From: Streptomyces sp. TS71-3
Lineage (GTDB): Bacteria; Actinomycetota; Actinomycetes; Streptomycetales; Streptomycetaceae
Direction of reading: 5' to 3'
DNA: 64,000 bases
Assembly (NCBI RefSeq): GCF_018327685.1
Contig: NZ_BNEL01000002.1
Location: 1 to 64,000 of the forward strand
In this document: piece by piece, positions 1 to 64,000 of the stretch
Layout of the letters: every line of letters starts with the position of its first letter
How positions within the stretch are numbered: the first letter of the stretch is position 1
Program-made: the position numbers and the translations under genes
The notes under the pieces: model-generated
Told to the model about the DNA's origin: nothing
Database searches by the model: none
What the model saw: only the letters and a program-made list of their open reading frames with translations

Positions 1-39
1 GGGCTTCGAAAGTCGGCTCACTTGGTGCCGCTGCGGGTG

Positions 40-633
40 TCAGGTGTGCTTCGGTGATGGTGCTTTCCTGCGTGCGGCAGCGGCTCTTCGGGCCTGGGCT
101 CGCGCGGCGTGGTGGTGTTCGAGGGCTTCTCGGGTGCGTCGGGGGATGACCACTTTCGGCTTGGCGGCGGGCGCGACGAAGGTGCTGGCGCCGGTGCCGT
201 AGCGGCCGTTGAGAGTGTCGCTGTCGGTCTTGTAGAGCAGGACGTCGACGATGCCGAGGGCGCGGAGGCGGATCAGTACCCGTTGGACGTCGTCGACGTC
301 GCGCCAGTCTTGGGTGTAGATGCAGATGGGGCGGCGGGTGTCGTCGCTCTTGGGCCGGGTGTTGACGAGCGTGCCTGCCTTGCTGCGGTAACCGAGAAGG
401 CCGTCTTGGGTGGCGGCGCGGATCGTGGCCCAGGAGGCATCGAGAAGGCTGAGCGGAGTGAACCACATCCATTTGCCGCTGAAGGGATGGTCGTTTCCGG
501 TCAGGGGGGTGTCCGGGGCGGCGGCCCACAGCCAGGGTTCGGTGGTCTCGCGTGATGGAGTGGTGCTGGTGAGGGTCTCGGGTTGGGCCGATGGGGCGGT
601 CTTGGTGTTCATGATCGGCACCGTACGCGACAT
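40..633 (-). CDS. DUF1917-like (putative phosphothreonine-lyase-domain) protein
   Basis: A 197-residue protein with a low-complexity N-terminus, then a compact domain starting with a W-x-F block (GKWMWFTP) and containing IYTQDW, LRALGI and LLYKTDSDT, ending in an Arg/Ala-rich tail. The pattern (Trp-rich start, VYT.D, L.YKTD..T..G.Y) resembles DUF1917/Bles03-like proteins annotated in actinomycetes as putative phosphothreonine-lyase domain proteins; the biochemical role is not established. An internal ATG at 612 could be the true start, since no clear ribosome site precedes either codon. It is divergent from the pPIWI-RE operon with only about 30 bp between starts, so the two may share a control region. 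Family call moderate; function unknown. Confidence 0.6.
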   Translation of the reverse strand: MSRTVPIMNTKTAPSAQPETLTSTTPSRETTEPWLWAAAPDTPLTGNDHPFSGKWMWFTPLSLLDASWATIRAATQDGLLGYRSKAGTLVNTRPKSDDTRRPICIYTQDWRDVDDVQRVLIRLRALGIVDVLLYKTDSDTLNGRYGTGASTFVAPAAKPKVVIPRRTREALEHHHAARAQARRAAAARRKAPSPKHT

Positions 634-663
634 TCATTAGGTTTTTGCTCTATTCAGCCCGGT

Positions 664-1839
664 ATGGGTCTCGTGGAACGGAACACTCCTCGATGGCGCC
701 GCGACCTGGCGCTGACCGCGTGCTGCGCAGCCGCTGTAGCGGAAGCAGACCGCATCAGCGACCCTGGCCAGCGCGCCGCCCGGCTCATCGACTGCCTCGG
801 GGTTCTGCGCTCGACCCATGGTGCGGGCACGGCCGCCTCCTTGGACATGGGCGTGCTGCGGCACGGACTGCGCCACGGGCTCGCGCCCCTTCTGCCTGCC
901 GGCGGCGAGGGGGACGACCCGCTCGGCGGGATGAGGCTGCTGAGCGAGGACGGCTTGCTGTGCGATGCCGTGGAAGATCTGGGCCGCGAACATCTCGTGC
1001 CGCAGCAGGCGTTGATGGAGTACTGGCCCTGGGCGCGCTTGCGCGCCGAGCAGGAGGAACAGCAGCTGTACGCGGAGATCCGGCGGCTTCCGCCGGACGA
1101 TTACGCGAGGGTGCGCGAGCTGCTGGCGAGTGATCCGGTGGCGGAGCAGGGTGTGCTGTGGGAGAAGTGGGGCGGGTTGTGGGGGCGGTTCGGGTTCTTC
1201 GAGCCGGTCTCGTCCTGGCCATGGTGCAACGCTGCGGGCTGGTGCTTCCCGTGCCCCGCCTGTGCCTGGCCGATGCGGGCTCAGTCCGCCGGCGGCGGTG
1301 TCTTCGTCGTCTCGTGCGATGCCCACCTTCTGGAGGGGGCGCAGTACACCTACCGGCCGGTGCGGGGCGGCGGCCCTCCGGTTCTGGAGGGTGGGGGCGG
1401 TCTGGCCGGTCAGGTCGAAGGCTTCCCGGCTGCCGGCGACTGCTTGGCGGTCTCCCGGACGGTGTGGCGGTATCTGACCCTGCCGGGGCGTATGGAGTTC
1501 GCGATCCGGGACGCGCTGGCCGGCATCGCCGGTCTCGAGATCCTCATGTACCCGGACGGCGACCGCTACGACCTGCACATCACGGCCGCCGACCCTCTGG
1601 TGGCCAAGCAGTGGCGGGTGGATGCGAAAACGTGGCGGTCCTTCGCGGCCCTGGCCGATGCGCTGCTCGAGCGTCCCGTGCTGGGCGGAGCGGTACCGCT
1701 GACCATCGTGGTCCCCCACCGGCAGCGGTCCGATCTTCCGCTGCTGCGGGCACGTCTTGCCGGGCGTCCGGACTTCGAGGTGATGACCGATGAGGACCTC
1801 GTCGGCGAGGTTCGCCGCTGGTGCCGGGGTGAGTCGTGA
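664..1839 (+). CDS. pPIWI-RE-associated restriction-like endonuclease (pPIWI_RE_Y plus REase)
   Basis: First gene of a three-gene pPIWI-RE cassette. The N-terminal two thirds is an alpha-helical region followed by a Cys cluster (WCNAAGWCFPCPAC, later SCDAH) that looks like a zinc-binding element. The C-terminal ~110 residues carry a restriction-endonuclease pattern: an Asp in YDLHI, then VDAK about 18 residues later, matching the D...(D/E)xK core. Predicted role: a nuclease working with the downstream helicase and PIWI protein against invading nucleic acid (computational proposal for this family). ATG at 664 is chosen because upstream sequence is not family-like. The stop overlaps the next gene's GTG start by four bases (GTGA). 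Confidence 0.8.
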   Translation: MGLVERNTPRWRRDLALTACCAAAVAEADRISDPGQRAARLIDCLGVLRSTHGAGTAASLDMGVLRHGLRHGLAPLLPAGGEGDDPLGGMRLLSEDGLLCDAVEDLGREHLVPQQALMEYWPWARLRAEQEEQQLYAEIRRLPPDDYARVRELLASDPVAEQGVLWEKWGGLWGRFGFFEPVSSWPWCNAAGWCFPCPACAWPMRAQSAGGGVFVVSCDAHLLEGAQYTYRPVRGGGPPVLEGGGGLAGQVEGFPAAGDCLAVSRTVWRYLTLPGRMEFAIRDALAGIAGLEILMYPDGDRYDLHITAADPLVAKQWRVDAKTWRSFAALADALLERPVLGGAVPLTIVVPHRQRSDLPLLRARLAGRPDFEVMTDEDLVGEVRRWCRGES

Positions 1840-4800
1840 AGACGACCGGTGAGGTCCGTGAGGCGTTGCAGCGCTGTGCCATCGCGGCCTATCTCACCCT
1901 GTCTCAGCAGTGCTTCGCCTTCGAGACCGTCGATGGCCGGCGCGGGGTTCCGTTGGACTTCGCGGCGATGTTCGCCGGTCGGCGCACCGATCTGTGGGGG
2001 GCGTGGCTGTCGCTGCCGCGCGCCGAGTACGAGCTGGTGGGCCGGTTGTGGCAGGCGATCAGGCAGGAGGGGGACCTGGCTCAGCCGGAGACGTTCCGTG
2101 AGGCGGTGCTGGAGTACGCGGTGGCTCCCACGGCGCTGTTCCGGATTCCGGAGGAGTCGAACGCCGACGAGACCCACTGGCTGGTGGCCTGCCATGCTCA
2201 AGAGCCCCTCGTCCTGGCCGAGAACCTGGTTCAGGAGGCCGAGGACTACCGGGGCATGCTGGAGACGGCCCGGCCGACGGCCGGCGAAGGCCTGTGGGCG
2301 TTCGGTCACGATGGGCTGTACACGGTAGAGATTCCTGCCAGCGAGAAGAACGCCTTCGTGGCGCCGGTCCGCCTGCGCACCGAGCCGTTCCTTGAGGTGG
2401 CGAGGCTGCCGCGCGAAGCCGTGATGGACCGGGTGATGGGCCAGGCGAGAGCCCAGCCGGAAAGGTTCGGGTGGAAGCCCGGCCTGCTGCAGGGATTCTT
2501 CGACCGGCTCACGGACGCCTACGGCCGTACGGCGGTGGAGCTGCGGCTTCCTGCCGGGGCGATGACGCTGCTGAACGCGCCCACAGGGGTGGGAAAGAGC
2601 GTGCTGATGCGGGATGCGGCCCACCTTCTTGCGGCGAGCGGCCAGGGGCCGGTCCTCATGGTGGTGGGCCGCATCCGTGAAGGGCTGGGGACCGCCGAGC
2701 AGCTGGGCGCGGATGACGCACTGGTCGAGGAGACGGCCGCCGCTGTACAGGACGCGGCCGAGCGGGCCGGAAGGCCCCTGCGAGTGGTGCCGTGGGTGGC
2801 CTCCTCACGCTACGACGACCAGGCGCAGCTCGCGTTCTCACAGGGCCGCGAGGACCGGTTCGAGCAGTTCGCCAGCGGCTGTGAGATGACCGGTTGGCAG
2901 GTGGACGGCCCGCGGCTGGACCGCGCCAAGCTCCCCTGCACCCAACTGGAGTGGCTCGACGGGCCCGCCGAACCGAAGTCCGGCGGCAGGCATCTGTGCC
3001 CGCGCATGGGGATCTGCCGGCGTTTTGAGCACGTCCGGCAGGCCTCCGAGGCCGACATCATCGTGACCAACCACCACAACCTGATCCGGGGGCGCTGCAA
3101 GGTGCCCGTCGAGGTGGACGGTGAGCGGGTCGTCGGCGACATGAGCGTGCTGGAGTTCGTGCTGCGCCGCTGCCGCGTCGTGATCATCGATGAGGTTGAC
3201 GCCTTCCAGTCCACCTGGTGTACGCAGGGCGCGCAAGAGTTCACTCTCATCAGCCGTGGCCGCGGCAGCGGCGGGCGGCTGGAAGAAGTCGACCGGCACC
3301 GCAACGGCCTGACTGCGCTGAAGAACCTGTTGGTGACCAGCCCGCTGATGGAGGCGCGTCGGCTCAGCGAGACCTTCCTGGACAACGTGTTGACCGGGCA
3401 TCTGTATCTGGAGTCCGAGCAGGAGCGCCAGAATCGTCCTGGCTCGGGCTGGTACATGGTGGGCAAGAAGGACGCCGAGCTGTGTCGCGTCCTGACGGGC
3501 GCCTCGTCGGATGCCGAGGTCAGTGCAGGAGTCCACCAGGCCTACCTCGCACTCTTCCCCGGCGAACAGACCGACGCCGAGCTGCCGGATGGCTGGCAGC
3601 CGCTCGCCGAGCAGATCCGCCAGGCTCTGGCCGGCAAGGTCCAGGGCACTCGTCGCAGCAGAAAGCTCGCGGTTTTCAAGGACTCCCTCTCACGGATCCT
3701 GGGCGGCGCGCCCTTCAACGTGCCCGCCTCCCGGCGCGCCGCGCTGGTCAATGATCTGCTGGTGCGGGCCTGGCTCGGTGCGCTCCACAACGAGCTGCAC
3801 ACCTTGAAGTGGTCGCTCCTGCCGCTGCTGGGGGAGCTGAACGCGGCCACTGACCTGGTGTCCACGATGGGGCTGATCCCCCGCGACGAGCCGATTCCCT
3901 ACGGGCCCCTGGGGCAGAACCTGTACGGGTTCAAGCTCGACAAGAACGCCGGGGGGTCCGGCCGGCTGTCGCTGCAGTCTCTGGGCGGCGACCCGCACAC
4001 CTCCACTGTCCGCCTAGGCGACACCGTCGCCCTGGCGACCGCGGGAGTGCGGCGCAGCGTGCTCGGGCTGTCCGCCACCGCGTTCTTCCCCAGGGCCGCC
4101 CTGCAGCACGTGCACGCCCTGCCCGCCTACGTGATGACCGACGCCGCTGTCGGCGCGGTCACCGCTCATGCCGGGAGCGTGTCGGCCACCGATACCGGCT
4201 GGCAGCCGATCTCGATCGGCGGCGTGGAGGAGAAACGCAAACCCTCCGAGCTGCGCAAACTCGCCGAGCGACTATGGCACACCCAGCTGTCGTCGCACCT
4301 GGAGAAAGTCGCCCGCAACGACCCGCTGCGGGAGCTGGCGCTGCTGGCCGGGAACTCCTACTTCCACGCGGAGATCATGGCCGCCGGGGTCGCGGCCGCG
4401 TGCGGCCGGCCGGAATGGGTCGCGGTCCTCGTCAGCAACAGCCGGGACGCCTCCAAGACGGCCGTGGCCCTGCCCGAGGGCGTGGTGCGGGTGACCATCG
4501 ACGAACTCGAGGACCTGCCCGCCACCCACCCGAGGGTGAAGGTGATCTGCGCACCGCTGTCGGTGGTCTCCCGCGGCCTGAACATCCTCATCCCGCACAC
4601 CGACCGCTCGGCGCTCGCCTCGGTGTGGGTGGGGGTGCGCCCGATCACGCACCTGCACGAGCCGGCCGTCATGTACGCGAGCATCAACGCCTGCGGTGTC
4701 GCCGCCGGCACGGTCAGCGCCGACCCCGCGGGCATGCTCGCCTCCCAGCGCACCGCGGCCGTACGCCAGCGGGAGCTGCTGCTGCGCACCGACCCGCGGT

Positions 4801-5132
4801 TCTCCCGCATGCCGAAGTTCCTCAAGACCGAGGTGCTGGCGGGCATCCTCGTTGAGCTCATCCAGCTAGCCGGCCGCGCACGGCGCGGCGGCACCCCCGT
4901 CGAGCTCTACCTGGTCGACCACGCCTTCTTCAACCAGCAGCTGGGCTGCGACTTCCCCCGCCTGCTGCGCTCCTACTACGGGCAGCTCGACACCGACGAG
5001 CAGGACATCCTGCGCCGTGTCTACGGCTCCACCCTCACCGCCTGGCTCGACCTCGCCCACAGCGAGGACCTGCTGCCCAACCCGGTCACCCTCATCCCCG
5101 CCCCGACCCTGGACGCCCGAGGACGGAAGTAA
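1836..5132 (+). CDS. DinG/XPD-like superfamily 2 helicase of pPIWI-RE cassette (pPIWI_RE_Z)
   Basis: A 1098-residue helicase. Walker A (APTGVGKS) lies near residues 246-255 and Walker B (VVIIDEVD) near 448-455; a motif VI-like QLAGRARR is near residue 1010. Between the Walker motifs are four Cys, at about 349, 368, 388 and 394, the position of the Fe-S cluster in XPD/DinG helicases; an Fe-S cluster here is an inference. The N-terminal ~230 residues precede the motor and fit the pPIWI_RE_Z-type extension. Translation is coupled on both sides: GTG overlaps the nuclease stop, and the TAA overlaps the next ATG (TAATG). Known of the family: DinG-type helicases are the conserved partner of pPIWI-RE proteins, presumably unwinding DNA or R-loops. 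Confidence 0.85.
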   Translation: MKTTGEVREALQRCAIAAYLTLSQQCFAFETVDGRRGVPLDFAAMFAGRRTDLWGAWLSLPRAEYELVGRLWQAIRQEGDLAQPETFREAVLEYAVAPTALFRIPEESNADETHWLVACHAQEPLVLAENLVQEAEDYRGMLETARPTAGEGLWAFGHDGLYTVEIPASEKNAFVAPVRLRTEPFLEVARLPREAVMDRVMGQARAQPERFGWKPGLLQGFFDRLTDAYGRTAVELRLPAGAMTLLNAPTGVGKSVLMRDAAHLLAASGQGPVLMVVGRIREGLGTAEQLGADDALVEETAAAVQDAAERAGRPLRVVPWVASSRYDDQAQLAFSQGREDRFEQFASGCEMTGWQVDGPRLDRAKLPCTQLEWLDGPAEPKSGGRHLCPRMGICRRFEHVRQASEADIIVTNHHNLIRGRCKVPVEVDGERVVGDMSVLEFVLRRCRVVIIDEVDAFQSTWCTQGAQEFTLISRGRGSGGRLEEVDRHRNGLTALKNLLVTSPLMEARRLSETFLDNVLTGHLYLESEQERQNRPGSGWYMVGKKDAELCRVLTGASSDAEVSAGVHQAYLALFPGEQTDAELPDGWQPLAEQIRQALAGKVQGTRRSRKLAVFKDSLSRILGGAPFNVPASRRAALVNDLLVRAWLGALHNELHTLKWSLLPLLGELNAATDLVSTMGLIPRDEPIPYGPLGQNLYGFKLDKNAGGSGRLSLQSLGGDPHTSTVRLGDTVALATAGVRRSVLGLSATAFFPRAALQHVHALPAYVMTDAAVGAVTAHAGSVSATDTGWQPISIGGVEEKRKPSELRKLAERLWHTQLSSHLEKVARNDPLRELALLAGNSYFHAEIMAAGVAAACGRPEWVAVLVSNSRDASKTAVALPEGVVRVTIDELEDLPATHPRVKVICAPLSVVSRGLNILIPHTDRSALASVWVGVRPITHLHEPAVMYASINACGVAAGTVSADPAGMLASQRTAAVRQRELLLRTDPRFSRMPKFLKTEVLAGILVELIQLAGRARRGGTPVELYLVDHAFFNQQLGCDFPRLLRSYYGQLDTDEQDILRRVYGSTLTAWLDLAHSEDLLPNPVTLIPAPTLDARGRK

Positions 5133-7897
5133 TGCCATCCCAGGACACCCGCATGTCCATGCTGGCCGCACCGTTGACCCGCGAGCTGACGGGCACCGTG
5201 TGGCTGTACCGCTTCCCGGACAAGATCGAGCACGAGTGGAACAGACTGCATGCCGTCTACCGCGGCAAGACCGGATCGAAAGCCAACCTGCCCTATACCG
5301 GGCTGCTGATGGTGCTTCGGGCGAGCGGCACCACCAGCGCCTCGCTGTATCCCACCAGCAAGAGCAGACCGCCCCAGTTCCTCGCCCTGTCCAAGAAGCT
5401 GCCGTCGGCGCATCTTCGGGCCGTGGTCGCGCTGTGGGAGCAGGCTCTGCTGCAGACGCCGGCGGACGACATCTCACTGGCCTACACCAGTGGTCTCGCC
5501 GACCTGTTCGCCTCCGTGGAGCCCGAGCAGGTGGCGGTGTGGGACCACGTCCGTCTCGGCCCGCGCGCCGTGGACGCGGACGGCTGGGTATGGGACGCGG
5601 CCGGCTGGAACCTCGCCTCCCTCTTGGCCCGGACAGGCCTGAAGGTGGACGGCCGTACCGTCCCCTGGCGCTCGGACACCGAGAACAACATCATGGTCTG
5701 GGATACCGGACACCTGTGGTCGAACAACTGGCTTGAGGCCCGCCCTGCCAAGGAAAAGAAGGGCAAGGAAGCGGCCGGCGAAGAAGCCGAGGCGCCGGAG
5801 GAGTGGAAGGTCCGACGCCACTACGCCGCGCTGCGCGTGGATGTGGCGATGAAGTCGCTGCACTCGCTGCCCGTCCCCCTGGCGGTCATGACACCCCGCG
5901 TCTCGAGGCTGAGCAACCAGATCAACGGCGCCCGCACCGCCTGGTGGGCGCCCCGCTCCCCCGGCGCCCCGCTGCTCCGCGTGGGCCTGGGCGGCAAAGG
6001 CAAGTACACCCATCTCGAGCACACCAGCCGTCTGGCCCTGGATGCGTGGGTGCGGCTGATGGACGAGCCCGTGTTCCCCCGCAGCCCCGAGGACACCGAG
6101 TTCCTGCCCATCAGCGCCATGGACCTGTCCGGCGAGCCCGGCGGCTTCCGTGCGCTCATCCCGTTCTCGAAGTCGTTCCCCATCGGCAAAGGCGTCGGCC
6201 TGCACACCGTCACCGCCCTGGCCGACCATCTGACCACGGTCACCGGGCAGGACCTCGTCCGCGGCCTGCAGGTCGCCAAGGTGCTCTCGGTGGCCGCCCG
6301 CAAGACCGAGTACGGCCGCGATGCCACGCTCCTCGACGACGCCGGTCTCAAGGACATCATGGCCGCCGCGGGCTGCTCCAGGCTGCGCATCCTGGCCCTG
6401 TACGAGCACCAGGAGATGCGCACCCGCATGCAGCGGCTGCTGGCCTACCACTTCAACCGACCCGATCTCGCCGACGGTATGCCCGACGACGAGATCGTCG
6501 CGCTCGGCTGTCACACCGAGGTGCTGCTGCACCGGGCCCCCGAGCTGCTGTCCCACGGCGGCCACCACGACCGGCGTGGCGCGCTCACCGACGCTCTGCC
6601 CGGACTGGCTGCCGAGGACACCGGGGTCCTGGCCCTGGTCGAGACCGAGTACGACGCCAAGGAGTGGGGCCGCCAGCGCCGCGCCGCCCGCCGCGAGGAG
6701 GAAGGCGCCGTCGACCCCTACACGCTGGACGCCAAGCCGGAAATCTCCCGGCACCTCGCACGGCACGGCGTACTCGCCCAGTTCCTCACCCCCACCACGA
6801 AGAAGCTGCGCTCGAAGAAGAAGGAACGCGATGCCACATCCCCCTTGGAGGCCCTCGGCATGGAGCTCGCCGCGGACTTCCCCGGCCACATGGCCATCGG
6901 CGACGTGCTGCGCTCCGCCGGCCTGGTCCACCCCCGCCTGACCCGCGCCATCTCCACCGGAAGCGGCCTCAAAGACCGCGTCGCCCACCTCGGCCTGCAC
7001 ATGCGCGCCCAGCTCGGCGAGAAACACGTCAACCGCACCGAGGAACCCAAACTCATGTGGATCCTCACCGCCTTCGTCCCCGTCGGCGCCCACTGGAAGG
7101 CCCTGGCCTACCTGCCCGCCGGCCGGGACGGCAAAGGCCGCTGGCTCAACTACGCCCGCGCCCAGGCACTGTCCCGCAGCCACCCCATCCCCGAGGGCAG
7201 CCGCGGCGACGACACCCTGCCCCGACGCATCGACCACGCCCTGTTCGAACTAAGTCGGCACCTCGAGTGCGGCTACGTGCTCTATGTCTCCGGGGACTCC
7301 ACCCGCCCCGTCTGGCCGCTTCTGGCCAACAAGAAGGCCGACCTGCTCCCCGACGACGACGGCCTGGCCAATGGCAGGCCCGCGCTGCCCGGCGCCACGC
7401 TCACACCCGAGCACCGCCCCCGCGCGGTCATCCGCACCACCTCCAGCGCCGACCCGAGCATCCCGCTGCCTGCGCTCTTCCACGAGATCCACGAGGACGG
7501 CACCGAACGCGACGGCGACAAGACCAGCAACGCGCTGTTCCGACTCGACCACACCGACACCACGTTCCTCATGAGCCGCCGCCCCCATCAGATGGACGGC
7601 AAGACCCCATCGGCCAAGTCCGGACGCTCCCAAGGGCGTTGGAGCTGCGACGACAAGGAACAGCAGGCCGAGACCTGGTACAACCTCACCGCCACCGAGA
7701 TCGCCGTCATCCAGCACCCCGACGGGGAAGACGCCCTGCCCTACGCCCTGACCTGCGCGAGGCTGTGCAACCACGCCCTCGCGTGGGAACACCGCACCTG
7801 CCATCCCCTGCCCGTCCACGCCGCCATCCAGATGGACAAAAACCACCCCGAGTACCGGCGCACTATCGACTGGGAAACCGACGACGCCACCGGCTGA
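5132..7897 (+). CDS. pPIWI-RE module protein (prokaryotic Argonaute-like)
   Basis: A 921-residue protein with the layout of the pPIWI-RE family: N-terminal module (DUF3962/pPIWI_RE_X-like, about residues 1-330, opening with a WLYRFPD block), a middle MID-like region, and a C-terminal RNase H/PIWI-like domain (about 560-921) ending in YALTCARLCNHALAWE and HPLPVHAA blocks typical of the family's tail. The family is named for conserved Arg and Glu residues of the PIWI domain; candidates include the Glu in ATEIAVI, but assigning them needs an alignment. It was proposed from gene neighbourhoods to target R-loops or RNA-guided DNA in inter-genomic conflict. Complete and uninterrupted here; starts at TAATG, coupled to the helicase. 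Confidence 0.85.
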   Translation: MPSQDTRMSMLAAPLTRELTGTVWLYRFPDKIEHEWNRLHAVYRGKTGSKANLPYTGLLMVLRASGTTSASLYPTSKSRPPQFLALSKKLPSAHLRAVVALWEQALLQTPADDISLAYTSGLADLFASVEPEQVAVWDHVRLGPRAVDADGWVWDAAGWNLASLLARTGLKVDGRTVPWRSDTENNIMVWDTGHLWSNNWLEARPAKEKKGKEAAGEEAEAPEEWKVRRHYAALRVDVAMKSLHSLPVPLAVMTPRVSRLSNQINGARTAWWAPRSPGAPLLRVGLGGKGKYTHLEHTSRLALDAWVRLMDEPVFPRSPEDTEFLPISAMDLSGEPGGFRALIPFSKSFPIGKGVGLHTVTALADHLTTVTGQDLVRGLQVAKVLSVAARKTEYGRDATLLDDAGLKDIMAAAGCSRLRILALYEHQEMRTRMQRLLAYHFNRPDLADGMPDDEIVALGCHTEVLLHRAPELLSHGGHHDRRGALTDALPGLAAEDTGVLALVETEYDAKEWGRQRRAARREEEGAVDPYTLDAKPEISRHLARHGVLAQFLTPTTKKLRSKKKERDATSPLEALGMELAADFPGHMAIGDVLRSAGLVHPRLTRAISTGSGLKDRVAHLGLHMRAQLGEKHVNRTEEPKLMWILTAFVPVGAHWKALAYLPAGRDGKGRWLNYARAQALSRSHPIPEGSRGDDTLPRRIDHALFELSRHLECGYVLYVSGDSTRPVWPLLANKKADLLPDDDGLANGRPALPGATLTPEHRPRAVIRTTSSADPSIPLPALFHEIHEDGTERDGDKTSNALFRLDHTDTTFLMSRRPHQMDGKTPSAKSGRSQGRWSCDDKEQQAETWYNLTATEIAVIQHPDGEDALPYALTCARLCNHALAWEHRTCHPLPVHAAIQMDKNHPEYRRTIDWETDDATG

Positions 7898-8372
7898 CCA
7901 GCAACAACGACGGGAAAGCCCCTGCGTGTACTGCGCCAGAACATGCTCAGGACTTGTGGATCAGGCCCCGGGGGGCCGCGGAGGACGTACCTTCCCGAAG
8001 GTTCCTGTGACGGTCATCGAGTAGGCCGCGCTCACAGCTCGGGCCGGGAAGGCACGCCCGTGCTCAGCGTCGTCACCGTCGACGGTTCCATCGAGTCCGG
8101 CTCCCTGACCGACGAGATCGTCCAGGGTGGCCTCAACTGGTCCACAACTCTTGACAATTCCTCGCGAGCCGTAGCCATGACTGTGAAGGGGCTTTGTCCG
8201 GGCGGAATAGGGCCCTGTAAGCCGACCAGGCGCTTCGCTCAAAAACGTGGCTGCCCGTCGGGCCACTGTCCGGCCGGGAGCCTAGACACCCCGGGCGTAC
8301 GGGTCGCGCTGAACCGCCTGCGCGCGGGGAAGACTGCGGGCATTGCCGGTGGATGGGGAGGGGGTGGTCGCC
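7898..8372. other. Intergenic region after pPIWI-RE
   Basis: No convincing gene in 475 bp. Short open frames on both strands lack family-like sequence. A TTGACA hexamer at 8151 could be a -35 element, but the best -10 candidates downstream are poor. It separates the pPIWI-RE cassette from the regulator/peptidase pair. Confidence 0.4.
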
Positions 8373-9105
8373 GTGGCCGCGGCCAGTAGCACGGACTCGG
8401 CGCTCAAGCGGGCCCGGCTCGCGCTGAACATGACGTTAGAGGAGGCGGCCGACACGCTGAACGCGATCACCGGGGGTGCGACGGACGCGAGCCTGATGAG
8501 CGCGTGGGAGTCGGGCCGGCGCCGGACGGGCAAACGGAACCGGGCAGGTCTGTGCCAGCTCTACCGCGAACGCCCGGAGGCGCTGTTCGCCCACCAGGAC
8601 GGCGCTGCCACGAGCGTGCTGGAGACCTCCGGCACCGCCGTGGTGGTCAAGGTGCTGACCCGCTGGAGCGACTTGGTCGAGGCGATGGTCGACGTCGTGG
8701 CCGGCGCGCGCGAGCAGCTGGTCGTCACCGGCTCCCGGTCGCGGGAGAAGGCGTATCTGGCGGCGATCGAGACGGCCGTGGCCCAGCAGCCGGACCTCGT
8801 CCACTACCGCGTGCTGTACGGACCCCCGCGGCACCGGGCACTGGCCGATCACCTGCTGCGGCTGCTGGAGCTGCGCGACCCGTCCGCACGCCACAAGGGG
8901 GTCAAGACGCTGCACGTCGGGATGGTGGAACCCGCCGAGGTTCTGGAGAGGTTCTTCGTCGCCTCCGAGACCGCCGCCGTGGTGCCGCTGCCGTCGTTCC
9001 ACGGGGGCGGAGGGCTTCGACTGCGGCGTCTTACTCGCCTGCGCGTCGGCGCGGCCGGTGGAGACGATCGAAGCCGTCCGCGCGCTGCCGGTGCGGCACA
9101 ACTAG
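8373..9105 (+). pseudogene. XRE-type regulator with phospholipase D-like C-terminus, frameshifted in a G run
   Basis: The N-terminus is an HTH of XRE type (ALKRARLALNMTLEEAADTL ... LMSAWESGRR), followed by a sensor domain (VVTGSRSREKAYLAAIETAV, LRDPSARHKGVKTLHVGM) of the kind found in Streptomyces XRE proteins with a PLD-like half. After PSFHG at about 9005 the frame is lost. Removing one G from the run at 9003-9007 restores a plausible end (AEGFDCGVLLACA ... LPVRHN) with a stop at 9103-9105, 17 bp before the next gene. GTG 8373 is preferred because GGGGAGGGG lies upstream; a TTG at 8343 is possible. Either a real mutation or a sequencing error. Confidence 0.65.
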
Positions 9106-9121
9106 GGGGCGAGGGAGAAGC

Positions 9122-10314
9122 GTGATCGAGGACTTGTCGCGGGCGGCCCGGGTTCGTACGGCGTCCGTGGTCGAGCTGGCGAGCGAGCTGATCCGGCGGC
9201 CGAGCCGCGGCGGGATCGACGACTACGAGCCCGTCCTGACAGTGCTGGGGAACTGGCTCGCCGCCCGCGAGCTGCCGCACCGCCGCCTGCACGACGCGGC
9301 GGGTGCCCTGGTAGGGCTGCTGGTGGAGATTCCCGGCGGGCGGCCGGGCTCCTGGTGGACGCTGGACGCATGCGTGGACACCGCCCCGTACGGCGACGAG
9401 GCCGCCTGGTCGTTCCCGCCGGCCTGCGGCGACATCGTGGACGGCTGGCTGCGCGGCCGGGGGGGGCGGCGGACTCCAAGCTCGCCGCCGCGATATTCTG
9501 CCACATCGCCGCCGACCTCGCCCCCCGCGCCGAGTCCCTGCACGGCGGGCTCGCGGTGCTCCTGGACGTCGATGAGCACACCGGCGGCTTCGGTGGCGCC
9601 CGCGCCTACCTCACCGACCCGCGCGCGGCCCGCCCCGCCGGGGTGATGATCGGCTACCCGGGCATGGACGAGGTGGTGGTCGGCGGCCGGGGCCTGTGGC
9701 GAGCGTCGATCGCCGTGCACGCCCCCTCCGGGCACTCCGGGTCCAGCAAGACCGTCATCGGCGCCATCACCCGGGCCGCCCACCTCGTACGGCTCCTCGA
9801 CGCGGCCGAGCTGCCCGGCGCCAACACAGGCTTGAGGTTCCCGCTGCCACCGAAGCTGTCGGTGACCGCCTTCCACGGCGGACAGGGCTTCTCCGTCACC
9901 CCCGACCGGGTCGACATCAACGTCGACGTGCGCACGACCCCCGGCTTCGACGCGCACGACGCCGAGACGCTGGTCCGCAAGGCCGTTGCCGAGCTGGATG
10001 CGGCGCTGCCCGCCCCGGTGCCCACGGAGGTCGCCCCGGTCGCCACGTGGCCGCCGTTCCGCCTGGCCGAGGACGAGCAGCCCGCCGCCGCCCTGCTGAA
10101 CGCCGCCACCGAGGCAGGGCTCACCGTCCGGCCGAAGACCGCGGGACCGTCGAACATCGGCAACCTGCTCGCCGGGGAAGGCATCCCCGCCACGGCCGGC
10201 TTCGGGGTGCCGTACGAGGGGCTGCACGGCATCGACGAGCGCGCCCACCTGGCCGAGTTGCCGCAGGTCTACGCGGTCTACCAGCGGGCCGTCCTCGACC
10301 TCCTCGGCGGCTGA
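9122..10314 (+). pseudogene. M20-family metallopeptidase/hydrolase (ArgE/DapE-like), frameshifted in an eight-G run
   Basis: Begins MIEDLSRAARVRTASVVELA and has M20 features: LDACVDTAPYG (metal-site Asp region), then after the break AADSKLAAAIFCH (metal-ligand Asp in the D-S-K block), LDVDEHTGGFGG (catalytic/metal Glu region) and a C-terminal LHGIDERAHL block. The frame changes in the G run at 9459-9466; a +1 or -2 change rejoins both parts, and the -2 version gives the family-typical GRGAADSK. It follows the regulator by 16 bp, suggesting a regulator-target operon. Family members remove acyl or peptide groups; no substrate can be inferred. The coding signal continues on both sides, so a sequencing error is a real possibility. 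Confidence 0.7.
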
Positions 10315-11171
10315 CGTCCCAACAGCGTCCCAACTTCCTCCCAGATCCACTCCCAGCAACCGCCCAACTCCGTCTCTGGGAACGGATCTTCGATCTGGTC
10401 GGCGCCGCGCGCGGACTGCTTGCGCAGGATGTCCGGGATCCAGGGGTGGGCGACGATGGCGTAGCGGCCGCCCCTGCGGGTCTCGTCCAGCAGGGCCATC
10501 GCGTCCGGGATCGCCCGCTTGACCAGGGATGCGGTCGCCGCCTCCATATCGCCCTCGTGCGCCTCGAGCGCCTCGGCCACAGCCGCCGCGATCGGGCCGG
10601 ACGGGTCGATGGTGGACGCGGCCCGCACACGGCGGCCCGCGGGCACGGCCTTTACCGGCTTCGCCGTGCGGCCCACCTTCCGTTGGGCGGGGGTGTCGGG
10701 TGCGGGGGCTGTGGTGGCGCACTGGGCGGGGTCGAGGTGCTGGGGAAAACCGGCGACCTGGTGGCGGGCAAGCTGCCCGCACAGGACACACGGCTCGGGC
10801 GCGGCCAGAGCTTCGACGTCGTCCATGTCGTCGCCTGCGGCCAGGCCGCCGCCTGCTGCCGGGGCCGGTGTGCTCTCGTCCCGTGCGGGCCGGGGCGCGG
10901 TGGCTTCGTCTGCGGGCGGTGGGGAGGGGGGTGTGAGTTTCGCGGCCAAGCCGTCCAGGAGGTAGGCGTACTTCGTTCTGAGTTCCCCGGAGGGGTCCCG
11001 GCCGGTCTCCCACCCCGTGACCGTGGAGGGGCTCACTCCGAGAGTCCGGGCCACCTGGGCCTTCGACAGGCCGGCCCGCTCACGCAGGTCGCGGCGTACC
11101 TGGGCTTCGGGGAGCGCGGGCTGGGGGGTGAGAGACGCGAGCAGCGAGTCGATCGCGTCGAAGTCGCTCAT
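10278..11171 (-). CDS. HTH protein carrying a module shared with the tap gene
   Basis: A 297-residue protein starting MSDFDAIDSLLASL, with an HTH (LRERAGLSKAQVARTLGVS ... TGWETGRD) close in style to the N-terminus of Streptomyces telomere-associated Tap proteins. A Pro/Ala linker and a Cys pair (CVLCGQ) follow. Residues ~195-280 (GDMEAATASLVKRAIPDAM, GGRY, DILRKQSARGADQI) match a block in the tap-like product at 37840-39297 (GDIDAARAALIKRAIPDVM, GGRY, DLLQKRTQKGADQV). The polymerase-like C-terminus of that protein is absent. It lies 13 bp after the gene at 11185 and its tail overlaps the end of the convergent M20 gene by 37 bp. Probably a replicon-maintenance or DNA-binding protein. Confidence 0.65.
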   Translation of the reverse strand: MSDFDAIDSLLASLTPQPALPEAQVRRDLRERAGLSKAQVARTLGVSPSTVTGWETGRDPSGELRTKYAYLLDGLAAKLTPPSPPPADEATAPRPARDESTPAPAAGGGLAAGDDMDDVEALAAPEPCVLCGQLARHQVAGFPQHLDPAQCATTAPAPDTPAQRKVGRTAKPVKAVPAGRRVRAASTIDPSGPIAAAVAEALEAHEGDMEAATASLVKRAIPDAMALLDETRRGGRYAIVAHPWIPDILRKQSARGADQIEDPFPETELGGCWEWIWEEVGTLLGRQPPRRSRTARW

Positions 11172-11184
11172 CGGTCCGCGGCTC

Positions 11185-11526
11185 TCAGATGTAGGTGACG
11201 GGGTTGCGGGACAAGTGCGGGCTCGAGGTGGGGCGGCCCACCCGCGCATCGCCGCGCAGCAGGTCGCCCTCGAGGGCGTAGCGGGCGCCGTGCTTGGAGA
11301 TCCCGGTGATCCTCGCGACGGCGAGCACCGTGCCGTCGGTGTTGATGATCTGTACCTCGTCCTGGGACAGAGCCCGGTCGGCGTTGAACTTCCAGATGCC
11401 GCGCCCTGCCTGCCAGGCTTCATCTTCAGACATCCCAGGGCGCCATCCGATCGTGGCGCGTCCCAGCCCGTCGCCGGTGTCAGCGGGCCGCTCGGCTCCC
11501 AGCTGGATCTGCAGCACCCCGTCCAC
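11185..11526 (-). CDS. Small hypothetical protein
   Basis: A 113-residue protein with no family I recognise. Its second half (IINTDGTVLAVARITGISK HGARYALEG) reads as a small beta-rich domain. GTG at 1524-1526 of the 10-kb block (position 11526) is used; an in-frame GTG four codons on has GGAGG at better spacing. It is first of a two-gene unit with the Tap-module HTH gene, and its promoter must lie in the divergent gap that contains the long palindrome at 11540-11600, so it may be regulated there. Confidence 0.5.
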   Translation of the reverse strand: MDGVLQIQLGAERPADTGDGLGRATIGWRPGMSEDEAWQAGRGIWKFNADRALSQDEVQIINTDGTVLAVARITGISKHGARYALEGDLLRGDARVGRPTSSPHLSRNPVTYI

Positions 11527-11539
11527 CCTCCGCCATTCA

Positions 11540-11600
11540 ACTCTTTAACTTGTTGTGAAGTTACCAGCACGGGGGGTAACTTCACAACAAGTCAAAGAGT
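11540..11600. promoter_or_regulatory. Long inverted repeat in a divergent intergenic region
   Basis: Two 26-bp arms (11540-11565 and 11575-11600) match at 25 of 26 positions around a 9-bp spacer. The arms are AT-rich (core AACTTGTTGTGAAGTTAC) in very GC-rich DNA. It sits between the minus gene starting at 11526 and a plus start at 11660, fitting an operator for a dimeric or tetrameric HTH protein, possibly the HTH product encoded at 10278-11171; a cruciform or replication site is the alternative. A transcription terminator is less likely between divergent genes. Confidence 0.75.
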
Positions 11601-11659
11601 AATCCACTCACTCGGCGGACGGACCCGTCCGCCACCACCGAGCCAACCAGGGAAAGCGC

Positions 11660-11759
11660 ATGGCCAAGACCTACAGCGAAGTACTACGCGGCGTCCGCGA
11701 GGGCACCTGCACCGCGACCGGCACACCCCGCGCCGAGCTGGTACACCTGCGGTTCACAC
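11660..11759 (+). pseudogene. 5' fragment of an unknown gene, cut at the NRPS junction
   Basis: An ATG with weak upstream GGGAAAG begins MAKTYSEVLRGVREGTC followed by ATGTPRAELVHLRFT. The reading then runs into sequence that is NRPS condensation-domain DNA on the opposite strand (LPVQ at about 11759), so the gene seems to have lost its 3' part at a deletion or recombination junction. A GGCGGACGG/CCGTCCGCC hairpin lies upstream near 11612-11632. The family is not recognised. Confidence 0.4.
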
Positions 11760-13365
11760 TGCACGGGCAAGAGGATGAGCCCCGGGTCCCGGCCGCCGGC
11801 TCTTGCTGCGTATGCCGTACCGAGGTCTCTGGTCAGCGGGGTGAGGGACCAGCCGTCGGCACTGATGTGATGCAGGACGAGCAGCAGTACGGTCTCGTGT
11901 TCCAGATCGAACGGGGCGCGTGCCACGCTGACGAGGCAGTCCCCCGGAGCTTCCAGCGCGCACTCAGTGACCGCCACTTCCAGGTCCCACTGTCCGGCGT
12001 CAAGCACCCTCTGACCGGGGTTGTCTTCCCGATCAGACGGAAAGACGGTCCGGAGGCTCTCATGCCGGTCGACCACGTCCTTCAACGCGGCCCGCATGAG
12101 CTTGCCCTTGGGGGTTAGTGGCAGGCCGTCCAGGACCGTGCAGGACGAGGGGGACCATGTAGGCGGGCAGGCTCAGGTGCAGCTCTTCAAGGACGAGCCG
12201 GCCCCACGCCGGGTCGGCGTGCTGCTTGGCCGAGGCGGGTGCATCGCCCCATGCCCCGTCCGCTCTGCGTGGCACCAGGTAGGCGTACAGTGTGTTGTCC
12301 CCGTGCCGGTCCTCATGGGTCACCACGACCGCTGCCGACACGTCCGCCCGCTGGGTCAGTCTGTTCTCGATCTCGCCCAGTTGGGTGCGGAAGCCGCGGA
12401 CTTTCACCTGCCTGTCCTGGCGGTCGACGAACTCCAGCATGCCCTCACGCGTGCGCACGATGTTCCCGGTCCGGTACATGCGACTGCCATCGCCGGAGAA
12501 GGGGTCGGGTGCGAAGCGCTCCGCGGTCAGGGCGGGACGTTGGTGGTAGCCGCGTGCGACGCCTGTCCCGGCCAAGCAGAGTTTACCGGCCTGACCAGGG
12601 TCCACCGGCTGCAAGTTCTCGTCGAGGACGTACGCGCGTACGTCGGCCAGAGGGCGGCCGATCGGCACCGAGGCGCCTACCTCGTCGGTACCACGTGGAA
12701 GGTGGAGAAGATCGTCGCCTCGGTCGGTCCATAGACGTTCACCACCGAGCCTGGGCCGCAGGCTCGCAGGGCACGCTGGACGACGGAGGGATTAGCGGCC
12801 TCGCCGCCGGTCCAGACCTGGCGCATCCCGACGAAGACGTCCGGGTATTCCTCGACCAGGACGTTGAAAAGCGAGGTCGTCACGAACGCGCAGGAGACCT
12901 GTTCGTCGGTGATGAGCCGTCCCAAAGTGTAGGCGTCCGTGGTGCCGCTCGGAGCGACTACCACGCGTCCGCCGCGCAGCAGTGGCATCCACATCTCGAA
13001 GACCGAGGCGTCAAAATTCAGCGGCGAGTGGTAAAGGACGCTTTCGTCCAGTCCACCTGACCAGCAGGGGTCCTGAGCGAACGCCAAGAGGTCGCCGTGG
13101 GAGACACCCACGCCCTTGGGCTTGCCCGTGGATCCGGAGGTGTAGACCACATAGACGAGTTGCAGCGGGGAAACGACCGGGCTGCGGTGCATGTCGCTGC
13201 CGTTGGGATTGGCACCTGTCCGAGGCAGGTCATCGAAGATCGCCACTTCGGCCTCAGCGCCGCAGAACGCCCGGACCTCTTCAGCCCGGGCAGGAGAGTC
13301 GACCAGGATGCAGCCGATGCCGCACTCCTCGGCGATGGGCCGCGGCGCAGCCGAGCAGCCCGGGT
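11756..13365 (-). pseudogene. Decayed NRPS fragment: adenylation domain fused to part of a condensation domain
   Basis: Adenylation motifs read in order on the minus strand: A3 YTSGSTGKPKG, A5 NVYGPTEATI, A7 YRTGN, A8 QVKVRGFRTQLGEIEN and A10 PLTPKGKL. At least two frameshifts occur (about 12670 and 12135). Directly after A10 the sequence becomes a condensation domain (AALKDVVDRHESLRTVF, then HHISADG, the HHxxxDG catalytic motif), with no thiolation domain or condensation N-terminus between. It stops at LPVQ at 11756. The N-terminal part of the A domain is also missing. A dead remnant; the junction in AALKDVV resembles a recombination between similar short sequences. Confidence 0.8.
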
Positions 13366-13483
13366 TCGGCGAGCGGCACGGAGAAACGGACCGGTGGCAA
13401 CACCGGCACCGCGCTCTGTGCCGACTCAACAGGCCCCCCCGCGCCGAGTAATCAGGCTCGACGATCGCGGCAGGCAATGGGCC

Positions 13484-14269
13484 TCAGCGTCCCGGTGGCC
13501 CCGACTCGGGTGGGCCATGAGCCACATGCCCGTTGAGGGAGACCGGGGAGGTGTCGATGGCCCGCAGGTCCTCAGCCATGAGGGGCTGGTCGTAGCGGGT
13601 GACGATCTGCGCCAGGCTCTCCACGAGGTTGGCGCGCTGGCCCGCATTGAGCCCTTTAGCGAAGGTCTGGAGCAGGCGGGCGGTCTGGACCCAGGCGTTG
13701 TCGGGCGCGTGGTCGGTGATCTGCTGTGCCAGCCGGTTGACGGCGTCGATGGTGTCGCTGCCGGTCGCCTCGGGGTGGTGTGTGAGCCAGTAAGCCAGTG
13801 TCAGGGTCGGGGTGGCGGCCAGGGCCTGGTGGAGTTCTTCGGCTTCCTGATGGCGCCGACGGTGCCGCTGTTCGTTCAGCGTCTCCTCGTGCAGCCGCCG
13901 TTCGAGGGCAGTGGCCGCTGCCAAGTCCTCGGTGGTCACGGTCAGGGCTGCTTCGGCCCACAGGAGGCGGACCGGGGCACCGTCGAGGTCGGCCCCGGCA
14001 CCCAGGCGGGTGTTGATGTGGGCCTGCGCGGCCCGGTGCTCGCCGAGCGAGTACAGCCGGGCCGCGGCGCGGGCCGTTTCCAGGGCGTGATGGGTGGCCG
14101 TCGCGCGCGGATCGTGATGGAGGCGGGCGGCGGGCACCTCCTGCCACCGGCCGGTCAGTTCAGCATGGAAGCGGAATCCGGGCGTGTTGCTGGGCAGCGT
14201 GTAGCTGCCTCCGGCGAGCTGGCCGGCGCGCGGCGCCGGCCAACCGGATCGGCTACGACTGCGGCGCAT
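13484..14269 (-). CDS. Hypothetical helical protein, third gene of a three-gene operon
   Basis: A 261-residue protein, mostly predicted helix, with a coiled-coil-like central stretch (ALERRLHEETLNEQRHRRRH) and an Ala/Leu-rich C-terminus (LLQTFAKGLNAGQRANLVES). The N-terminus (GFRFHAELTGRWQE) reads as a short beta segment, a layout a little like membrane-scaffold or SPFH-type proteins, but I cannot assign a family. Its start overlaps the end of the P-loop gene at 14253 by 17 bp, so the two are translated together. Given the flanking defence systems, a role in the same process as the P-loop protein is likely; the process is unknown. Confidence 0.65.
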   Translation of the reverse strand: MRRSRSRSGWPAPRAGQLAGGSYTLPSNTPGFRFHAELTGRWQEVPAARLHHDPRATATHHALETARAAARLYSLGEHRAAQAHINTRLGAGADLDGAPVRLLWAEAALTVTTEDLAAATALERRLHEETLNEQRHRRRHQEAEELHQALAATPTLTLAYWLTHHPEATGSDTIDAVNRLAQQITDHAPDNAWVQTARLLQTFAKGLNAGQRANLVESLAQIVTRYDQPLMAEDLRAIDTSPVSLNGHVAHGPPESGPPGR

Positions 14270-16475
14270 GGGTGCTAGGGAGCGGGGGCGCGGCGGGGTC
14301 CTGGGCCCGCAGCCGGGTGAGTATCTGGTCGCGCAGACGTACGGCGTTGGCGTCCTGCACGGCGGGAGGTGCGGGGGCCCAGCTGTATAGGAGGTTCTGC
14401 ATGGCGATCAGGCGGTTGGCGCTGTAGTACGGGTCGTCGGCGCGGTGGACGGCGTCGCACACGATCTGCTCGATGGTCTCGCGCCGCTCGGGGTGTTCCA
14501 GGGCCGTCTGCATCCAGTAGGCGAAGGCGTCGGCGGCTGGCGGCGACCAGCCGGTGGTGGGGAGGGCGTTGCGCCACATGTCGGTGAGCCATGCTGTGTC
14601 GATGGCGGGGTCGGTCAGGAGGGCCAGGCCGGCGGGGGTGCGGCGCTGGGCGAGGTGGGCGAACGTGCTCTGCGCTGCCGCCCGGTACGGGGCATGCGGG
14701 TCGCTGGCCCACTGGGTCAGCTGGCGGATGATCCCCGAGTGCTGCTCGCTATCGTCCCACAGGGCGTTCAAGGCCTCGCTGACGGCCTGTGTGATCTGGG
14801 CCGTCCGGCCGTTCCTGGCGTCGCCGTCGCCGTGGGCCCTGGTGGCGAGTTCGGCGATGCGGCCGAGCATGCTGGCGGGGTAGGCCTCGGCGAGGCGGCG
14901 ACAGGCGCGGATGAGGACGGCCGTGAAGTCGGCGGACAGCGGGACGGCTTCGGGTTTGGTCCACCGACGGTAAGCAGTGCGGGCGAGGTCTCCGGTCCGG
15001 TCGTCCACAGCGGCCAGGACAAGGAGGTCGCAGGCGGCGTCGCTGTAGATGGTGGACCACTGTTCGGCCAGGGACTTCAGGAGTGCGGTTCTGCGGTGGC
15101 GGGCTGTGTAGTGCACGACCCAGTGGCTGACGCGCTGGGTCAGCGGCCTGGCGAGGTCTTCGTCGAGTCCGGTGACCTGGGCAGCGGTCCAGGTGGTGAA
15201 CTCCTGCAGCAGGTGCGGGCGGTCGTCCAAGAAGTAGTCGACGACGGCCTCGGCATAGTTGTGGTAGCGGAATCGGATCGTGCCGTCCGGCTGAAGGTCG
15301 GCGTTGGCCTTCTGCGTCAGTGCCACGACACCGAGCCCTTGCTGCCCGGGACGGGGCTGGGGTGTTTCCTTGAGTGCCTTGGCCAGAGTGGTGGAGGCCT
15401 CGTAGATCTTCTCCGAGCTCGCGCCCTCGAGCACCGCGGCGGCGAGCAGGTAGTTGCGGTAGTCGCTGTCCTGGTGGGTGGTGTGCCACGCGAGGAGGTC
15501 GCTGCGCCAGTCCTCGGCGGCTGTGACGACCTTCTGGACCAAGCCGGTGAAATACGTGGTGCCGGGATTCTGGCCCTGCACGAGGCGGCCCTTGTCCCGC
15601 TCGACGTCCTCCGTGTTGACGATGGCGTTGGCCCAGGCCTGAACTTGCGACGGCTGGAGCCGAGCGATCCCCCGCTGGATGGGTTCGGCCTCAATCCAGC
15701 GGTCGATGCCGATGATGAGCGGCACGTTCTTCAGATGTTCTCGCAGGATGTTGGCACGCTTTGGGCCAGCAAGGAGGCGGTTGAGGTGGATCGCACCGTC
15801 GCCGCACTTCTTCCACGCCTCGGCACTCATCAGGACGATGAGTACAGACCCCTGGGGCAACTTGTCGGCGTCCTCGGCCAGTTCGCGGCCGAAACCGGCA
15901 GGGGGAACCTCGGCCCGCAGGTCCAGGATCCAGCCGGTGTTGTGCTCGTACAGGCCGCTCAGGTCAAACGGGCTGCCGGGTTCCCGCCGTACCTGGCGGA
16001 CGGCGCCGTTCACGCGGCGGCGCAAGATGTCCAGCGCGGTGCTGAAGCGGCCGCTGCCGTCTGCACCGGTCAGTACGGCCACGGGGCTCTTGCCCAGGAT
16101 CTCGCTGATCGCGTGGTCGTCATCCTGGCTCCGGACGTAGTTCCGTAGGTGTGCGTCGATGTCCTTGCGGGTGAGGGTGGTGCCGCGCAGCCGCCGGATG
16201 CCCTGTTCGATGAGCGTGCCGATCATGACGCCGCGGTTGATGCCGACGCGCTGGTTGGCCTGTGCGATCCAGTACGGCTCGGTGCTCTGTTCGTGGTATT
16301 CGGATACCTCGGCGCGGGCAGCGTCCCCCGTGGTGGCGGGGCGGGACTCAACGGCAGGTTCGGGCGTCGGATCGGTCGAGTCGATCTCGGATGCGGTAAG
16401 AGCAGGCGGCAGGCCGTAGTCGGCCTCAGGCGGCAGATCGTTCACGAGCTGCGGAGACGGAGCGCTTGAGGTCAC
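14253..16475 (-). CDS. Large protein with degenerate P-loop and helical repeats; candidate defence NTPase
   Basis: A 740-residue protein. A P-loop-like GADGSGRFST (residues 137-146) has Arg in place of the invariant Lys, and a Walker B-like hydrophobic strand VLIVLMSAEAW (211-221) follows, so nucleotide binding may be lost or altered. Residues ~330-720 look like a helical repeat/scaffold. The layout (short N-terminal region, NTPase-like core, long helical C-terminus) recalls STAND-like proteins. GTG at 16475 has AAGGGAAG upstream. It is the centre of a three-gene operon (17056->13484) between a pPIWI-RE cassette and QatABCD. No named family assigned. Confidence 0.7.
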   Translation of the reverse strand: MTSSAPSPQLVNDLPPEADYGLPPALTASEIDSTDPTPEPAVESRPATTGDAARAEVSEYHEQSTEPYWIAQANQRVGINRGVMIGTLIEQGIRRLRGTTLTRKDIDAHLRNYVRSQDDDHAISEILGKSPVAVLTGADGSGRFSTALDILRRRVNGAVRQVRREPGSPFDLSGLYEHNTGWILDLRAEVPPAGFGRELAEDADKLPQGSVLIVLMSAEAWKKCGDGAIHLNRLLAGPKRANILREHLKNVPLIIGIDRWIEAEPIQRGIARLQPSQVQAWANAIVNTEDVERDKGRLVQGQNPGTTYFTGLVQKVVTAAEDWRSDLLAWHTTHQDSDYRNYLLAAAVLEGASSEKIYEASTTLAKALKETPQPRPGQQGLGVVALTQKANADLQPDGTIRFRYHNYAEAVVDYFLDDRPHLLQEFTTWTAAQVTGLDEDLARPLTQRVSHWVVHYTARHRRTALLKSLAEQWSTIYSDAACDLLVLAAVDDRTGDLARTAYRRWTKPEAVPLSADFTAVLIRACRRLAEAYPASMLGRIAELATRAHGDGDARNGRTAQITQAVSEALNALWDDSEQHSGIIRQLTQWASDPHAPYRAAAQSTFAHLAQRRTPAGLALLTDPAIDTAWLTDMWRNALPTTGWSPPAADAFAYWMQTALEHPERRETIEQIVCDAVHRADDPYYSANRLIAMQNLLYSWAPAPPAVQDANAVRLRDQILTRLRAQDPAAPPLPSTHAPQS

Positions 16476-16516
16476 GTACTTCCCTTCTCGAGACGGCCGG
16501 AGGGACGGTGGCGGGG

Positions 16517-17056
16517 CTACCGGGAGGCGGGCGGCGGGCCTATGTAGCGGGCCCGGATGCCCGTCATCTCCCCGCCCTTCTCCACCGTGACGGCGTCCTG
16601 GCTCGTCTCCACGGGTCCCGCGACGAAGTCGGAGTCGACGGCGGTAACCTTGCCGCGCAGCGTCCCGATCTTCTGCCGCGCGGACGGCCCGGAAGGTGCG
16701 CGGCCCTCCTCCCCCACGAACGTCAAGCGCTGCCCGTAGATCTCCTCGAGCGTGCCGCGCACCCGGCCCAGCATGCGCAGCAGCCGGACATCATCCACAC
16801 TGATGTGCTCAGGGGCGTGCCGGTATCCGTCCAGCACGTCGCGCAGAGTCTCCAGGTTCTCCAACCTCTCAGCGAGCTCCTCCGGATCTGCGGTGAGCGG
16901 CAGGCTCAGTTCCCCACGCAGGACGTCCGAGGCTGGCAGGACTGTCTCCGGCTGGCCGTGCCGGTCCAGCAGGTTTTCCAGGCGTTGGTAGAGGAACGTG
17001 AAGGTGGCCGGAAGCCCGGCGCCGAGCACGGTGGACAAGGCACTGAGGTCAGGCAT
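16517..17056 (-). CDS. Small hypothetical protein, first gene of the three-gene operon
   Basis: A 179-residue protein. The N-terminus (LSTVLGAGLPATFTFLYQRL) is a hydrophobic amphipathic segment that could touch or cross the membrane; a long helix follows (LAERLENLETLRDVLDGYRH), then a beta-rich C-terminus (GTLRGKVTAVDSDFVAG). No family recognised. ATG 17056 is preceded by AGAGGAG, a good ribosome site, so this is the operon's first gene. The stop is 41 bp before the P-loop gene. It may be the membrane-associated or sensing component. Confidence 0.65.
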   Translation of the reverse strand: MPDLSALSTVLGAGLPATFTFLYQRLENLLDRHGQPETVLPASDVLRGELSLPLTADPEELAERLENLETLRDVLDGYRHAPEHISVDDVRLLRMLGRVRGTLEEIYGQRLTFVGEEGRAPSGPSARQKIGTLRGKVTAVDSDFVAGPVETSQDAVTVEKGGEMTGIRARYIGPPPASR

Positions 17057-17959
17057 GAATTCTCCTCTACTTTATGGACGTTAGGGAAATCTTCAGCAAC
17101 TTTGACCTGCGCTCACTGAACGGAGAACTGGGTCACGAAAGTTGACCGAAAACGAAAGTTCATCTCTCGTCACACCGTTGCCATCTGCATCAGCAGCCAC
17201 ATCCGGCGGGCCCCTAAGGTCGCTCATGTTTCCCTGGCCGGGTCCGGATCGGTCTCTGAATGTTGCGGTGCACGCTCGGCGCTTCTTCTGGGTACCGCAC
17301 CACGGGGAGGGCGGTGGCCGGACTGACGATAGAGCAGCTCATCAGGGTGTCTGGCCACGCGTTCCTCCCGCCAGGCAGTGTCGAAACAGAGCCGGCCCGC
17401 ACTACGGGCCATAGCCCACGCGGCACGGCAACTGGTCACAGGAGACAAAAGAATGCGAGCGAGGGTCAGGCGCATAACTCCCAGCGTGAACGCCGCAGTC
17501 CCCACAGGAGGTGGTTCCAACGCGTCGGCTTGCCTGTGTCCCACAGCATCGCCGGTATCCAGACGTTCTCAAGATGGCGTGCATTATTCTATGCTTGGGT
17601 ATGTCAATTCTCACTTCCCTTCACAGGCAGCACAGCAGCCCTTAAATCTGACTGCTGTAATGAACGTTGAGCGGACCTGCAGAACCGATACAAGAACGGT
17701 TTCCGGCCCGCGCGACGCCACCGACAAGGCGAGGGGTTCACCCACGGCAGTTGCCTCAGGGGGAAACGGGAAAGGTCAGGCCCGGCATGACGACTCAGCC
17801 GGCCCGGCGTGTTCGACTCCCGCAGTTGGAGGCCCTCCGGCCGCCGCGGTGAGTCCCTATGCGGGCGTGTCCGTCGATGTCGACGCCGTCAGCGCCTATC
17901 CGACCCTGCCGCTCGCCGGTCGGGACAACTCGGTGACCACAACGCGGTCACGGCGACAG
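17057..17959. other. Intergenic/degenerate region
   Basis: No intact gene. Near the promoter of the small operon, ACGAAAGTT occurs twice at about 17135-17161 and may be a regulator site. Open frames at 17142-17670 give no recognisable protein. An AT-richer patch lies at about 17570-17670. Probably remains of older genes. Confidence 0.4.
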
Positions 17960-18523
17960 CGAACCCATGAAACTGCGGCCAGTCGGTGGCGGTCTGCGCC
18001 TCAGTCACCACCAACGCGCCCGGATGGGGCACGCCCACGGGGAGGTGACGTTCACCGGACCTGGCGGCCTCAATCAGACCGCTGCCCTCAACGCCGCCGG
18101 CCAGGCCTGCTTCAGTTCCACCAGCCTGCCTCCGGCACCATCATTGCCCACTACAACGGGGACGTGCTTCACAGCCTCGACGGGCTTCGTGGTCATCAGC
18201 GCAACGAGCGTGGCCACCACCATCACGGCCCATCCCGGAAGGTCCAACTACGGCTCAACGGCGCCTTCGTTATCCAGGTCATGAACGCGACGCTGAGGAA
18301 CGCCGCGACCAACGCACCGGCCCCCGGCATGACGGTGGCCTTCACCGCTAACGCGGTGAGCGGGCCGATCGTGATCGGCACGGCCGTCACCGACGCCAAC
18401 GGCGTGGCGACCCTCGCCCCGCCCACCCGCACCGTTCCGGGCACCACCCTGACGGCGGCCAGTTACACGGCGTCGTTCGCCGGAGCGACTGCTTCGCACC
18501 ATCCTCCGTCACGGGGGGCCTGA
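17960..18523 (+). pseudogene. Remnant of an Ig-like (bacterial invasin-type) repeat surface protein
   Basis: Two stretches in different frames read as Ig-like repeats: GEVTFTGPGGLNQTAALNAA ... GFVVISATSVATTITA (18040-18240) and APGMTVAFTANAVSG ... TAVTDANGVATLAP ... TAASYTASFAG (18290-18490). The T-D-A-N-G-V-A-T block is typical of these extracellular repeats. A frameshift separates the halves, no signal peptide or anchor remains, and the end lies just before the IS256 element. Confidence 0.6.
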
Positions 18524-18616
18524 CCTCCGTCCCGCTCCCAGTGCCGTAACCCCACGTAGGGAAACGACACGACCGCACCACCGCACACCCAGCACCGGGC
18601 CGCTCATACCTCGTGC

Positions 18617-19990
18617 GGGTCTGTACGGTGAGTGGTGTAACTCCCGAGCTGGAAGCGACAGTTGATGACTGACGTGACGAGTGGCAGCGAGGCCGGGAAG
18701 GCCCCTGTGAGTGGGACGGGCGCCGTGGATGACGGGCTGGTCGCCGAGTTGGTGGCCCGGGCTCAGGCCGGTGGCGTGAAGCTCACCGGGGAGGGTGGCC
18801 TGCTGCAGCTGCTGACCAAGCGGGTGCTGGAGTCTGCCCTGGAGGGCGAGCTCACTGATCATCTGGGGCACCAGCCCGGTGAGCGGGCCGAGGGCGGTCG
18901 GGACAACTACCGCAACGGGCACCGGTCCAAGACCGTGGTCACCGAGTCGGGGCCGGTCGAGATCTCGGTGCCGCGGGACCGGGCGGGGTCGTTCGAGCCG
19001 CAGCTGGTCAAGAAGCGTCAGCGGCGTCTGGGCGGGGTGGACGAGATGGTCCTGTCGCTGTCGGCGAAAGGGCTGACGCATGGGGAGATCTCCGCGCATC
19101 TCGCCGAGGTGTACGGCACGGAGATCTCCAAGTCCACGATCTCCGCGATCACCGACAGTGTGATGGCTGGCATGGCGGAATGGCAGAACCGCCCGCTGGA
19201 CAGCGTCTACCCGGTCGTCTTCATCGATTGTGTGAACGTGAAGGTCAGGGACGGGCAGGTCGCCAACCGGCCTGTCTACATGGCGGTGGCGGTCACTGCC
19301 GAGGGGCATCGGGACATTCTGGGTCTGTGGATCGGCGACGGCGGGGAGGGCGCAAAGTACTGGCTCCAGGTCCTGACCGAGATCAAGAATCGCGGCGCGG
19401 CTGATGTCCTGATGCTGGTCTGTGACGGCCTGACCGGCCTGCCGGACGCCGTGAACACCGTCTGGCCTGCGACGATCGTCCAGACCTGTGTCGTTCACCT
19501 GCTGCGGAACAGCTTTCGTTACGCGGCCCGGCAGGACTGGGAGAAGATCGCGAGGGCGCTCAGGCCCGTCTACACCGCGGCAACCGAGGACGCCGCCCTG
19601 GAGCGGTTTGTGGAGTTCACCGACGCCTGGAGCAAAAAGTATCCGGCGATCGTTCGCCTCTGGGAGGCGGCCTGGGCGGAGTTCGTGCCCTTCCTCCAGT
19701 TCGACGTGGAGATCCGCAAGATCGTCTGCACCACCAACGCGATCGAGAGTATCAACGCGCGGATCCGCAGGGCCGTCCGGGCCCGGGGGCACTTCCCCAC
19801 CGACCAGGCCGCCCTCAAATGCGTCTACCTGGCCGTCATGAGCCTGGACCCGACCGGCACCGGACGCAAACGCTGGACCATGCGCTGGAAGGCCGCACTC
19901 CAAGCCTTCGACATCACCTTCGACGGCCGGCTCACCGCCGGACGCCGCTGAAGAAAACCGACCGAGTTCCACCGTTTGCTACACAGACCC
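18617..19990 (+). mobile_element. IS256-family insertion sequence
   Basis: Imperfect terminal inverted repeats both begin GGGTCTGT (left 18617 inwards; right ending at 19990) and share a second block ending GTG.AACTC. They flank one transposase gene with normal spacing, giving an element of about 1.37 kb. I see no target duplication (left flank ...CTCGTGC, right flank CAGCTCTG), so flanking DNA has been rearranged since insertion. The right end abuts the truncated 3' side of a helicase remnant. Confidence 0.75.
18662..19951 (+). CDS. IS256-family transposase
   Basis: A full-length ~429-residue mutator-type transposase. The N-terminus has GGRDNYRNGHRSKTV and ISVPRDRAGSFEP, characteristic of the family. 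DDE residues are visible in VVFIDCVNVKV (first Asp), LMLVCDGLTGLPDAV (second Asp) and CTTNAIESINARIRR (Glu). Start is TTG 18662 or ATG 18665. No frameshift or stop is present, so it could still be active. Confidence 0.93.
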   Translation: MMTDVTSGSEAGKAPVSGTGAVDDGLVAELVARAQAGGVKLTGEGGLLQLLTKRVLESALEGELTDHLGHQPGERAEGGRDNYRNGHRSKTVVTESGPVEISVPRDRAGSFEPQLVKKRQRRLGGVDEMVLSLSAKGLTHGEISAHLAEVYGTEISKSTISAITDSVMAGMAEWQNRPLDSVYPVVFIDCVNVKVRDGQVANRPVYMAVAVTAEGHRDILGLWIGDGGEGAKYWLQVLTEIKNRGAADVLMLVCDGLTGLPDAVNTVWPATIVQTCVVHLLRNSFRYAARQDWEKIARALRPVYTAATEDAALERFVEFTDAWSKKYPAIVRLWEAAWAEFVPFLQFDVEIRKIVCTTNAIESINARIRRAVRARGHFPTDQAALKCVYLAVMSLDPTGTGRKRWTMRWKAALQAFDITFDGRLTAGRR

Positions 19991-20031
19991 CAGCTCTGAC
20001 CAGCAGCGATAGCGAACTGCAACTGGAGTAC

Positions 20032-21071
20032 TAGGACCTGGACGTTGGTGATCACGGCGCGGTCGGCGTTCGCGAAGTGGTCAAGAGGTTGCGCGCGTTG
20101 GTCGGGGGTGTGGTTGCCGTTGGTTGACGATACGGACAGGGTGCCGGCCCAGGAGGGGCGCTGTTCGGTGGGGAGGGTGCACAGGGTGTGGCCGAATTGG
20201 CGGGCGAAGTCTTCTGCGTCGGCGACTTGTTGGGAGTAAACGATCACATGCTTGAGGTCGTGGGTGGTCATCGCTTTGAGGACGCCCAGGTGCAGGGCCG
20301 TCGTCCGGCGGGCGGTCGGGGACGGGGACTCCCACGTCGGTGCGGTCGACGCGGTGCGCTTCGGGCGCGGGCGGGTGTCCCGGGGCCTCGGCCAGGCGGG
20401 GGGCTTCCCACTCGTACGGGGTCGCGGTAGGTAGAGGCGGCGCTCGATGCGGATCCGGGAGGAGTCGTGGACCATCGTCCACTCCTTGTCCCAACTGCCC
20501 GCGGTACGGTGCGCCTCGTCGACGACCGTGAGATCGAAGGTGGGTGCAGGGAAGATGGAGTGCTGGATTTCCTCGATCCGCGAGAGAGAGTCCAAGGTGA
20601 CGAACACAGTCGCCGGCTCGTTCTTCTTAGCGCGCTGGGCCAGCCAGTACGCCAGGTACCCCCCGAACCTGTGCTGCTCGCTCCTGCTTCGGCGAGCGCG
20701 GGGGGCTTGTCGGCGTTCAGCGACGACACCGCCATCAACGCCTCCCTCCGCCCGTCCGCGCGAGCAGCCGCCGCCCACTGGCCGATCGAATCCCGGCTGG
20801 GCTACCACCACCAGCAGAAACCCGACGTTCAGGGCCTTTGCCGTAGGAGGGCAATCAGCGTCTTACCCGTCCCGCACGCGGAGACCATGTGCCCGCGACT
20901 CCCGGGCTTTTTCAGCCCGCGTGCCCCGCTGTCCACGGCCGCCTGCTGATCCGCGCGCAGCACCCGACGGGCGGGAACGGGGGTGTCGGCTGCGAGTGCC
21001 ATGAGCGCCGTGGCGGAATCGGGGGCGGAAGGAGTCACGGGCGACCTCGAGCTCGCAGCGGAAACGGGCAC
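20032..21071 (-). pseudogene. Broken DEAD/DEAH-box helicase, truncated at the IS256 end
   Basis: Helicase motifs are spread over several frames: LRADQQAAVDSGARGL and SACGTGKT (Walker A, ~20880-20990), TVFVTLDSL, FDLTVVDEAHRTAG (Walker B DEAH, ~20510), TATPYEWEAPRL (motif III), then HVIVYSQQVADAEDFARQF and FANADRAVITNVQVL, where homology stops at the IS256 boundary. The block order and DEAHRTAG..DKEW wording resemble large helicases found near Streptomyces chromosome ends. Several frameshifts and a gap after Walker A make it non-functional. Confidence 0.7.
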
Positions 21072-21155
21072 GCCTATCCTCCCGGATCGACCGGGCCGGC
21101 CTGGCGGAAACGGACCGATCGCAAGCTCCAGTGAGGATGTGCTCCTGCGGCGGTG

Positions 21156-21932
21156 TCACCGTGGCGGGAGTGAGGCGAGGTGGGACCGTACCCGTCGGCT
21201 GAGCAGTGTTGCGCAGCGGGTGTCGCGCACGAGTGCGGCCAGGTTGTGCCACACGGTCTGGCGGATGTCCCTGGGTGTTGTTCGGTGGTGGCGTGCGAGG
21301 GTCTGTTCAACGGCGGTGACGTTGCCGGGCAGTGGCTGGGCGGAGCTGCGGTCGCCGAAGGGGTGGTCGGTCTCGGTCAGTACACGGTCGAGAGGAATGG
21401 TCTGCAGCAGAGCGGTCTTGCGTGCGGCGGAGGCGTTGACGGAGAAGTAGCAGCCCAGGCGGACGGCGCGGGCGGTCTGCTCCGGGTCTCCGAGCCACCA
21501 GTGGAGAACCATGCCGGGGGCCGGGGACCGTTCCAGTTCGTCCAGCACCTGCTCGCAGGCGACGTAGCTGTGAATGCTGGCGATGCGCGGGGTTCGCGCC
21601 AGGACGTCGAGGACGTTGCGGAGGGTGGTCTGTTGGTTCTCGAGCGGGACGCGACTCCTGCCGTCGAGTCCGATCTCGCTGACCAGCGGGGTGTGGTCGA
21701 TCAGTTGAGTGAAGGTGTTGGGGTCGAAGCCGGTGTGGCTGCGGGCGAGTCCGGGGTGGGCGCCGACTCCCCAGATGATCCGGTCATCGTGTCGCTGGAC
21801 GGCTCGGGCGGCCTCGGGCAGGGACCGGGTGGCGGCGAAGATGACGGCGCCCAGGCCAGCGAGGTCGTCGACCGGGACGCTGGTGTCGATGTGTGCGTGC
21901 AGGTCCAGCGGTGGCAGTGCGCTCGTCCTCAT
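21156..21932 (-). CDS. qatD: QatD: TatD-family metal-dependent DNase
   Basis: Last gene of the QatABCD antiphage operon. TatD metal ligands are visible: LDLHAHIDTS (HxH), SEIGLDG (Glu), SIHSYVACEQV (His) and TETDHPFGDR (catalytic/metal Asp). At about 258 residues it is normal length for TatD. The ATG at 21932 overlaps the stop of qatC (ATGA), favouring it over an upstream GTG. In the characterised system all four genes are needed for protection; QatD presumably cuts DNA or a modified intermediate. Confidence 0.88.
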   Translation of the reverse strand: MRTSALPPLDLHAHIDTSVPVDDLAGLGAVIFAATRSLPEAARAVQRHDDRIIWGVGAHPGLARSHTGFDPNTFTQLIDHTPLVSEIGLDGRSRVPLENQQTTLRNVLDVLARTPRIASIHSYVACEQVLDELERSPAPGMVLHWWLGDPEQTARAVRLGCYFSVNASAARKTALLQTIPLDRVLTETDHPFGDRSSAQPLPGNVTAVEQTLARHHRTTPRDIRQTVWHNLAALVRDTRCATLLSRRVRSHLASLPPR

Positions 21933-23221
21933 GATGGGTACAGCAGCTCCAGTTCCGCGACGCCCCGCCGGCACAGCTCGTAGGCCTGGCGGGTGGGGTA
22001 GTCGGAGGGCAGGTTCAGGGTGGTGATGTCAGCTGGGCGCAGGCCGCGGGCGAGGAAGGTGCGCAGTGAGGCTTCGACCGACTTGTCGGCCAGGTAGGCG
22101 CTGAGGTGTGCGTCATGGCGAGTGTGGAGGTAATCGGTCGTGTCCTCGAGCTGGGCGGCGTGGAAGGAGGCGCGGCGCAGCAGGCAGCCGAAGCACACGC
22201 CGCAGTGCGTGCGCACGGGGATGCGGTGGGTGCGGTGTCCAGTGTGGGCGCAGGAGTGGGTGCTGCTGAGCAGCCGGGCGGCCGGGCCGGTGCCGACGAG
22301 TCCGGCGGCCAGGGTGAACATCTCGCCCTTGGTGCGGGCGGCAAAGGGGTTGTGGATGACGGCGTGGGCTCCAGCGTCGTGGGCAATGGCGGCCAGGGTC
22401 TGCAGGAAGAGGGGGTGGGTGGTGCGGGTGGACACGGCGCCGCGCTGGTCAGGGGTGAGCGGCACGTTGAGAGAGGCGAAACCGTTCTCCGGGATCCACA
22501 GCGGCACCTTCTCCACCGCGGCGGTGGCCAGGCCCAGGGCGAGGAAGAGCAGGGAGCGGGTGCGGGTGGAGTACTCGTTGCGCAGTTTCACCCCGGTGGA
22601 CTGATGGCTTTTGCGGGAGAACCGCAGCGGCTGGTGGAACTGCGGGGGGCCGTCGATGAGGTGGGCTATGTCGTCGGCGACGGCGCGTTGGATGGGGGCG
22701 AGGGTGGTGGCGCCGACATGGGAGAGCAGCAGGTGCTGCTCTGGCCCGAGGTCGTGGCGGGAGTAGAGGGCGCCGACCGCCGAGTCGGCGCCGCCGCTGA
22801 GGAGGACGACGCGCCGTATTCCAGGGTGCGGGGTGTCGTGGATGGTTTCTTGCGGGGTGGCGGTGTGGTGGAAGCGGATCGACCAGCGGTCTCCGGAGAG
22901 GAAGCCCAGGAGGGGTTCGAGGCGTTTACGCACTGCGTCCCAGCGGGCCGGGGCGTAGACGGGTACGTCCAGTTCGAAGGTGCGTTGGGTCCAGTTGGAG
23001 CGGTTGGCGCGGCGGCGGGTGGTGCGGTCGGCGGCATAGACCAGCGCGGCGAGGCGGACCAGTTCAATGTTGGGTTCGGGGACGGGGCCTAGTGCTCCCA
23101 GGCATGGTCCGAGGGTGGAGACGAAGGAACCGCCCGGGCCGGGTGGCCACCAGAAGGTGGTAGTGCTGTCGGGCTCGGGCCGGGAGGTGTCGGCGTCCAG
23201 GCGCAGGGTGTAGGCAGGCAT
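21929..23221 (-). CDS. qatC: QatC: QueC-like enzyme
   Basis: A 430-residue protein with a PP-loop ATP-pyrophosphatase signature, VLLSGGADSAVGAL, at about residues 139-152 and a C-terminal Cys cluster (CGVCFGCLLRR) like the zinc site of QueC 7-cyano-7-deazaguanine synthases. The longer N-terminal region is typical of QatC rather than housekeeping QueC, and no other queuosine gene is nearby. It may modify a protein or nucleobase within the Qat system. Stop overlaps the qatD start; its ATG is one base from the end of qatB. Confidence 0.9.
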   Translation of the reverse strand: MPAYTLRLDADTSRPEPDSTTTFWWPPGPGGSFVSTLGPCLGALGPVPEPNIELVRLAALVYAADRTTRRRANRSNWTQRTFELDVPVYAPARWDAVRKRLEPLLGFLSGDRWSIRFHHTATPQETIHDTPHPGIRRVVLLSGGADSAVGALYSRHDLGPEQHLLLSHVGATTLAPIQRAVADDIAHLIDGPPQFHQPLRFSRKSHQSTGVKLRNEYSTRTRSLLFLALGLATAAVEKVPLWIPENGFASLNVPLTPDQRGAVSTRTTHPLFLQTLAAIAHDAGAHAVIHNPFAARTKGEMFTLAAGLVGTGPAARLLSSTHSCAHTGHRTHRIPVRTHCGVCFGCLLRRASFHAAQLEDTTDYLHTRHDAHLSAYLADKSVEASLRTFLARGLRPADITTLNLPSDYPTRQAYELCRRGVAELELLYPS

Positions 23222-23997
23222 CAGGGCTCCATCCAGATGGACCGCATCGCCTCGATGCCTTCTTCGACGGCTCGGGTGATCTCGGTGGTGCTGGGGCCGG
23301 TGATCGTGAGGGGGGTTCGCTCGACCAGGGCGCGTGCGGTTTCGCGGATTTGGCGTTCACCATCGGCGGTGGCCCAGGTGGGGCGGGAGCCGTCGTTCAT
23401 CTTCGAGGCGGCCTCGCTGAGGATCGCCTCGGAGATGGTCAGGGCCAGGGTTTCCCGGACGACTTCCTCGGGAGTGGGGGGTGCGCTGTCAGTGCCTGCC
23501 TCCAGGACCCATTGGGCCACTTCGCTGGCGACGAAGCGGCGCTCCTCGTCCTCGATGGTGCCGTCGGCGAGTGGCCCGCAAGCGGCCTCCACGATCCGAC
23601 GGGTCCAGTCGATCGGGTCGTCGGCTACGGCCTGCAGTTCCGCGTAGTCGAGGCCGAGTTCCTGCAGGGCCTGCTCGTTGCCGGTGCGGTAGGCGTAGGC
23701 CGCGGCCGCTGCGCGGCCTGCCGTACGGGAGGACTGCACGACTGTGCGCTGTGCCCCTCCCCCGGCTCGGCCCCCTCCGGATTCGGTGGCGCCTCCTGCT
23801 CCGCCGCCGGGGCCGTCGGCGTGGCCGCCGGAGGTCCGGAACAGGCCGAGGGCTGGGGCGAGTTGGTCCGGACTGAGCTGAGGGGCGGGTGTGCCGGGGT
23901 CGGAGCCTGTCAGGGCGTCGAGCCACTGGGTGATGTTGTGCTGCAGTTGTTTGCTGGCAGGTGTGCCATTTCCGGTGTAGGAGCCCTTGGTGCCCAT
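23221..23997 (-). CDS. qatB: QatB
   Basis: A 258-residue protein beginning MGTKGSYTGNGTPASKQLQ, with a Gly/Ser-rich start characteristic of QatB, a Gly-rich linker (SGGHADGPGGGAGGATESGG) and a helical C-terminal half. QatB has no assigned enzymatic activity but is an essential, conserved part of QatABCD. It is sandwiched between qatA and qatC with one-base stop/start overlaps on both sides, so all four genes form one coupled operon. Assigned from position and N-terminal style. Confidence 0.8.
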   Translation of the reverse strand: MGTKGSYTGNGTPASKQLQHNITQWLDALTGSDPGTPAPQLSPDQLAPALGLFRTSGGHADGPGGGAGGATESGGGRAGGGAQRTVVQSSRTAGRAAAAAYAYRTGNEQALQELGLDYAELQAVADDPIDWTRRIVEAACGPLADGTIEDEERRFVASEVAQWVLEAGTDSAPPTPEEVVRETLALTISEAILSEAASKMNDGSRPTWATADGERQIRETARALVERTPLTITGPSTTEITRAVEEGIEAMRSIWMEP

Positions 23998-25910
23998 CAG
24001 AGGCGGCTTCCTGCGCCCAGGGCGTGCTCCAGGGCACGCTTGGTCCGGGCCGGGTCGGCCGGGGCATGGGTCTTCCAGTGCTCCAGCACGCTGCGGAAGG
24101 CGGGGTCGGCAGCCGGGAGGGTCAGGATGGTGGCCGGCTCCAGTTCGCCAGCCGGGACGGACTGCAGGAGCCGGGTGGCCCGTTCAGTGGTGGCCGGGTA
24201 GGCGGTGACGATACGGACCATGCCGCGCACGGCCGCGCTCTGTTCGGCCGGGCGGTCCCGGCCTGCCCGGCCGAGGTACTCGACCAGGCTCAGGGCGTCG
24301 TCCTCGCCGAGTGCTTCGATGTCGGCGTCGGTCACCCGGTGCTGGTCGAAGCGCGCGGTGGACAGCAGGTTGGCCGCGATGTCCCGCAGCCGACCCGGCA
24401 GTCCGGCGTCGAGGAGCTGCTCGCCGGAGAACGCGGCCGCCAAGTAGAGGTAGGGGGCCAGGTCCACGGGGCCGAGACTCGGGGAAAGTTTGGCCCATCG
24501 GATCAGTTCGTCCTCGAAGGTGACCGGCTCGGTCTCGTCCGGCGCCGGGTTCTGCTCTCCTGTCGAGGGGGCGTCGTCGTCGGGCGAGGGGCCGACGTCC
24601 TGGGCTGGCTGGGGTTCGGGGGCGGGACGGCCGGCGGCCGCTTCCAGTTTGGCCATCCGGGAGCGCAGTTCGCCGCGGGCCAGCCATCCCAGGACGGTGG
24701 TGAAGGCGTCGGGCAGGAGCTTCTCCAGCACCATGAGCTTGGCCACAATGTCCGCCTCGAGGAGGATGCCGCGGTGGTCGGCGACGGACTGGCGCACCCG
24801 CAGGTCGTTGAGAAAGCGCTTGATGCGGCGGGGGCTGCCTTGGAGCTTCTCGTAGAGGATGGGCGTCATCCGTGAGGCAAAGGCCAGTTCGGCGGAGATG
24901 TCGTTGCCGTTCACGGTCGTGGCCAGGTCGTCCAGCAGTCCCTTCTCCCGGCGCAGGCGTACGCAGGCCGCGATGTAGGGGGTGAGCTCCTCGTCGGGCA
25001 GGCGCTGGAGAAGTTGCAGCAGGACGAGGAAGGCTTCGGTGTCGAAGCGGCTCAGGGTGGGCAGCGGCACCGTGGTCTGCACAATCTTGTGCAGGTAGAG
25101 GCTGGCAGGTTCCTCGAAGTACCGCTCGTCTGCTCCCTGCTGTGTGCTGCCGGGGGCGGCAAAGCGGGCACGCAGGGCGTCGGCCACCCGGTGCTCGTCC
25201 GCGGCAACGACGAACGCCATCTTGGGCACCGCCAGGAACAGTCGGATGGTCTCGAGTGTGTCCACGACCGTTTCGGGCAGGCAGCGGTCGAGGTCGTCGA
25301 CGAGGACGACGACGCGCTTGAGGTGGCTGAGCTCGGCGGACTCCATCAGCGTGCAGAACTCGCTGCGGAATTCCTCCAGTCCGCGGGACGGAGGGTCTGC
25401 GGCGTCGGCGTCCTGGCTGCTGGGTTCGATGTTGATCAAGCTGGTGAGGTCGTCGACGGAGGGCAGCTGCAGGGTCAGCGACGTCTTGGCCGCCACCTGC
25501 AGGGCCTTGGCCCAGTCGACCCGCCGGCGCAGCGTAGTCAGCACCGCCCGGGCACGGCTGCGGGCCTGTCCCGGCTGTTCTTTCTGGGCGAGTTCGGCGG
25601 CGACGGCGCTGAGCACCTCGCCGATCAGGGTTTCCTTGGCGCTGACACCGGGGTCGTAGCGCCACGGATCCGTGCTGATCACGAGAACGGTGGCGTCGGT
25701 CCTGGGCTGCGGGGCGAGCTCGTCCTCGATCAGTCGGAGCACCGTGGTCTTGCCGCTCCCCCAGGCACCCGAGACCCCGACGGTCACCGGGTCGAGGGCG
25801 TCGTCGAGTACGGCCTGGACCACGGTCTTGGCCACCGCGTCGAACGACAGAAGATCCAGGTGTGTCGGCTCGTCCGACCACAGCTGTGCAGACATGTTGC
25901 TCTTGCCCAT
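23997..25910 (-). CDS. qatA: QatA: KAP-family P-loop ATPase
   Basis: A KAP-type NTPase of about 637 residues. Walker A (GVSGAWGSGKTT) is near residues 43-55; Walker B (VVVLVDDLDRCLPE) and a downstream sensor region (FVVAADEHRVADAL) follow, the standard KAP order. The helical insert and C-terminal region extend to the qatB junction. ATG 25910 (MGKSNM) or ATG 25895 (MSAQLWSDEPTH) is the start; sequence further upstream is not family-like. First gene of the operon; the gap to 26060 is AT-richer and probably holds the promoter. The QatABCD order matches the published system. Confidence 0.88.
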   Translation of the reverse strand: MGKSNMSAQLWSDEPTHLDLLSFDAVAKTVVQAVLDDALDPVTVGVSGAWGSGKTTVLRLIEDELAPQPRTDATVLVISTDPWRYDPGVSAKETLIGEVLSAVAAELAQKEQPGQARSRARAVLTTLRRRVDWAKALQVAAKTSLTLQLPSVDDLTSLINIEPSSQDADAADPPSRGLEEFRSEFCTLMESAELSHLKRVVVLVDDLDRCLPETVVDTLETIRLFLAVPKMAFVVAADEHRVADALRARFAAPGSTQQGADERYFEEPASLYLHKIVQTTVPLPTLSRFDTEAFLVLLQLLQRLPDEELTPYIAACVRLRREKGLLDDLATTVNGNDISAELAFASRMTPILYEKLQGSPRRIKRFLNDLRVRQSVADHRGILLEADIVAKLMVLEKLLPDAFTTVLGWLARGELRSRMAKLEAAAGRPAPEPQPAQDVGPSPDDDAPSTGEQNPAPDETEPVTFEDELIRWAKLSPSLGPVDLAPYLYLAAAFSGEQLLDAGLPGRLRDIAANLLSTARFDQHRVTDADIEALGEDDALSLVEYLGRAGRDRPAEQSAAVRGMVRIVTAYPATTERATRLLQSVPAGELEPATILTLPAADPAFRSVLEHWKTHAPADPARTKRALEHALGAGSRL

Positions 25911-26124
25911 CCCCCGGGCCTGCGACCTTTTCGTCTCAGGCGGTCCCCACACCAGCACTGTGCACCTGGGTTTTCCCGAATGTGCAGCGAACGCACACAA
26001 TAACCCTCGTTTCATCCTCAACAACAGCAAGAGAAATATTCGTTGCGGACACCACTGCATCACGATCTTCGGTCCGAGGGCGCGGTCATGGCCGACCGCC
26101 CTGCCGCTGCCCCGGTGCGAGCCC

Positions 26125-26320
26125 GGTACGGGCGGTGGAGCAGCAGGCCGGCCCAGGCCTTCCTTAAGCAGGTGGGCGTGGTGGAGGGCAGGATGAGCCT
26201 CGGCGATGAACTCCAGCTGCCCGTATTGGCGTGCGGTGAGGTCTTCGGGGTTCTTCCACAGCGCGAGCCGGGCGTTCTTCCACGCCTTGGTCCCGGCAAT
26301 GGTCCATCCCTTGCCGCCCG
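26125..26320 (-). pseudogene. Fragment of an ISL3-family transposase
   Basis: The minus strand reads WKNARLALWKNPEDLTARQ, then FIAEAHPALHHAHLLKEGL, the conserved region just before the helical end of ISL3 transposases. There are no catalytic residues, inverted repeats or continuation on either side. A scrap left by earlier transposition at the edge of the Qat operon. Confidence 0.55.
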
Positions 26321-26423
26321 GCTCGGCTTTCCATCCCGACCGGTGCGTTTCAAAAGAAATCCGCCGGGACGGGGCACCCGGGTGCCCGGCCCCGGCGTGG
26401 GGGGGGTCGGGCTCAAGGCTTAC

Positions 26424-26690
26424 TTAAGCAGGGTCTTGGTGGCGCGCCGCTCGTCCATCGCCTTGTAGCCCTCGGCGACCTGCTCCAGCGGCAGGGTAAG
26501 GTCGAAGACCTTCCCGGGGTTGATGCGGCCGGACAGGACGCGGTAGATCAGGTCGGGCAGGTAGCCGCGGACCGGGGCCGGGCCGCCGCGCAGGCCGACG
26601 TGGAAGAGAACAGCTCCTGGCCGTCGATCGCGACCTCGTGCGGGATGCCGACGAAGCCGAGCCGCCCAGGCGAGTTGGCTGCCGACGTCC
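26424..26690 (-). pseudogene. C-terminal remnant of a zinc-type alcohol dehydrogenase
   Basis: The minus strand encodes, with a frame change, LGFVGIPHEVAIDGQELF, then LRGGPAPVRGYLPDLIYRV and SGRINPGKVFDLTLPLEQV, ending ERRATKTLLK before a stop at 26424. This is the typical end of MDR-family dehydrogenases. The N-terminal catalytic domain is absent. Its 5' end lies within about 15 bp of the end of the transposon-like operon, marking a junction. Confidence 0.65.
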
Positions 26691-26701
26691 CGGGAAGCGG
26701 T

Positions 26702-27385
26702 TCAGGTCGTCATGAGGCGGTGGTAGTCCTCGATGCGCTGGACCAGGTCGTCTTCGGAGATGCGGGTGAAGGCGCTCATCCGGGCGGGGGTGAGGCCGCT
26801 GATCAGGCCGGTCAGCGCGAGTTCGCACAGGGCCTGGTCGATGCGGGCCCGGGCAGCGCCGAGACTGACCAGGCCCAGCTCGGCGCCGTCCGCGGCCGGC
26901 ATCGCCCCCTCGATGGCCAGGCCGGCCAGGTCACGCACCGCATCGGTGATCAGCCCGGTGACGAATTCCGCCTTGTCCAAGCCGGCGGCACCCGCCCAGG
27001 TGCGCTCGTAAGAGGCCGGTCCGGCCGGGCCGGCGCCGGCGTGCTGCGCGCGGTACGCGGTGATGTACTGCCACACCCACCGGTAGGTCACCGGGCACCG
27101 GCTGGTGCGCAAGGTCAGCTCCCGGTACAGCTCGAACACCTCACGGCGCTGCTCGGGCGCCTTGGCCCGGTCTTCTTCCAGCAGCATCTCCAAGCACTGG
27201 CGGACCTCGGCGAGCTCTTCCTCGTCGGCCGGGATGTCGAGCGTGATGGGCGGCACGGTCGTAAGCGCTTCCATGACCATCCGGCGGCCCACGCCGTGGC
27301 GCTTGGCTAGGGCCTCGGGCAGCCTCTGGCCCGCCTGGTGGTCGCGGCGGATCGCGTCGAGGAGTTCGGGGTCCGGCTCGGGCAT
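26702..27385 (-). CDS. Last gene of transposase/ATPase operon: hypothetical HTH-like protein
   Basis: A 227-residue protein. The N-terminus (LLDAIRRDHQAGQRLPEALA KRHGVGRRMVMEAL) looks like a resolvase/IS-style HTH, and the rest is helical (LIEDYHRLMTT at the end). I do not recognise a family. It follows the 381-residue gene by 20 bp and is the last member of the seven-gene minus-strand operon. Its stop is almost on top of the ADH remnant, so any element end downstream has been lost or is extremely close. Could be a regulator or target-binding accessory. Confidence 0.6.
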   Translation of the reverse strand: MPEPDPELLDAIRRDHQAGQRLPEALAKRHGVGRRMVMEALTTVPPITLDIPADEEELAEVRQCLEMLLEEDRAKAPEQRREVFELYRELTLRTSRCPVTYRWVWQYITAYRAQHAGAGPAGPASYERTWAGAAGLDKAEFVTGLITDAVRDLAGLAIEGAMPAADGAELGLVSLGAARARIDQALCELALTGLISGLTPARMSAFTRISEDDLVQRIEDYHRLMTT

Positions 27386-27405
27386 CGTCTGCTCCCTGAT
27401 CTTTG

Positions 27406-28551
27406 TCAGCGGGTTGTCGGGGTGGAACGGCTCTTGCGTGTGCTGCCCGGCCGTGTGCGGGCTCCTCCGCGCCGCGGACCGGGCGCCTCCATCTCGTGCA
27501 GTTCGCAGGCGCGGGCGGCTTCGACCACGGCCTGCTGGTCCCAGCTACTCAGCCGCAGCGGCCCTTCGCCGCGGATCCGGTCCAGGTTCACGAAGCAGCG
27601 CGCGGTCTCGAGGAGTCCTGCGGCCCACGCCGGTATCTGCGCCGGGCGGCCAGAGGGTGTCCGGGAGTCGGACGGTGGCGCGGTGGGGCCGGGCAGCTGG
27701 GTCTGCGGGCGGCCGGTGAGGATGCGCAGGGCTAGTGCCGCGGCGTGGACGGGGTGGGCGATGCGCGCGTGCAGCCGGTGTGCGAGGAGCAGGGTGTGCT
27801 CGTCCGGCTCGGGCGTGAAGCGGCCGGGTGCGGGCAGCGGGAGCACGGTGCGGTCTAGGCGCTTCGAGGCCGCCTCGATATCGGCGCGGGACGTCTTGCG
27901 CCGCAGGGGCAGCAGGAAGCACGGCTCACCCGGGTGGGGCGGGAACTGCGCGGTGGCCTGCCACCACGCGAAGTGGCCGGCCGCCTGCGGGTCGTACGGC
28001 CCGGCCACCGCCAGGGCACGGCGGGCTGCGGCCAGGGTGTGCACCTGCTCGTGTGCCAGCGCCGGCAGGGCGGCGGCCAGGGCGGCCGGAACGGGGCCGT
28101 GGCACAGCAGGGTCAGGCGCATGCCGGTCAACTCCCGCAGTGCAAGGAGGGTTTCGAAGTGCCGGGAGCTGATGCGGTGGGCGCGGGTGACCACGACGTG
28201 GCCGATGCGCAGCGTAGATATCCAGGCGGCTACCGTGCGCCAGGCGATCTCGGCCTGTGCCGCCCAGCCGACGGCCTCTGGGTTCCCGTCCACCGGGAGG
28301 TGTTTGCCCACAGAGCGCAGCAGGTCGTGGGCGAGCGAGGCGGGAGTGCCGGCCACCGGGGTGGGGTGGACTGTGATCCGGCCGTGGGTGGGGGCGTGGG
28401 CGGCCAGGGCCGCGGCCATGAAGGCGTAGTCGTCGCCGCGATCGTGCACCACGGTGAGCGGGGGCAGGCCGGGGCGGGTGCGGCCCGGTGCCCATACCGG
28501 CCGCCACGGGCCGCTGTCCCGCTCCCCCTCTGCCGCCTCGCGCGGCGTCAT
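27406..28551 (-). CDS. TniB/TnsC-like paralogue without ATPase motifs (short form)
   Basis: A 381-residue protein. Its first ~170 residues align by eye with the neighbouring AAA ATPases: a strand plus helix at the Walker A position (LTVVHDRGDDYAFMAAALAA), GRITVHPTP, DLLRSVGK, then HVVVTRAHRI at the Walker B position and LRELTGMRLTLLCHG. No GKT/S is present and the Walker B acids are replaced by T-R-A-H. The remainder is a helical extension ending in a basic Arg/Ser/Thr tail. It overlaps the upstream HTH gene (ATGA). Interpreted as a non-catalytic partner in a transposase-ATPase complex; this is inference. Confidence 0.6.
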   Translation of the reverse strand: MTPREAAEGERDSGPWRPVWAPGRTRPGLPPLTVVHDRGDDYAFMAAALAAHAPTHGRITVHPTPVAGTPASLAHDLLRSVGKHLPVDGNPEAVGWAAQAEIAWRTVAAWISTLRIGHVVVTRAHRISSRHFETLLALRELTGMRLTLLCHGPVPAALAAALPALAHEQVHTLAAARRALAVAGPYDPQAAGHFAWWQATAQFPPHPGEPCFLLPLRRKTSRADIEAASKRLDRTVLPLPAPGRFTPEPDEHTLLLAHRLHARIAHPVHAAALALRILTGRPQTQLPGPTAPPSDSRTPSGRPAQIPAWAAGLLETARCFVNLDRIRGEGPLRLSSWDQQAVVEAARACELHEMEAPGPRRGGARTRPGSTRKSRSTPTTR

Positions 28552-29354
28552 CGTGATACCCCGCCCCCGGACAGTGACGTACCGGCTGCCGGAGCGGCCG
28601 CAGCACCGGCGTCGACGTCCGGGCCGGTGGCGGACAGCGGGCGTGCGACCAGGCCGAGGGCGAACAGCACGTCCGGGTGCGGGGCCGGCCCGCACCCGTC
28701 GGGGACGAGCAGCCCGCGTGCGGCCAGGCGCGGAATCTGCCCGGCAGGCACAGCGTGAGGAAGACCGTGGACGGCTGTGTGCAGCAGGCATGTCAGGGCG
28801 GCGGCCTCGCCCGGGCTGAGGCTGGCGACGGTGTGACCGCCCTCGTGCAGGTTCTGCTCCTGTCCGACAGTGAGCAGTCCGGGCTGTACGGCCAGGTGGA
28901 GGGTGGTGTCGGTGTGGACGAGCCGGTGCGGGCCCGCCTGCTCCTCGAGCTGGGCGGCCAGGGTCTTCGCGGCCCGCCGCAGTTGGTGCGCCGGCCACTG
29001 CAGGGCCGAGGCCACATCGTCGGGGTGCAACGGGCCGGTCTCCAGCAGGGCCGCGTGCAGCACGGTGGCATGCTCGGCTGCTCCCGGGCCAGATCGTGGG
29101 CGGCGTCGCGGGCGCTGGTGCCCCGCATCGCGCAGCAGCGACTCGGGGGACGTGTCAAGGGCGCGGGACAGGGCGAACAGGGCCGCGGCGGACAGGGTGT
29201 GCGGACTCAGCCGCCTGTCCCAGTCGGCGACGGGGATGCTGCACAGTGCAGCCAGGTCCTCGTCGGTGAGATGGCGCTCCCGGGCCCGCTTGCGGACGAG
29301 GGTCAGGTCGAAGCCGGTCATGTCCCGCTCGCCGGAGGCCAGTTGGCTGCTCAT
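28548..29354 (-). CDS. HTH regulator-like protein inside transposase operon
   Basis: A 268-residue protein with an XRE-like N-terminus (DLTLVRKRARERHLTDEDLA, DWDRRLSPHTLSAAALFALS RALDTSPESLL), then a winged-helix-like region (LHPDDVASALQWPAHQLRRA AKTLAAQLE) and a second HTH-like part (LSPGEAAALTCLLHTAV). The C-terminus is Gly/Ala-rich. It overlaps both neighbours by four bases. Probably DNA binding, either an autoregulator of the element or a target-site selector of the kind TniQ/TnsD provide, but the zinc fingers of TniQ are not present. Confidence 0.6.
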   Translation of the reverse strand: MSSQLASGERDMTGFDLTLVRKRARERHLTDEDLAALCSIPVADWDRRLSPHTLSAAALFALSRALDTSPESLLRDAGHQRPRRRPRSGPGAAEHATVLHAALLETGPLHPDDVASALQWPAHQLRRAAKTLAAQLEEQAGPHRLVHTDTTLHLAVQPGLLTVGQEQNLHEGGHTVASLSPGEAAALTCLLHTAVHGLPHAVPAGQIPRLAARGLLVPDGCGPAPHPDVLFALGLVARPLSATGPDVDAGAAAAPAAGTSLSGGGVSR

Positions 29355-30820
29355 GGGCGCACCGGCCCAAGGCGCGGCAGGACGTGAGGAGCGAGTGGAG
29401 CGGGGGTATGCAGGTGCCAGCCACGGGCGGCGGTGTGCCAGTCGTCGTCGGTGTGCGGGTGGTCAAGGGCGGGAACGGGCAGGCCCGCGTCGGCGATCAG
29501 GGCCTGAAGGCGGGGCATGGTGCCGAAGCAGTTCGCGAACAGGCCGTGAGCGGGCGCGGTGCGCGGAGTGCGGCGGCGGAATTCGAGCGCCGCGGCGAGC
29601 AGCGGGCGGGCGCGGGGCGGAATCGCGTACAGGTGCCGTGGGGCGGGCGGGGCGCCGATGTTGATCCGTCCGTCACGGTCAATGGCGATGTGCGTGGCCT
29701 GATCGCCGACGCTGGTGATCTGCGTCATCGCCAGCAGCGGCGTGGCGGTGCCGGTGCACAGCAGAGCCGCGATCGCCGCGGCGCGCAGCGGGCTGGGCAG
29801 GCGCGTGGTGATCGTGTGCACGGTGCGCGGGGTCAGGGGCACGGTGGTGATCCCGGGCCCCGCGCGGCGATTGAGGTCGTCGGGCACGTTCAGCAGCACC
29901 CCGCAGGTCAGCAGGCCGGCCTGGGCACCGCGGACCCGGGCCACGGTGTGCTGCGGGCTGGGGCTTAAGACCGTCAGCCGGGACAGGAATAGCCGCAGCG
30001 CCTCCGTCTCGCGCAGACCGAATGCGGTCGGCTTGGTGAACTCGGCCGGGCGGTCGGCCTCTTCGGCGCCGCCGCTGCCGGTAGGCGGCTTCAACGGCAG
30101 GCTGCGGGCCCACCATGTGCGGGCGGCGGCGTAGCCGGCACGGTACTGGGCATCCGTGCGCGCGAAGTCGGCCTCGTTCTGTCGGCGCCAGCACTGGGCT
30201 CGGAAGGCGGCAACTCCAGCGCGCGGTACGGCAGGCAGCGGCTGCGCATGATCGAGTGGAGGCGGGCCGGTCCGGTGGTCGGCGACGGCCGGCCCGATCG
30301 CGTCAAGGGCTGCCGCCGTACCCGTCACACACGCCACGTCCGCCAGGTGGGCGGCGGCCAGTTGCTCCGTCAGGCGCCGGACGTCGGCCGGCTGAGGGGT
30401 ATGGGCGAGCAGGGTGAGGCGGATGCCGGTCTCGACACGCCAGGCGGCCAGGCGGCGCAACCGCTCGACGGTGAGACGGTGGGCGCGCAGCACAATCACC
30501 TCCCGTACGCCGGTGGCCAGGCTCCAGCAGGTCACCGCCCGCCAGGCCGGGTCGGTGGACATCCGCTCCGCTCCCTCGCGGGAGAACCCGAGGCGGCCCA
30601 TCGCGCGCAGCACGTCCAGCGCGAGGTAGGCGGGGCTGGTGGTGTGAGGGGTGGGGTCGGCAGTGATCCGGCCGCGAGACGCATCCGCCCACCGGCAGGC
30701 GGCCCGGTGCACCGCACGGTCGTCGTCGGCGTCCAGGAGCAATCGCACCGGCCCCGCCGCCGATGCTGTGGCGGCGCCCGGCGTGGGAAGAACAGCGGGC
30801 AGGGACATCGTCATGGTCAC
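29351..30820 (-). CDS. TniB/TnsC-like paralogue without ATPase motifs (long form)
   Basis: A 489-residue protein. Residues ~20-180 parallel the operon's true AAA ATPases: LLLDADDDRAVHRAACRWAD in place of Walker A, GRITADPTPHTTSPAYLALD, VIVLRAHRLTVERLRRLAAW in place of Walker B, and TGIRLTLLAHTPQPADVRRL. It is clearly related to the 381-residue protein. The C-terminal ~230 residues (TRLPSPLRAAAIAALLCTGT, LLAMTQITSVGDQATHIAID, HLYAIPPRARPLLAAALEF) form an extra domain I cannot name; weak likeness to a tyrosine-recombinase end was judged insufficient. GTG 30820 overlaps the upstream stop (GTGA). Confidence 0.6.
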   Translation of the reverse strand: MTMTMSLPAVLPTPGAATASAAGPVRLLLDADDDRAVHRAACRWADASRGRITADPTPHTTSPAYLALDVLRAMGRLGFSREGAERMSTDPAWRAVTCWSLATGVREVIVLRAHRLTVERLRRLAAWRVETGIRLTLLAHTPQPADVRRLTEQLAAAHLADVACVTGTAAALDAIGPAVADHRTGPPPLDHAQPLPAVPRAGVAAFRAQCWRRQNEADFARTDAQYRAGYAAARTWWARSLPLKPPTGSGGAEEADRPAEFTKPTAFGLRETEALRLFLSRLTVLSPSPQHTVARVRGAQAGLLTCGVLLNVPDDLNRRAGPGITTVPLTPRTVHTITTRLPSPLRAAAIAALLCTGTATPLLAMTQITSVGDQATHIAIDRDGRINIGAPPAPRHLYAIPPRARPLLAAALEFRRRTPRTAPAHGLFANCFGTMPRLQALIADAGLPVPALDHPHTDDDWHTAARGWHLHTPAPLAPHVLPRLGPVRP

Positions 30821-31710
30821 CGTCCGCCGTCGACCCGGTCGGCCACCGTCTGCAGCAGCCGCCCATCGGGCACGGCGGCCCGGGCGCGGGCCATCAGTCG
30901 CAGGGTGTGATGGGTGATCACGACCCAGCGGCGCAGCGCGCCGCCGGCCAGCCGGGCGTCCAGCTCCATCAGGTCGCCGGGATCGACGCCCTGCCACACT
31001 GGGTGCAGCGCGGGCACCGCTACCGAGACCTGATCACGGGTCAACGGCTGAAGATGCAGCCAGCCGGCGGTGCGGGTGGCGAGCATCCGCTGGGCGCGCA
31101 GGCGCCGCTCCCCGCGGCGGGCGGCGATGAGGACCACGCACAGCCCGCCCGCGACAGCGTCGTACAGGAATCGCAGGTACTCCATGCAGGACGCCGACAG
31201 CCGGTGGGCGTCCTCGACCACGACGATCCGCGGCCGATCGGCCAGCGCGTGGCGGATCAGTGTGTCCGCGGCCCCCGGATCAGCCGGCGCCCCACCGGGC
31301 AGCCGAAGTGCCCGGTGCAGAGAGTTACGCAGGTCCGCCGGCGCCGGCTGCGCCCGCAGCTCGAGGGGCAGCAGGTCGCCAAGACGGCGGCCGGCCACAT
31401 GGACGGCGAAGGTCTTACCGATGCCGACATCACCCAGCACGCACACGAACCGGCGCTCGCAGGCGGCGTCGGCGAGCGCGGCGCCCACCGCGAGCATGCC
31501 GGGGGTCAGCAGCGTGCGCATCTGCCCAACCCGCAGGAAATGCAGCCCGGATGAGTCAGCGTCGTCCAGGACGGCGAACGGCCCGGCCGCGGCCGCCTCG
31601 CCCCACACAGCCCGCACGGAAGACTCGGTGGACTCGGTGGACTCGGTGGACTCGGTGGACTCGGTGGACTCGGTGGACTCGGTGGACTCGGTGGACTCGG
31701 TGGTCAGCAT
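30817..31710 (-). CDS. Second TniB/TnsC-like AAA ATPase with Thr-Glu-Ser repeat N-terminus
   Basis: A ~297-residue ATPase with Walker A GDVGIGKT and Walker B RIVVVEDAHR, paralogous to the ATPase just upstream: both share LHPVWxGVD (VPALHPVWQGVD against VPDSHPVWRGVD) and a helical lid. The N-terminus is unusual: nine perfect copies of a 9-bp unit encode (Thr-Glu-Ser) repeats from residue 4 onward. ATG 31710 overlaps the preceding stop in ATGCTGA. TniB/TnsC ATPases recruit the transposase to target DNA; two non-identical copies in one operon suggest a mixed ring or division of labour. Confidence 0.8.
   Translation of the reverse strand: MLTTESTESTESTESTESTESTESTESTESSVRAVWGEAAAAGPFAVLDDADSSGLHFLRVGQMRTLLTPGMLAVGAALADAACERRFVCVLGDVGIGKTFAVHVAGRRLGDLLPLELRAQPAPADLRNSLHRALRLPGGAPADPGAADTLIRHALADRPRIVVVEDAHRLSASCMEYLRFLYDAVAGGLCVVLIAARRGERRLRAQRMLATRTAGWLHLQPLTRDQVSVAVPALHPVWQGVDPGDLMELDARLAGGALRRWVVITHHTLRLMARARAAVPDGRLLQTVADRVDGGR
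31622..31702. repeat. Nine perfect 9-bp tandem repeats (GACTCGGTG)
   Basis: The unit repeats nine times without a mismatch inside the 5' end of the second ATPase gene. Because the unit is a multiple of three, copy-number change alters the length of the Thr-Glu-Ser tract without a frameshift. Perfect identity suggests recent expansion. Confidence 0.95.
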
Positions 31711-32528
31711 CGGCCCAACGCCCACTCCACTACCGTCTCGTCAACCGTATCGGCTCCCAGGTGCTCCATGCCCTTCAGGACATGCTTGGTGACCTTGACC
31801 CACTCGCGGAACGAGCCGAGTGCGTACTGGGTGTCGATCCGCTTGAGCAGCGCCTCGTCCACACCGCGCCACACCGGATGAGAGTCGGGCACCGTCTTGA
31901 GGATCTCGTCCTCGGTCATCGCGAGGATCTCCAGGCGGATGTAGATCCGGGAAGCGAGCGCCGGGTCGCTCTGCAGCGTCTCGTAGGCCTCACGGCCGCC
32001 GACGAACACGATCGCGGGCTGTGGGTCGCAGTTGTCCCACAATTTGCGCAGGAACTCGAAATTCTCCCTGCGGTACTGCTGCGCCTCATCGCACACGATC
32101 ACATACGGGCGCCGCGGCAGACTCTCGCGCAGCAGCTTGTCGAACGCGGTCGGCGTGCCCGGCATCTTGCAGTTGAGCCGCATCTGGTGAAACAGCTCCT
32201 CGCGCAGGTCCTTCGGTCCCGGGCGGGAGCGGGCGAAGTCGAGAGGGAGGATCAGATCGGGATTCATCTCCTGGATCGTGGCCCGCGTGGAAAAGCTCTT
32301 GCCGAGCCCCGGGTCGCCGTAGATCACGGACATGGCCCTGGACTCGATGGTGTCGATGACGGTGTCCTTGATCTGCAGCAGAGTGTCCGTGGCAACCAGC
32401 GTGGAGTCCTTCAGACCAAGGAAATGCTGCGGGCGCAGGTCGGGGCGGCGCCTGGATGCCTCGCTCGCAGGGGCAGCGGCCGGCTGGCGGCGCTGGCCAA
32501 GGTGCTTGCGTTGAGGAGCAGTTGTCAC
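31704..32528 (-). CDS. TniB/TnsC-like AAA+ ATPase
   Basis: A 274-residue ATPase (VTTAPQRKHLG start) with Walker A YGDPGLGKSF, Walker B YVIVCDEAQQYRRENFEFLR, sensor FVGGREAYE and a C-terminal lid (SHPVWRGVDEALLKRI). This is the architecture of TniB/TnsC/IstB-like target-selection ATPases of Tn5053/Tn7-type transposons. GTG 32528 overlaps the transposase stop by four bases (GTGA), so ATPase and transposase are made together. The likely role is ATP-dependent target capture and activation of the DDE transposase. Confidence 0.85.
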   Translation of the reverse strand: MTTAPQRKHLGQRRQPAAAPASEASRRRPDLRPQHFLGLKDSTLVATDTLLQIKDTVIDTIESRAMSVIYGDPGLGKSFSTRATIQEMNPDLILPLDFARSRPGPKDLREELFHQMRLNCKMPGTPTAFDKLLRESLPRRPYVIVCDEAQQYRRENFEFLRKLWDNCDPQPAIVFVGGREAYETLQSDPALASRIYIRLEILAMTEDEILKTVPDSHPVWRGVDEALLKRIDTQYALGSFREWVKVTKHVLKGMEHLGADTVDETVVEWALGRC

Positions 32529-34159
32529 GAGACCTCGTCCTTGGAGTCCTGGGATGCAGTGTCGGTGGAGTCCTGGCCGGGGCGTTTCCACCCGGCCGGG
32601 ACGGGAGTCAGGGGCCGGTACGGCTGGATACGGCGGCGGGGTGCGACGGGCAAAGCGGCGCCTTCGAGTTCGGCGCGAGCCTCCTGCGCGGTCATCCGCA
32701 TCGCGCGGACGGGCAGTTCCGGCTCGGTGGATGGCAGGTGCCGCTCCCGCCGGCGCTCGGCGGCGCCGTTCAGGGCCCGACGCAAGGCCTTGCTGTGCTC
32801 GTCGCGTTCGAGGAGCACCTTGGCGCGCAACTCCTCGCTGGCCTCGTTACTCAGGAAGGCCCGGCCCAGGTAACGGTTGCCGCGGAAGGTGTACAGGTCA
32901 ATCTCGTGGGTGTGGTGCGGCATCCACCGCACCCGCACCTCGAGCCCGATCCGGCCCACCCCGTTTTCCGCCATATAGCAGCGACCCGCGAACTCGACCC
33001 CGTGACTGGTGATCTTGTGGACCTTGTTGTCGCTCTCCAGCATGAAGGCGCGCAACTCGGACGCGCTCGGCTCAGGCCTGATCTCCGTCGGATCCGCCTG
33101 CCACGCTTCAAGCGGCGTCATCCCGGTGCGCTGGATGACGTGCTCGGTGTTGTGCTGGCGGACCCACTGGCCCAGCAGGCGAACGAACGCCTCGAAGGTC
33201 AGCAGTGGATCCTGGTCTCCGACGCGGCGGCGGTGATCGAGCCTCGGCGCCTTCGTGTAACGGGGCAGGTCGGCGAAGAACCTTGTCATGCTCGTCAGGT
33301 TCAGGCGTTCCACGCCGCCCTTGTGCCGGGCGCTGCGCACCCGGTGCACGGGCACGCCGAGCAGCCCGAAGGCGCGCAGGACGGTCTTGGAGAGGAAGTC
33401 GGCGCCGCCGTCGACACGGACCAAGTGCGGCAGCCCGCCAGCCGGGCCGTAGGGGGCCTCGCGCATGACGGAGGCTCGTACGGCCGCCAGGACGGAGCCA
33501 CGGTGCGCGGAGCCGGCGGTGACCGCCCAGCCCATGACATAGCCGGTCCCGCGGTCCTCGAACCACGTCACCCACACCCTCGACGGCTTCTTGTCGGGCA
33601 TCATCACCACCGTCTCGGCCTGCTTGTGGTCCCCCTCCCACACCGCGTTCCGCGCCACCGACGGCCGCTGAAAACACGGATCGAACCCACGGGCCGCCAA
33701 AATCCCCTCGCGCAGACCCGCCATGAAGCCCGGATCGAGATCTCGGGCGATCGCATCATGCAGTGTCGTCAACCCGACCGGCTTGACGCCCGCCTCCTTC
33801 GCGACGCGCACCAAGTGCTCGTGAGCCCGCTTCACGTTGCCCTGATAATCGGCGAGGACCTCGATCACCTCATCAGTGATCTCGAACCGCTGCCGCTCCG
33901 GCTTCTCCGGACTGCCGGTCTCCTCCGCGCGGGCCAGCCAGCTCCACACCGTCCGCTTGTGTACACCCACCGCGTCAGCGACCAGCCGTACATGCGCTGT
34001 CGTCAACTCCCCTGCGGCCCGCAGCCGTAGCAGCTGAGCCACTGCCGCAGGCCGCAACTCATCCCGATGCCGCCCCAAACCGTCACCCACGGCCCCAGAA
34101 GCGTCGCCGTTCGCCGTCACCGGAGCTGGCATGCGCGCCACGAGCGAACCGGAAACCAA
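32525..34159 (-). CDS. Mu/TnsB/TniA-type DDE transposase
   Basis: A 544-residue transposase. N-terminal HTH (LVADAVGVHKRTVWSWLARA) and a second helical DNA-binding region precede the RNase H-like core with D177 (NAVWEGDHKQAE), D250 (LVRVDGGADFLSK) and E284 (KGGVERLN), a 33-residue D-E spacing like the Mu/Tn7 group. A Mu-transposase C-terminal beta barrel (GRCYMAENGVGRIGLEVRV) and a basic tail probably contacting the ATPase follow. TTG 34159 or ATG 34132 may be the start. First gene of the operon; upstream DNA holds TGACA-centred repeats that may be transposase sites. Confidence 0.88.
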   Translation of the reverse strand: MVSGSLVARMPAPVTANGDASGAVGDGLGRHRDELRPAAVAQLLRLRAAGELTTAHVRLVADAVGVHKRTVWSWLARAEETGSPEKPERQRFEITDEVIEVLADYQGNVKRAHEHLVRVAKEAGVKPVGLTTLHDAIARDLDPGFMAGLREGILAARGFDPCFQRPSVARNAVWEGDHKQAETVVMMPDKKPSRVWVTWFEDRGTGYVMGWAVTAGSAHRGSVLAAVRASVMREAPYGPAGGLPHLVRVDGGADFLSKTVLRAFGLLGVPVHRVRSARHKGGVERLNLTSMTRFFADLPRYTKAPRLDHRRRVGDQDPLLTFEAFVRLLGQWVRQHNTEHVIQRTGMTPLEAWQADPTEIRPEPSASELRAFMLESDNKVHKITSHGVEFAGRCYMAENGVGRIGLEVRVRWMPHHTHEIDLYTFRGNRYLGRAFLSNEASEELRAKVLLERDEHSKALRRALNGAAERRRERHLPSTEPELPVRAMRMTAQEARAELEGAALPVAPRRRIQPYRPLTPVPAGWKRPGQDSTDTASQDSKDEVS

Positions 34160-34698
34160 GCAGTGATCACGGCGCCAGCCCCTTTTATGACGTCAACTAC
34201 CACCCCACACAGGGCAGTTCACGCCGCACCCGTGACAGGCGCGACGGATTAGACGCTAAAGCCGACACCCTGACACGCGCCCCTTCGATCACTTGGACGA
34301 GTGACAGCAGCCCCGTTTCACCTCCGCCCCACACCCTCATGCGCTACAGAGCACACCGCGAAGGAGGTTCGACGAACACGACACCGATCGATCCGGACTC
34401 ACACCACCGCCGAGTACGGAATACCACCACCAAGATCAACTATCTGAAATACCCGACGACCAGCACAAATACAAGCCCGCATCAATGATGCGAAAACCCG
34501 AACACCTCAGTGGCGCCTTCACCGAACCTCACAGCGTGCGAAGTGAGCGGGGGATATTCGTCGTCGAGGCGGGGAGGAGTCGATCCGGTTTCGATGCGCA
34601 TGGGACGTGCTTGCCGCCAGATCTGGGAGACAGGCCCTGTCGTGCGTCGGGCTGCGTGGACTGCCGGAGCGTCTCGCCTACGAGGGCGGAGTGCGCGT
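34160..34698. promoter_or_regulatory. Upstream region of transposase operon with TGACA-type repeats
   Basis: Three related sites: GTGACAGGCGCG (34232), CTGACACGCGCC (34270) and GTGACAGCAGCC (34301), spaced 38 and 31 bp apart, in the place where a TnsB/TniA-type transposon end with several transposase-binding sites would lie. No clear terminal TGT/ACA boundary or target duplication could be fixed. The rest (34320-34698) shows no gene. Confidence 0.4.
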
Positions 34699-34822
34699 AT
34701 GGGGAGGGTGGAATTTCCAGAGATCACAGCGGAGTTCAAGGACTCGTTCGGTTCGCGTGCGTTCTTCGAGGGGGAGGTGTGTCCGGACGGTGCCACCGGT
34801 TACACGTTCACCGGCAAGCTAA
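34699..34822 (+). pseudogene. 5' part of a hypothetical gene interrupted by the IS5-family element
   Basis: Begins MGRVEFPEITAEFKDSFGSR followed by AFFEGEVCPDGATGYTFTGKL, then is cut by the element at the TAA target site. GGGGAGG lies inside the first codons, so GTG 34708 could be the real start. The same frame resumes exactly on the far side at 36611. The F.G.V..DG.TGY motif recurs in the 3' part, implying a repeated beta domain. Confidence 0.75.
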
Positions 34823-34843
34823 GAGGATGTCTCACGTGGCGAT
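34823..34843 (+). repeat. Left terminal inverted repeat of IS5-family element
   Basis: Starts GAGGATGTCTCACGTGGCG and includes the transposase stop codon. Matches the right end base for base. Confidence 0.92.
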
Positions 34844-35650
34844 TTTGGAGAGCCTCTTGTAGCAAGTCATGACTGCCGCGAGACCGAGGAAGGCGAGGAA
34901 GTGATTGCCTTTGCGTTCGTAGCGGATGGTCAGGCGGCGGTATCCGAAAAGCCAGGAGATGGACCTCTCGATCTTCCATCGGTGTCGTCCGAGGCGTTCG
35001 GAGGACTCCACTCCCGGCCTGGCGATCCGTGGAGTGATGTTGCGTTCCCGCAGCCACGCTAGGTTGTCGGCGGAGTGGTACGCCTTGTCGGCCCGAATCT
35101 TCTCGGGGCGCCGCCGCCGGGGGCCGCGCCGTGAGCGGACAGCCGGAATCCCGAGGATGAGCGGGCGAAGCGCCTGGACGTCATTGACGTTCGCGCCCGA
35201 CACCCCGATGACCACGGGCAGTCCCTGGGCGTCGGTGAGAACATGAAGTTTGCTGCCCGCTTTGCCTCGGTCGACCGGGTTCGGCCCCGTCAGCGGCCCC
35301 CCTTTTTTTGCGCGTACCGATGCGGCATCGACGATCACGGAGCTCCAGTCGAGTCCGTTGCGGGCTCCGATCTCGTCCAGAACTATGCGGTGCAGGCGGC
35401 GCCATACTCCGGATGCGGTCCAGGCGGAGAACCTTCGGTGAGCCGTCGCTGGCGAGACCCCGAACGTCGGGGGTAGATGCCGCCACGCGCACCCGCTGGT
35501 CAACACGTACACGACGGCCGTGAATACGGCTCGCTGGTCAATCGGCGCCGTGCCACCGCCCTGCGGGCGCGAGCGGAAGGACGGCAGTACCGGCTCGACC
35601 ATTGCCCACAGATCATCCGGCACGAGGCGCTGCAACAGATCCCCACCCAT
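34832..35650 (-). CDS. IS5-family transposase
   Basis: A 272-residue DDE transposase with N-terminal LVPDDLWAMVEPVLPSF and YVLTSGCAWRHLPPTFGVS, characteristic of the IS5 family. Catalytic Asp in VIVDAASVRAKKGG, second Asp in KIRADKAYHSADN, Glu in HRWKIERSISWLFGYRRL. The frame is continuous, without the two-frame arrangement of some relatives. Its stop codon falls inside the left inverted repeat. ATG 35650 is used. Likely functional. Confidence 0.93.
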   Translation of the reverse strand: MGGDLLQRLVPDDLWAMVEPVLPSFRSRPQGGGTAPIDQRAVFTAVVYVLTSGCAWRHLPPTFGVSPATAHRRFSAWTASGVWRRLHRIVLDEIGARNGLDWSSVIVDAASVRAKKGGPLTGPNPVDRGKAGSKLHVLTDAQGLPVVIGVSGANVNDVQALRPLILGIPAVRSRRGPRRRRPEKIRADKAYHSADNLAWLRERNITPRIARPGVESSERLGRHRWKIERSISWLFGYRRLTIRYERKGNHFLAFLGLAAVMTCYKRLSKIAT

Positions 35651-35771
35651 GCATGATCACGATGTCGCTGTCGGGCAGCAGTAGGTCTGGGAGTTGCGCA
35701 GTTGTCTCAGGCTTGTGGTCTCGCACCTGCAGCGCCTACTCGACCAACCGGCCTTCTACTAGGGTTGCGCG

Positions 35772-36446
35772 ATGAAGCTTCTCCTCACCGACTCCGGCGT
35801 CAGGAACGCGAGCATTCTGGCGGCGCTGGTCGATCTCCTCGGCAAGCCCATCTCCGAGGCCGACGCCCTCTGCATCCCCACCGCAGGGTACGGGGGCCCC
35901 TACGGGGACCCATACGGACCATGGCAGTTCACCAGCGGACAGTCCTCCAGTCCCATGACCGAGTTGGGCTGGAAGTCAGTGGGCGTGCTAGAGCTCGCCG
36001 TACTGCCCGACATCGAGGAGGAACGCTGGATCTCCTGGGTCCGGGAGGCAGACGTCCTCCTCGTGAACGGGGGCGACGCGCTGTACCTGTGCCACTGGAT
36101 GCGAAAGTCCGGACTGGCCGACCTCCTCCCGACGCTGCACGACACCGTCTACGTCGGGCTCAGTGCCGGAAGCATGGTCCTGACCCCTCGTATCGGAGAG
36201 GAGTTCGTCAGTTGGACGCCCCCCAGCGGTGACGACAGCATGCTGGGAGTTGTCGACTTCTCCATCTTCCCGCACCTTGAGAGCCCTGGCTGCCCAGAGA
36301 GAAGCATGGCCGAGGCAGAGCGGTGGGCCGCCAAGATCGGGGATCCGGCATACGCCATCGACGCTGAGACCGCCATCAAGGTGACCAACGGCAGAATCGA
36401 GGTCGTCTCCGAGGGCCACTGGAAGCTGCTCAACCCGGCATCATGA
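35772..36446 (+). CDS. Peptidase E-like S51 family protein (transposon passenger)
   Basis: A 224-residue protein with an S51 nucleophile elbow, VGLSAGSMVLTPRIG (Ser in G-x-S-A-G), and upstream VLLVNGGDALYLCHWM and LLTDSGVRNASILAAL, typical of the peptidase E/cyanophycinase-like fold. Family members cleave Asp-X dipeptides. Intact and divergent from the transposase by about 120 bp, with its own start after AGGG. Located wholly within the inverted repeats of the element, so it would move with it; a selective role (resistance, peptide detoxification) is speculative. Confidence 0.85.
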   Translation: MKLLLTDSGVRNASILAALVDLLGKPISEADALCIPTAGYGGPYGDPYGPWQFTSGQSSSPMTELGWKSVGVLELAVLPDIEEERWISWVREADVLLVNGGDALYLCHWMRKSGLADLLPTLHDTVYVGLSAGSMVLTPRIGEEFVSWTPPSGDDSMLGVVDFSIFPHLESPGCPERSMAEAERWAAKIGDPAYAIDAETAIKVTNGRIEVVSEGHWKLLNPAS

Positions 36447-36589
36447 ACAACAACGACTTTCCCGTCCCCGAGGTCTGCGCGCTGGAGCCGGAGGAGACAC
36501 CAGGACCGCGATGACCACCCTGCACAATGTGAGGGGGGCGAGCCCTCGTGTGCGGTAAGCGGCAGGCCTCCCGTCGCCAGCTCCGCAAG

Positions 36590-36610
36590 ATCGCCACGTG
36601 AGACATCCTC
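36590..36610 (-). repeat. Right terminal inverted repeat of IS5-family element
   Basis: Perfect 21-bp complement of the left end, followed directly by the second TAA target copy. Confidence 0.92.
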
Positions 36611-37228
36611 TAAGGGCGACCTGCAAGCTGAATCGGAGCTCCACGTCTTTCGACAACACGGTCAGGTTCGGGCACGGCGGTACCAAAGGCGATTACGAAT
36701 ATCTGGAGTTCACGATCGTCGGTGAGGACGAGAACGTGTTCGCGGTGGAGGGGCGCGGGTCCCGCTCCGAGGACGACACGGTGGATTTCCGGCTCGGGGT
36801 GAACAACGGGATCAGCGGGCAGTTCGATGACGGGAAGACGGTGACACTCCCGGCCGGCGGCCCCTGGCGGTCCGTCGGGCCCGTCTATGTCGACGAGGAC
36901 ATGTACGGCAAGACCCAGTACGACGTCCGCTTCGACGGATCTGTGCGCGCGGACGGGCCGACTGGCTACGTCATCGATGGGGAGTTGTCGGCGTTCGGGG
37001 GCGCGGCGGCGCTGACGACGCAGTACGCGAGGCTGGGACACAAGGGGGCGGGGGGGTTCCTGGCACCACGAGGCCGTCGCCTGCGAGGACACCCCGAAGA
37101 GGATCAGGATCAGGGGCAACCGCGACAGCGGCAAGGACGTTCAGGTGAAGGTGGGCGCCACCAGCGAGGTGGCCAACCTCTACGGCTACGGAGAGGTGAT
37201 CACCCGCTCGTTGCCTGAGGAGTTCTGA
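36611..37228 (+). pseudogene. 3' part of the interrupted hypothetical gene, with a G-run frameshift
   Basis: Continues the frame of the fragment at 34699 (LRATCKLNRSSTSFDNTVRF, YEYLEFTIVGEDENVFAVEG, DVRFDGSVRADGPTGYVIDG). At about 37041-37057 a run of Gs separated by one C breaks the frame; deleting one G gives WHHEAVACEDTPKRIRIRGN and DVQVKVGATSEVANLYGYGE with a stop at 37226-37228. The protein looks beta-rich and of unknown function, about 245 residues when restored. It is convergent with the tpg-position gene, ending 28 bp from its stop. Confidence 0.7.
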
Positions 37229-37255
37229 GCGCGCCCCATATGAGGAGGGGGCTGG

Positions 37256-37840
37256 TCAGGCTCCGATGCCGAGTGCGCCGACGTAGGCGTAGGCGCCGTA
37301 GCCGGAGTCGAGGTCGGAGATGAGGTCGTCCCAGATGTCGTCCAGGGTGTCCGCGTCGCCCTCTGCCCAGGCGTCAACAGCTTCGTCCCACACGTAGCGG
37401 GCCTGGATGGAGCGCTCGGACAGGTTCGGACGCCGGCGGGCTTGGGGCACGTTCGTCTGGTCGACCGGGTAGACCTCGATACGCCGGCCCCGCCCCTCGT
37501 TGTCCAGGAGCCGCTTCAGTGCTCCGGAGCGGACCACGTTCTCGCGTCGACGCTCCTGGTACGCCGCATCGACGGCCTCCAGCTTGCCTGCGGACGGACG
37601 GCGGCCGGCCTCCCAGGAGCGCAGGAGGCGCGCGCTGACGCCGTGCTGGCGCAGGGCCTCACGGCCGGCGGGGCTGGCCAGGTAGCGCAGCCGGGCGTTG
37701 AGGCCTCGGGTGGTGGTGACCGGGGAGGCGATGCCGCCTTCACGGGCGATGCGGTCGATCTCGCGGGCGAGGGCCTGGCCACCGCTCATGCCGCGGGCGC
37801 CGTACTTTTGCCACTCGCCCCACCCGTATTCGCCGCCCAC
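37256..37840 (-). CDS. Candidate divergent telomere terminal protein (tpg position)
   Basis: A 194-residue protein directly following the tap-like gene, with stop and GTG start sharing one base (TAGTG). The N-terminal half has GLNARLRYLASPAGREAL then an HTH (HGVSARLLRSWEAGRRPSAG), arrangement comparable to Tpg, which also has ARLRFL then GVSQRSVERY. The second half is basic then acidic (IWDDLISDLDSG) and ends in aromatics (YGAYAYVGALGIGA). It lacks the well-known Tpg C-terminal wording, so it is either a divergent Tpg or another Tap partner. Known: Tap recruits Tpg, which is covalently bound to 5' telomere ends. An internal ATG at 37789 is an alternative start. Confidence 0.55.
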   Translation of the reverse strand: MGGEYGWGEWQKYGARGMSGGQALAREIDRIAREGGIASPVTTTRGLNARLRYLASPAGREALRQHGVSARLLRSWEAGRRPSAGKLEAVDAAYQERRRENVVRSGALKRLLDNEGRGRRIEVYPVDQTNVPQARRRPNLSERSIQARYVWDEAVDAWAEGDADTLDDIWDDLISDLDSGYGAYAYVGALGIGA

Positions 37841-39297
37841 TACTGGTCACCCCCGAGGATGTAGGTGTTCTTCGGCTTCACCTGCGCCAGATCGCGGCCC
37901 GCTTCGAATACTTGGCGCCAGTCCCCCGCGACGTGCAATTCGTCGGTGCCGGACATCTCCACCACCGTCAAACCGGCCTCATGCGCTTTGTGCGCCTTGC
38001 GCCAGAGATTCGCGAATGCCTGCGAGCGGATAATGTGCATCCAATCCGGGCGCCTAATCGCGCGGTTGGCGCTGGACTCCCCGATGGTGGACACGAACTT
38101 AGAATACATGAACTTCACGTATTCCGTGGTCACTTCATCGTCATTCGCAATGGCCTCTTTACGGACCTCTACCAGGGCACGGCGCATTTTCTCCAATAGC
38201 CCTTCGCTGCTGCCCGACGTCCACGACTCGTGAATGATCGGCGCATCGCAGAGTGGGGTGTCGAGTCGGGCGCAGTGCAGCAGGAGCCGCAGCGTGGGTT
38301 CGGTCACCCACAGGTCACCCGGTTCTTTCCTGGCGCCGAGCGGGGAGGGGAGGTCTTCCGCGGTCCATGCGGGCGGGGTGATGCGGTGAATTCCGGACCG
38401 CTTCGGGTCGTGCGCTGCCGCGTCACCGGTCGAGTGGACCAGCTTGCCGATCGGCAGATGGGTCTTGAGCGCGGCGAGGTAGGCCGCGTTGGCGTCGAGC
38501 GCGGTGACCTCCAAGTGCACCAGGCCCTCCCGGGCTGCGCGCGCCAGCTCGGCCGCGCGCCACTTCGGCCGGGCCTCCCATACCTGGTCCGCACCCTTTT
38601 GAGTGCGCTTTTGGAGGAGGTCGCTGGTCGGGGGGAACTGGCTGTGCTCGTATCGGCCGCCGACGCGGGAGGCCTCGAACAGGTCCATGACGTCGGGGAT
38701 CGCCCGCTTGATCAGGGCGGCCCGTGCGGCGTCGATGTCGCCCTGGTGCTCGCGCAGGGTACGAGTGACCGCGGCGCGTACCAGGTCGGCCAGGGGGCCG
38801 GCGGGGGTGGGGCGGCGCGGCACCCGGGCCTGCTGCTCCACGGCCTGCTGCTCCACGGCCTGCTGCTCCGTGGCCGGTGGCTCCGCAGCCGGTACCGCCG
38901 ATTCGACCTCCGCGGCCGACGCCGCAGGAGCGGCCGGCGCCAACACGGCCGACCGCACGGGCGCCGGGGTCGGCGGCGCGGCCGTGAGGTCGGCCTCCGG
39001 GACGTCGGCGGGGGCCGTGGGGAGCGGGATGGCGGCCTGGATGGTGCCGCGGGTGATGCGGTCCGCGGGGAGGCGGGAGGCCGCGTGCGTCGGGCCGGCG
39101 AGTAGATCGAGCGGGGTCATCCCCCAGTGCGCGGCGAGCCGGTCGACGTCGCCGAGCGTCCAGGCCGCCCTGCCGGCCTGCTTCTTGGACACCTGCGCCT
39201 GCGTCACATCGAGGGCGGCGCCGAGCTGCGCCTGGCGCTCGCCGGTGCGCTGCATCAGCGCGGCCACGGTGAGCCGCAACAGGTCCTCCGTGCTCAT
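37840..39297 (-). CDS. tap: Telomere-associated protein, Tap-like
   Basis: A 485-residue protein (ATG 39297 or 39300). HTH at the N-terminus (RTGERQAQLGAALDVTQAQV SKKQAGR), a Pro/Ala linker with EQQAV repeats, the block shared with the 10278 gene (GDIDAARAALIKRAIPDVM), and a C-terminal domain matching Tap in layout: ALDANAAYLAAL (268-), KFMYSKFVSTIG (395-), VVEMSGTDELHVAG (446-). These three resemble family-B polymerase motifs A, B and C in degenerate form. Shorter than chromosomal Tap (about 740 residues), as plasmid versions may be. It starts the operon with the tpg-position gene; Tap binds telomere 3' overhangs for end patching. Confidence 0.7.
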   Translation of the reverse strand: MSTEDLLRLTVAALMQRTGERQAQLGAALDVTQAQVSKKQAGRAAWTLGDVDRLAAHWGMTPLDLLAGPTHAASRLPADRITRGTIQAAIPLPTAPADVPEADLTAAPPTPAPVRSAVLAPAAPAASAAEVESAVPAAEPPATEQQAVEQQAVEQQARVPRRPTPAGPLADLVRAAVTRTLREHQGDIDAARAALIKRAIPDVMDLFEASRVGGRYEHSQFPPTSDLLQKRTQKGADQVWEARPKWRAAELARAAREGLVHLEVTALDANAAYLAALKTHLPIGKLVHSTGDAAAHDPKRSGIHRITPPAWTAEDLPSPLGARKEPGDLWVTEPTLRLLLHCARLDTPLCDAPIIHESWTSGSSEGLLEKMRRALVEVRKEAIANDDEVTTEYVKFMYSKFVSTIGESSANRAIRRPDWMHIIRSQAFANLWRKAHKAHEAGLTVVEMSGTDELHVAGDWRQVFEAGRDLAQVKPKNTYILGGDQ

Positions 39298-39471
39298 CAT
39301 GGCGACCACCCTACCAGGGATTATTCCAAATCGGCATTGTTGATTCCTGGTTGACATTCTTGCTGCCTGTGTCCCGAGGTCACGTACGGCCGTGTGACGG
39401 CCGTTGGCGATCTGTCCCGACCGGATCCCGCCGGAGCGTGGTGTTCGGGGCTCTCAGGGGCCGTTGACGGC

Positions 39472-39849
39472 CTAGAGCGAGGCCTTCGGCGACTGGACAG
39501 AGTCCGAGAGGGCGGCGGCCAGGCGGTAGACGCCGCCGGCGTGCGTGCTGCCGAGCGGCAGCACGGCCACAACGTCGCGGACCAGCCCGAGGACCGACAG
39601 TGAGCTGAACAGGGGTGCGCCGTGCGTGCACGGCCTGTACGTGCCCCGGTCGACCTGGCCGAGGTCACGCCGGACGCCCTCCAGGCGGGGGACGTCGACA
39701 AGCGGCGACTCCGCGGCGCGGTTGGCTCGGATGACGTCCGTGAGGATCTTGCGCATGTGGGGGTAGCTGGCGTTCCAGAGCTCGGTCAGCCGGGCTGCTG
39801 TAGGGGCGTCGATGTGTGTGTTGGTGCGGATGCTGTCTTCGGTGATCAC
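39472..39849 (-). CDS. Hypothetical protein upstream of tap
   Basis: A 125-residue protein starting at GTG 39849 (MITEDSIRTNTHIDAPTAAR), chosen because CAGGAG lies nine bases upstream. Central helices (LTELWNASYPHMRKILTDVI) and a C-terminal LFSSLSVLGLVRDVVAVLPL stretch are visible. No family recognised. It lies 175 bp upstream of tap in the same direction and may be part of the same plasmid-type module. AT-rich DNA at 39330-39360 between them may be the tap promoter. Confidence 0.5.
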   Translation of the reverse strand: MITEDSIRTNTHIDAPTAARLTELWNASYPHMRKILTDVIRANRAAESPLVDVPRLEGVRRDLGQVDRGTYRPCTHGAPLFSSLSVLGLVRDVVAVLPLGSTHAGGVYRLAAALSDSVQSPKASL

Positions 39850-40027
39850 GGGTACTCCTGGGTGTTGGCGCCGGACGGTGGGCGGCTGACGGCCGGTCAC
39901 CGTCGAATCCGCGGGAGATCGTCTGTACGGGCCGCTGAGAGCCGATCTCCACCGGGTCGGACCAACTACCCGAGCCCGGCGGGAAATCGCCGGGCCTGGT
40001 CGACGTCCGCGTCGGGGGCGGTGAGGG

Positions 40028-40423
40028 TCACTGCCGGGCCTCCGCTTCGCTGCGGGTGACGCCGGGGTGGGTGCACCGGCGCTGGCCGCCGGTGTCGTCG
40101 TCGTCCAGGAGCCAGCCGTACGCGTCGCACGCCGGGCAGGCCGCGATGACAGCCGCCCGCGGCAGTGCCGGCCTCCCGCCGGCCTGCGCCACCTTGGCCT
40201 GGGGCCGCACCGTGGTGTACCGGCGCAGGTCCTCCACCCATCCGGGCAGGCACTTCGTCCACGACGCCGCGCCGCCGGTGTTCTTCAGCACGTCGGCCTC
40301 CAGCAGGTCGCGATCCCCCGCGTCCAGGCCCACGATCGACGGCCAACCCTGACGGCGCATCGTGCGCAGCAGCGGCACCGCGGACTTGCGGGCCGTCCTC
40401 GCGCCGGCCTGCCACTGCCGCAT
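40028..40423 (-). CDS. Hypothetical protein with Cys pair, cut at its upstream side
   Basis: A 131-residue open frame (MRQWQAGARTARKSAVPLLR) with IVGLDAGDRDLLEADVLKNT and a C-terminal zinc-ribbon-like ACPACDAYGWLLDDDD ... RRCTHPG. The Cys/His spacing suggests a metal-binding knuckle common in Streptomyces plasmid proteins. Coding sequence appears to continue upstream (QRPRTGNQQ) until about 40440 where foreign sequence begins, so the N-terminus may be missing. Function unknown. Confidence 0.45.
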   Translation of the reverse strand: MRQWQAGARTARKSAVPLLRTMRRQGWPSIVGLDAGDRDLLEADVLKNTGGAASWTKCLPGWVEDLRRYTTVRPQAKVAQAGGRPALPRAAVIAACPACDAYGWLLDDDDTGGQRRCTHPGVTRSEAEARQ

Positions 40424-40442
40424 CTGCTGATTGCCCGTCCTC

Positions 40443-40756
40443 GGCCGCTGATCGAAGGGGCACGTGACCTCGGGGACACCATGAGGGTTCTCCCGGTCCC
40501 GGCGTACGCCTATCCGGGCGTCGCCTACCCGGCCTCGAAGGCCGCGGTCAACATGGTCACGGTCCAGTACGCGAATGCCTTACCGGACATCCGCGTCAAC
40601 GCCGTGGAGCCGGGTTACACCGCGACCGACCTCAACGGTCACACCGGCTTCCAGACCGTGGAGCAGGGCGCGGAGATCATCGTCCGGATGGCGGTGGTGG
40701 GCCCGGACGGGCCGACCGGGGGCTACTTCGACGCGGAGGGGACGCTGCCCTGGTAG
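40443..40756 (+). pseudogene. C-terminal remnant of a short-chain dehydrogenase/reductase
   Basis: Reads AYAYPGVAYPASKAAVNMVT (catalytic Y-x3-K: YPASK), IRVNAVEPGYTATDLNGHTG, GPTGGYFDAEGTLPW and a stop at 40756. The Rossmann nucleotide-binding half is missing; homology begins abruptly at about 40440, where the opposite-strand plasmid-type gene ends. This marks the boundary between the tap region and the metabolic cluster. Confidence 0.75.
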
Positions 40757-40891
40757 GCGGACGGCCGCCGCGCCGCCCGGCAGCCGGGGGCCGCGTGGTC
40801 CGGGTGCGCCGGGCCGGGTTCGCCGCCCCGTGACGGACGGCCGCGCGGTCCGGCCCGGGGCGCGCCAGGAGGCGTCCCCGGGCCGGCCGGG

Positions 40892-41335
40892 TCAGGAGTA
40901 CGCGGCCAGGTCCGCGGGCGTCTGGTCCCGGTAGCCCTGGCTGACCTCCACCACCACCCCGTCGGGGTCGGTGACCCAGATCGTCTTCCAGCCGGGGATG
41001 ACGGAGTCGAACGCCAGCGGCCCGAGCGAGAGCGTCAGTTCGCCCTCGGCCTCCCGCCAGAACGCGTCCACGTCGTCGACCTGGAAGGCGAGGTGGCGGG
41101 CGATGCCGGGGTGGTCGGGCCCGTCGTCGCCCGAGGTGAGCAGCGGGGGGTTCGCCGACCTGAACAGCTCCAGGTAGACGTCGCCGCTGCGCAGGAAGAC
41201 CACGCGGACGTCGCCGTCCTCGATGACCCGGGCGCGGCGGAAGCCGAACCAGCGGGTGTAGAACTCCTCGGTGGCGTCCTGGTCGGCGCAGTTCAGCCCC
41301 ACGTGGGACCAGCGGGCGGTAACCGGTGCGGTCAT
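40892..41335 (-). CDS. VOC-family (glyoxalase/dioxygenase-fold) protein
   Basis: A 147-residue protein with paired beta-alpha-beta-beta modules: WSHVGLNCADQDATEEFYTR starts module one (metal-ligand His) and GIARHLAFQVDDVDAFWREA module two; WVTDPDGVVVEVSQGY supplies the typical C-terminal Glu. The fold supports lyase, isomerase and ring-cleavage reactions and some resistance proteins, so substrate cannot be told. Last gene of a minus-strand set, 11 bp after the SnoaL-like gene at 41347. Confidence 0.85.
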   Translation of the reverse strand: MTAPVTARWSHVGLNCADQDATEEFYTRWFGFRRARVIEDGDVRVVFLRSGDVYLELFRSANPPLLTSGDDGPDHPGIARHLAFQVDDVDAFWREAEGELTLSLGPLAFDSVIPGWKTIWVTDPDGVVVEVSQGYRDQTPADLAAYS

Positions 41336-41346
41336 GGCGGCCTCCC

Positions 41347-41718
41347 TCACTTCCCGGTGACGGGGGCGAACGGCACGGTGTCGTGGACGTTCGTCATGTA
41401 GACAATGTGACCGTCGGCGACCTGGAAGTAGTTGCACACGTCGGCCTCGACGGCCACGCCGCTGTGCGTACGCGCCGAGATGTGCGACACGACCGCCGCC
41501 TGGTCGCCCTGGACCACGGTGTGGACGGGCCGGTTGGCGAACTCGGCGTACATGTCCGGGAAGCCCTTCATCATCTCGCGCAGCGTCTCGCGGCCCTCGA
41601 CGTGGCCCGCGAGTTGCTCGTCCATGGTCTGGTCCTCGGCGAACAGGTCGCACCAGGGGTCCCAGTCGCCGGCGTTGGCGAGGGCGTAGTAGCGCTCCAC
41701 GATCTCCGTGGTGTTCAT
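41347..41718 (-). CDS. SnoaL-like (NTF2-fold) protein
   Basis: A 123-residue cone-shaped NTF2-fold protein: MNTTEIVERYYALANAGDWD, LFAEDQTMDEQLAGHVEGRE, VEADVCNYFQVADGHIVYMT. The pattern (helix, D-x-W...F, E-G-R, then beta sheet) is that of SnoaL-like cyclases/hydratases and isomerases. ATG 41718. One of several SnoaL-like proteins in this cluster; it may act in the same pathway as the GMC oxidoreductase. Confidence 0.85.
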   Translation of the reverse strand: MNTTEIVERYYALANAGDWDPWCDLFAEDQTMDEQLAGHVEGRETLREMMKGFPDMYAEFANRPVHTVVQGDQAAVVSHISARTHSGVAVEADVCNYFQVADGHIVYMTNVHDTVPFAPVTGK

Positions 41719-41861
41719 GCTGTGCTCTCCTTCTGCTGGTGGGAGGGTGCTGCTCCGTGCCGGCCGTACTGGCCGTACTGGTCCGTGCGTGCGGCGGGGC
41801 CGGTGCCGGGCGGACGCGGCGGGCGCCGCCGCCGGATGTCCGCCCGGCACCGGGCGGCCGG

Positions 41862-42665
41862 TCACTCGGGGAGGGGTACGCCGGTCTGGTACATCAGGCC
41901 CGTGGTGTCGGCCTGCACCCAGCGCTCGGCGACCTTGCCGTTCTCCAGGCGGTAGACCTCGATGCTGGTCCAGCTGACGGCCTTGCCGGTCGGCTCCTGG
42001 CCGAAGAACGGGGCGATGTGCCGGCCGTTGAAGGTGATGTGCATGACGACCTTGTCGCCGTCGGCGGCGTAGAGCTGGTCGGTGGTGACGTGGAAGTCCA
42101 GGGCCTCGTGGGCGGCGCGGATGATGCCCTTCAGCTCCTCCAGGCTGGCCACGTCCCAGGCGGGGTTGCGGTCGACGAAGGTCGGGGCGAACAGGTCGTC
42201 GAGGTCGTCGTAGCGCCTGCTGTTGACGGCGTCGCTCACCTTCTGGACGACGGCGATGTTGGCGGCGTCGGAGGACAGCTGCTCGCGCAGGCCGAGGAGG
42301 TCGTCCTGGGCCCAGCGCTCGACGAGCACGCCCTGGGAGACCCGCCATATCTCGGTGGTGCTCCAGGTGACGTCACGGTCGGTGGCCGGGAGCCCGAAGG
42401 CGGTGCCGACGTGCTTGCCGGTCAGCCGCACCCGGGTGACGATCCGGTCGCCGGCCTCCAGGATCTCCTCCAGCTCGCCCCGCAGGCGCAGGGACTCCCT
42501 GGCGTCGCGGAGGGCGGCCTGGTAGGAGTCGATGCCCTTGATGTCGAAGCCGGGGTGGTGGTCCACGAAGTCGGGCCCGATCACCTCGGCGATCGTCCTG
42601 TGGTCGCCGCTGTTGAGCGCGGTCAGGAAGCGCCGGTAGACAGCGGTGGGGGAAAGGGTGTTCAT
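41862..42665 (-). CDS. Tandem SnoaL-like protein (two fused NTF2-fold domains)
   Basis: A 267-residue protein with two SnoaL domains: residues ~1-130 (AVYRRFLTALNSGDHRTIAE, HHPGFDIKGIDSYQAALRDA, WSTTEIWRVSQG) and ~135-267 (VSDAVNSRRYDDLDDLFAPT, FVDRNPAWDVASLEELKGII, WTSIEVYRLENGKVAERW). The internal duplication suggests a pseudo-dimer. Start ATG 42665 overlaps the end of the GMC gene (ATGA), so the two are coupled. Ester-cyclase-like family; substrate unknown. Confidence 0.85.
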   Translation of the reverse strand: MNTLSPTAVYRRFLTALNSGDHRTIAEVIGPDFVDHHPGFDIKGIDSYQAALRDARESLRLRGELEEILEAGDRIVTRVRLTGKHVGTAFGLPATDRDVTWSTTEIWRVSQGVLVERWAQDDLLGLREQLSSDAANIAVVQKVSDAVNSRRYDDLDDLFAPTFVDRNPAWDVASLEELKGIIRAAHEALDFHVTTDQLYAADGDKVVMHITFNGRHIAPFFGQEPTGKAVSWTSIEVYRLENGKVAERWVQADTTGLMYQTGVPLPE

Positions 42666-44254
42666 GCCGTTTCTCCTGTCGGGAGTGGGTGTGTCCTGGA
42701 TCGGAGAATCAGATCGGCGGCCTTTTCGCCGATCATGATGCTGGGGGCGTTGGTGTTGCCGGCCACGATGTCCGGCATGACGGAGGCGTCCGCCACCCGG
42801 AGCCCGGTGACGCCGTGCACGCGCAGCTCGGCGTCGACGACGGCCGCGTCGTCGGTGCCCATGCGGCAGGTGCCCACGGGGTGCCACAGGGTGGTGGCGT
42901 TGGCCCGGATGAACGCGCGCAGCTCCGCGTCGGTGGTGACCTGGGGCCCCGGCGCCAGCTCCGCGCCGCGCACCGCGTCGAAGGCGCTCGTGGCGGCCAG
43001 TTCGCGGGCGAGTCCCACACCGTGCAGCAGCACGTCGAGGTCGGCCTCGTCCGCGAGGTAGTTCGCCTCGACCCGGGCCTGGTCCCAGGCGTCGGCGCTC
43101 TGGAGCGTGACCCGGCCGCGGCTGCGGGGGAGCAGCGCGATGGGGGCGAAGGTGAACCCGGGGCCCTGCCACTGCCCGGCCGGAGCCGTGGGCGGCAGGA
43201 ACTTCACCGGCCCGAAGGTGAACTGGAGGTCGGGCGGGCCGTCCGGGCCCGCGGCCGGGGTCCTGGTGAACAGCCCGGCCTCGGACAGCAGCGCGCCGGG
43301 CGGGTGCTCGCCGCGTGCCTGGTAGCAGACGGGTAGGAAGACGTGGTCCTGGAGGTTGGCCCCGACCCCCGGCAGGTCCGCCAGGGCGCGGATGCCGTGC
43401 CGGCCGAGGTGCGCGGCCGGTCCGATGCCGGAGAGCATCAGCAGCTTCGGGCTCTCGAAGGCGCCCGCGCTGAGGATCACCTCCTGGGTGGCCGCCACGG
43501 TGTGGGTGCGGCCGTCCTTGACGTACTCGACCCCGGCGGCGCGGCGCCCGTCGAAGAGGACCTGGGTGACGCGGGCCTCGACCTGCACGTCGAGGTTGGA
43601 GCGGTCCAGGGCCGGGCGGAGGTAGGCGGTCGCCGCGCTGCTGCGGCGCCCGGCGGCGGTGCGGGTGGTCTGGTAGTAGAACCCGCCGCCCTCCTGGCGG
43701 ACGCCGTTGTAGTCGAGGCCGGTGCCGGTGTGGCCGAGTTCCCGGGTGGCGGCCACGAAGGCGCGGGCGACGGGGCTGGGGCGTTCCAGGTCCCTGACCT
43801 GTACGGGGCCGCCCCGGCCGCGGAGCGGGGAGCGCGGCCCGGCGTAGTCCTCGGACCGTTTGAAGTAGGGCAGGACGTCGTCGTAGGACCAGCCGGGGTT
43901 CCCCCGCGCGCTCCACCGGTCGTAGTCGGCGCGGCTGCCGCGCACCCACATCAGGGCGTTGACGGAGCTGCTGCCGCCGACCACTTTCCCGCGGGCCACG
44001 GGGATGCTGCGGCCGTCGAGCCGCTTCTCGGGGGCGGTGCGGTAGCCCCAGTCGATCGTGGGGCTCCACGGCGAGGTCAGCAGGGAGAGCACGGAGTCCG
44101 CGTCGGTGCCGTGGATCTCGGGCCGGTCGTCCCAGCCGCCGGCCTCCAGCAGCAGGACCGAGTGCCGGGGGTCGGCGCTGAGCCGGGCCGCGAGGGCCGA
44201 TCCCGCCGACCCGGCGCCGACGACGATGTAGTCGACTGCCCGGCCCCCGCTCAT
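42662..44254 (-). CDS. GMC-family FAD oxidoreductase
   Basis: A 530-residue flavoprotein. N-terminal dinucleotide fold VDYIVVGAGSAGSALAARLS, GMC signature 1 at ARGKVVGGSSSVNALMWVRG, signature 2-like ILSAGAFESPKLLMLSGIGP and the C-terminal active-site stretch TLWHPVGTCRMGTDDA with the catalytic His. The family oxidises alcohols such as choline, glucose and glucosides. In this cluster it is the obvious redox enzyme and, with the SnoaL and VOC genes downstream, may act on a sugar or alcohol intermediate. Confidence 0.92.
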   Translation of the reverse strand: MSGGRAVDYIVVGAGSAGSALAARLSADPRHSVLLLEAGGWDDRPEIHGTDADSVLSLLTSPWSPTIDWGYRTAPEKRLDGRSIPVARGKVVGGSSSVNALMWVRGSRADYDRWSARGNPGWSYDDVLPYFKRSEDYAGPRSPLRGRGGPVQVRDLERPSPVARAFVAATRELGHTGTGLDYNGVRQEGGGFYYQTTRTAAGRRSSAATAYLRPALDRSNLDVQVEARVTQVLFDGRRAAGVEYVKDGRTHTVAATQEVILSAGAFESPKLLMLSGIGPAAHLGRHGIRALADLPGVGANLQDHVFLPVCYQARGEHPPGALLSEAGLFTRTPAAGPDGPPDLQFTFGPVKFLPPTAPAGQWQGPGFTFAPIALLPRSRGRVTLQSADAWDQARVEANYLADEADLDVLLHGVGLARELAATSAFDAVRGAELAPGPQVTTDAELRAFIRANATTLWHPVGTCRMGTDDAAVVDAELRVHGVTGLRVADASVMPDIVAGNTNAPSIMIGEKAADLILRSRTHPLPTGETA

Positions 44255-44377
44255 CTCGGGCTCCTGGGCGGGCGGGTGCCGGCCGCCGGCCGGCGGGTGG
44301 GACGGCCGGCGGGGCAGCCGTGGTCGGGTGAACCAGTCATGGCGTCTCCTGGGATCGGTGCGGGGCGTCGGGGCCGG

Positions 44378-44797
44378 TCAGCCGAGGCCGGGGACGGGCA
44401 CGGGCGTCATGTCGCCCACGCGGTACCAGGAGATGCGCAGCCGGGAGCCGGGGTCACGGCGCAGCCGCCACTCCTGGTTCACGCGGAACGCGGACCTCTT
44501 GCCGTCCTCGGTGGTGGTCGCCGTCCAGACCACGGTCAGCGCGACGTCGACCGTGTCGCCGCGGGTCTCGTAGTCGAGCTTCTCGACCACGTGGCTCTGG
44601 TCCTCGAATGCCTTGCCGACCACGCCGTACCAGTCGGTGAAGTCGACATGGCTGCGCAGTGTGCGCTCGGGGAACGCCATTTCCAGGTTGTTATCGATGA
44701 TTTTGGGGAGCAAACGCTCGACGGGCTCATGGCGGCTGAGTTCGTCGAACCATTCCTGCACAAAATTCTCTACGTTCTTCTGCTGCACGGGAATCAT
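44378..44797 (-). CDS. SnoaL-like protein
   Basis: A 139-residue NTF2-fold protein: MIPVQQKNVENFVQEWFDEL, LEMAFPERTLRSHVDFTDWY, VDVALTVVWTATTTEDGKRS. The HVDFTDWYG block resembles the plus-strand SnoaL-like gene at 55212 (DFRHWYG), and both have EWF/QWR-type openings, so these two are probably paralogues on opposite sides of the cluster. First gene of the minus-strand oxidoreductase set; ATG 44797 has GGATG-type purines upstream but no strong ribosome site. Confidence 0.8.
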   Translation of the reverse strand: MIPVQQKNVENFVQEWFDELSRHEPVERLLPKIIDNNLEMAFPERTLRSHVDFTDWYGVVGKAFEDQSHVVEKLDYETRGDTVDVALTVVWTATTTEDGKRSAFRVNQEWRLRRDPGSRLRISWYRVGDMTPVPVPGLG

Positions 44798-45289
44798 CCT
44801 CGGGATTCTGGAAAGGGGGTGGGGCGGGACATCGCGGGTGACTTCGAGCGGAGTCCTGAGGGGACATCCTGATAAACGTCGAAGGTGCGGGGGAATCCGG
44901 TTGCGGACAGCTCTCCTGCCCATACGGGCGCGGGGTTCCACGGATGGTTCGGGTATTTCCGGAGCGTCGGTTCCGGTGGTCGGTGATCCATCGGCGGGCG
45001 CTCGGCCCGGGGAGTTCCCCGCGCTTTCCGGATTCCGTGTTCGGTGTGTCCAGTATGGAGCGGACGGGGCGCCCGCCGTGTTCTTCGCCGATGGCGGGGA
45101 ACTACTTTTGCAGGTCGATTCGGAGGGACCCGGCGCAAAGGCGGGACCGGGTGCGGGCGCGCCGTCCGCCGTCTTCGCCGGGGCGCGCGGGAGGGTGTGC
45201 GCGGCGGGAGCCGGCCGCGCGGGAGTGTGTGCCGCGGCCGCTGGTGCCGGCCGCGCGGTGCCTGCCGGGCTCTCGGCGCCGGCGGCGGG
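44798..45289. other. Intergenic region
   Basis: No convincing gene. It holds the promoter of the oxidoreductase set (44800-45000, comparatively AT-rich near 44940-44960) and, next to the transposase-like gene end, very GC-rich DNA with nested GGCCGCGCGG/CCGCGGCC inverted repeats that may act as a terminator (45200-45290). Confidence 0.4.
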
Positions 45290-46492
45290 TCATGCGCTGA
45301 GGTCGCGGTGGGCGCCGGCCGCGGCCAACGGGCCCGGGTGCGCCGCGGCCTCGCGCAGCGCGCTGTAGGCGGCGGCGGTCGACACCATCGTCATGTGGTG
45401 GTGCCAGCCGCGGAAGGAGCGCCCCTCGAAGTCGCGCAGCCCGAAGTGCGTCTCCAGGCGCTGCATCCCGGCCCGGCTGCGGGCGGACAGCGAGACCAGG
45501 GGCATGACCTCCTCCAAGAGGCCGCCGGTGACATTGGTGAGCCAGAAGCGCGTCGGTTCCTGCGCCGCGCTGATCTCGCCGATCAGCCTGACGGACTGCT
45601 GCGGCGGCGGTTTGACGAGCCGGGCGGCCGTCGGGACGCGGACGTACTGGGAGATGAGCCGGCCTCTTCGCGCCCTGGTGAGGGAGAGGGCCCCGGCGCC
45701 GTGCTGCGCCCCGCTGCCGGTGGCGTCGCGCAGCACGTCACGGGCGTTGGTGACCGGGCGCGCCGGGTACGCCGCGGCGTCGCCCTTGGTGACGGGGAAG
45801 GAGGCGTCGACCTCCACGGCGTAGTCGATGCCCCTGGCCGTCAGCCAGTTGACCAGGCGCGCGGCGTCGGGCAGGTGCCGCAGGTTGCCGATCACCGGGG
45901 CCGGCGAGAGGTGCCAGCGGGTGCCCATCTCCTCCAGCATGTCGGTGATCTCGGCCCACTCGGGCTTGCCGTACACGTTCTCCGGGATATAGGCGGACCG
46001 CCGGAAGGCCGCCTCCTCCCGCCACTTTCCGTGGAGGGCGATGCGCCAGTCGACCGGCACGCTCATGGTGTCGGAGGTGAGCACGACACCGAGGCCGAGC
46101 TGGCTGTTGACGGTGCGTCCGAGTTCGGGGACGAATCGCTTCTGGACCCCGACGGAACGCTCGCCGCGCTTGGGAATGACGACGCGTTCGACCGACCACG
46201 CCTGGGGGCGGCGGCTCGCCTGCGCGTGCCGGGCCAGCAGGGCGCGTACCGGTTCCCAGTCCCAGGGGCTCTGGTTGATGAATTGCTGGAGTGATTGCTT
46301 CGCCTGGAAGATGGGGAGACTTTCGGCGATACGACGGACGGACTTTTTACCGTCCACCATTAAGAGTCCGCGCAGGTACACCTCCGCCCACCTGCGCTGA
46401 TCCATACGCGGCATCGGGCTGAAGATTTCACTGGCGAATGCGGAAACGTTGTCACATGCGAGGGGTGAGATATCAGCGTTCAGTGTTGACAT
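45290..46492 (-). CDS. IS701-type transposase-like protein, catalytic site degenerate
   Basis: A 400-residue protein with the IS701 scaffold: RWAEVYLRGLLMVDGKKSVR, QSLQQFINQSPWDWEPVRAL, ERSVGVQKRFVPELGRTVNS QLGLGVVL and WRIALHGKWREE. The first catalytic Asp, normally in VVDETGF..KG, is missing here (WSVERVVIPKRGE). No inverted repeats flank it, and it stands as a free-standing gene between metabolic operons. Similar transposase-like genes occur in Streptomyces metabolite clusters and may be domesticated DNA-binding regulators. ATG 46492 follows GAGGACAGGA. Confidence 0.75.
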   Translation of the reverse strand: MSTLNADISPLACDNVSAFASEIFSPMPRMDQRRWAEVYLRGLLMVDGKKSVRRIAESLPIFQAKQSLQQFINQSPWDWEPVRALLARHAQASRRPQAWSVERVVIPKRGERSVGVQKRFVPELGRTVNSQLGLGVVLTSDTMSVPVDWRIALHGKWREEAAFRRSAYIPENVYGKPEWAEITDMLEEMGTRWHLSPAPVIGNLRHLPDAARLVNWLTARGIDYAVEVDASFPVTKGDAAAYPARPVTNARDVLRDATGSGAQHGAGALSLTRARRGRLISQYVRVPTAARLVKPPPQQSVRLIGEISAAQEPTRFWLTNVTGGLLEEVMPLVSLSARSRAGMQRLETHFGLRDFEGRSFRGWHHHMTMVSTAAAYSALREAAAHPGPLAAAGAHRDLSA

Positions 46493-47018
46493 TCCTGTCC
46501 TCATTCCCGGGGGAGGGGCACGGCAACGGCACCGATACTCCCCCACAGGCGTCTCGCGACGGGCAAGTGCGACTTAACGTAGTCGTGGACGATCGATTTA
46601 CCCGTCGGTTTCACTGTCATGGGCGCAGCGAAAGGGTGCCTGCGCATGCCGGAAGAATGCCTGGCGGATGCCGGGCATTCGCAGAGGTGATGTCGCTTTT
46701 AGCTGTATCAGCCGGGCGGGTGCCCGAGGGGGCCGTCGCCGGGGAGCGCGTTAACGCGGTGCCGCCGACGACGGCCGGGTCCGGAGTGAACCGAACGGTA
46801 ACTTTTTGCCGCCGGCCCGCCGGCCGCTCGCCGGCGAGCGGCCGGGGCCGGACCGGTGCCCGCGCATGACCTGTAACGACGCCGAGTGTGCGATCACGTT
46901 TCCCCCGTGGTCCTCGGTTCCGTCTCGTGGCGCGCGAGGCACTTACGAGACGCTCCGGACACTAACCTACTCAACACTCGGTATGTTCATGCGGAGCCCG
47001 AGAGCGTTGACCAAGGCT
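46493..47018. other. Intergenic region between transposase-like gene and maltokinase
   Basis: No gene supported. The stretch 46580-46620 and 46920-46990 is AT-richer than surroundings; the former lies where the transposase-like gene's promoter should be. A GCCGGCGGGC-type inverted repeat at 46808-46850 may be a terminator. Confidence 0.35.
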
Positions 47019-48542
47019 TTACCAGCCGGAGTCGGTGCCGAGGAGCCGGCCGATGGCGCGGAGCGGATTCCAGGCCCAGTCGGGGCGGTTGCGGGTCTCG
47101 TACAGCACCTCGTAGACGGCCTTGTCCAACTGGTACGCGGCCAGCAGCGGGGCGCGGGCACGGGAGCGCGGGTCCACGCGGGACGCGGCCGCGTAGCCGT
47201 CGCAGAAGGCCCCCTGCATACGCCGCGCCCACGCCTCCGCGACCGCCCCGGCGGGGCCCGGGACGCGGTCCGCGGCGCCCAGCACGTGGTACGCCGCATA
47301 ACTGAAGGACCGCAGCATGCCGGCGACGTCCCGCACCGGTGACGCCATGGCGCGGCGCTCCGTGAGGGGCCGCGCGGGCTCCCCCTCGAAGTCGATCAGC
47401 AGCCATCCGTCCGGGGCGCGGAGCACCTGTCCCAGGTGGAGGTCGCCGTGCACGCGCTGCACCCGGCCGGCGGCCTCCGGCTCCATGCCGGCCACCGCCG
47501 CGAACGCCTCGCGCAGCGCCTTCTCGTACGGAGCGAGCCGCGGTACCGCCTCCAGCGCCAGGTCGAGACGGTTCGTCATGGCGCCCGCCAGGCGGGCCAG
47601 CCCGGGCCGGCCGAGCGGCCTGCTGCCGCCGACGGCCGCCAGCTCACGGTGGACGGCCGCCACCGCCTCACCGAGCCGCCACGCCTCACCGACGCCCGCC
47701 GCCTCCGCGGTGCTCGCAGCCTCCGCCGCGCTCGCCGCCGTGCCGCCCCGGGTCCCGCCGGTCGCGCCGGCACCGTCCGTCCGGCCACCGGACCCGCCGG
47801 CACCGCCCGCCGGCGCGGCCGCCCCGCCGGGGAGCGGCAGGCGGCGCAGGTCGCGCAGGGCCAGGTCCCAGCCGCTCGGCGCGTCCTCGGCGTACTCCTG
47901 GAGCGTGGCGTACGTGGGCCCGTCCGCCGCGGGGCCCTCGATCGAACCCAGCAGCCGCGGCACATGGGCGGAACCCGCCACGTGCAGCATGCGGTGCAGC
48001 TCCAGGTCGGGGTTGCTGCCGGGGCCGAGCCTGCGGAAGACCTTCAGCAGGTAGCGGCCGTCCACCACCACCGAGCTGTTGCTCTGCTCGACCCCGAGCG
48101 GCCGGCTCGACGGGACGGGGTGCGGCGGGCGCATCCCGGGGCTCTCCGCGCGGAAGCGCAGCCCGTCGGTGCGGGTGCCTCGGGCGATCAGGCCCACGAG
48201 ACACGAGGTCAGCTCCGGATCCGCCAGGGCATCGTAGACGACGGTGTCCCGGTCGCGGGCGACGACGGCCAGGGTGCCGGCCGCCGCCGGGAGACGGGAG
48301 GACACCCCGAGCGGCACCTGGTAGTCCTCCGGCGGCCCCCCGTCCGCGAAGTGGGCGCGGGCCACCACGATCACGCCCTCGGGGCCGCCCGGCGGCCGTG
48401 CCTCGCGGAAGGGCAGACAGTGCTCCACACCGACGTGGCGCAGCGGCCGCCCCTTGCCCGCGAACCAGCGCTGCGTCGGCAGCCACACGGTCAGCGAGGC
48501 CGCGAGCCGCGCGCTCCAGGTGACACGGGCGGGCGCGGTCAT
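47019..48542 (-). CDS. pep2: Maltokinase
   Basis: A 507-residue kinase (aminoglycoside-phosphotransferase fold) that phosphorylates maltose to maltose 1-phosphate, the substrate of GlgE. N-terminal cap [20 protein letters not shown] is typical; the C-lobe has [30 protein letters not shown], holding the catalytic Asp and metal Asp. A long Ala/Gly insert (~225-265) is unusual. Its ATG overlaps the treS stop (ATGA). In mycobacteria and Streptomyces TreS and maltokinase act as a complex converting trehalose to maltose 1-phosphate. Confidence 0.92.
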
Positions 48543-50285
48543 GACGTCTCCTTCGCGTCCGTCAGGGAGAACCACAGGAACCCGTGTCCGCCCAGGGTGA
48601 GCCGGTAGGGGTCGCCGGTGACGCGGGGAAACGTGACGTCCCCGGTCAGCTCGGTCGGTACGGCGCCGGCCTCCGCGCCGAGGTGGAGGGTGGCCGGCTG
48701 CGGGGAGGCGGAGAAGTTGTGCACGCAGACCAGGACGTCCTCGTCGCCCTCCGCTCCGGTGAGCCGCCTGATGTAGGCGAGGACGGCCTCGTTGTCCGTC
48801 TCCAGCTCCTCGAAGGTGCCGAGCCCGAAGGCCGGGTGGCGGCGGCGCACGTCGAGCATGCGGCGGGTCCAGTGCAGCAGGGACGACTGCTCAGCCGCCT
48901 GCCGTTCGACGTTGACGGCCGCGTAGTCGTAGGCCGGGTCCATGACGACCGGCAGACCGAGGCGGCCCGGATTCGCCGTGGAGAAGCCGGCGTTCCGGCC
49001 GGAGGACCACTGCATGGGGGTGCGGACCGCGTCACGGTCGGGCAGCCAGATGTTGTCGCCCATACCGATCTCGTCGCCGTAGTACAGGATCGGCGAGCCC
49101 GGCAGGGAGAGCAGCAGCGCGGTGAGCAGCTGGATCTGGTTGCGGTCGTTGTCGAGCAGCGGCGCGAGCCGTCTGCGGATACCGAGGTTGGCGCGCATCC
49201 GCGGGTCCTTGGCGTACTCCGCGTACATGTAGTCGCGTTCCTCGTCGGTCACCATTTCGAGGGTCAGCTCGTCGTGGTTGCGCAGGAAGATGCCCCACTG
49301 GCTGCCGGACGGGATCGGCGGTGTCTGGGCCAGCACCTCGGACACCGGCAGCCGGCTCTCGCGGCGCAGCGCCATGAAGATGCGCGGCATGAGGGGGAAG
49401 TGGAAGGCCATGTGCGCCTCGTCGCCGCCGGAGGGCGCGTCCCCGAAGTACTGCACGGCGTCGATGGGCCACTGGTTGGCCTCGGCCAGCAGCACACGGC
49501 CGGGGTACTCGTCGTCGACGATCTTACGTACGAGCTTCAGGAAGTCGTGCGTCCGGGGCAGGTTCTCGCCGTTGGTGCCCTCCTCGACGAAGAGGTAGGG
49601 CACCGCGTCCATGCGGAAACCGTCGATGCCGAGGTCGAGCCAGAACCGCACGACGTCGAGCATGGCGTCCTGGACGCGGGGGTTCTCGTAGTTGAGGTCC
49701 GGCTGGTGGCTGAAGAAGCGGTGCCAGTAGAACTGGCCGCGCACCGGGTCGTGGTTCCAGTTGGACTCCTCCGTGTCCACGAAGATGACACGGGCATCCG
49801 GGTAGCCGCTGTCGTCGTCGGCCCAGACGTAGAAGTCGCCGTAGGGCCCCTCCGGGCCGCGGCGGGAGGCCTGGAACCACGGGTGCTGGTCGGAGGTGTG
49901 GTTCATCACCAGGTCGGTGATGACACGCATGCCTCGGTCGTGCGCGGCGTCCAGCAGCTCCACGAAGTCGGAGATGGTGCCGAACTCCGGCAGCACCGCC
50001 CGGTAGTCGCTGATGTCGTAGCCCCCGTCGCGCAGCGGAGAGGCGAAGAAGGGCGGCAGCCAGAGGCAGTCGACGCCCAGCCACTGGAGGTAGTCCAGCT
50101 TCTCCGTGAGCCCGCGCAGGTCGCCGGTGCCGTCGGCGTTGCTGTCGTAGAAGGAGCGGACGAGCACTTCGTAGAAGACCGCGCGCTTGTACCAGTCGGC
50201 GTCGACGGGCAGGGCCCGTGCGCTGTGGTAGTCCTCCGCGCGCACCTCGGGCAGGTCTCCCGCCCGTGTGCCGTCGCCGGGTCGG

Positions 50286-50293
<8 letters not shown>
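48539..50293 (-). CDS. treS: Trehalose synthase (maltose alpha-glucosyltransferase)
   Basis: A 584-residue GH13 enzyme interconverting trehalose and maltose. GH13 motifs: [14 protein letters not shown] (region I), [11 protein letters not shown] (nucleophile Asp), LLAEANQWP (acid/base Glu) and [12 protein letters not shown] (third acid). [19 protein letters not shown] is characteristic of TreS. It overlaps glgE by eight bases and the kinase gene by four, giving the operon order glgE-treS-pep2. The pathway moves trehalose into alpha-glucan. Confidence 0.95.
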
Positions 50294-52268
<1,975 letters not shown>

Positions 52269-52698
52269 TCGTGAAAGCCCTCTCTTTCCGCGTTTTCTCC
52301 ACCCTCGGGGCGGCGGGATGCCGAGGGAAGCATTCCGGCCGTATCGCGGTGCACTTCGCGGACTTGGCCAAGTGGCAGCGTAAATGTGAGAGGCGGGAAT
52401 TCCGGTGCGGAACCGGGGGCGAATGCTGCTGGCCGGTTCCGTTGCGGGTTCGCTCAACCGCAGGTCAGTGATGGTACGGGTAGGCGGGTGTCCACTCTGG
52501 CACAGTCTCGGGTGCCCGGACGGCGACTGCCCGGGCCGGTGCGCAACTGCGTCAACTTCCCATAGTTGTAGTCATGTCCGAGCCGTTCGTTGCAGCATGT
52601 ATCAATTCCCGTATCTACTCGGTCCTGTTCGGCGGATGTCATTCTCCGCCGGCTGCGGGGACCGACCCGCGTAACTCGTGATTAACACGGAGGAAAAA
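52269..52698. promoter_or_regulatory. Divergent promoter region between glgE and the DJ-1/TPP operon
   Basis: 430 bp with no gene. Both operons must start here. An imperfect palindrome CAACT-N6-AGTTG lies at about 52553-52568 and may be a regulator site. A strong ribosome site (GGAGG at 52689-52693) serves the GTG at 52699. Confidence 0.5.
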
Positions 52699-53526
52699 GT
52701 GTCGCAACGAATTCTCGTGGTGCTTTCGGAATACGGCTATTGGGGTGAGGAACTCGTCGGCCCGCTGGAGGCGTTCGACGCCCGCGGGTACCGCGTCACC
52801 TTCGCCACGCCCACCGGCAAGCGGGCCCGCGCGCTGCCGCCGAGCCTCGACCCCGACTACATCGACCCGCCGCTGGGCCGCTCCGTCACCAGCCACGACA
52901 TGGCCCGCAAGGCCCGGGCGCTCGACGAGTCCTCCCGCCTCGACAACCCGCTGAGCCTGGCGGACCTGATTCCCGAACGCCCGTACTACAGCGCCCTCAA
53001 CCACCTGCGGGAGCTGGAGGACTACAACCGCCGGCTCCAGTCCGCCACGTCCGACCTGGTGGCAGGGTTCGACGCGCTCGTCATCGTAGGCGGCAGCGGC
53101 CCGATCGTGGACCTCGCCAACAACGAGCGGCTGCACGAGGTCGTCCTGGCCTTCGCCGCCGCCAACAAGCCGATCCTCGCCGAGTGCTACGGCGTGGCCG
53201 TGCTGGCCTTCGCCCGGGACCTGGAGACGCGGGAGAGCCTGCTTCGGGGCAAGCACGTGACCGGGCACCCCAAGGAGTACGACTACAAGGACGGCACCGG
53301 CTTCATCGGCGTGGACTTCAACATGGGCCCGCCGCCGTACCCGCTGGAGTACATCCTCCGCGACGCCACCGGGCCCGAGGGCGGCTTCCACGGCAACGTC
53401 GGCAAGGAGACGTCCGTCATCGTCGACTACCCCTTCGTCACCGGCCGGTCCACCCCGGACTCCGTCCTCTCCGGCGAGCTGCTGGTGCAGACGCTGGAGA
53501 ACGGCCTGCGCCGGTACGGCTGGTAG
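52699..53526 (+). CDS. DJ-1/PfpI-family protein
   Basis: A 275-residue class I glutamine-amidotransferase-like protein starting at GTG 52699 (MSQRILVVLSEYGYWGEELV). The nucleophile elbow is PILAECYGVAVLAF (Cys in E-C-Y-G), preceded by ALVIVGGSGPIVDLANNERL. The long form with a helical insert resembles HchA/chaperone-type members, which act on glyoxal-derived damage or as hydratases. First gene of the plus-strand operon, 41 bp before the TPP enzyme. Confidence 0.85.
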   Translation: MSQRILVVLSEYGYWGEELVGPLEAFDARGYRVTFATPTGKRARALPPSLDPDYIDPPLGRSVTSHDMARKARALDESSRLDNPLSLADLIPERPYYSALNHLRELEDYNRRLQSATSDLVAGFDALVIVGGSGPIVDLANNERLHEVVLAFAAANKPILAECYGVAVLAFARDLETRESLLRGKHVTGHPKEYDYKDGTGFIGVDFNMGPPPYPLEYILRDATGPEGGFHGNVGKETSVIVDYPFVTGRSTPDSVLSGELLVQTLENGLRRYGW

Positions 53527-53566
53527 GGCTGCGCACCACATCCCCGATCAGAGGAAGGACAGCACC

Positions 53567-55177
53567 ATGCGAGCCAGACCAGGGAAGACCGCTGTTTTCG
53601 AGCAGTTCGCGGCCGACGGCATCACCTACATGTTCGGGAACCCCGGCACCGTCGAACAGGGCTTTTTGGACGAGGTGCGACGGTCCGGCGTCTCGTACCT
53701 GCTGGGGCTCCACGAGGGCGTCGCGGTGGGCATGGCGGACGGCTACGCCCGCGCCGCCCAGCGGCCCGCCCTGGTCCAGCTCCACAGCGGGGTCGGCCTG
53801 GGCAACGGCATCGGCATGCTCTACCAGGCCAAGCGGGGCGGTTCACCGCTGGTGGTCCTGGTGGGCGAGGCCGGTGTGCGCTACGACGCGATGGACGGGC
53901 AGATGGCGGCCGACCTCGTGTCCATGGCGAAACCCGTGACCAAGTACGCGACCCGCGTACTGGACCCGGCGTCGACCCTGCGGGTGCTGCGGCGCGCCGT
54001 CAAGATCGCCATGACGCCGCCCCGCGGCCCCGTCGTGGTGGTGCTTCCGGCCGACGTGCTCGACCAGATCACCACCGAACCCGCCGTCCCCACGCCCCTG
54101 CTCGACACGAGCGCCGCGCCGGCCCCCGCCACCGTGTCGCGCGCCGCCGACATCCTGCTCGGCGCGCGGCGCCCGCTCGTCCTGATGGGCGACGGGGTGG
54201 CGGTCAGCGGGGCGCAGGAGGAACTCACCCGGGTCGCCGAGCGGCTGGGCGCCCCGGTGTGGGGGGTCAACTCCTCCGAGACCAACTTCGACACCACGCA
54301 CGCGCTGTACGGCGGGCAGCTCGGCCACATGTTCGGCGCGGACAGCGCCCGGGTGGTCCGTGACGCCGACGGCGTCCTGATCGTGGGCACCTATGTTTTC
54401 CCCGAGGTCTTCCCCTCGCTTCAGAGCCCCTTCCGGGACGACGCCCGCATCGTCCACATCGACCTGGACGCGTACGAGATCGCGAAGAACTTCCCCGTGG
54501 AGCTCGGCGTGGTCGCCGACCCCCGGGCGGCGCTCGGGGCACTCGCCGGCGAGCTCGAACGGCGAGGCCCGCTCACGCCGCGGGCACCGGCAGCCGCCCG
54601 CCCGCCCGTCCCGGCCGCCACCGACGGGGAATCCCTGATGGAGCGCTTCGTGCGGGAGCTGTCCGCGCAGGCCCCCGCCGACCTGGCCGTCTTCGACGAG
54701 GCGCTGACCGCGTCGGGCCCGATCGCCGCCCACCTGCCGGCGCGGCGCCCCGGGGACTTCTTCCAGACCCGCGGCGGCTCCCTGGGCGTCGGCATCCCCG
54801 GCGCGCTCGGCGTCAAGCTGGCCCGCCCCGAGCTGCCCGTCGTGGGCTTCACCGGCGACGGCGGCAGCATGTACACCATCCAGGCGCTGTGGACCGCGGC
54901 CCGCTACGGCATCGACGCCAAGCTGGTGATCTGCAACAACCGCCGGTACCGGCTCCTGGACCTGAACATCGAGCAGTACTGGCGCGAGCTGGGCATCCCG
55001 CCGCACGCCGGGCCGGACGCCTTCGACCTGTCCGATCCGGAACTCCGCTTCAGCACCCTGGCCGAGTCCATGGGCGTGCCCGCCCAGCGGGTGGAGCGGC
55101 CGGACCAGGTGGAGCAGGCGGTGCGCACCATGCTCGCCCACCAGGGCCCCTACCTCATCGACCTGGCCACCGACTGA
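53567..55177 (+). CDS. Benzoylformate decarboxylase-like thiamine-diphosphate enzyme
   Basis: A 536-residue enzyme of the acetolactate synthase/benzoylformate decarboxylase group. N-terminal pyrimidine domain with YLLGLHEGVAVGMADGYARA (catalytic Glu), a central domain (PLVLMGDGVAVSGAQEELTR) and a C-terminal TPP/Mg domain with GFTGDGGSMYTIQALWTAAR then LVICNN (GDG...NN motif). It probably decarboxylates or carboligates a 2-oxo acid. ATG 53567 has AGAGGAAGG upstream. Adjacent to DJ-1 and SnoaL genes with short spacing, so it is the central C-C chemistry enzyme of the operon. Confidence 0.88.
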   Translation: MRARPGKTAVFEQFAADGITYMFGNPGTVEQGFLDEVRRSGVSYLLGLHEGVAVGMADGYARAAQRPALVQLHSGVGLGNGIGMLYQAKRGGSPLVVLVGEAGVRYDAMDGQMAADLVSMAKPVTKYATRVLDPASTLRVLRRAVKIAMTPPRGPVVVVLPADVLDQITTEPAVPTPLLDTSAAPAPATVSRAADILLGARRPLVLMGDGVAVSGAQEELTRVAERLGAPVWGVNSSETNFDTTHALYGGQLGHMFGADSARVVRDADGVLIVGTYVFPEVFPSLQSPFRDDARIVHIDLDAYEIAKNFPVELGVVADPRAALGALAGELERRGPLTPRAPAAARPPVPAATDGESLMERFVRELSAQAPADLAVFDEALTASGPIAAHLPARRPGDFFQTRGGSLGVGIPGALGVKLARPELPVVGFTGDGGSMYTIQALWTAARYGIDAKLVICNNRRYRLLDLNIEQYWRELGIPPHAGPDAFDLSDPELRFSTLAESMGVPAQRVERPDQVEQAVRTMLAHQGPYLIDLATD

Positions 55178-55211
55178 GGGCGCCCGAGCGCGCACCCGAA
55201 AGGACATCACC

Positions 55212-55625
55212 ATGACATCTGCCCCCTCCCGGCCCGTACTCTCCGTGGACGCCGTCCACCGGCTCGTCGACCAGTGGCGCGCGGCCCTCGCCCGGCGGGC
55301 ACCGGTGGAGGAACTGCTGCCCCACCTGGCCAACGGCCTGCTGGTGGACCTGCCGGGCCGCATCGTGCGGGGCGCCCAGGACTTCAGGCACTGGTACGGG
55401 GAGAGCGGCGGCCAGGCCGCGCTCTGCGACGACCGCCCCGGCGCGGACGAGGTCCGCGTCCGGGTGGTCTCCCCGGTCCACGCCCAGGTCACCCTCCAGG
55501 ACCCCGGCTCGTCGCCCGACGCCCCGGCCCCGCTCGCCCGCCAGACGTGGTGGGTCGTCCTCCAGGACGGCGTACCGCGCATCCGCACCATGGCGTTCCT
55601 CCAGCCGGCTCCGCAGCCCGCCTGA
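55212..55625 (+). CDS. SnoaL-like protein
   Basis: A 137-residue NTF2-fold protein: LSVDAVHRLVDQWRAALARR, LLVDLPGRIVRGAQDFRHWY, VTLQDPGSSPDAPAPLARQT. Similar in length and in the DFRHWYG block to the minus-strand gene at 44378, suggesting duplication. Preceded by GAAAGGAC eight bases before the ATG. Follows the TPP enzyme by 34 bp. It could shape a carbonyl intermediate, but no catalytic residues can be assigned. Confidence 0.8.
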   Translation: MTSAPSRPVLSVDAVHRLVDQWRAALARRAPVEELLPHLANGLLVDLPGRIVRGAQDFRHWYGESGGQAALCDDRPGADEVRVRVVSPVHAQVTLQDPGSSPDAPAPLARQTWWVVLQDGVPRIRTMAFLQPAPQPA

Positions 55626-55695
55626 GCCGGCACCGCCCCCGGCGGCCCGGGGCCGGCACATCACCGCCCCGGGCCGCCCCCTTCGTTTCTCCGTG

Positions 55696-55753
55696 CCGGA
55701 CCGGCCCGCCGCCTTCGTACCGGAGCCCGGACCGGCCCGCCGCCTTCGTACCG
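55696..55753. repeat. Direct repeat (27 bp, twice) in intergenic spacer
   Basis: The unit CCGGACCGGCCCGCCGCCTT plus seven further bases occurs at 55696-55722 and 55727-55753, four bases apart. It lies in the 171-bp gap before the second DJ-1 gene. It could be a duplicated hairpin or operator. Confidence 0.8.
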
Positions 55754-55796
55754 CACCGACCCGCTCCGACCGACGAACGGAAGAGGACCGACCGAT

Positions 55797-56426
55797 ATGA
55801 CCACCGCGACACCGTCCACGATCCTGCCACCCGGGCGCCTGCCCGGCCGCCGGATAGGCATCCTGATGGAGAGCGACTTCGTCGAGGACGAGATCGCCTA
55901 CTACCAGCACCGGTTCCTGGAGGAGGGCGCCGAGGTCGTCCTGCTGACCCGGCTGTGGGGCCGCCCCTCGCTCACCTTCCGCGGGCACGACTACCGCGCC
56001 GAGGTGACCGTCCACAACGACCTGGAGAGCCTCGACTACGGGGAACTCTCCCAGTACTCCGCCCTGATCGTGCCCTCCGGCATGGTCGCCGACCGCCTGC
56101 GCTACAGCGAGGACGTGACCCAGCAGGCGCCCGCCGTCGACCTCCTGCGCCGCGCCTTCCGCCTCCCGCACCTCATCAAGGCCTTCTCCTGCCACGGCCT
56201 GCTGCTCATGTCGGCCGCCCGCGACAGCATGCGCGACCGGCGGGTCACCGCCCACAACAACCTGGTCGGCGACGTCCGCAACATGGGCGCCGTCTACACC
56301 AACCAGGACCTGGTCGTCGACGGCGACCTGGTGACCTCGCGCACCGTGGACGAGCGCCACCTGCTCGCCCGCGCGGTCATCGAACTCCTCGTGGCGGCGA
56401 AGCAGGACCCGGCGGTGGCGCGGTGA
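55797..56426 (+). CDS. Second DJ-1/PfpI-family protein
   Basis: A 209-residue PfpI-type protein: RRIGILMESDFVEDEIAYYQ, YSALIVPSGMVADRLRY and nucleophile elbow LIKAFSCHGLLLMSAAR (Cys in S-C-H-G). It is the short YajL/PfpI form, different from the first DJ-1 in the operon, so the two are not a simple duplication. ATG 55797 follows GAAGAGGACC. Its stop overlaps the GTG start of the AGE gene. May repair glycation-like damage or hydrate a reactive intermediate. Confidence 0.85.
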   Translation: MTTATPSTILPPGRLPGRRIGILMESDFVEDEIAYYQHRFLEEGAEVVLLTRLWGRPSLTFRGHDYRAEVTVHNDLESLDYGELSQYSALIVPSGMVADRLRYSEDVTQQAPAVDLLRRAFRLPHLIKAFSCHGLLLMSAARDSMRDRRVTAHNNLVGDVRNMGAVYTNQDLVVDGDLVTSRTVDERHLLARAVIELLVAAKQDPAVAR

Positions 56427-58246
56427 ACGCCGGCCCGACCGCCGCGGTCCCCTTCACCTTCTCCGACCGCACGGCCGGTTACGTCGTGGGGCGCCGCGGC
56501 CGCGAGGTCGAACTGCGCACCCTCGACGGGCGCCTGGTCACCCTGCACCTGACGGACGTCACCTACGCCCACCGGATGCGCAACCTGGGCGAGCCCTACC
56601 AGGACGCCACCGGCAGCATGGACGAGCACCTGCGCCCCGGCGCCTTCCTCTTCAGCTACGGGCCGGTGTACCCGGAGGGCGGGGAGCTGCACTACCAGGC
56701 GACCGAGCTGATCTTCATCACCGAGGCCGGCGGCACGCCGCCGTACGAGAGGGCCGGCTGGTGGACCTCCCAGCTGGGCCGGCTCGCGTCCTTCTACCGC
56801 ACCTCGCAGTTCGGCACCGGCCCGGTCGACTTCGCCGACTACCGGACCGAGATCCGGGCGGGCGGCGCGAAGACCGGGCGCCACGTCCAGGAGACCGACA
56901 CGATCTCCCGCATGGTCTACGGCATGGCCACCGCCTACATGCTCACCGGCGAGGAGGACTTCCTGGACGTGGCCGAGAGCGGTTCGAGGTACCTGCACGA
57001 CCACATGCGCTTCAGCGACCCGGCCGAGGACGTCGTCTACTGGTACCACGGCATCGATGTGCGGGGGCCGCGCGAGAGCAAGCTGTTCGCCTCCGAGTTC
57101 GGCGACGACTACCGGGCCATCCCCGCCTACGAACAGATCTACGCGCTGGTGGGCCTCACTCAGACGTACCGCCTGACCGGCGACCCGGTCATCCGCGCCG
57201 ACATCGAGGGCACGGTGCGGCTCTTCGAACGCTACTTCGCGGACCGCAAACTCGGCGGCTACTACTCCCACATCGACCCGGTGACGCTCAGCCCGCACAG
57301 CGACGCCCTCGGACCCAACCGCTCCCGGAAGAACTGGAACTCGGTGGGCGACCACGCCCCGGCCTACCTCTTCAACCTGTTCCTCGCCACCGGGGAGGAG
57401 CACTACCGCCGCATACTCGAACATACATTCGACATGATTGTCACCCATATGCCGGACAGGAACAGCCCCTTCGTCAACGAACGCTTCCATGCCGACTGGA
57501 CGCCCGACACCACCTGGGGATGGCAGCAGGACCGCGCCGTCGTCGGGCACAACCTGAAGATCGCCTGGAACCTCATGCGGATGAACGCCACCATGCCCAA
57601 GCGCGAGTACCTGGCGCTCGCGGAGCGGATCGGCGCGACCATGCCCGGCGTCGGCCGGGACCCGCAGCGCGGCGGCTGGTACGACATGGTCCAGCGGCTG
57701 CCGGAGCGCGGCCGGCACCCCTTCGTCTGGCACGACCGCAAGACCTGGTGGCAGCAGGAGCAGGCGATCCTCGCCTACCTGGTGCTGGCCGGGCACACCG
57801 GTGACCAACACGCGCTGCTGCACGCCCGCGAGGCGTCGGCCTTCTACAACTCCTTCTTCCTCGACCACGACGAGGGCGGTGTGCACTTCACGGTCCTGGC
57901 CGACGGACTGCCCTACCTGGTGGGCGACGAACGCCTCAAGGGCAGCCACGCGATGAGCATGTACCACAAGGCCGAACTCGCCTACCTGGCCGAGGTCTAC
58001 ACCCGTCTCCTCGTCCACCGCGAACCGCTCGACCTGTGGTTCCGGCCCGGCGCAGGCGCGGACTTCCCGCAGCGGCTCCTGCGCGTCGCGCCCGACGTGC
58101 TGCCGCCGGGGCGCGTGGAGCTGGAGTCGGTGCGTGTCGACGGCGCTCCCCACACCGACTTCGACGCCCGGTCGATGACGGTGTCGCTGCCGGACACCGG
58201 CGACAGGAGCACCGTCCGGGTCCGGCTGCGCCCCGTCCGGTCGTGA
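56423..58246 (+). CDS. AGE-family (N-acylglucosamine 2-epimerase-like) protein with N-terminal beta extension
   Basis: A 607-residue protein. Residues ~1-110 form a beta-rich extra domain (YVVGRRGREVELRTLDGRLV, FLFSYGPVYPEGGELHYQAT); from ~120 an alpha6/alpha6-barrel follows (TDTISRMVYGMATAYMLTGE, YEQIYALVGLTQTYRLTGDP, GDHAPAYLFNLFLATGEEHY). AGE enzymes epimerise or isomerise sugars; conserved His and Glu/Arg residues are present, but the substrate is unclear. At about 400 residues for typical members, the extension is unusual. GTG 56423 overlaps the DJ-1 stop; the stop overlaps the next start. Confidence 0.8.
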   Translation: MNAGPTAAVPFTFSDRTAGYVVGRRGREVELRTLDGRLVTLHLTDVTYAHRMRNLGEPYQDATGSMDEHLRPGAFLFSYGPVYPEGGELHYQATELIFITEAGGTPPYERAGWWTSQLGRLASFYRTSQFGTGPVDFADYRTEIRAGGAKTGRHVQETDTISRMVYGMATAYMLTGEEDFLDVAESGSRYLHDHMRFSDPAEDVVYWYHGIDVRGPRESKLFASEFGDDYRAIPAYEQIYALVGLTQTYRLTGDPVIRADIEGTVRLFERYFADRKLGGYYSHIDPVTLSPHSDALGPNRSRKNWNSVGDHAPAYLFNLFLATGEEHYRRILEHTFDMIVTHMPDRNSPFVNERFHADWTPDTTWGWQQDRAVVGHNLKIAWNLMRMNATMPKREYLALAERIGATMPGVGRDPQRGGWYDMVQRLPERGRHPFVWHDRKTWWQQEQAILAYLVLAGHTGDQHALLHAREASAFYNSFFLDHDEGGVHFTVLADGLPYLVGDERLKGSHAMSMYHKAELAYLAEVYTRLLVHREPLDLWFRPGAGADFPQRLLRVAPDVLPPGRVELESVRVDGAPHTDFDARSMTVSLPDTGDRSTVRVRLRPVRS

Positions 58247-58248
58247 CC

Positions 58249-60392
<2,144 letters not shown>

Positions 60393-60396
<4 letters not shown>

Positions 60397-60725
60397 CCAT
60401 GGCTTTCGACGCCTACCTGGGCTTCGCCGGAACCACCGCGAGCATTCACCTCGCCGGCGACCTCTCGGAACACGATGTGCCCCGGCTGCGCTCGCTGATC
60501 GACCAGGCCGCGCGGCAGCCGGTGCGCCGGCTGGTGCTGGACGCGGCGGAGCTGACGTCGATGGACGCCGGCGGCGCCCGCTGCCTGGCCTTCGCCCAGC
60601 AACAGCTCCCCGCGGACGCGGAGATCGTCGTGGACGGCGCCGGTCACGCCGTCCTGGAGGCCCTGCGCTTCAGCGGCCTCGACCGTTCGGTCACGGTGGT
60701 CGCGGCCCGGGTGCCCGTGGCGTAA
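60393..60725 (+). CDS. STAS-domain protein, phosphosite replaced
   Basis: A 110-residue anti-anti-sigma type domain: ASIHLAGDLSEHDVPRLRSL IDQA, RRLVLDAAELTSMDAGGARC LAFA, ALRFSGLDRSVTVV. The position normally occupied by the phosphorylated Ser (D-S-S-G) is Ala here (M-D-A-G-G), so it may not be controlled by phosphorylation. ATG overlaps the glgX stop (ATGA). It is followed by a strong terminator and so ends the operon. Perhaps a partner-switch relay linked to carbon status. Confidence 0.8.
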
Positions 60726-60744
60726 GCACCACACGCGGTACGAC

Positions 60745-60780
60745 AGCGGCGGCCGGCCCCGAAAGGGACCGGCCGCCGCT
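60745..60780 (+). terminator. Rho-independent-like hairpin after STAS gene
   Basis: 16-bp arms (AGCGGCGGCCGGCCCC and GGGACCGGCCGCCGCT) with one mismatch around a GAAA loop. GC-rich with no U run, as is common in Streptomyces. Confidence 0.85.
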
Positions 60781-61080
60781 TGCGTGCCGTACGCGCCTGC
60801 CGCGCCATGCGTTCGCGTGTGCCGTGCCGTGCCGTGCCGTGTCGTACGCGTGTGACGTGCGTTCGCGTGTGCCGTGCCGGTACTGGTGTGCCGTGCCCCG
60901 CACGCGTGTGCCGTGCCCCGCACGCGTGTGCCGTGCCGTACGGGCCCGCCTACCGATACGTGCACAACGTGCCGTGCGCGCCTGCCGTGCCGGTACGTGT
61001 GCGCCGTGCCGTACGGACCCGCCGTCTCCGCCTCAGGACACCGGTGCGCCCCGCCGGTCGTGGTGGACCGGCGGGGCGGG
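60781..61080. repeat. Degenerate GTGCCGT-type repeat tract
   Basis: A 300-bp gap with many copies of GTGCCGT and two clear tandem copies of a 20-bp unit (CGCACGCGTGTGCCGTGCCC) near 60895-60935. No gene is supported on either strand; open frames give only Cys/Arg/Val repeats. Confidence 0.65.
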
Positions 61081-61121
61081 CGGCCGGGCCGCGGACGGGG
61101 GATGTGACGCGGCCCGTGGTA

Positions 61122-61150
61122 CGCCGTCCCCGCCGGTGGCGGGGACGGCG
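61122..61150. terminator. Perfect hairpin between STAS region and SnoaL-like gene
   Basis: 13-bp perfect arms (CGCCGTCCCCGCC and GGCGGGGACGGCG) around a three-base loop, 11 bp beyond the stop of the minus-strand SnoaL-like gene at 61162. Confidence 0.85.
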
Positions 61151-61161
61151 CGTGTGGTGGG

Positions 61162-61536
61162 TCAGACGATCTCGTGACCGCTGGCCGTGTTCTCGGGGAC
61201 GCTCTCGCGCAGGTCCCAGTGCTCCACGATCGCGCCGTCGGCGATCCGGAAGATGTCGACGACCGCGGTGCCGCGGTCCTCGGGGCCCGTGGTGAACAGG
61301 CTGTGCACGAAGACCAGGTCGCCCTCGGCGGCGCTGCGACGGATCTCGAAGCGGCCGTCCGGCACCTGCTGGCGCAGGCCCTCGATGAACTCCACGAGCG
61401 GCTTGCGGCCGTCGGGCAGGTTCGGGTTGTGCTGGATCAGGTCCTCGGCCAGGTAGTCGGCGGCCTGGTCGGTGCGGCCCTGGTTCCAGACCTGCTCCAG
61501 GTAGTCGTGCGCGAGCTTCACGTGGTTCGTCGTCAT
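61162..61536 (-). CDS. SnoaL-like protein (nuclear transport factor 2 fold)
   Basis: A 124-residue protein: MTTNHVKLAHDYLEQVWNQG, LAEDLIQHNPNLPDGRKPLV and VVDIFRIADGAIVEHWDLRE, the predicted-SnoaL-type ester-cyclase layout (H-N-P-x2-P-D-G and H-W-D). It is the shortest SnoaL of the window and sits apart from the others with the TetR/MFS pair. ATG 61536, with GAAGGAAT upstream. Confidence 0.85.
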   Translation of the reverse strand: MTTNHVKLAHDYLEQVWNQGRTDQAADYLAEDLIQHNPNLPDGRKPLVEFIEGLRQQVPDGRFEIRRSAAEGDLVFVHSLFTTGPEDRGTAVVDIFRIADGAIVEHWDLRESVPENTASGHEIV

Positions 61537-61643
61537 GGTGGACTCATTCCTTCGTCAAGGTATGCGGGTGGTGCCGGTGGCCGGACGGACGGCTGGCGTC
61601 CGGGCGGCCACCGGAGAACTGGTGGTGCGGCCGGACCGGCGGG

Positions 61644-62828
61644 TCAGGAGGAGACGGGCACCGGCCGGGGCGCCGTCTCGGCCTTGCGGACCGACAGGTA
61701 GTGGGTGGCGCCGGCGAACAGGAGCAGGCCGAGTCCGGCGGCCGGCAGGACGCCGGAGCCCCAGGCGGGCAGGCCGGTGCTGCCGATGAAGCTGCCGAGG
61801 CTCATGCCCAGGTAGAGGGCCGAGGCGTTGAGGGCGAGCAGCAGACCGCGCTGCTCGGGCAGGAGCGCCACCAGCCGCGCCTGCTGGGGCGCCTGGTAGA
61901 GCTGGCTGAAGAAGGCCCAGAGCGCGAAGAGCAGCAGGCCGCCGATGGCCGCGTCGGGGACGACGAGGAGCGCGGCGAAGGCGACGGCCACGCCCGCGAC
62001 GGTCACGGAGACGGTGCGGGTGGTGCCGATGGCGCGGGTCGCCCTGCTGGCGAAGCCGTTGCCCAGGACACCGACGATGCCGAACGCGAGCAGCGTCGCC
62101 GTCACATAGCCGGACGAGGCGTCGAACCGGTCGGCCACATAGGCGCCGGCGATGCCGTAGACCGTGAACTGCGCCGCCATGAAGAGCAGGGTGGTGCCCA
62201 CGGTGGGCAGCGCGCCGGGCGTCGCCAGCACACCGCGGTACGCGGCGGGCGTCGGGCGCGGTCCGGGGTCGAGCCCGGGCATCAGGACGGCCACACCCAC
62301 GAGGGCGACCCCGGACAGGACGGCCACGCCGATGAGGGCCTGCCGCCAGCCGAGCACGTCCCCGAGGAAGGACGCCAGCGGAACGCCGAGGACGGATGCC
62401 GCGGTCATGCCGCCGAACACCACGGCGAGGGCCTGCTGACGCCGCTCCTCGGGGACGATCAGCGATCCGGCCGCGGAAGAGGCGGGGCCGAATATCGCCG
62501 CGCCCAGGGCGGCGACGACGCGGGCGCCGGTGAGGAAGGCATAGTTGGGGGCGAGTGCCGCCGCCGCCGAGCCGGCGGTCAGCAGGGCCATGCCCAGCAG
62601 CAGGACCTGCTTCCGGCCCATCCGGCCGAGTGCCATCGGGGCGAGGGGAGCGGCGATGGCGAAGGTCAGCGCGAACACGGTGACCTGGAGTCCGATACGG
62701 GCCGGCGCGACGTCGAGACCGTCGCCCATGGGCGCGCTGAGGCCCACCACGGCGAGCGAGGTGGTCCCCAGGGTGAAGTAGCCGAGCGCCAGCGCGAGTA
62801 GCGCCGGGGTGGAGCCACGGGAAGACAT
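61644..62828 (-). CDS. MFS efflux transporter
   Basis: A 394-residue protein with about 12 membrane segments. LGRMGRKQVLLLGMALLTAG gives the G-R-x-G-R-K/R loop 2 motif, and AAIFGPASSAAGSLIVPEER RQQALAVVFGG matches the drug:H+ antiporter (DHA1-like) pattern. ATG 62828 has AAGGAGGG six bases upstream. Divergent from the TetR gene, with an inverted-repeat operator just upstream, so it is probably the regulated efflux pump for a small molecule. Confidence 0.9.
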   Translation of the reverse strand: MSSRGSTPALLALALGYFTLGTTSLAVVGLSAPMGDGLDVAPARIGLQVTVFALTFAIAAPLAPMALGRMGRKQVLLLGMALLTAGSAAAALAPNYAFLTGARVVAALGAAIFGPASSAAGSLIVPEERRQQALAVVFGGMTAASVLGVPLASFLGDVLGWRQALIGVAVLSGVALVGVAVLMPGLDPGPRPTPAAYRGVLATPGALPTVGTTLLFMAAQFTVYGIAGAYVADRFDASSGYVTATLLAFGIVGVLGNGFASRATRAIGTTRTVSVTVAGVAVAFAALLVVPDAAIGGLLLFALWAFFSQLYQAPQQARLVALLPEQRGLLLALNASALYLGMSLGSFIGSTGLPAWGSGVLPAAGLGLLLFAGATHYLSVRKAETAPRPVPVSS

Positions 62829-62840
62829 CAGCCCTCCTTC

Positions 62841-62862
62841 CAATACGGATCGTTGCGTATTG
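62841..62862. promoter_or_regulatory. Operator upstream of MFS gene
   Basis: CAATACG-N8-CGTATTG, a perfect inverted repeat, 13 bp from the MFS start. The inner half-sites ATACG...CGTAT with 8-bp spacing match the site before the TetR gene. Confidence 0.75.
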
Positions 62863-63088
62863 CAATACCAGCACGCGCCGTGCCGTATGTCAATGGCGGA
62901 TTGGAAGGCGCCGCCGACGTCCGCACATCGGATGCGCGGCCCGGTCGTCGAGGGCGTGAAATCCCGCGTTAATGGGTCCTGAACAGCATATTTACGGGCG
63001 CCGACGAGGGCGGCCGGACGACTGGGCGGGGCTCGGGGCGCACTTCGGGAGGCTTCGGGCTTGGCAGGAGCCGCCCGTTCGTGCTTAC

Positions 63089-63108
63089 GATACGCACCGC
63101 ACCGTATC
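63089..63108. promoter_or_regulatory. Operator upstream of TetR gene
   Basis: GATACG-N8-CGTATC, a perfect inverted repeat with the same half-site and spacing as the site at 62841. It lies 22 bp before ATG 63131, in a position that would autoregulate the repressor. Confidence 0.75.
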
Positions 63109-63130
63109 TAGAGGTCTTAAGGTGGGTTCC

Positions 63131-63721
63131 ATGACAGGACGTCCTCGTGATCCGGCCGTAGACGACGCCATTCGTCGTGCCACCCTCGAACTCGCCGCCG
63201 AGGCAGGCGCGCCCGGCGTCACCATGGAGGGCATCGCCGCGCGCAGCGGGGTGTCCAAACAGACCGTCTACCGGCGCTACGGCGGCAAGGGCGAGGCGAT
63301 CCTCGACGCGCTGGCGTGGTTCGCCGCCGCGCGGCTGCCGACCCCCGACACCGGCTCGCTGCGGGACGACATCTGTGTGCTGCTGACGGCGACCTTCGCC
63401 GCCCAGCAGGGGGTCAGCGGGGTGCTGAACCGGGCGCTGATCAGTGAGGCGCTCCAGGACGAGAACTTCACCGAACTGCTCTGGAAGCGGCTGACCGGCC
63501 CGCGCCGCGAGGAGGTGGCGAAGATCATCCGGCGTGCCCGGGATCGCGGTGAGGTCAGCCACCCCGACGAGGAGTTCCTCATCGATCTGGTGTTCGGTCC
63601 GATGTGGTACCGGCTGCTCTTCGACCGCGTATCGCTGGACCGGGGGTACGCGGCGGCCATCGCCGACACCGTCGCGGTGGCCGCGCGGCTCGACGGCGGG
63701 GAAGCGGCCCTCGCCCCCTGA
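63131..63721 (+). CDS. TetR-family repressor
   Basis: A 196-residue regulator: MTGRPRDPAVDDAIRRATLE LAAEAG, then GVTMEGIAARSGVSKQTVYR RYGGKGEAILD, a classic TetR HTH. The C-terminal helical domain (DENFTELLWKRLTGPRREEV) presumably binds a ligand. ATG 63131 is preferred; GTG 63122 is possible. With the matching operators it probably represses itself and the MFS gene. The ligand cannot be read from sequence. Confidence 0.9.
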   Translation: MTGRPRDPAVDDAIRRATLELAAEAGAPGVTMEGIAARSGVSKQTVYRRYGGKGEAILDALAWFAAARLPTPDTGSLRDDICVLLTATFAAQQGVSGVLNRALISEALQDENFTELLWKRLTGPRREEVAKIIRRARDRGEVSHPDEEFLIDLVFGPMWYRLLFDRVSLDRGYAAAIADTVAVAARLDGGEAALAP

Positions 63722-64000
63722 CCCCGCGCCGCGCTCCGGACGCCCCTCCGGGCCCCGGCTCCGGACGTCCCCGTCCCGGCCACCCCGCCCGGGACGCCCA
63801 CCGCCCGGGACACCGCCCGGGACGCCCCTTCCGGGGATCGCGTTCCGGGCGCCCACCACCTCGCACCCGCACGGCCCGCACCACACGTACGACTCGCACC
63901 GCGCGCCCGACTCGCATCACGCGCCCGAGGCGCACCACACGTACCACTCGCACCACGTGAACCACGCGACCTCCTGGCGGCCGTACGGGCCGCGTGGGGG
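63722..64000. repeat. GC-rich repeat tract at right edge of window
   Basis: CCCGGGACGCCC-type units repeat four times at 63770-63835, then CGCACCACACGTAC/GACTCGC-type 15-bp units repeat to 63970. Frames in either direction give only Arg/Thr or Val/Arg tandem residues, so no gene is claimed. Nothing identifies a telomere. Confidence 0.6.

Follow-up and report, generated by a model that had tools for sequence, protein, structure and literature searches.

A Tn7-like operon of Streptomyces as the probable driver of a one-ended telomeric transposon of linear replicons

Taken as a whole, our results are best explained, and with high confidence, by an operon that mobilizes a telomeric transposon with a single transposon end in linear replicons of actinomycetes. 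The operon lies in a 64,000-nt stretch of Streptomyces DNA (hereafter, the window), and comparison with its relatives revealed a single end, a second boundary at the replicon terminus, several insertion sites and loss of the old replicon end. The one sharp end, at position 34533, the telomeric boundary, which is seen in the relatives, and a tyrosine-recombinase-like domain in g4 had all escaped an earlier note made on this DNA.

Results

A seven-gene operon inherited as a modular unit

All seven genes of the operon, g1 to g7, lie on the minus strand and read from 34159 down to 26702 (Table 1). In ORF coordinates, the g1/g2, g3/g4, g4/g5 and g5/g6 junctions overlap by 4 bp each and g2/g3 by 7 bp, with a 20-bp gap and no overlap between g6 and g7, which bears out the gene order, strand and 4- to 7-bp overlaps at all but the last junction described in the earlier note. 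The g1 product matched Pfam Mu-transpos_C (E = 1.7e-6), the phrog_310 transposase family (2.9e-46) and the TnsB structures 8rdu/7svw (1.6e-11, in an alignment that spans the DDE domain), and D177, D250 and E284 were each identical in 58/58 covering loci (60 loci had a TnsB match). The g2 protein matched AAA_22 (7.4e-16) and TniB (7.5e-5), g3 matched AAA_22 (2.7e-12), and both matched phrog_296. Both Walker motifs were kept in all 17 aligned g2 members; g3 kept Walker A and, in 6 of 12 aligned members, had ED or DD instead of DE in Walker B. The earlier note was right in recognizing a Tn7/Mu-type system and in its positions for the catalytic triad. The N-terminus of g3 also carries about ten copies of a TES tripeptide (window 31620-31705), likely a length-variable tract.

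The remaining annotations were sparser. The helix-turn-helix reading of g5 agrees with a weak match to a phage repressor family (8.8e-4), while g7, called "HTH-like" in the earlier note, matched no significant family in Pfam, NCBIfam or phrog, so that label is unproven. No TniQ match was obtained for any of the seven proteins in Pfam or NCBIfam, as had been surmised, and no TnsA match was found in the operon.

Table 1. Coordinates of the operon, the element end and neighboring features in the window
Feature	Position	Strand	Basis or remark
g1, TnsB/Mu-type DDE transposase	32525..34159	-	Pfam, phrog and TnsB structure matches
g2, TnsC-like AAA+ ATPase	31704..32528	-	Walker A GDPGLGKS, Walker B CDEAQ
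g3, second TnsC-like ATPase	30817..31710	-	Walker A GDVGIGKT, Walker B VEDAH
g4, pseudo-TnsC with a probable truncated, dead tyrosine-recombinase-fold domain	29351..30820	-	Without Walker motifs
g5, helix-turn-helix protein, repressor-like N-terminus	28548..29354	-	Weak match
g6, pseudo-TnsC, shorter g4 homologue	27406..28551	-	Without Walker motifs
g7, small accessory protein	26702..27385	-	In 10/20 close loci
Element tip TGTGAGGTTCGG	34522..34533	-	Outermost base 34533
Subterminal block (~200 bp), probable TnsB-binding end	34327..34533	-	Conservation among loci
QatABCD-type anti-phage operon (cargo)	21156..26063	-	PADLOC
QatA	23997-26063	-	PADLOC 2.9e-81
Gene at QatB position	23221-23997	-	No match
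QatC	21929-23221	-	PADLOC 5.8e-71
QatD	21156-21974	-	PADLOC 1.8e-38
pPIWI-RE (Ppr) defense genes (cargo)	583..7897	+	PADLOC PprDinG 5.3e-97, PprPIWI 2e-52, pPIWI_RE_REase 1.1e-15
Tap-like fragment, element side of tip	10374..11171	-	82% to residues 1-264 of the S. cellulosae plasmid's Tap-like protein
Terminal-helicase-like fragments, element side of tip	20155..20975	-	54-74% to the S. cellulosae helicase encoded at the plasmid end
Tpg-like (37256-37840) and Tap-like (37840-39357) genes, just outside tip	37256..39357	-	42% and 59%, respectively, to the two counterparts within the S. cellulosae element

The gene set recurs beyond chance and is inherited together as a modular unit. In the 20 close named loci that have both g1 and g2 (two of which are the two ends of one genome), g3 was present in 19, g4 in 17, g5 in 15, g6 in 14 and g7 in 10, at an identity cut of 50% (55% for g4); one of the six loci lacking g6 stops at a contig edge. 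Across 295 genomes of the genus, a TnsB match was found in 74 and a g4/g6-profile match in 67, with both in 54 and neither in 208; all 110 TnsB and all 124 g4/g6-profile hits entered this comparison, and its match counts are lower bounds, as only 4-5 candidates were scored per genome. At least 65 of the 107 TnsB clusters had a g4/g6-profile match within 10 kb, and all 65 lay downstream on the same strand, while 23 of the 91 g4/g6-profile clusters in the genus search had no TnsB nearby. The earlier note had proposed testing whether the genes co-occur, and homologues scattered independently, which would have refuted its reading, were not what we saw. A class-wide search returned a g4/g6-profile match in 9 of 394 genomes, 6 of them from the same genus. 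More distant operons combine TnsB with a single g4/g6 relative and either one TnsC or two. Three of these distant operons (L047, L048 and L049) carry a separate short gene resembling the TnsB N-terminus, along with an extra ATPase, directly upstream of tnsB.

A single sharp end

The earlier note had proposed comparing copies at different sites to define the element ends, and copies in different sites share one sharp tip, whose outermost base in the window is 34533. The tip was identical in 6/6 loci with unrelated flanks, 22 of 25 close named loci had it with at most one mismatch, and the subterminal block was conserved even where it lay 0.7-1.4 kb further from tnsB. The window's own genome holds one copy of this end. 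The same observations disfavor the suggestion of a domesticated system, because the DDE triad is invariant and copies in different sites share the sharp tip.

A second end was not recovered. Within the window, the tip had six matches at two or fewer mismatches, against 6.5 expected by chance, and only 34522-34533 was exact. Further, no second tip with at most one mismatch was found between the operon and the terminus in G051, S. cadmiisoli, S. cellulosae or pSSP121038, whose terminal stretches were read whole; this search covered close copies of the tip, such that a strongly diverged end would be missed. Additional one-mismatch matches occurred outside the element in S. cadmiisoli (two) and in LX-29 (two candidates), and the S. 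seoulensis copies had one inverted one-mismatch match. The tip search thus yielded no pair of inverted ends with a 5-bp target duplication, and such a duplication cannot be scored where there is one end only.

Nor did the flanks reveal a common target outside the tip. The first 1 kb was compared among up to 30 flanks, excluding those with long N runs. Besides the S. cellulosae pair, whose flanks are identical, this gave four matches, all short or partial: in three, both flanks came from a single replicon or genome, and the fourth paired WAC00288 with the window over 147 bp. No tRNA was found in the window as a target. The immediate surroundings of the tip include an IS5-type transposase just outside it in the window and, just outside the left tip of pSSP121038, a gene annotated as TniQ family (L096:24774-25442).

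The replicon terminus as the other boundary

In the relatives, the element runs from the tip, on the chromosome side, to the replicon terminus, which forms its other boundary, and the operon is transcribed towards that terminus (15/15). Left out of this count were draft contigs, the 60% S. seoulensis copies, the Embleya copy, which is fragmentary, and WAC00288, a record labelled circular that has no terminal inverted repeat (TIR). The S. cadmiisoli record bears the same label but was retained on account of its inverted repeat; a second S. cellulosae strain (NZ_CP109454.1) and other complete genomes listed by protein only were not placed. Copies at both ends of one replicon can form a TIR. In four of the six both-end replicons examined, the TIR stops 0-5 bp from the tip; in one chromosome, an 11,645-bp terminal repeat ends exactly there. 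TIR identity runs on from the tip to the terminus. Two replicons show a TIR that runs past the tip or lacks it.

Insertion also replaced old ends. Six of the 30 outer flanks (L036, L059, L060, L089, L090 and L095) run into a terminal-helicase gene no more than 160 bp from the tip; in each, the gene reads in the sense direction, its 3' part is kept and its 5' part is missing. The first matched residues of the 909-residue G051 helicase were 566, 706, 364, 342, 81 and 737, respectively, and with another helicase query, the L095 match starts at flank base 3. The flanks total 269,804 bp, and elsewhere in them the three helicase queries matched in four further places only. These queries were themselves taken from the replicon ends under study, and because L089 supplied one of them, that locus was counted on its independent match to G051. 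As the long helicase ORF of G051 reads from the telomere inwards (433-3162, +), the part of the old gene facing the telomere was lost on insertion, and a helicase gene cut such that only its 3' part is kept implies that the old end was replaced. The flank set leaves out L032/L057, L034/L058 and L051, all of which have no flank, L053, whose flank is masked, L061 and L068, which duplicate loci already used, and loci without a tip; it holds both of the identical flanks L091 and L092 and, for LX-29, the flank of the inner of the two candidate tips.

Several individual records bear on the same ends. A one-mismatch tip-like sequence at L089:20233-20244 and repeated helicase fragments 6.9-9.1 kb into the L060 flank look like layers of earlier end replacements. 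In G067, TnsB copies, and in G649, g4/g6-profile matches lie at near-identical distances from apparently all four ends of two contigs per genome, as if one element had capped both chromosome and plasmid. S. seoulensis A01 (CP054936.1; L070 and L071) has its two 60% copies near the right end and at ~1.83 Mb, possibly an assembly matter.

Cargo and telomere genes

Between the operon and the contig start, the window's element carries anti-phage genes (Table 1) and a Mutator-family transposase. The only Tap/Tpg-like gene inside the element is a Tap-like fragment, and an intact Tap/Tpg-like pair lies outside, much as in G051, where such a pair sits 5.6-7.2 kb outside the right tip. In other relatives, the pair lies inside the element (S. 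cellulosae and CB02923) or a Tpg-like gene is present alone (AC1-42W and pSSP121038), and no Tap/Tpg-like genes were found inside the G051 or S. cadmiisoli elements. These labels derive from a partial, sub-cutoff Tap-family match of the S. cellulosae protein; no NCBIfam model matched the window's own pair. No TIR was found between the first and last 20 kb of the window's contig, which starts inside a gene, so that this copy's own telomere lies beyond the sequence.

Two TnsC-fold proteins without Walker motifs

The g4 and g6 proteins matched no Pfam family. They are homologous to each other (hhalign, 99.87%), and structure prediction gave both an N-terminal domain of the TnsC/MuB fold. Their kinship with g2 and g3 rests on these predicted folds, because sequence comparison by hhalign was weak (best E = 0.004, probability 8%); AAA_22 matched 9 of 45 g4 members (best E = 0.02), and a Foldseek search of g6 against the PDB returned no match at E <= 0.001, the best being MuB at 1.9e-3. 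The predicted folds favor the earlier reading of two TniB/TnsC-like ATPases accompanied by two degenerate relatives over one in which the latter belong to an unrelated fold. Walker motifs were absent from all 45 aligned g4 members and all 37 aligned g6 members, yet decay would not keep the long open frames and many invariant columns that both sets of homologues share. The searches behind these sets scored the best 7,998-7,999 candidates.

Behind its TnsC-like domain, g4 probably contains a truncated, dead tyrosine-recombinase fold, as in TnsF. Specifically, the match to the recombinase profile stops at the box II histidine, at least 44 of the 45 members have no Arg after the conserved T-G, and the tail has no tyrosine column among the 45. 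The integrases used for comparison were 23 of 30 integrase frames, chosen by an H.LR-type motif. A profile search with A1 found no relative with a named domain among the best 7,998-7,999 candidates, and families missing from the VIA-align listings were not treated as excluded. Five g4 homologues (P0021, P0026, P0032, P0036 and P0055) are annotated as carboxymuconolactone decarboxylase family, probably a misannotation, and another (P0086, 37% identity) comes from Rhodococcus sp. WB9, whose genus likewise includes linear replicons.

Discussion

Telomeric transposons reportedly have one specific transposon end, use the telomere as their other boundary and reside on linear Streptomyces chromosomes and plasmids, all of which the element described here shares. 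Their publication (Hsieh et al., Science 2025, eadp1973) qualifies the statement of the earlier note that it knew no described example with this set. Our literature search, which most subscription papers lay outside, returned no account of this family, and we do not claim that there is none. We could not place in print a set in which two TnsC proteins and two pseudo-TnsC proteins are combined with a dead recombinase domain, or a TIR border that coincides with the tip in this family, and either may already be contained in Hsieh et al. 2025. TniQ-less members are known from telomeric transposons too, as CAST I-E5 elements (PMC12669027, a CRISPR review), and another review mentions type I-E loci of streptomycetes that carry tnsB and tnsC (PMC12231136). 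Unlike CAST-bearing telomeric transposons, the element holds no CRISPR gene in the annotated plasmid records examined, whose gene tables are incomplete.

Relative to Tn7, Tn5053 and type V-K CAST, with which it shares the TnsB-type DDE transposase and TnsC-type AAA+ ATPases, this operon has four TnsC-fold proteins, no TniQ/TnsD or TnsA match and one detected end. Phage Mu A/B belong to the same MuA-type transposase and MuB-type ATPase families (phrog_310 and phrog_296), whereas here a replicon end serves as a boundary and there are multiple ATPase-fold subunits. A parallel to g4 is TnsF of Tn6022-like transposons, which the accessible text of PMC10293859 describes as an inactivated tyrosine recombinase acting as a Tn7-type selector. 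Here, however, the domain sits behind a pseudo-TnsC domain, and the insertion sites are varied and often in terminal DNA.

These features suggest how the element may move. TnsB would bind the ~200-bp end and cut the 3' strand at the tip, in a Mu/Tn5053-like nicking reaction suggested by the lack of TnsA in the operon. The g2 ATPase, with intact Walker motifs, and perhaps g3 would load on target DNA as TnsC rings, on which g4 and g6 could dock as non-hydrolysing TnsC-like subunits, with the dead recombinase domain of g4 reading DNA as a target selector in place of TniQ and favoring existing replicon ends. On this TnsC/pseudo-TnsC platform, TnsB would join the single end near an existing telomere; the joining would create a fork, and copying would then run to the element's telomere, the new terminus.

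The strongest competing account, which we consider plausible but less probable than direct one-ended joining, keeps the identity of the element and changes the transposition step: two telomeres would be bridged head to head as an inverted dimer, moved by conventional two-ended transposition, and re-formed later. Hsieh and colleagues are said to propose such a bridged-telomere route in their 2025 abstract. It accommodates both the single end per copy and a TnsB synapsis that needs two ends, but the truncated helicase genes without their distal part record lost ends, and insertion of a bridged circle would need a further step to produce them.

For the one-ended reading, the ATP-less helper pair with its dead recombinase domain looks unusual, and we tentatively suggest, at well short of even confidence, that g4 and g6 represent a new class of selector. 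Both would be TnsC subunits that work without ATP, and at least g4 would carry a fused, dead Xer-type recombinase domain. They would become part of the active TnsC ring or cap it, and so direct a one-ended transposase to existing telomere-proximal DNA, such as a terminal-helicase gene; the element would thereby hop from replicon end to replicon end, replace telomeres and itself generate the TIRs of linear chromosomes and plasmids. That g4 and g6 are instead decaying TnsC copies or regulators with no part in target choice is unlikely: the missing Walker motifs and the loss of g6 from 6 of 20 close loci would fit, but the conserved columns do not, and a g4/g6 relative also accompanies distant TnsB-TnsC operons.

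Still less probable is an origin of the TIRs in break-induced replication or arm recombination, with the Tn7-like genes as passengers. Break-induced replication is the explanation given for variable Streptomyces TIRs in the part of PMC7205883 that we could consult, and the two replicons whose TIR runs past or lacks the tip would suit it, but arm copying offers no reason for a repeat to stop at the tip, with different flanks, in four of six replicons. Least probable of all is an ordinary two-ended Tn7-like transposon near chromosome ends with a diverged, unrecognised second end, since, even though all well-known Tn7, Tn5053 and Mu elements have two ends to our knowledge, our search was aimed at close tip copies and the S. 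seoulensis copies offer an inverted match, none appeared between operon and terminus in the four replicons read whole, and TIR identity runs on from tip to terminus.

A telomeric transposon of this kind provides a base-precise origin for some TIRs and explains how telomeres of linear bacterial replicons can be replaced. One population study, in its accessible part, credits this turnover to recombination (PMC7205883), while the available part of another paper allows for telomere exchange by transposition (PMC8743542). If g4 and g6 are indeed selectors, they would extend the Tn7-type repertoire by TnsC subunits that are pseudo-ATPases and by a second instance of a dead tyrosine recombinase serving as a guide. 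On such an element, anti-phage systems are carried beside the transposition genes, and the element can, on moving, swap an old chromosome end for itself.
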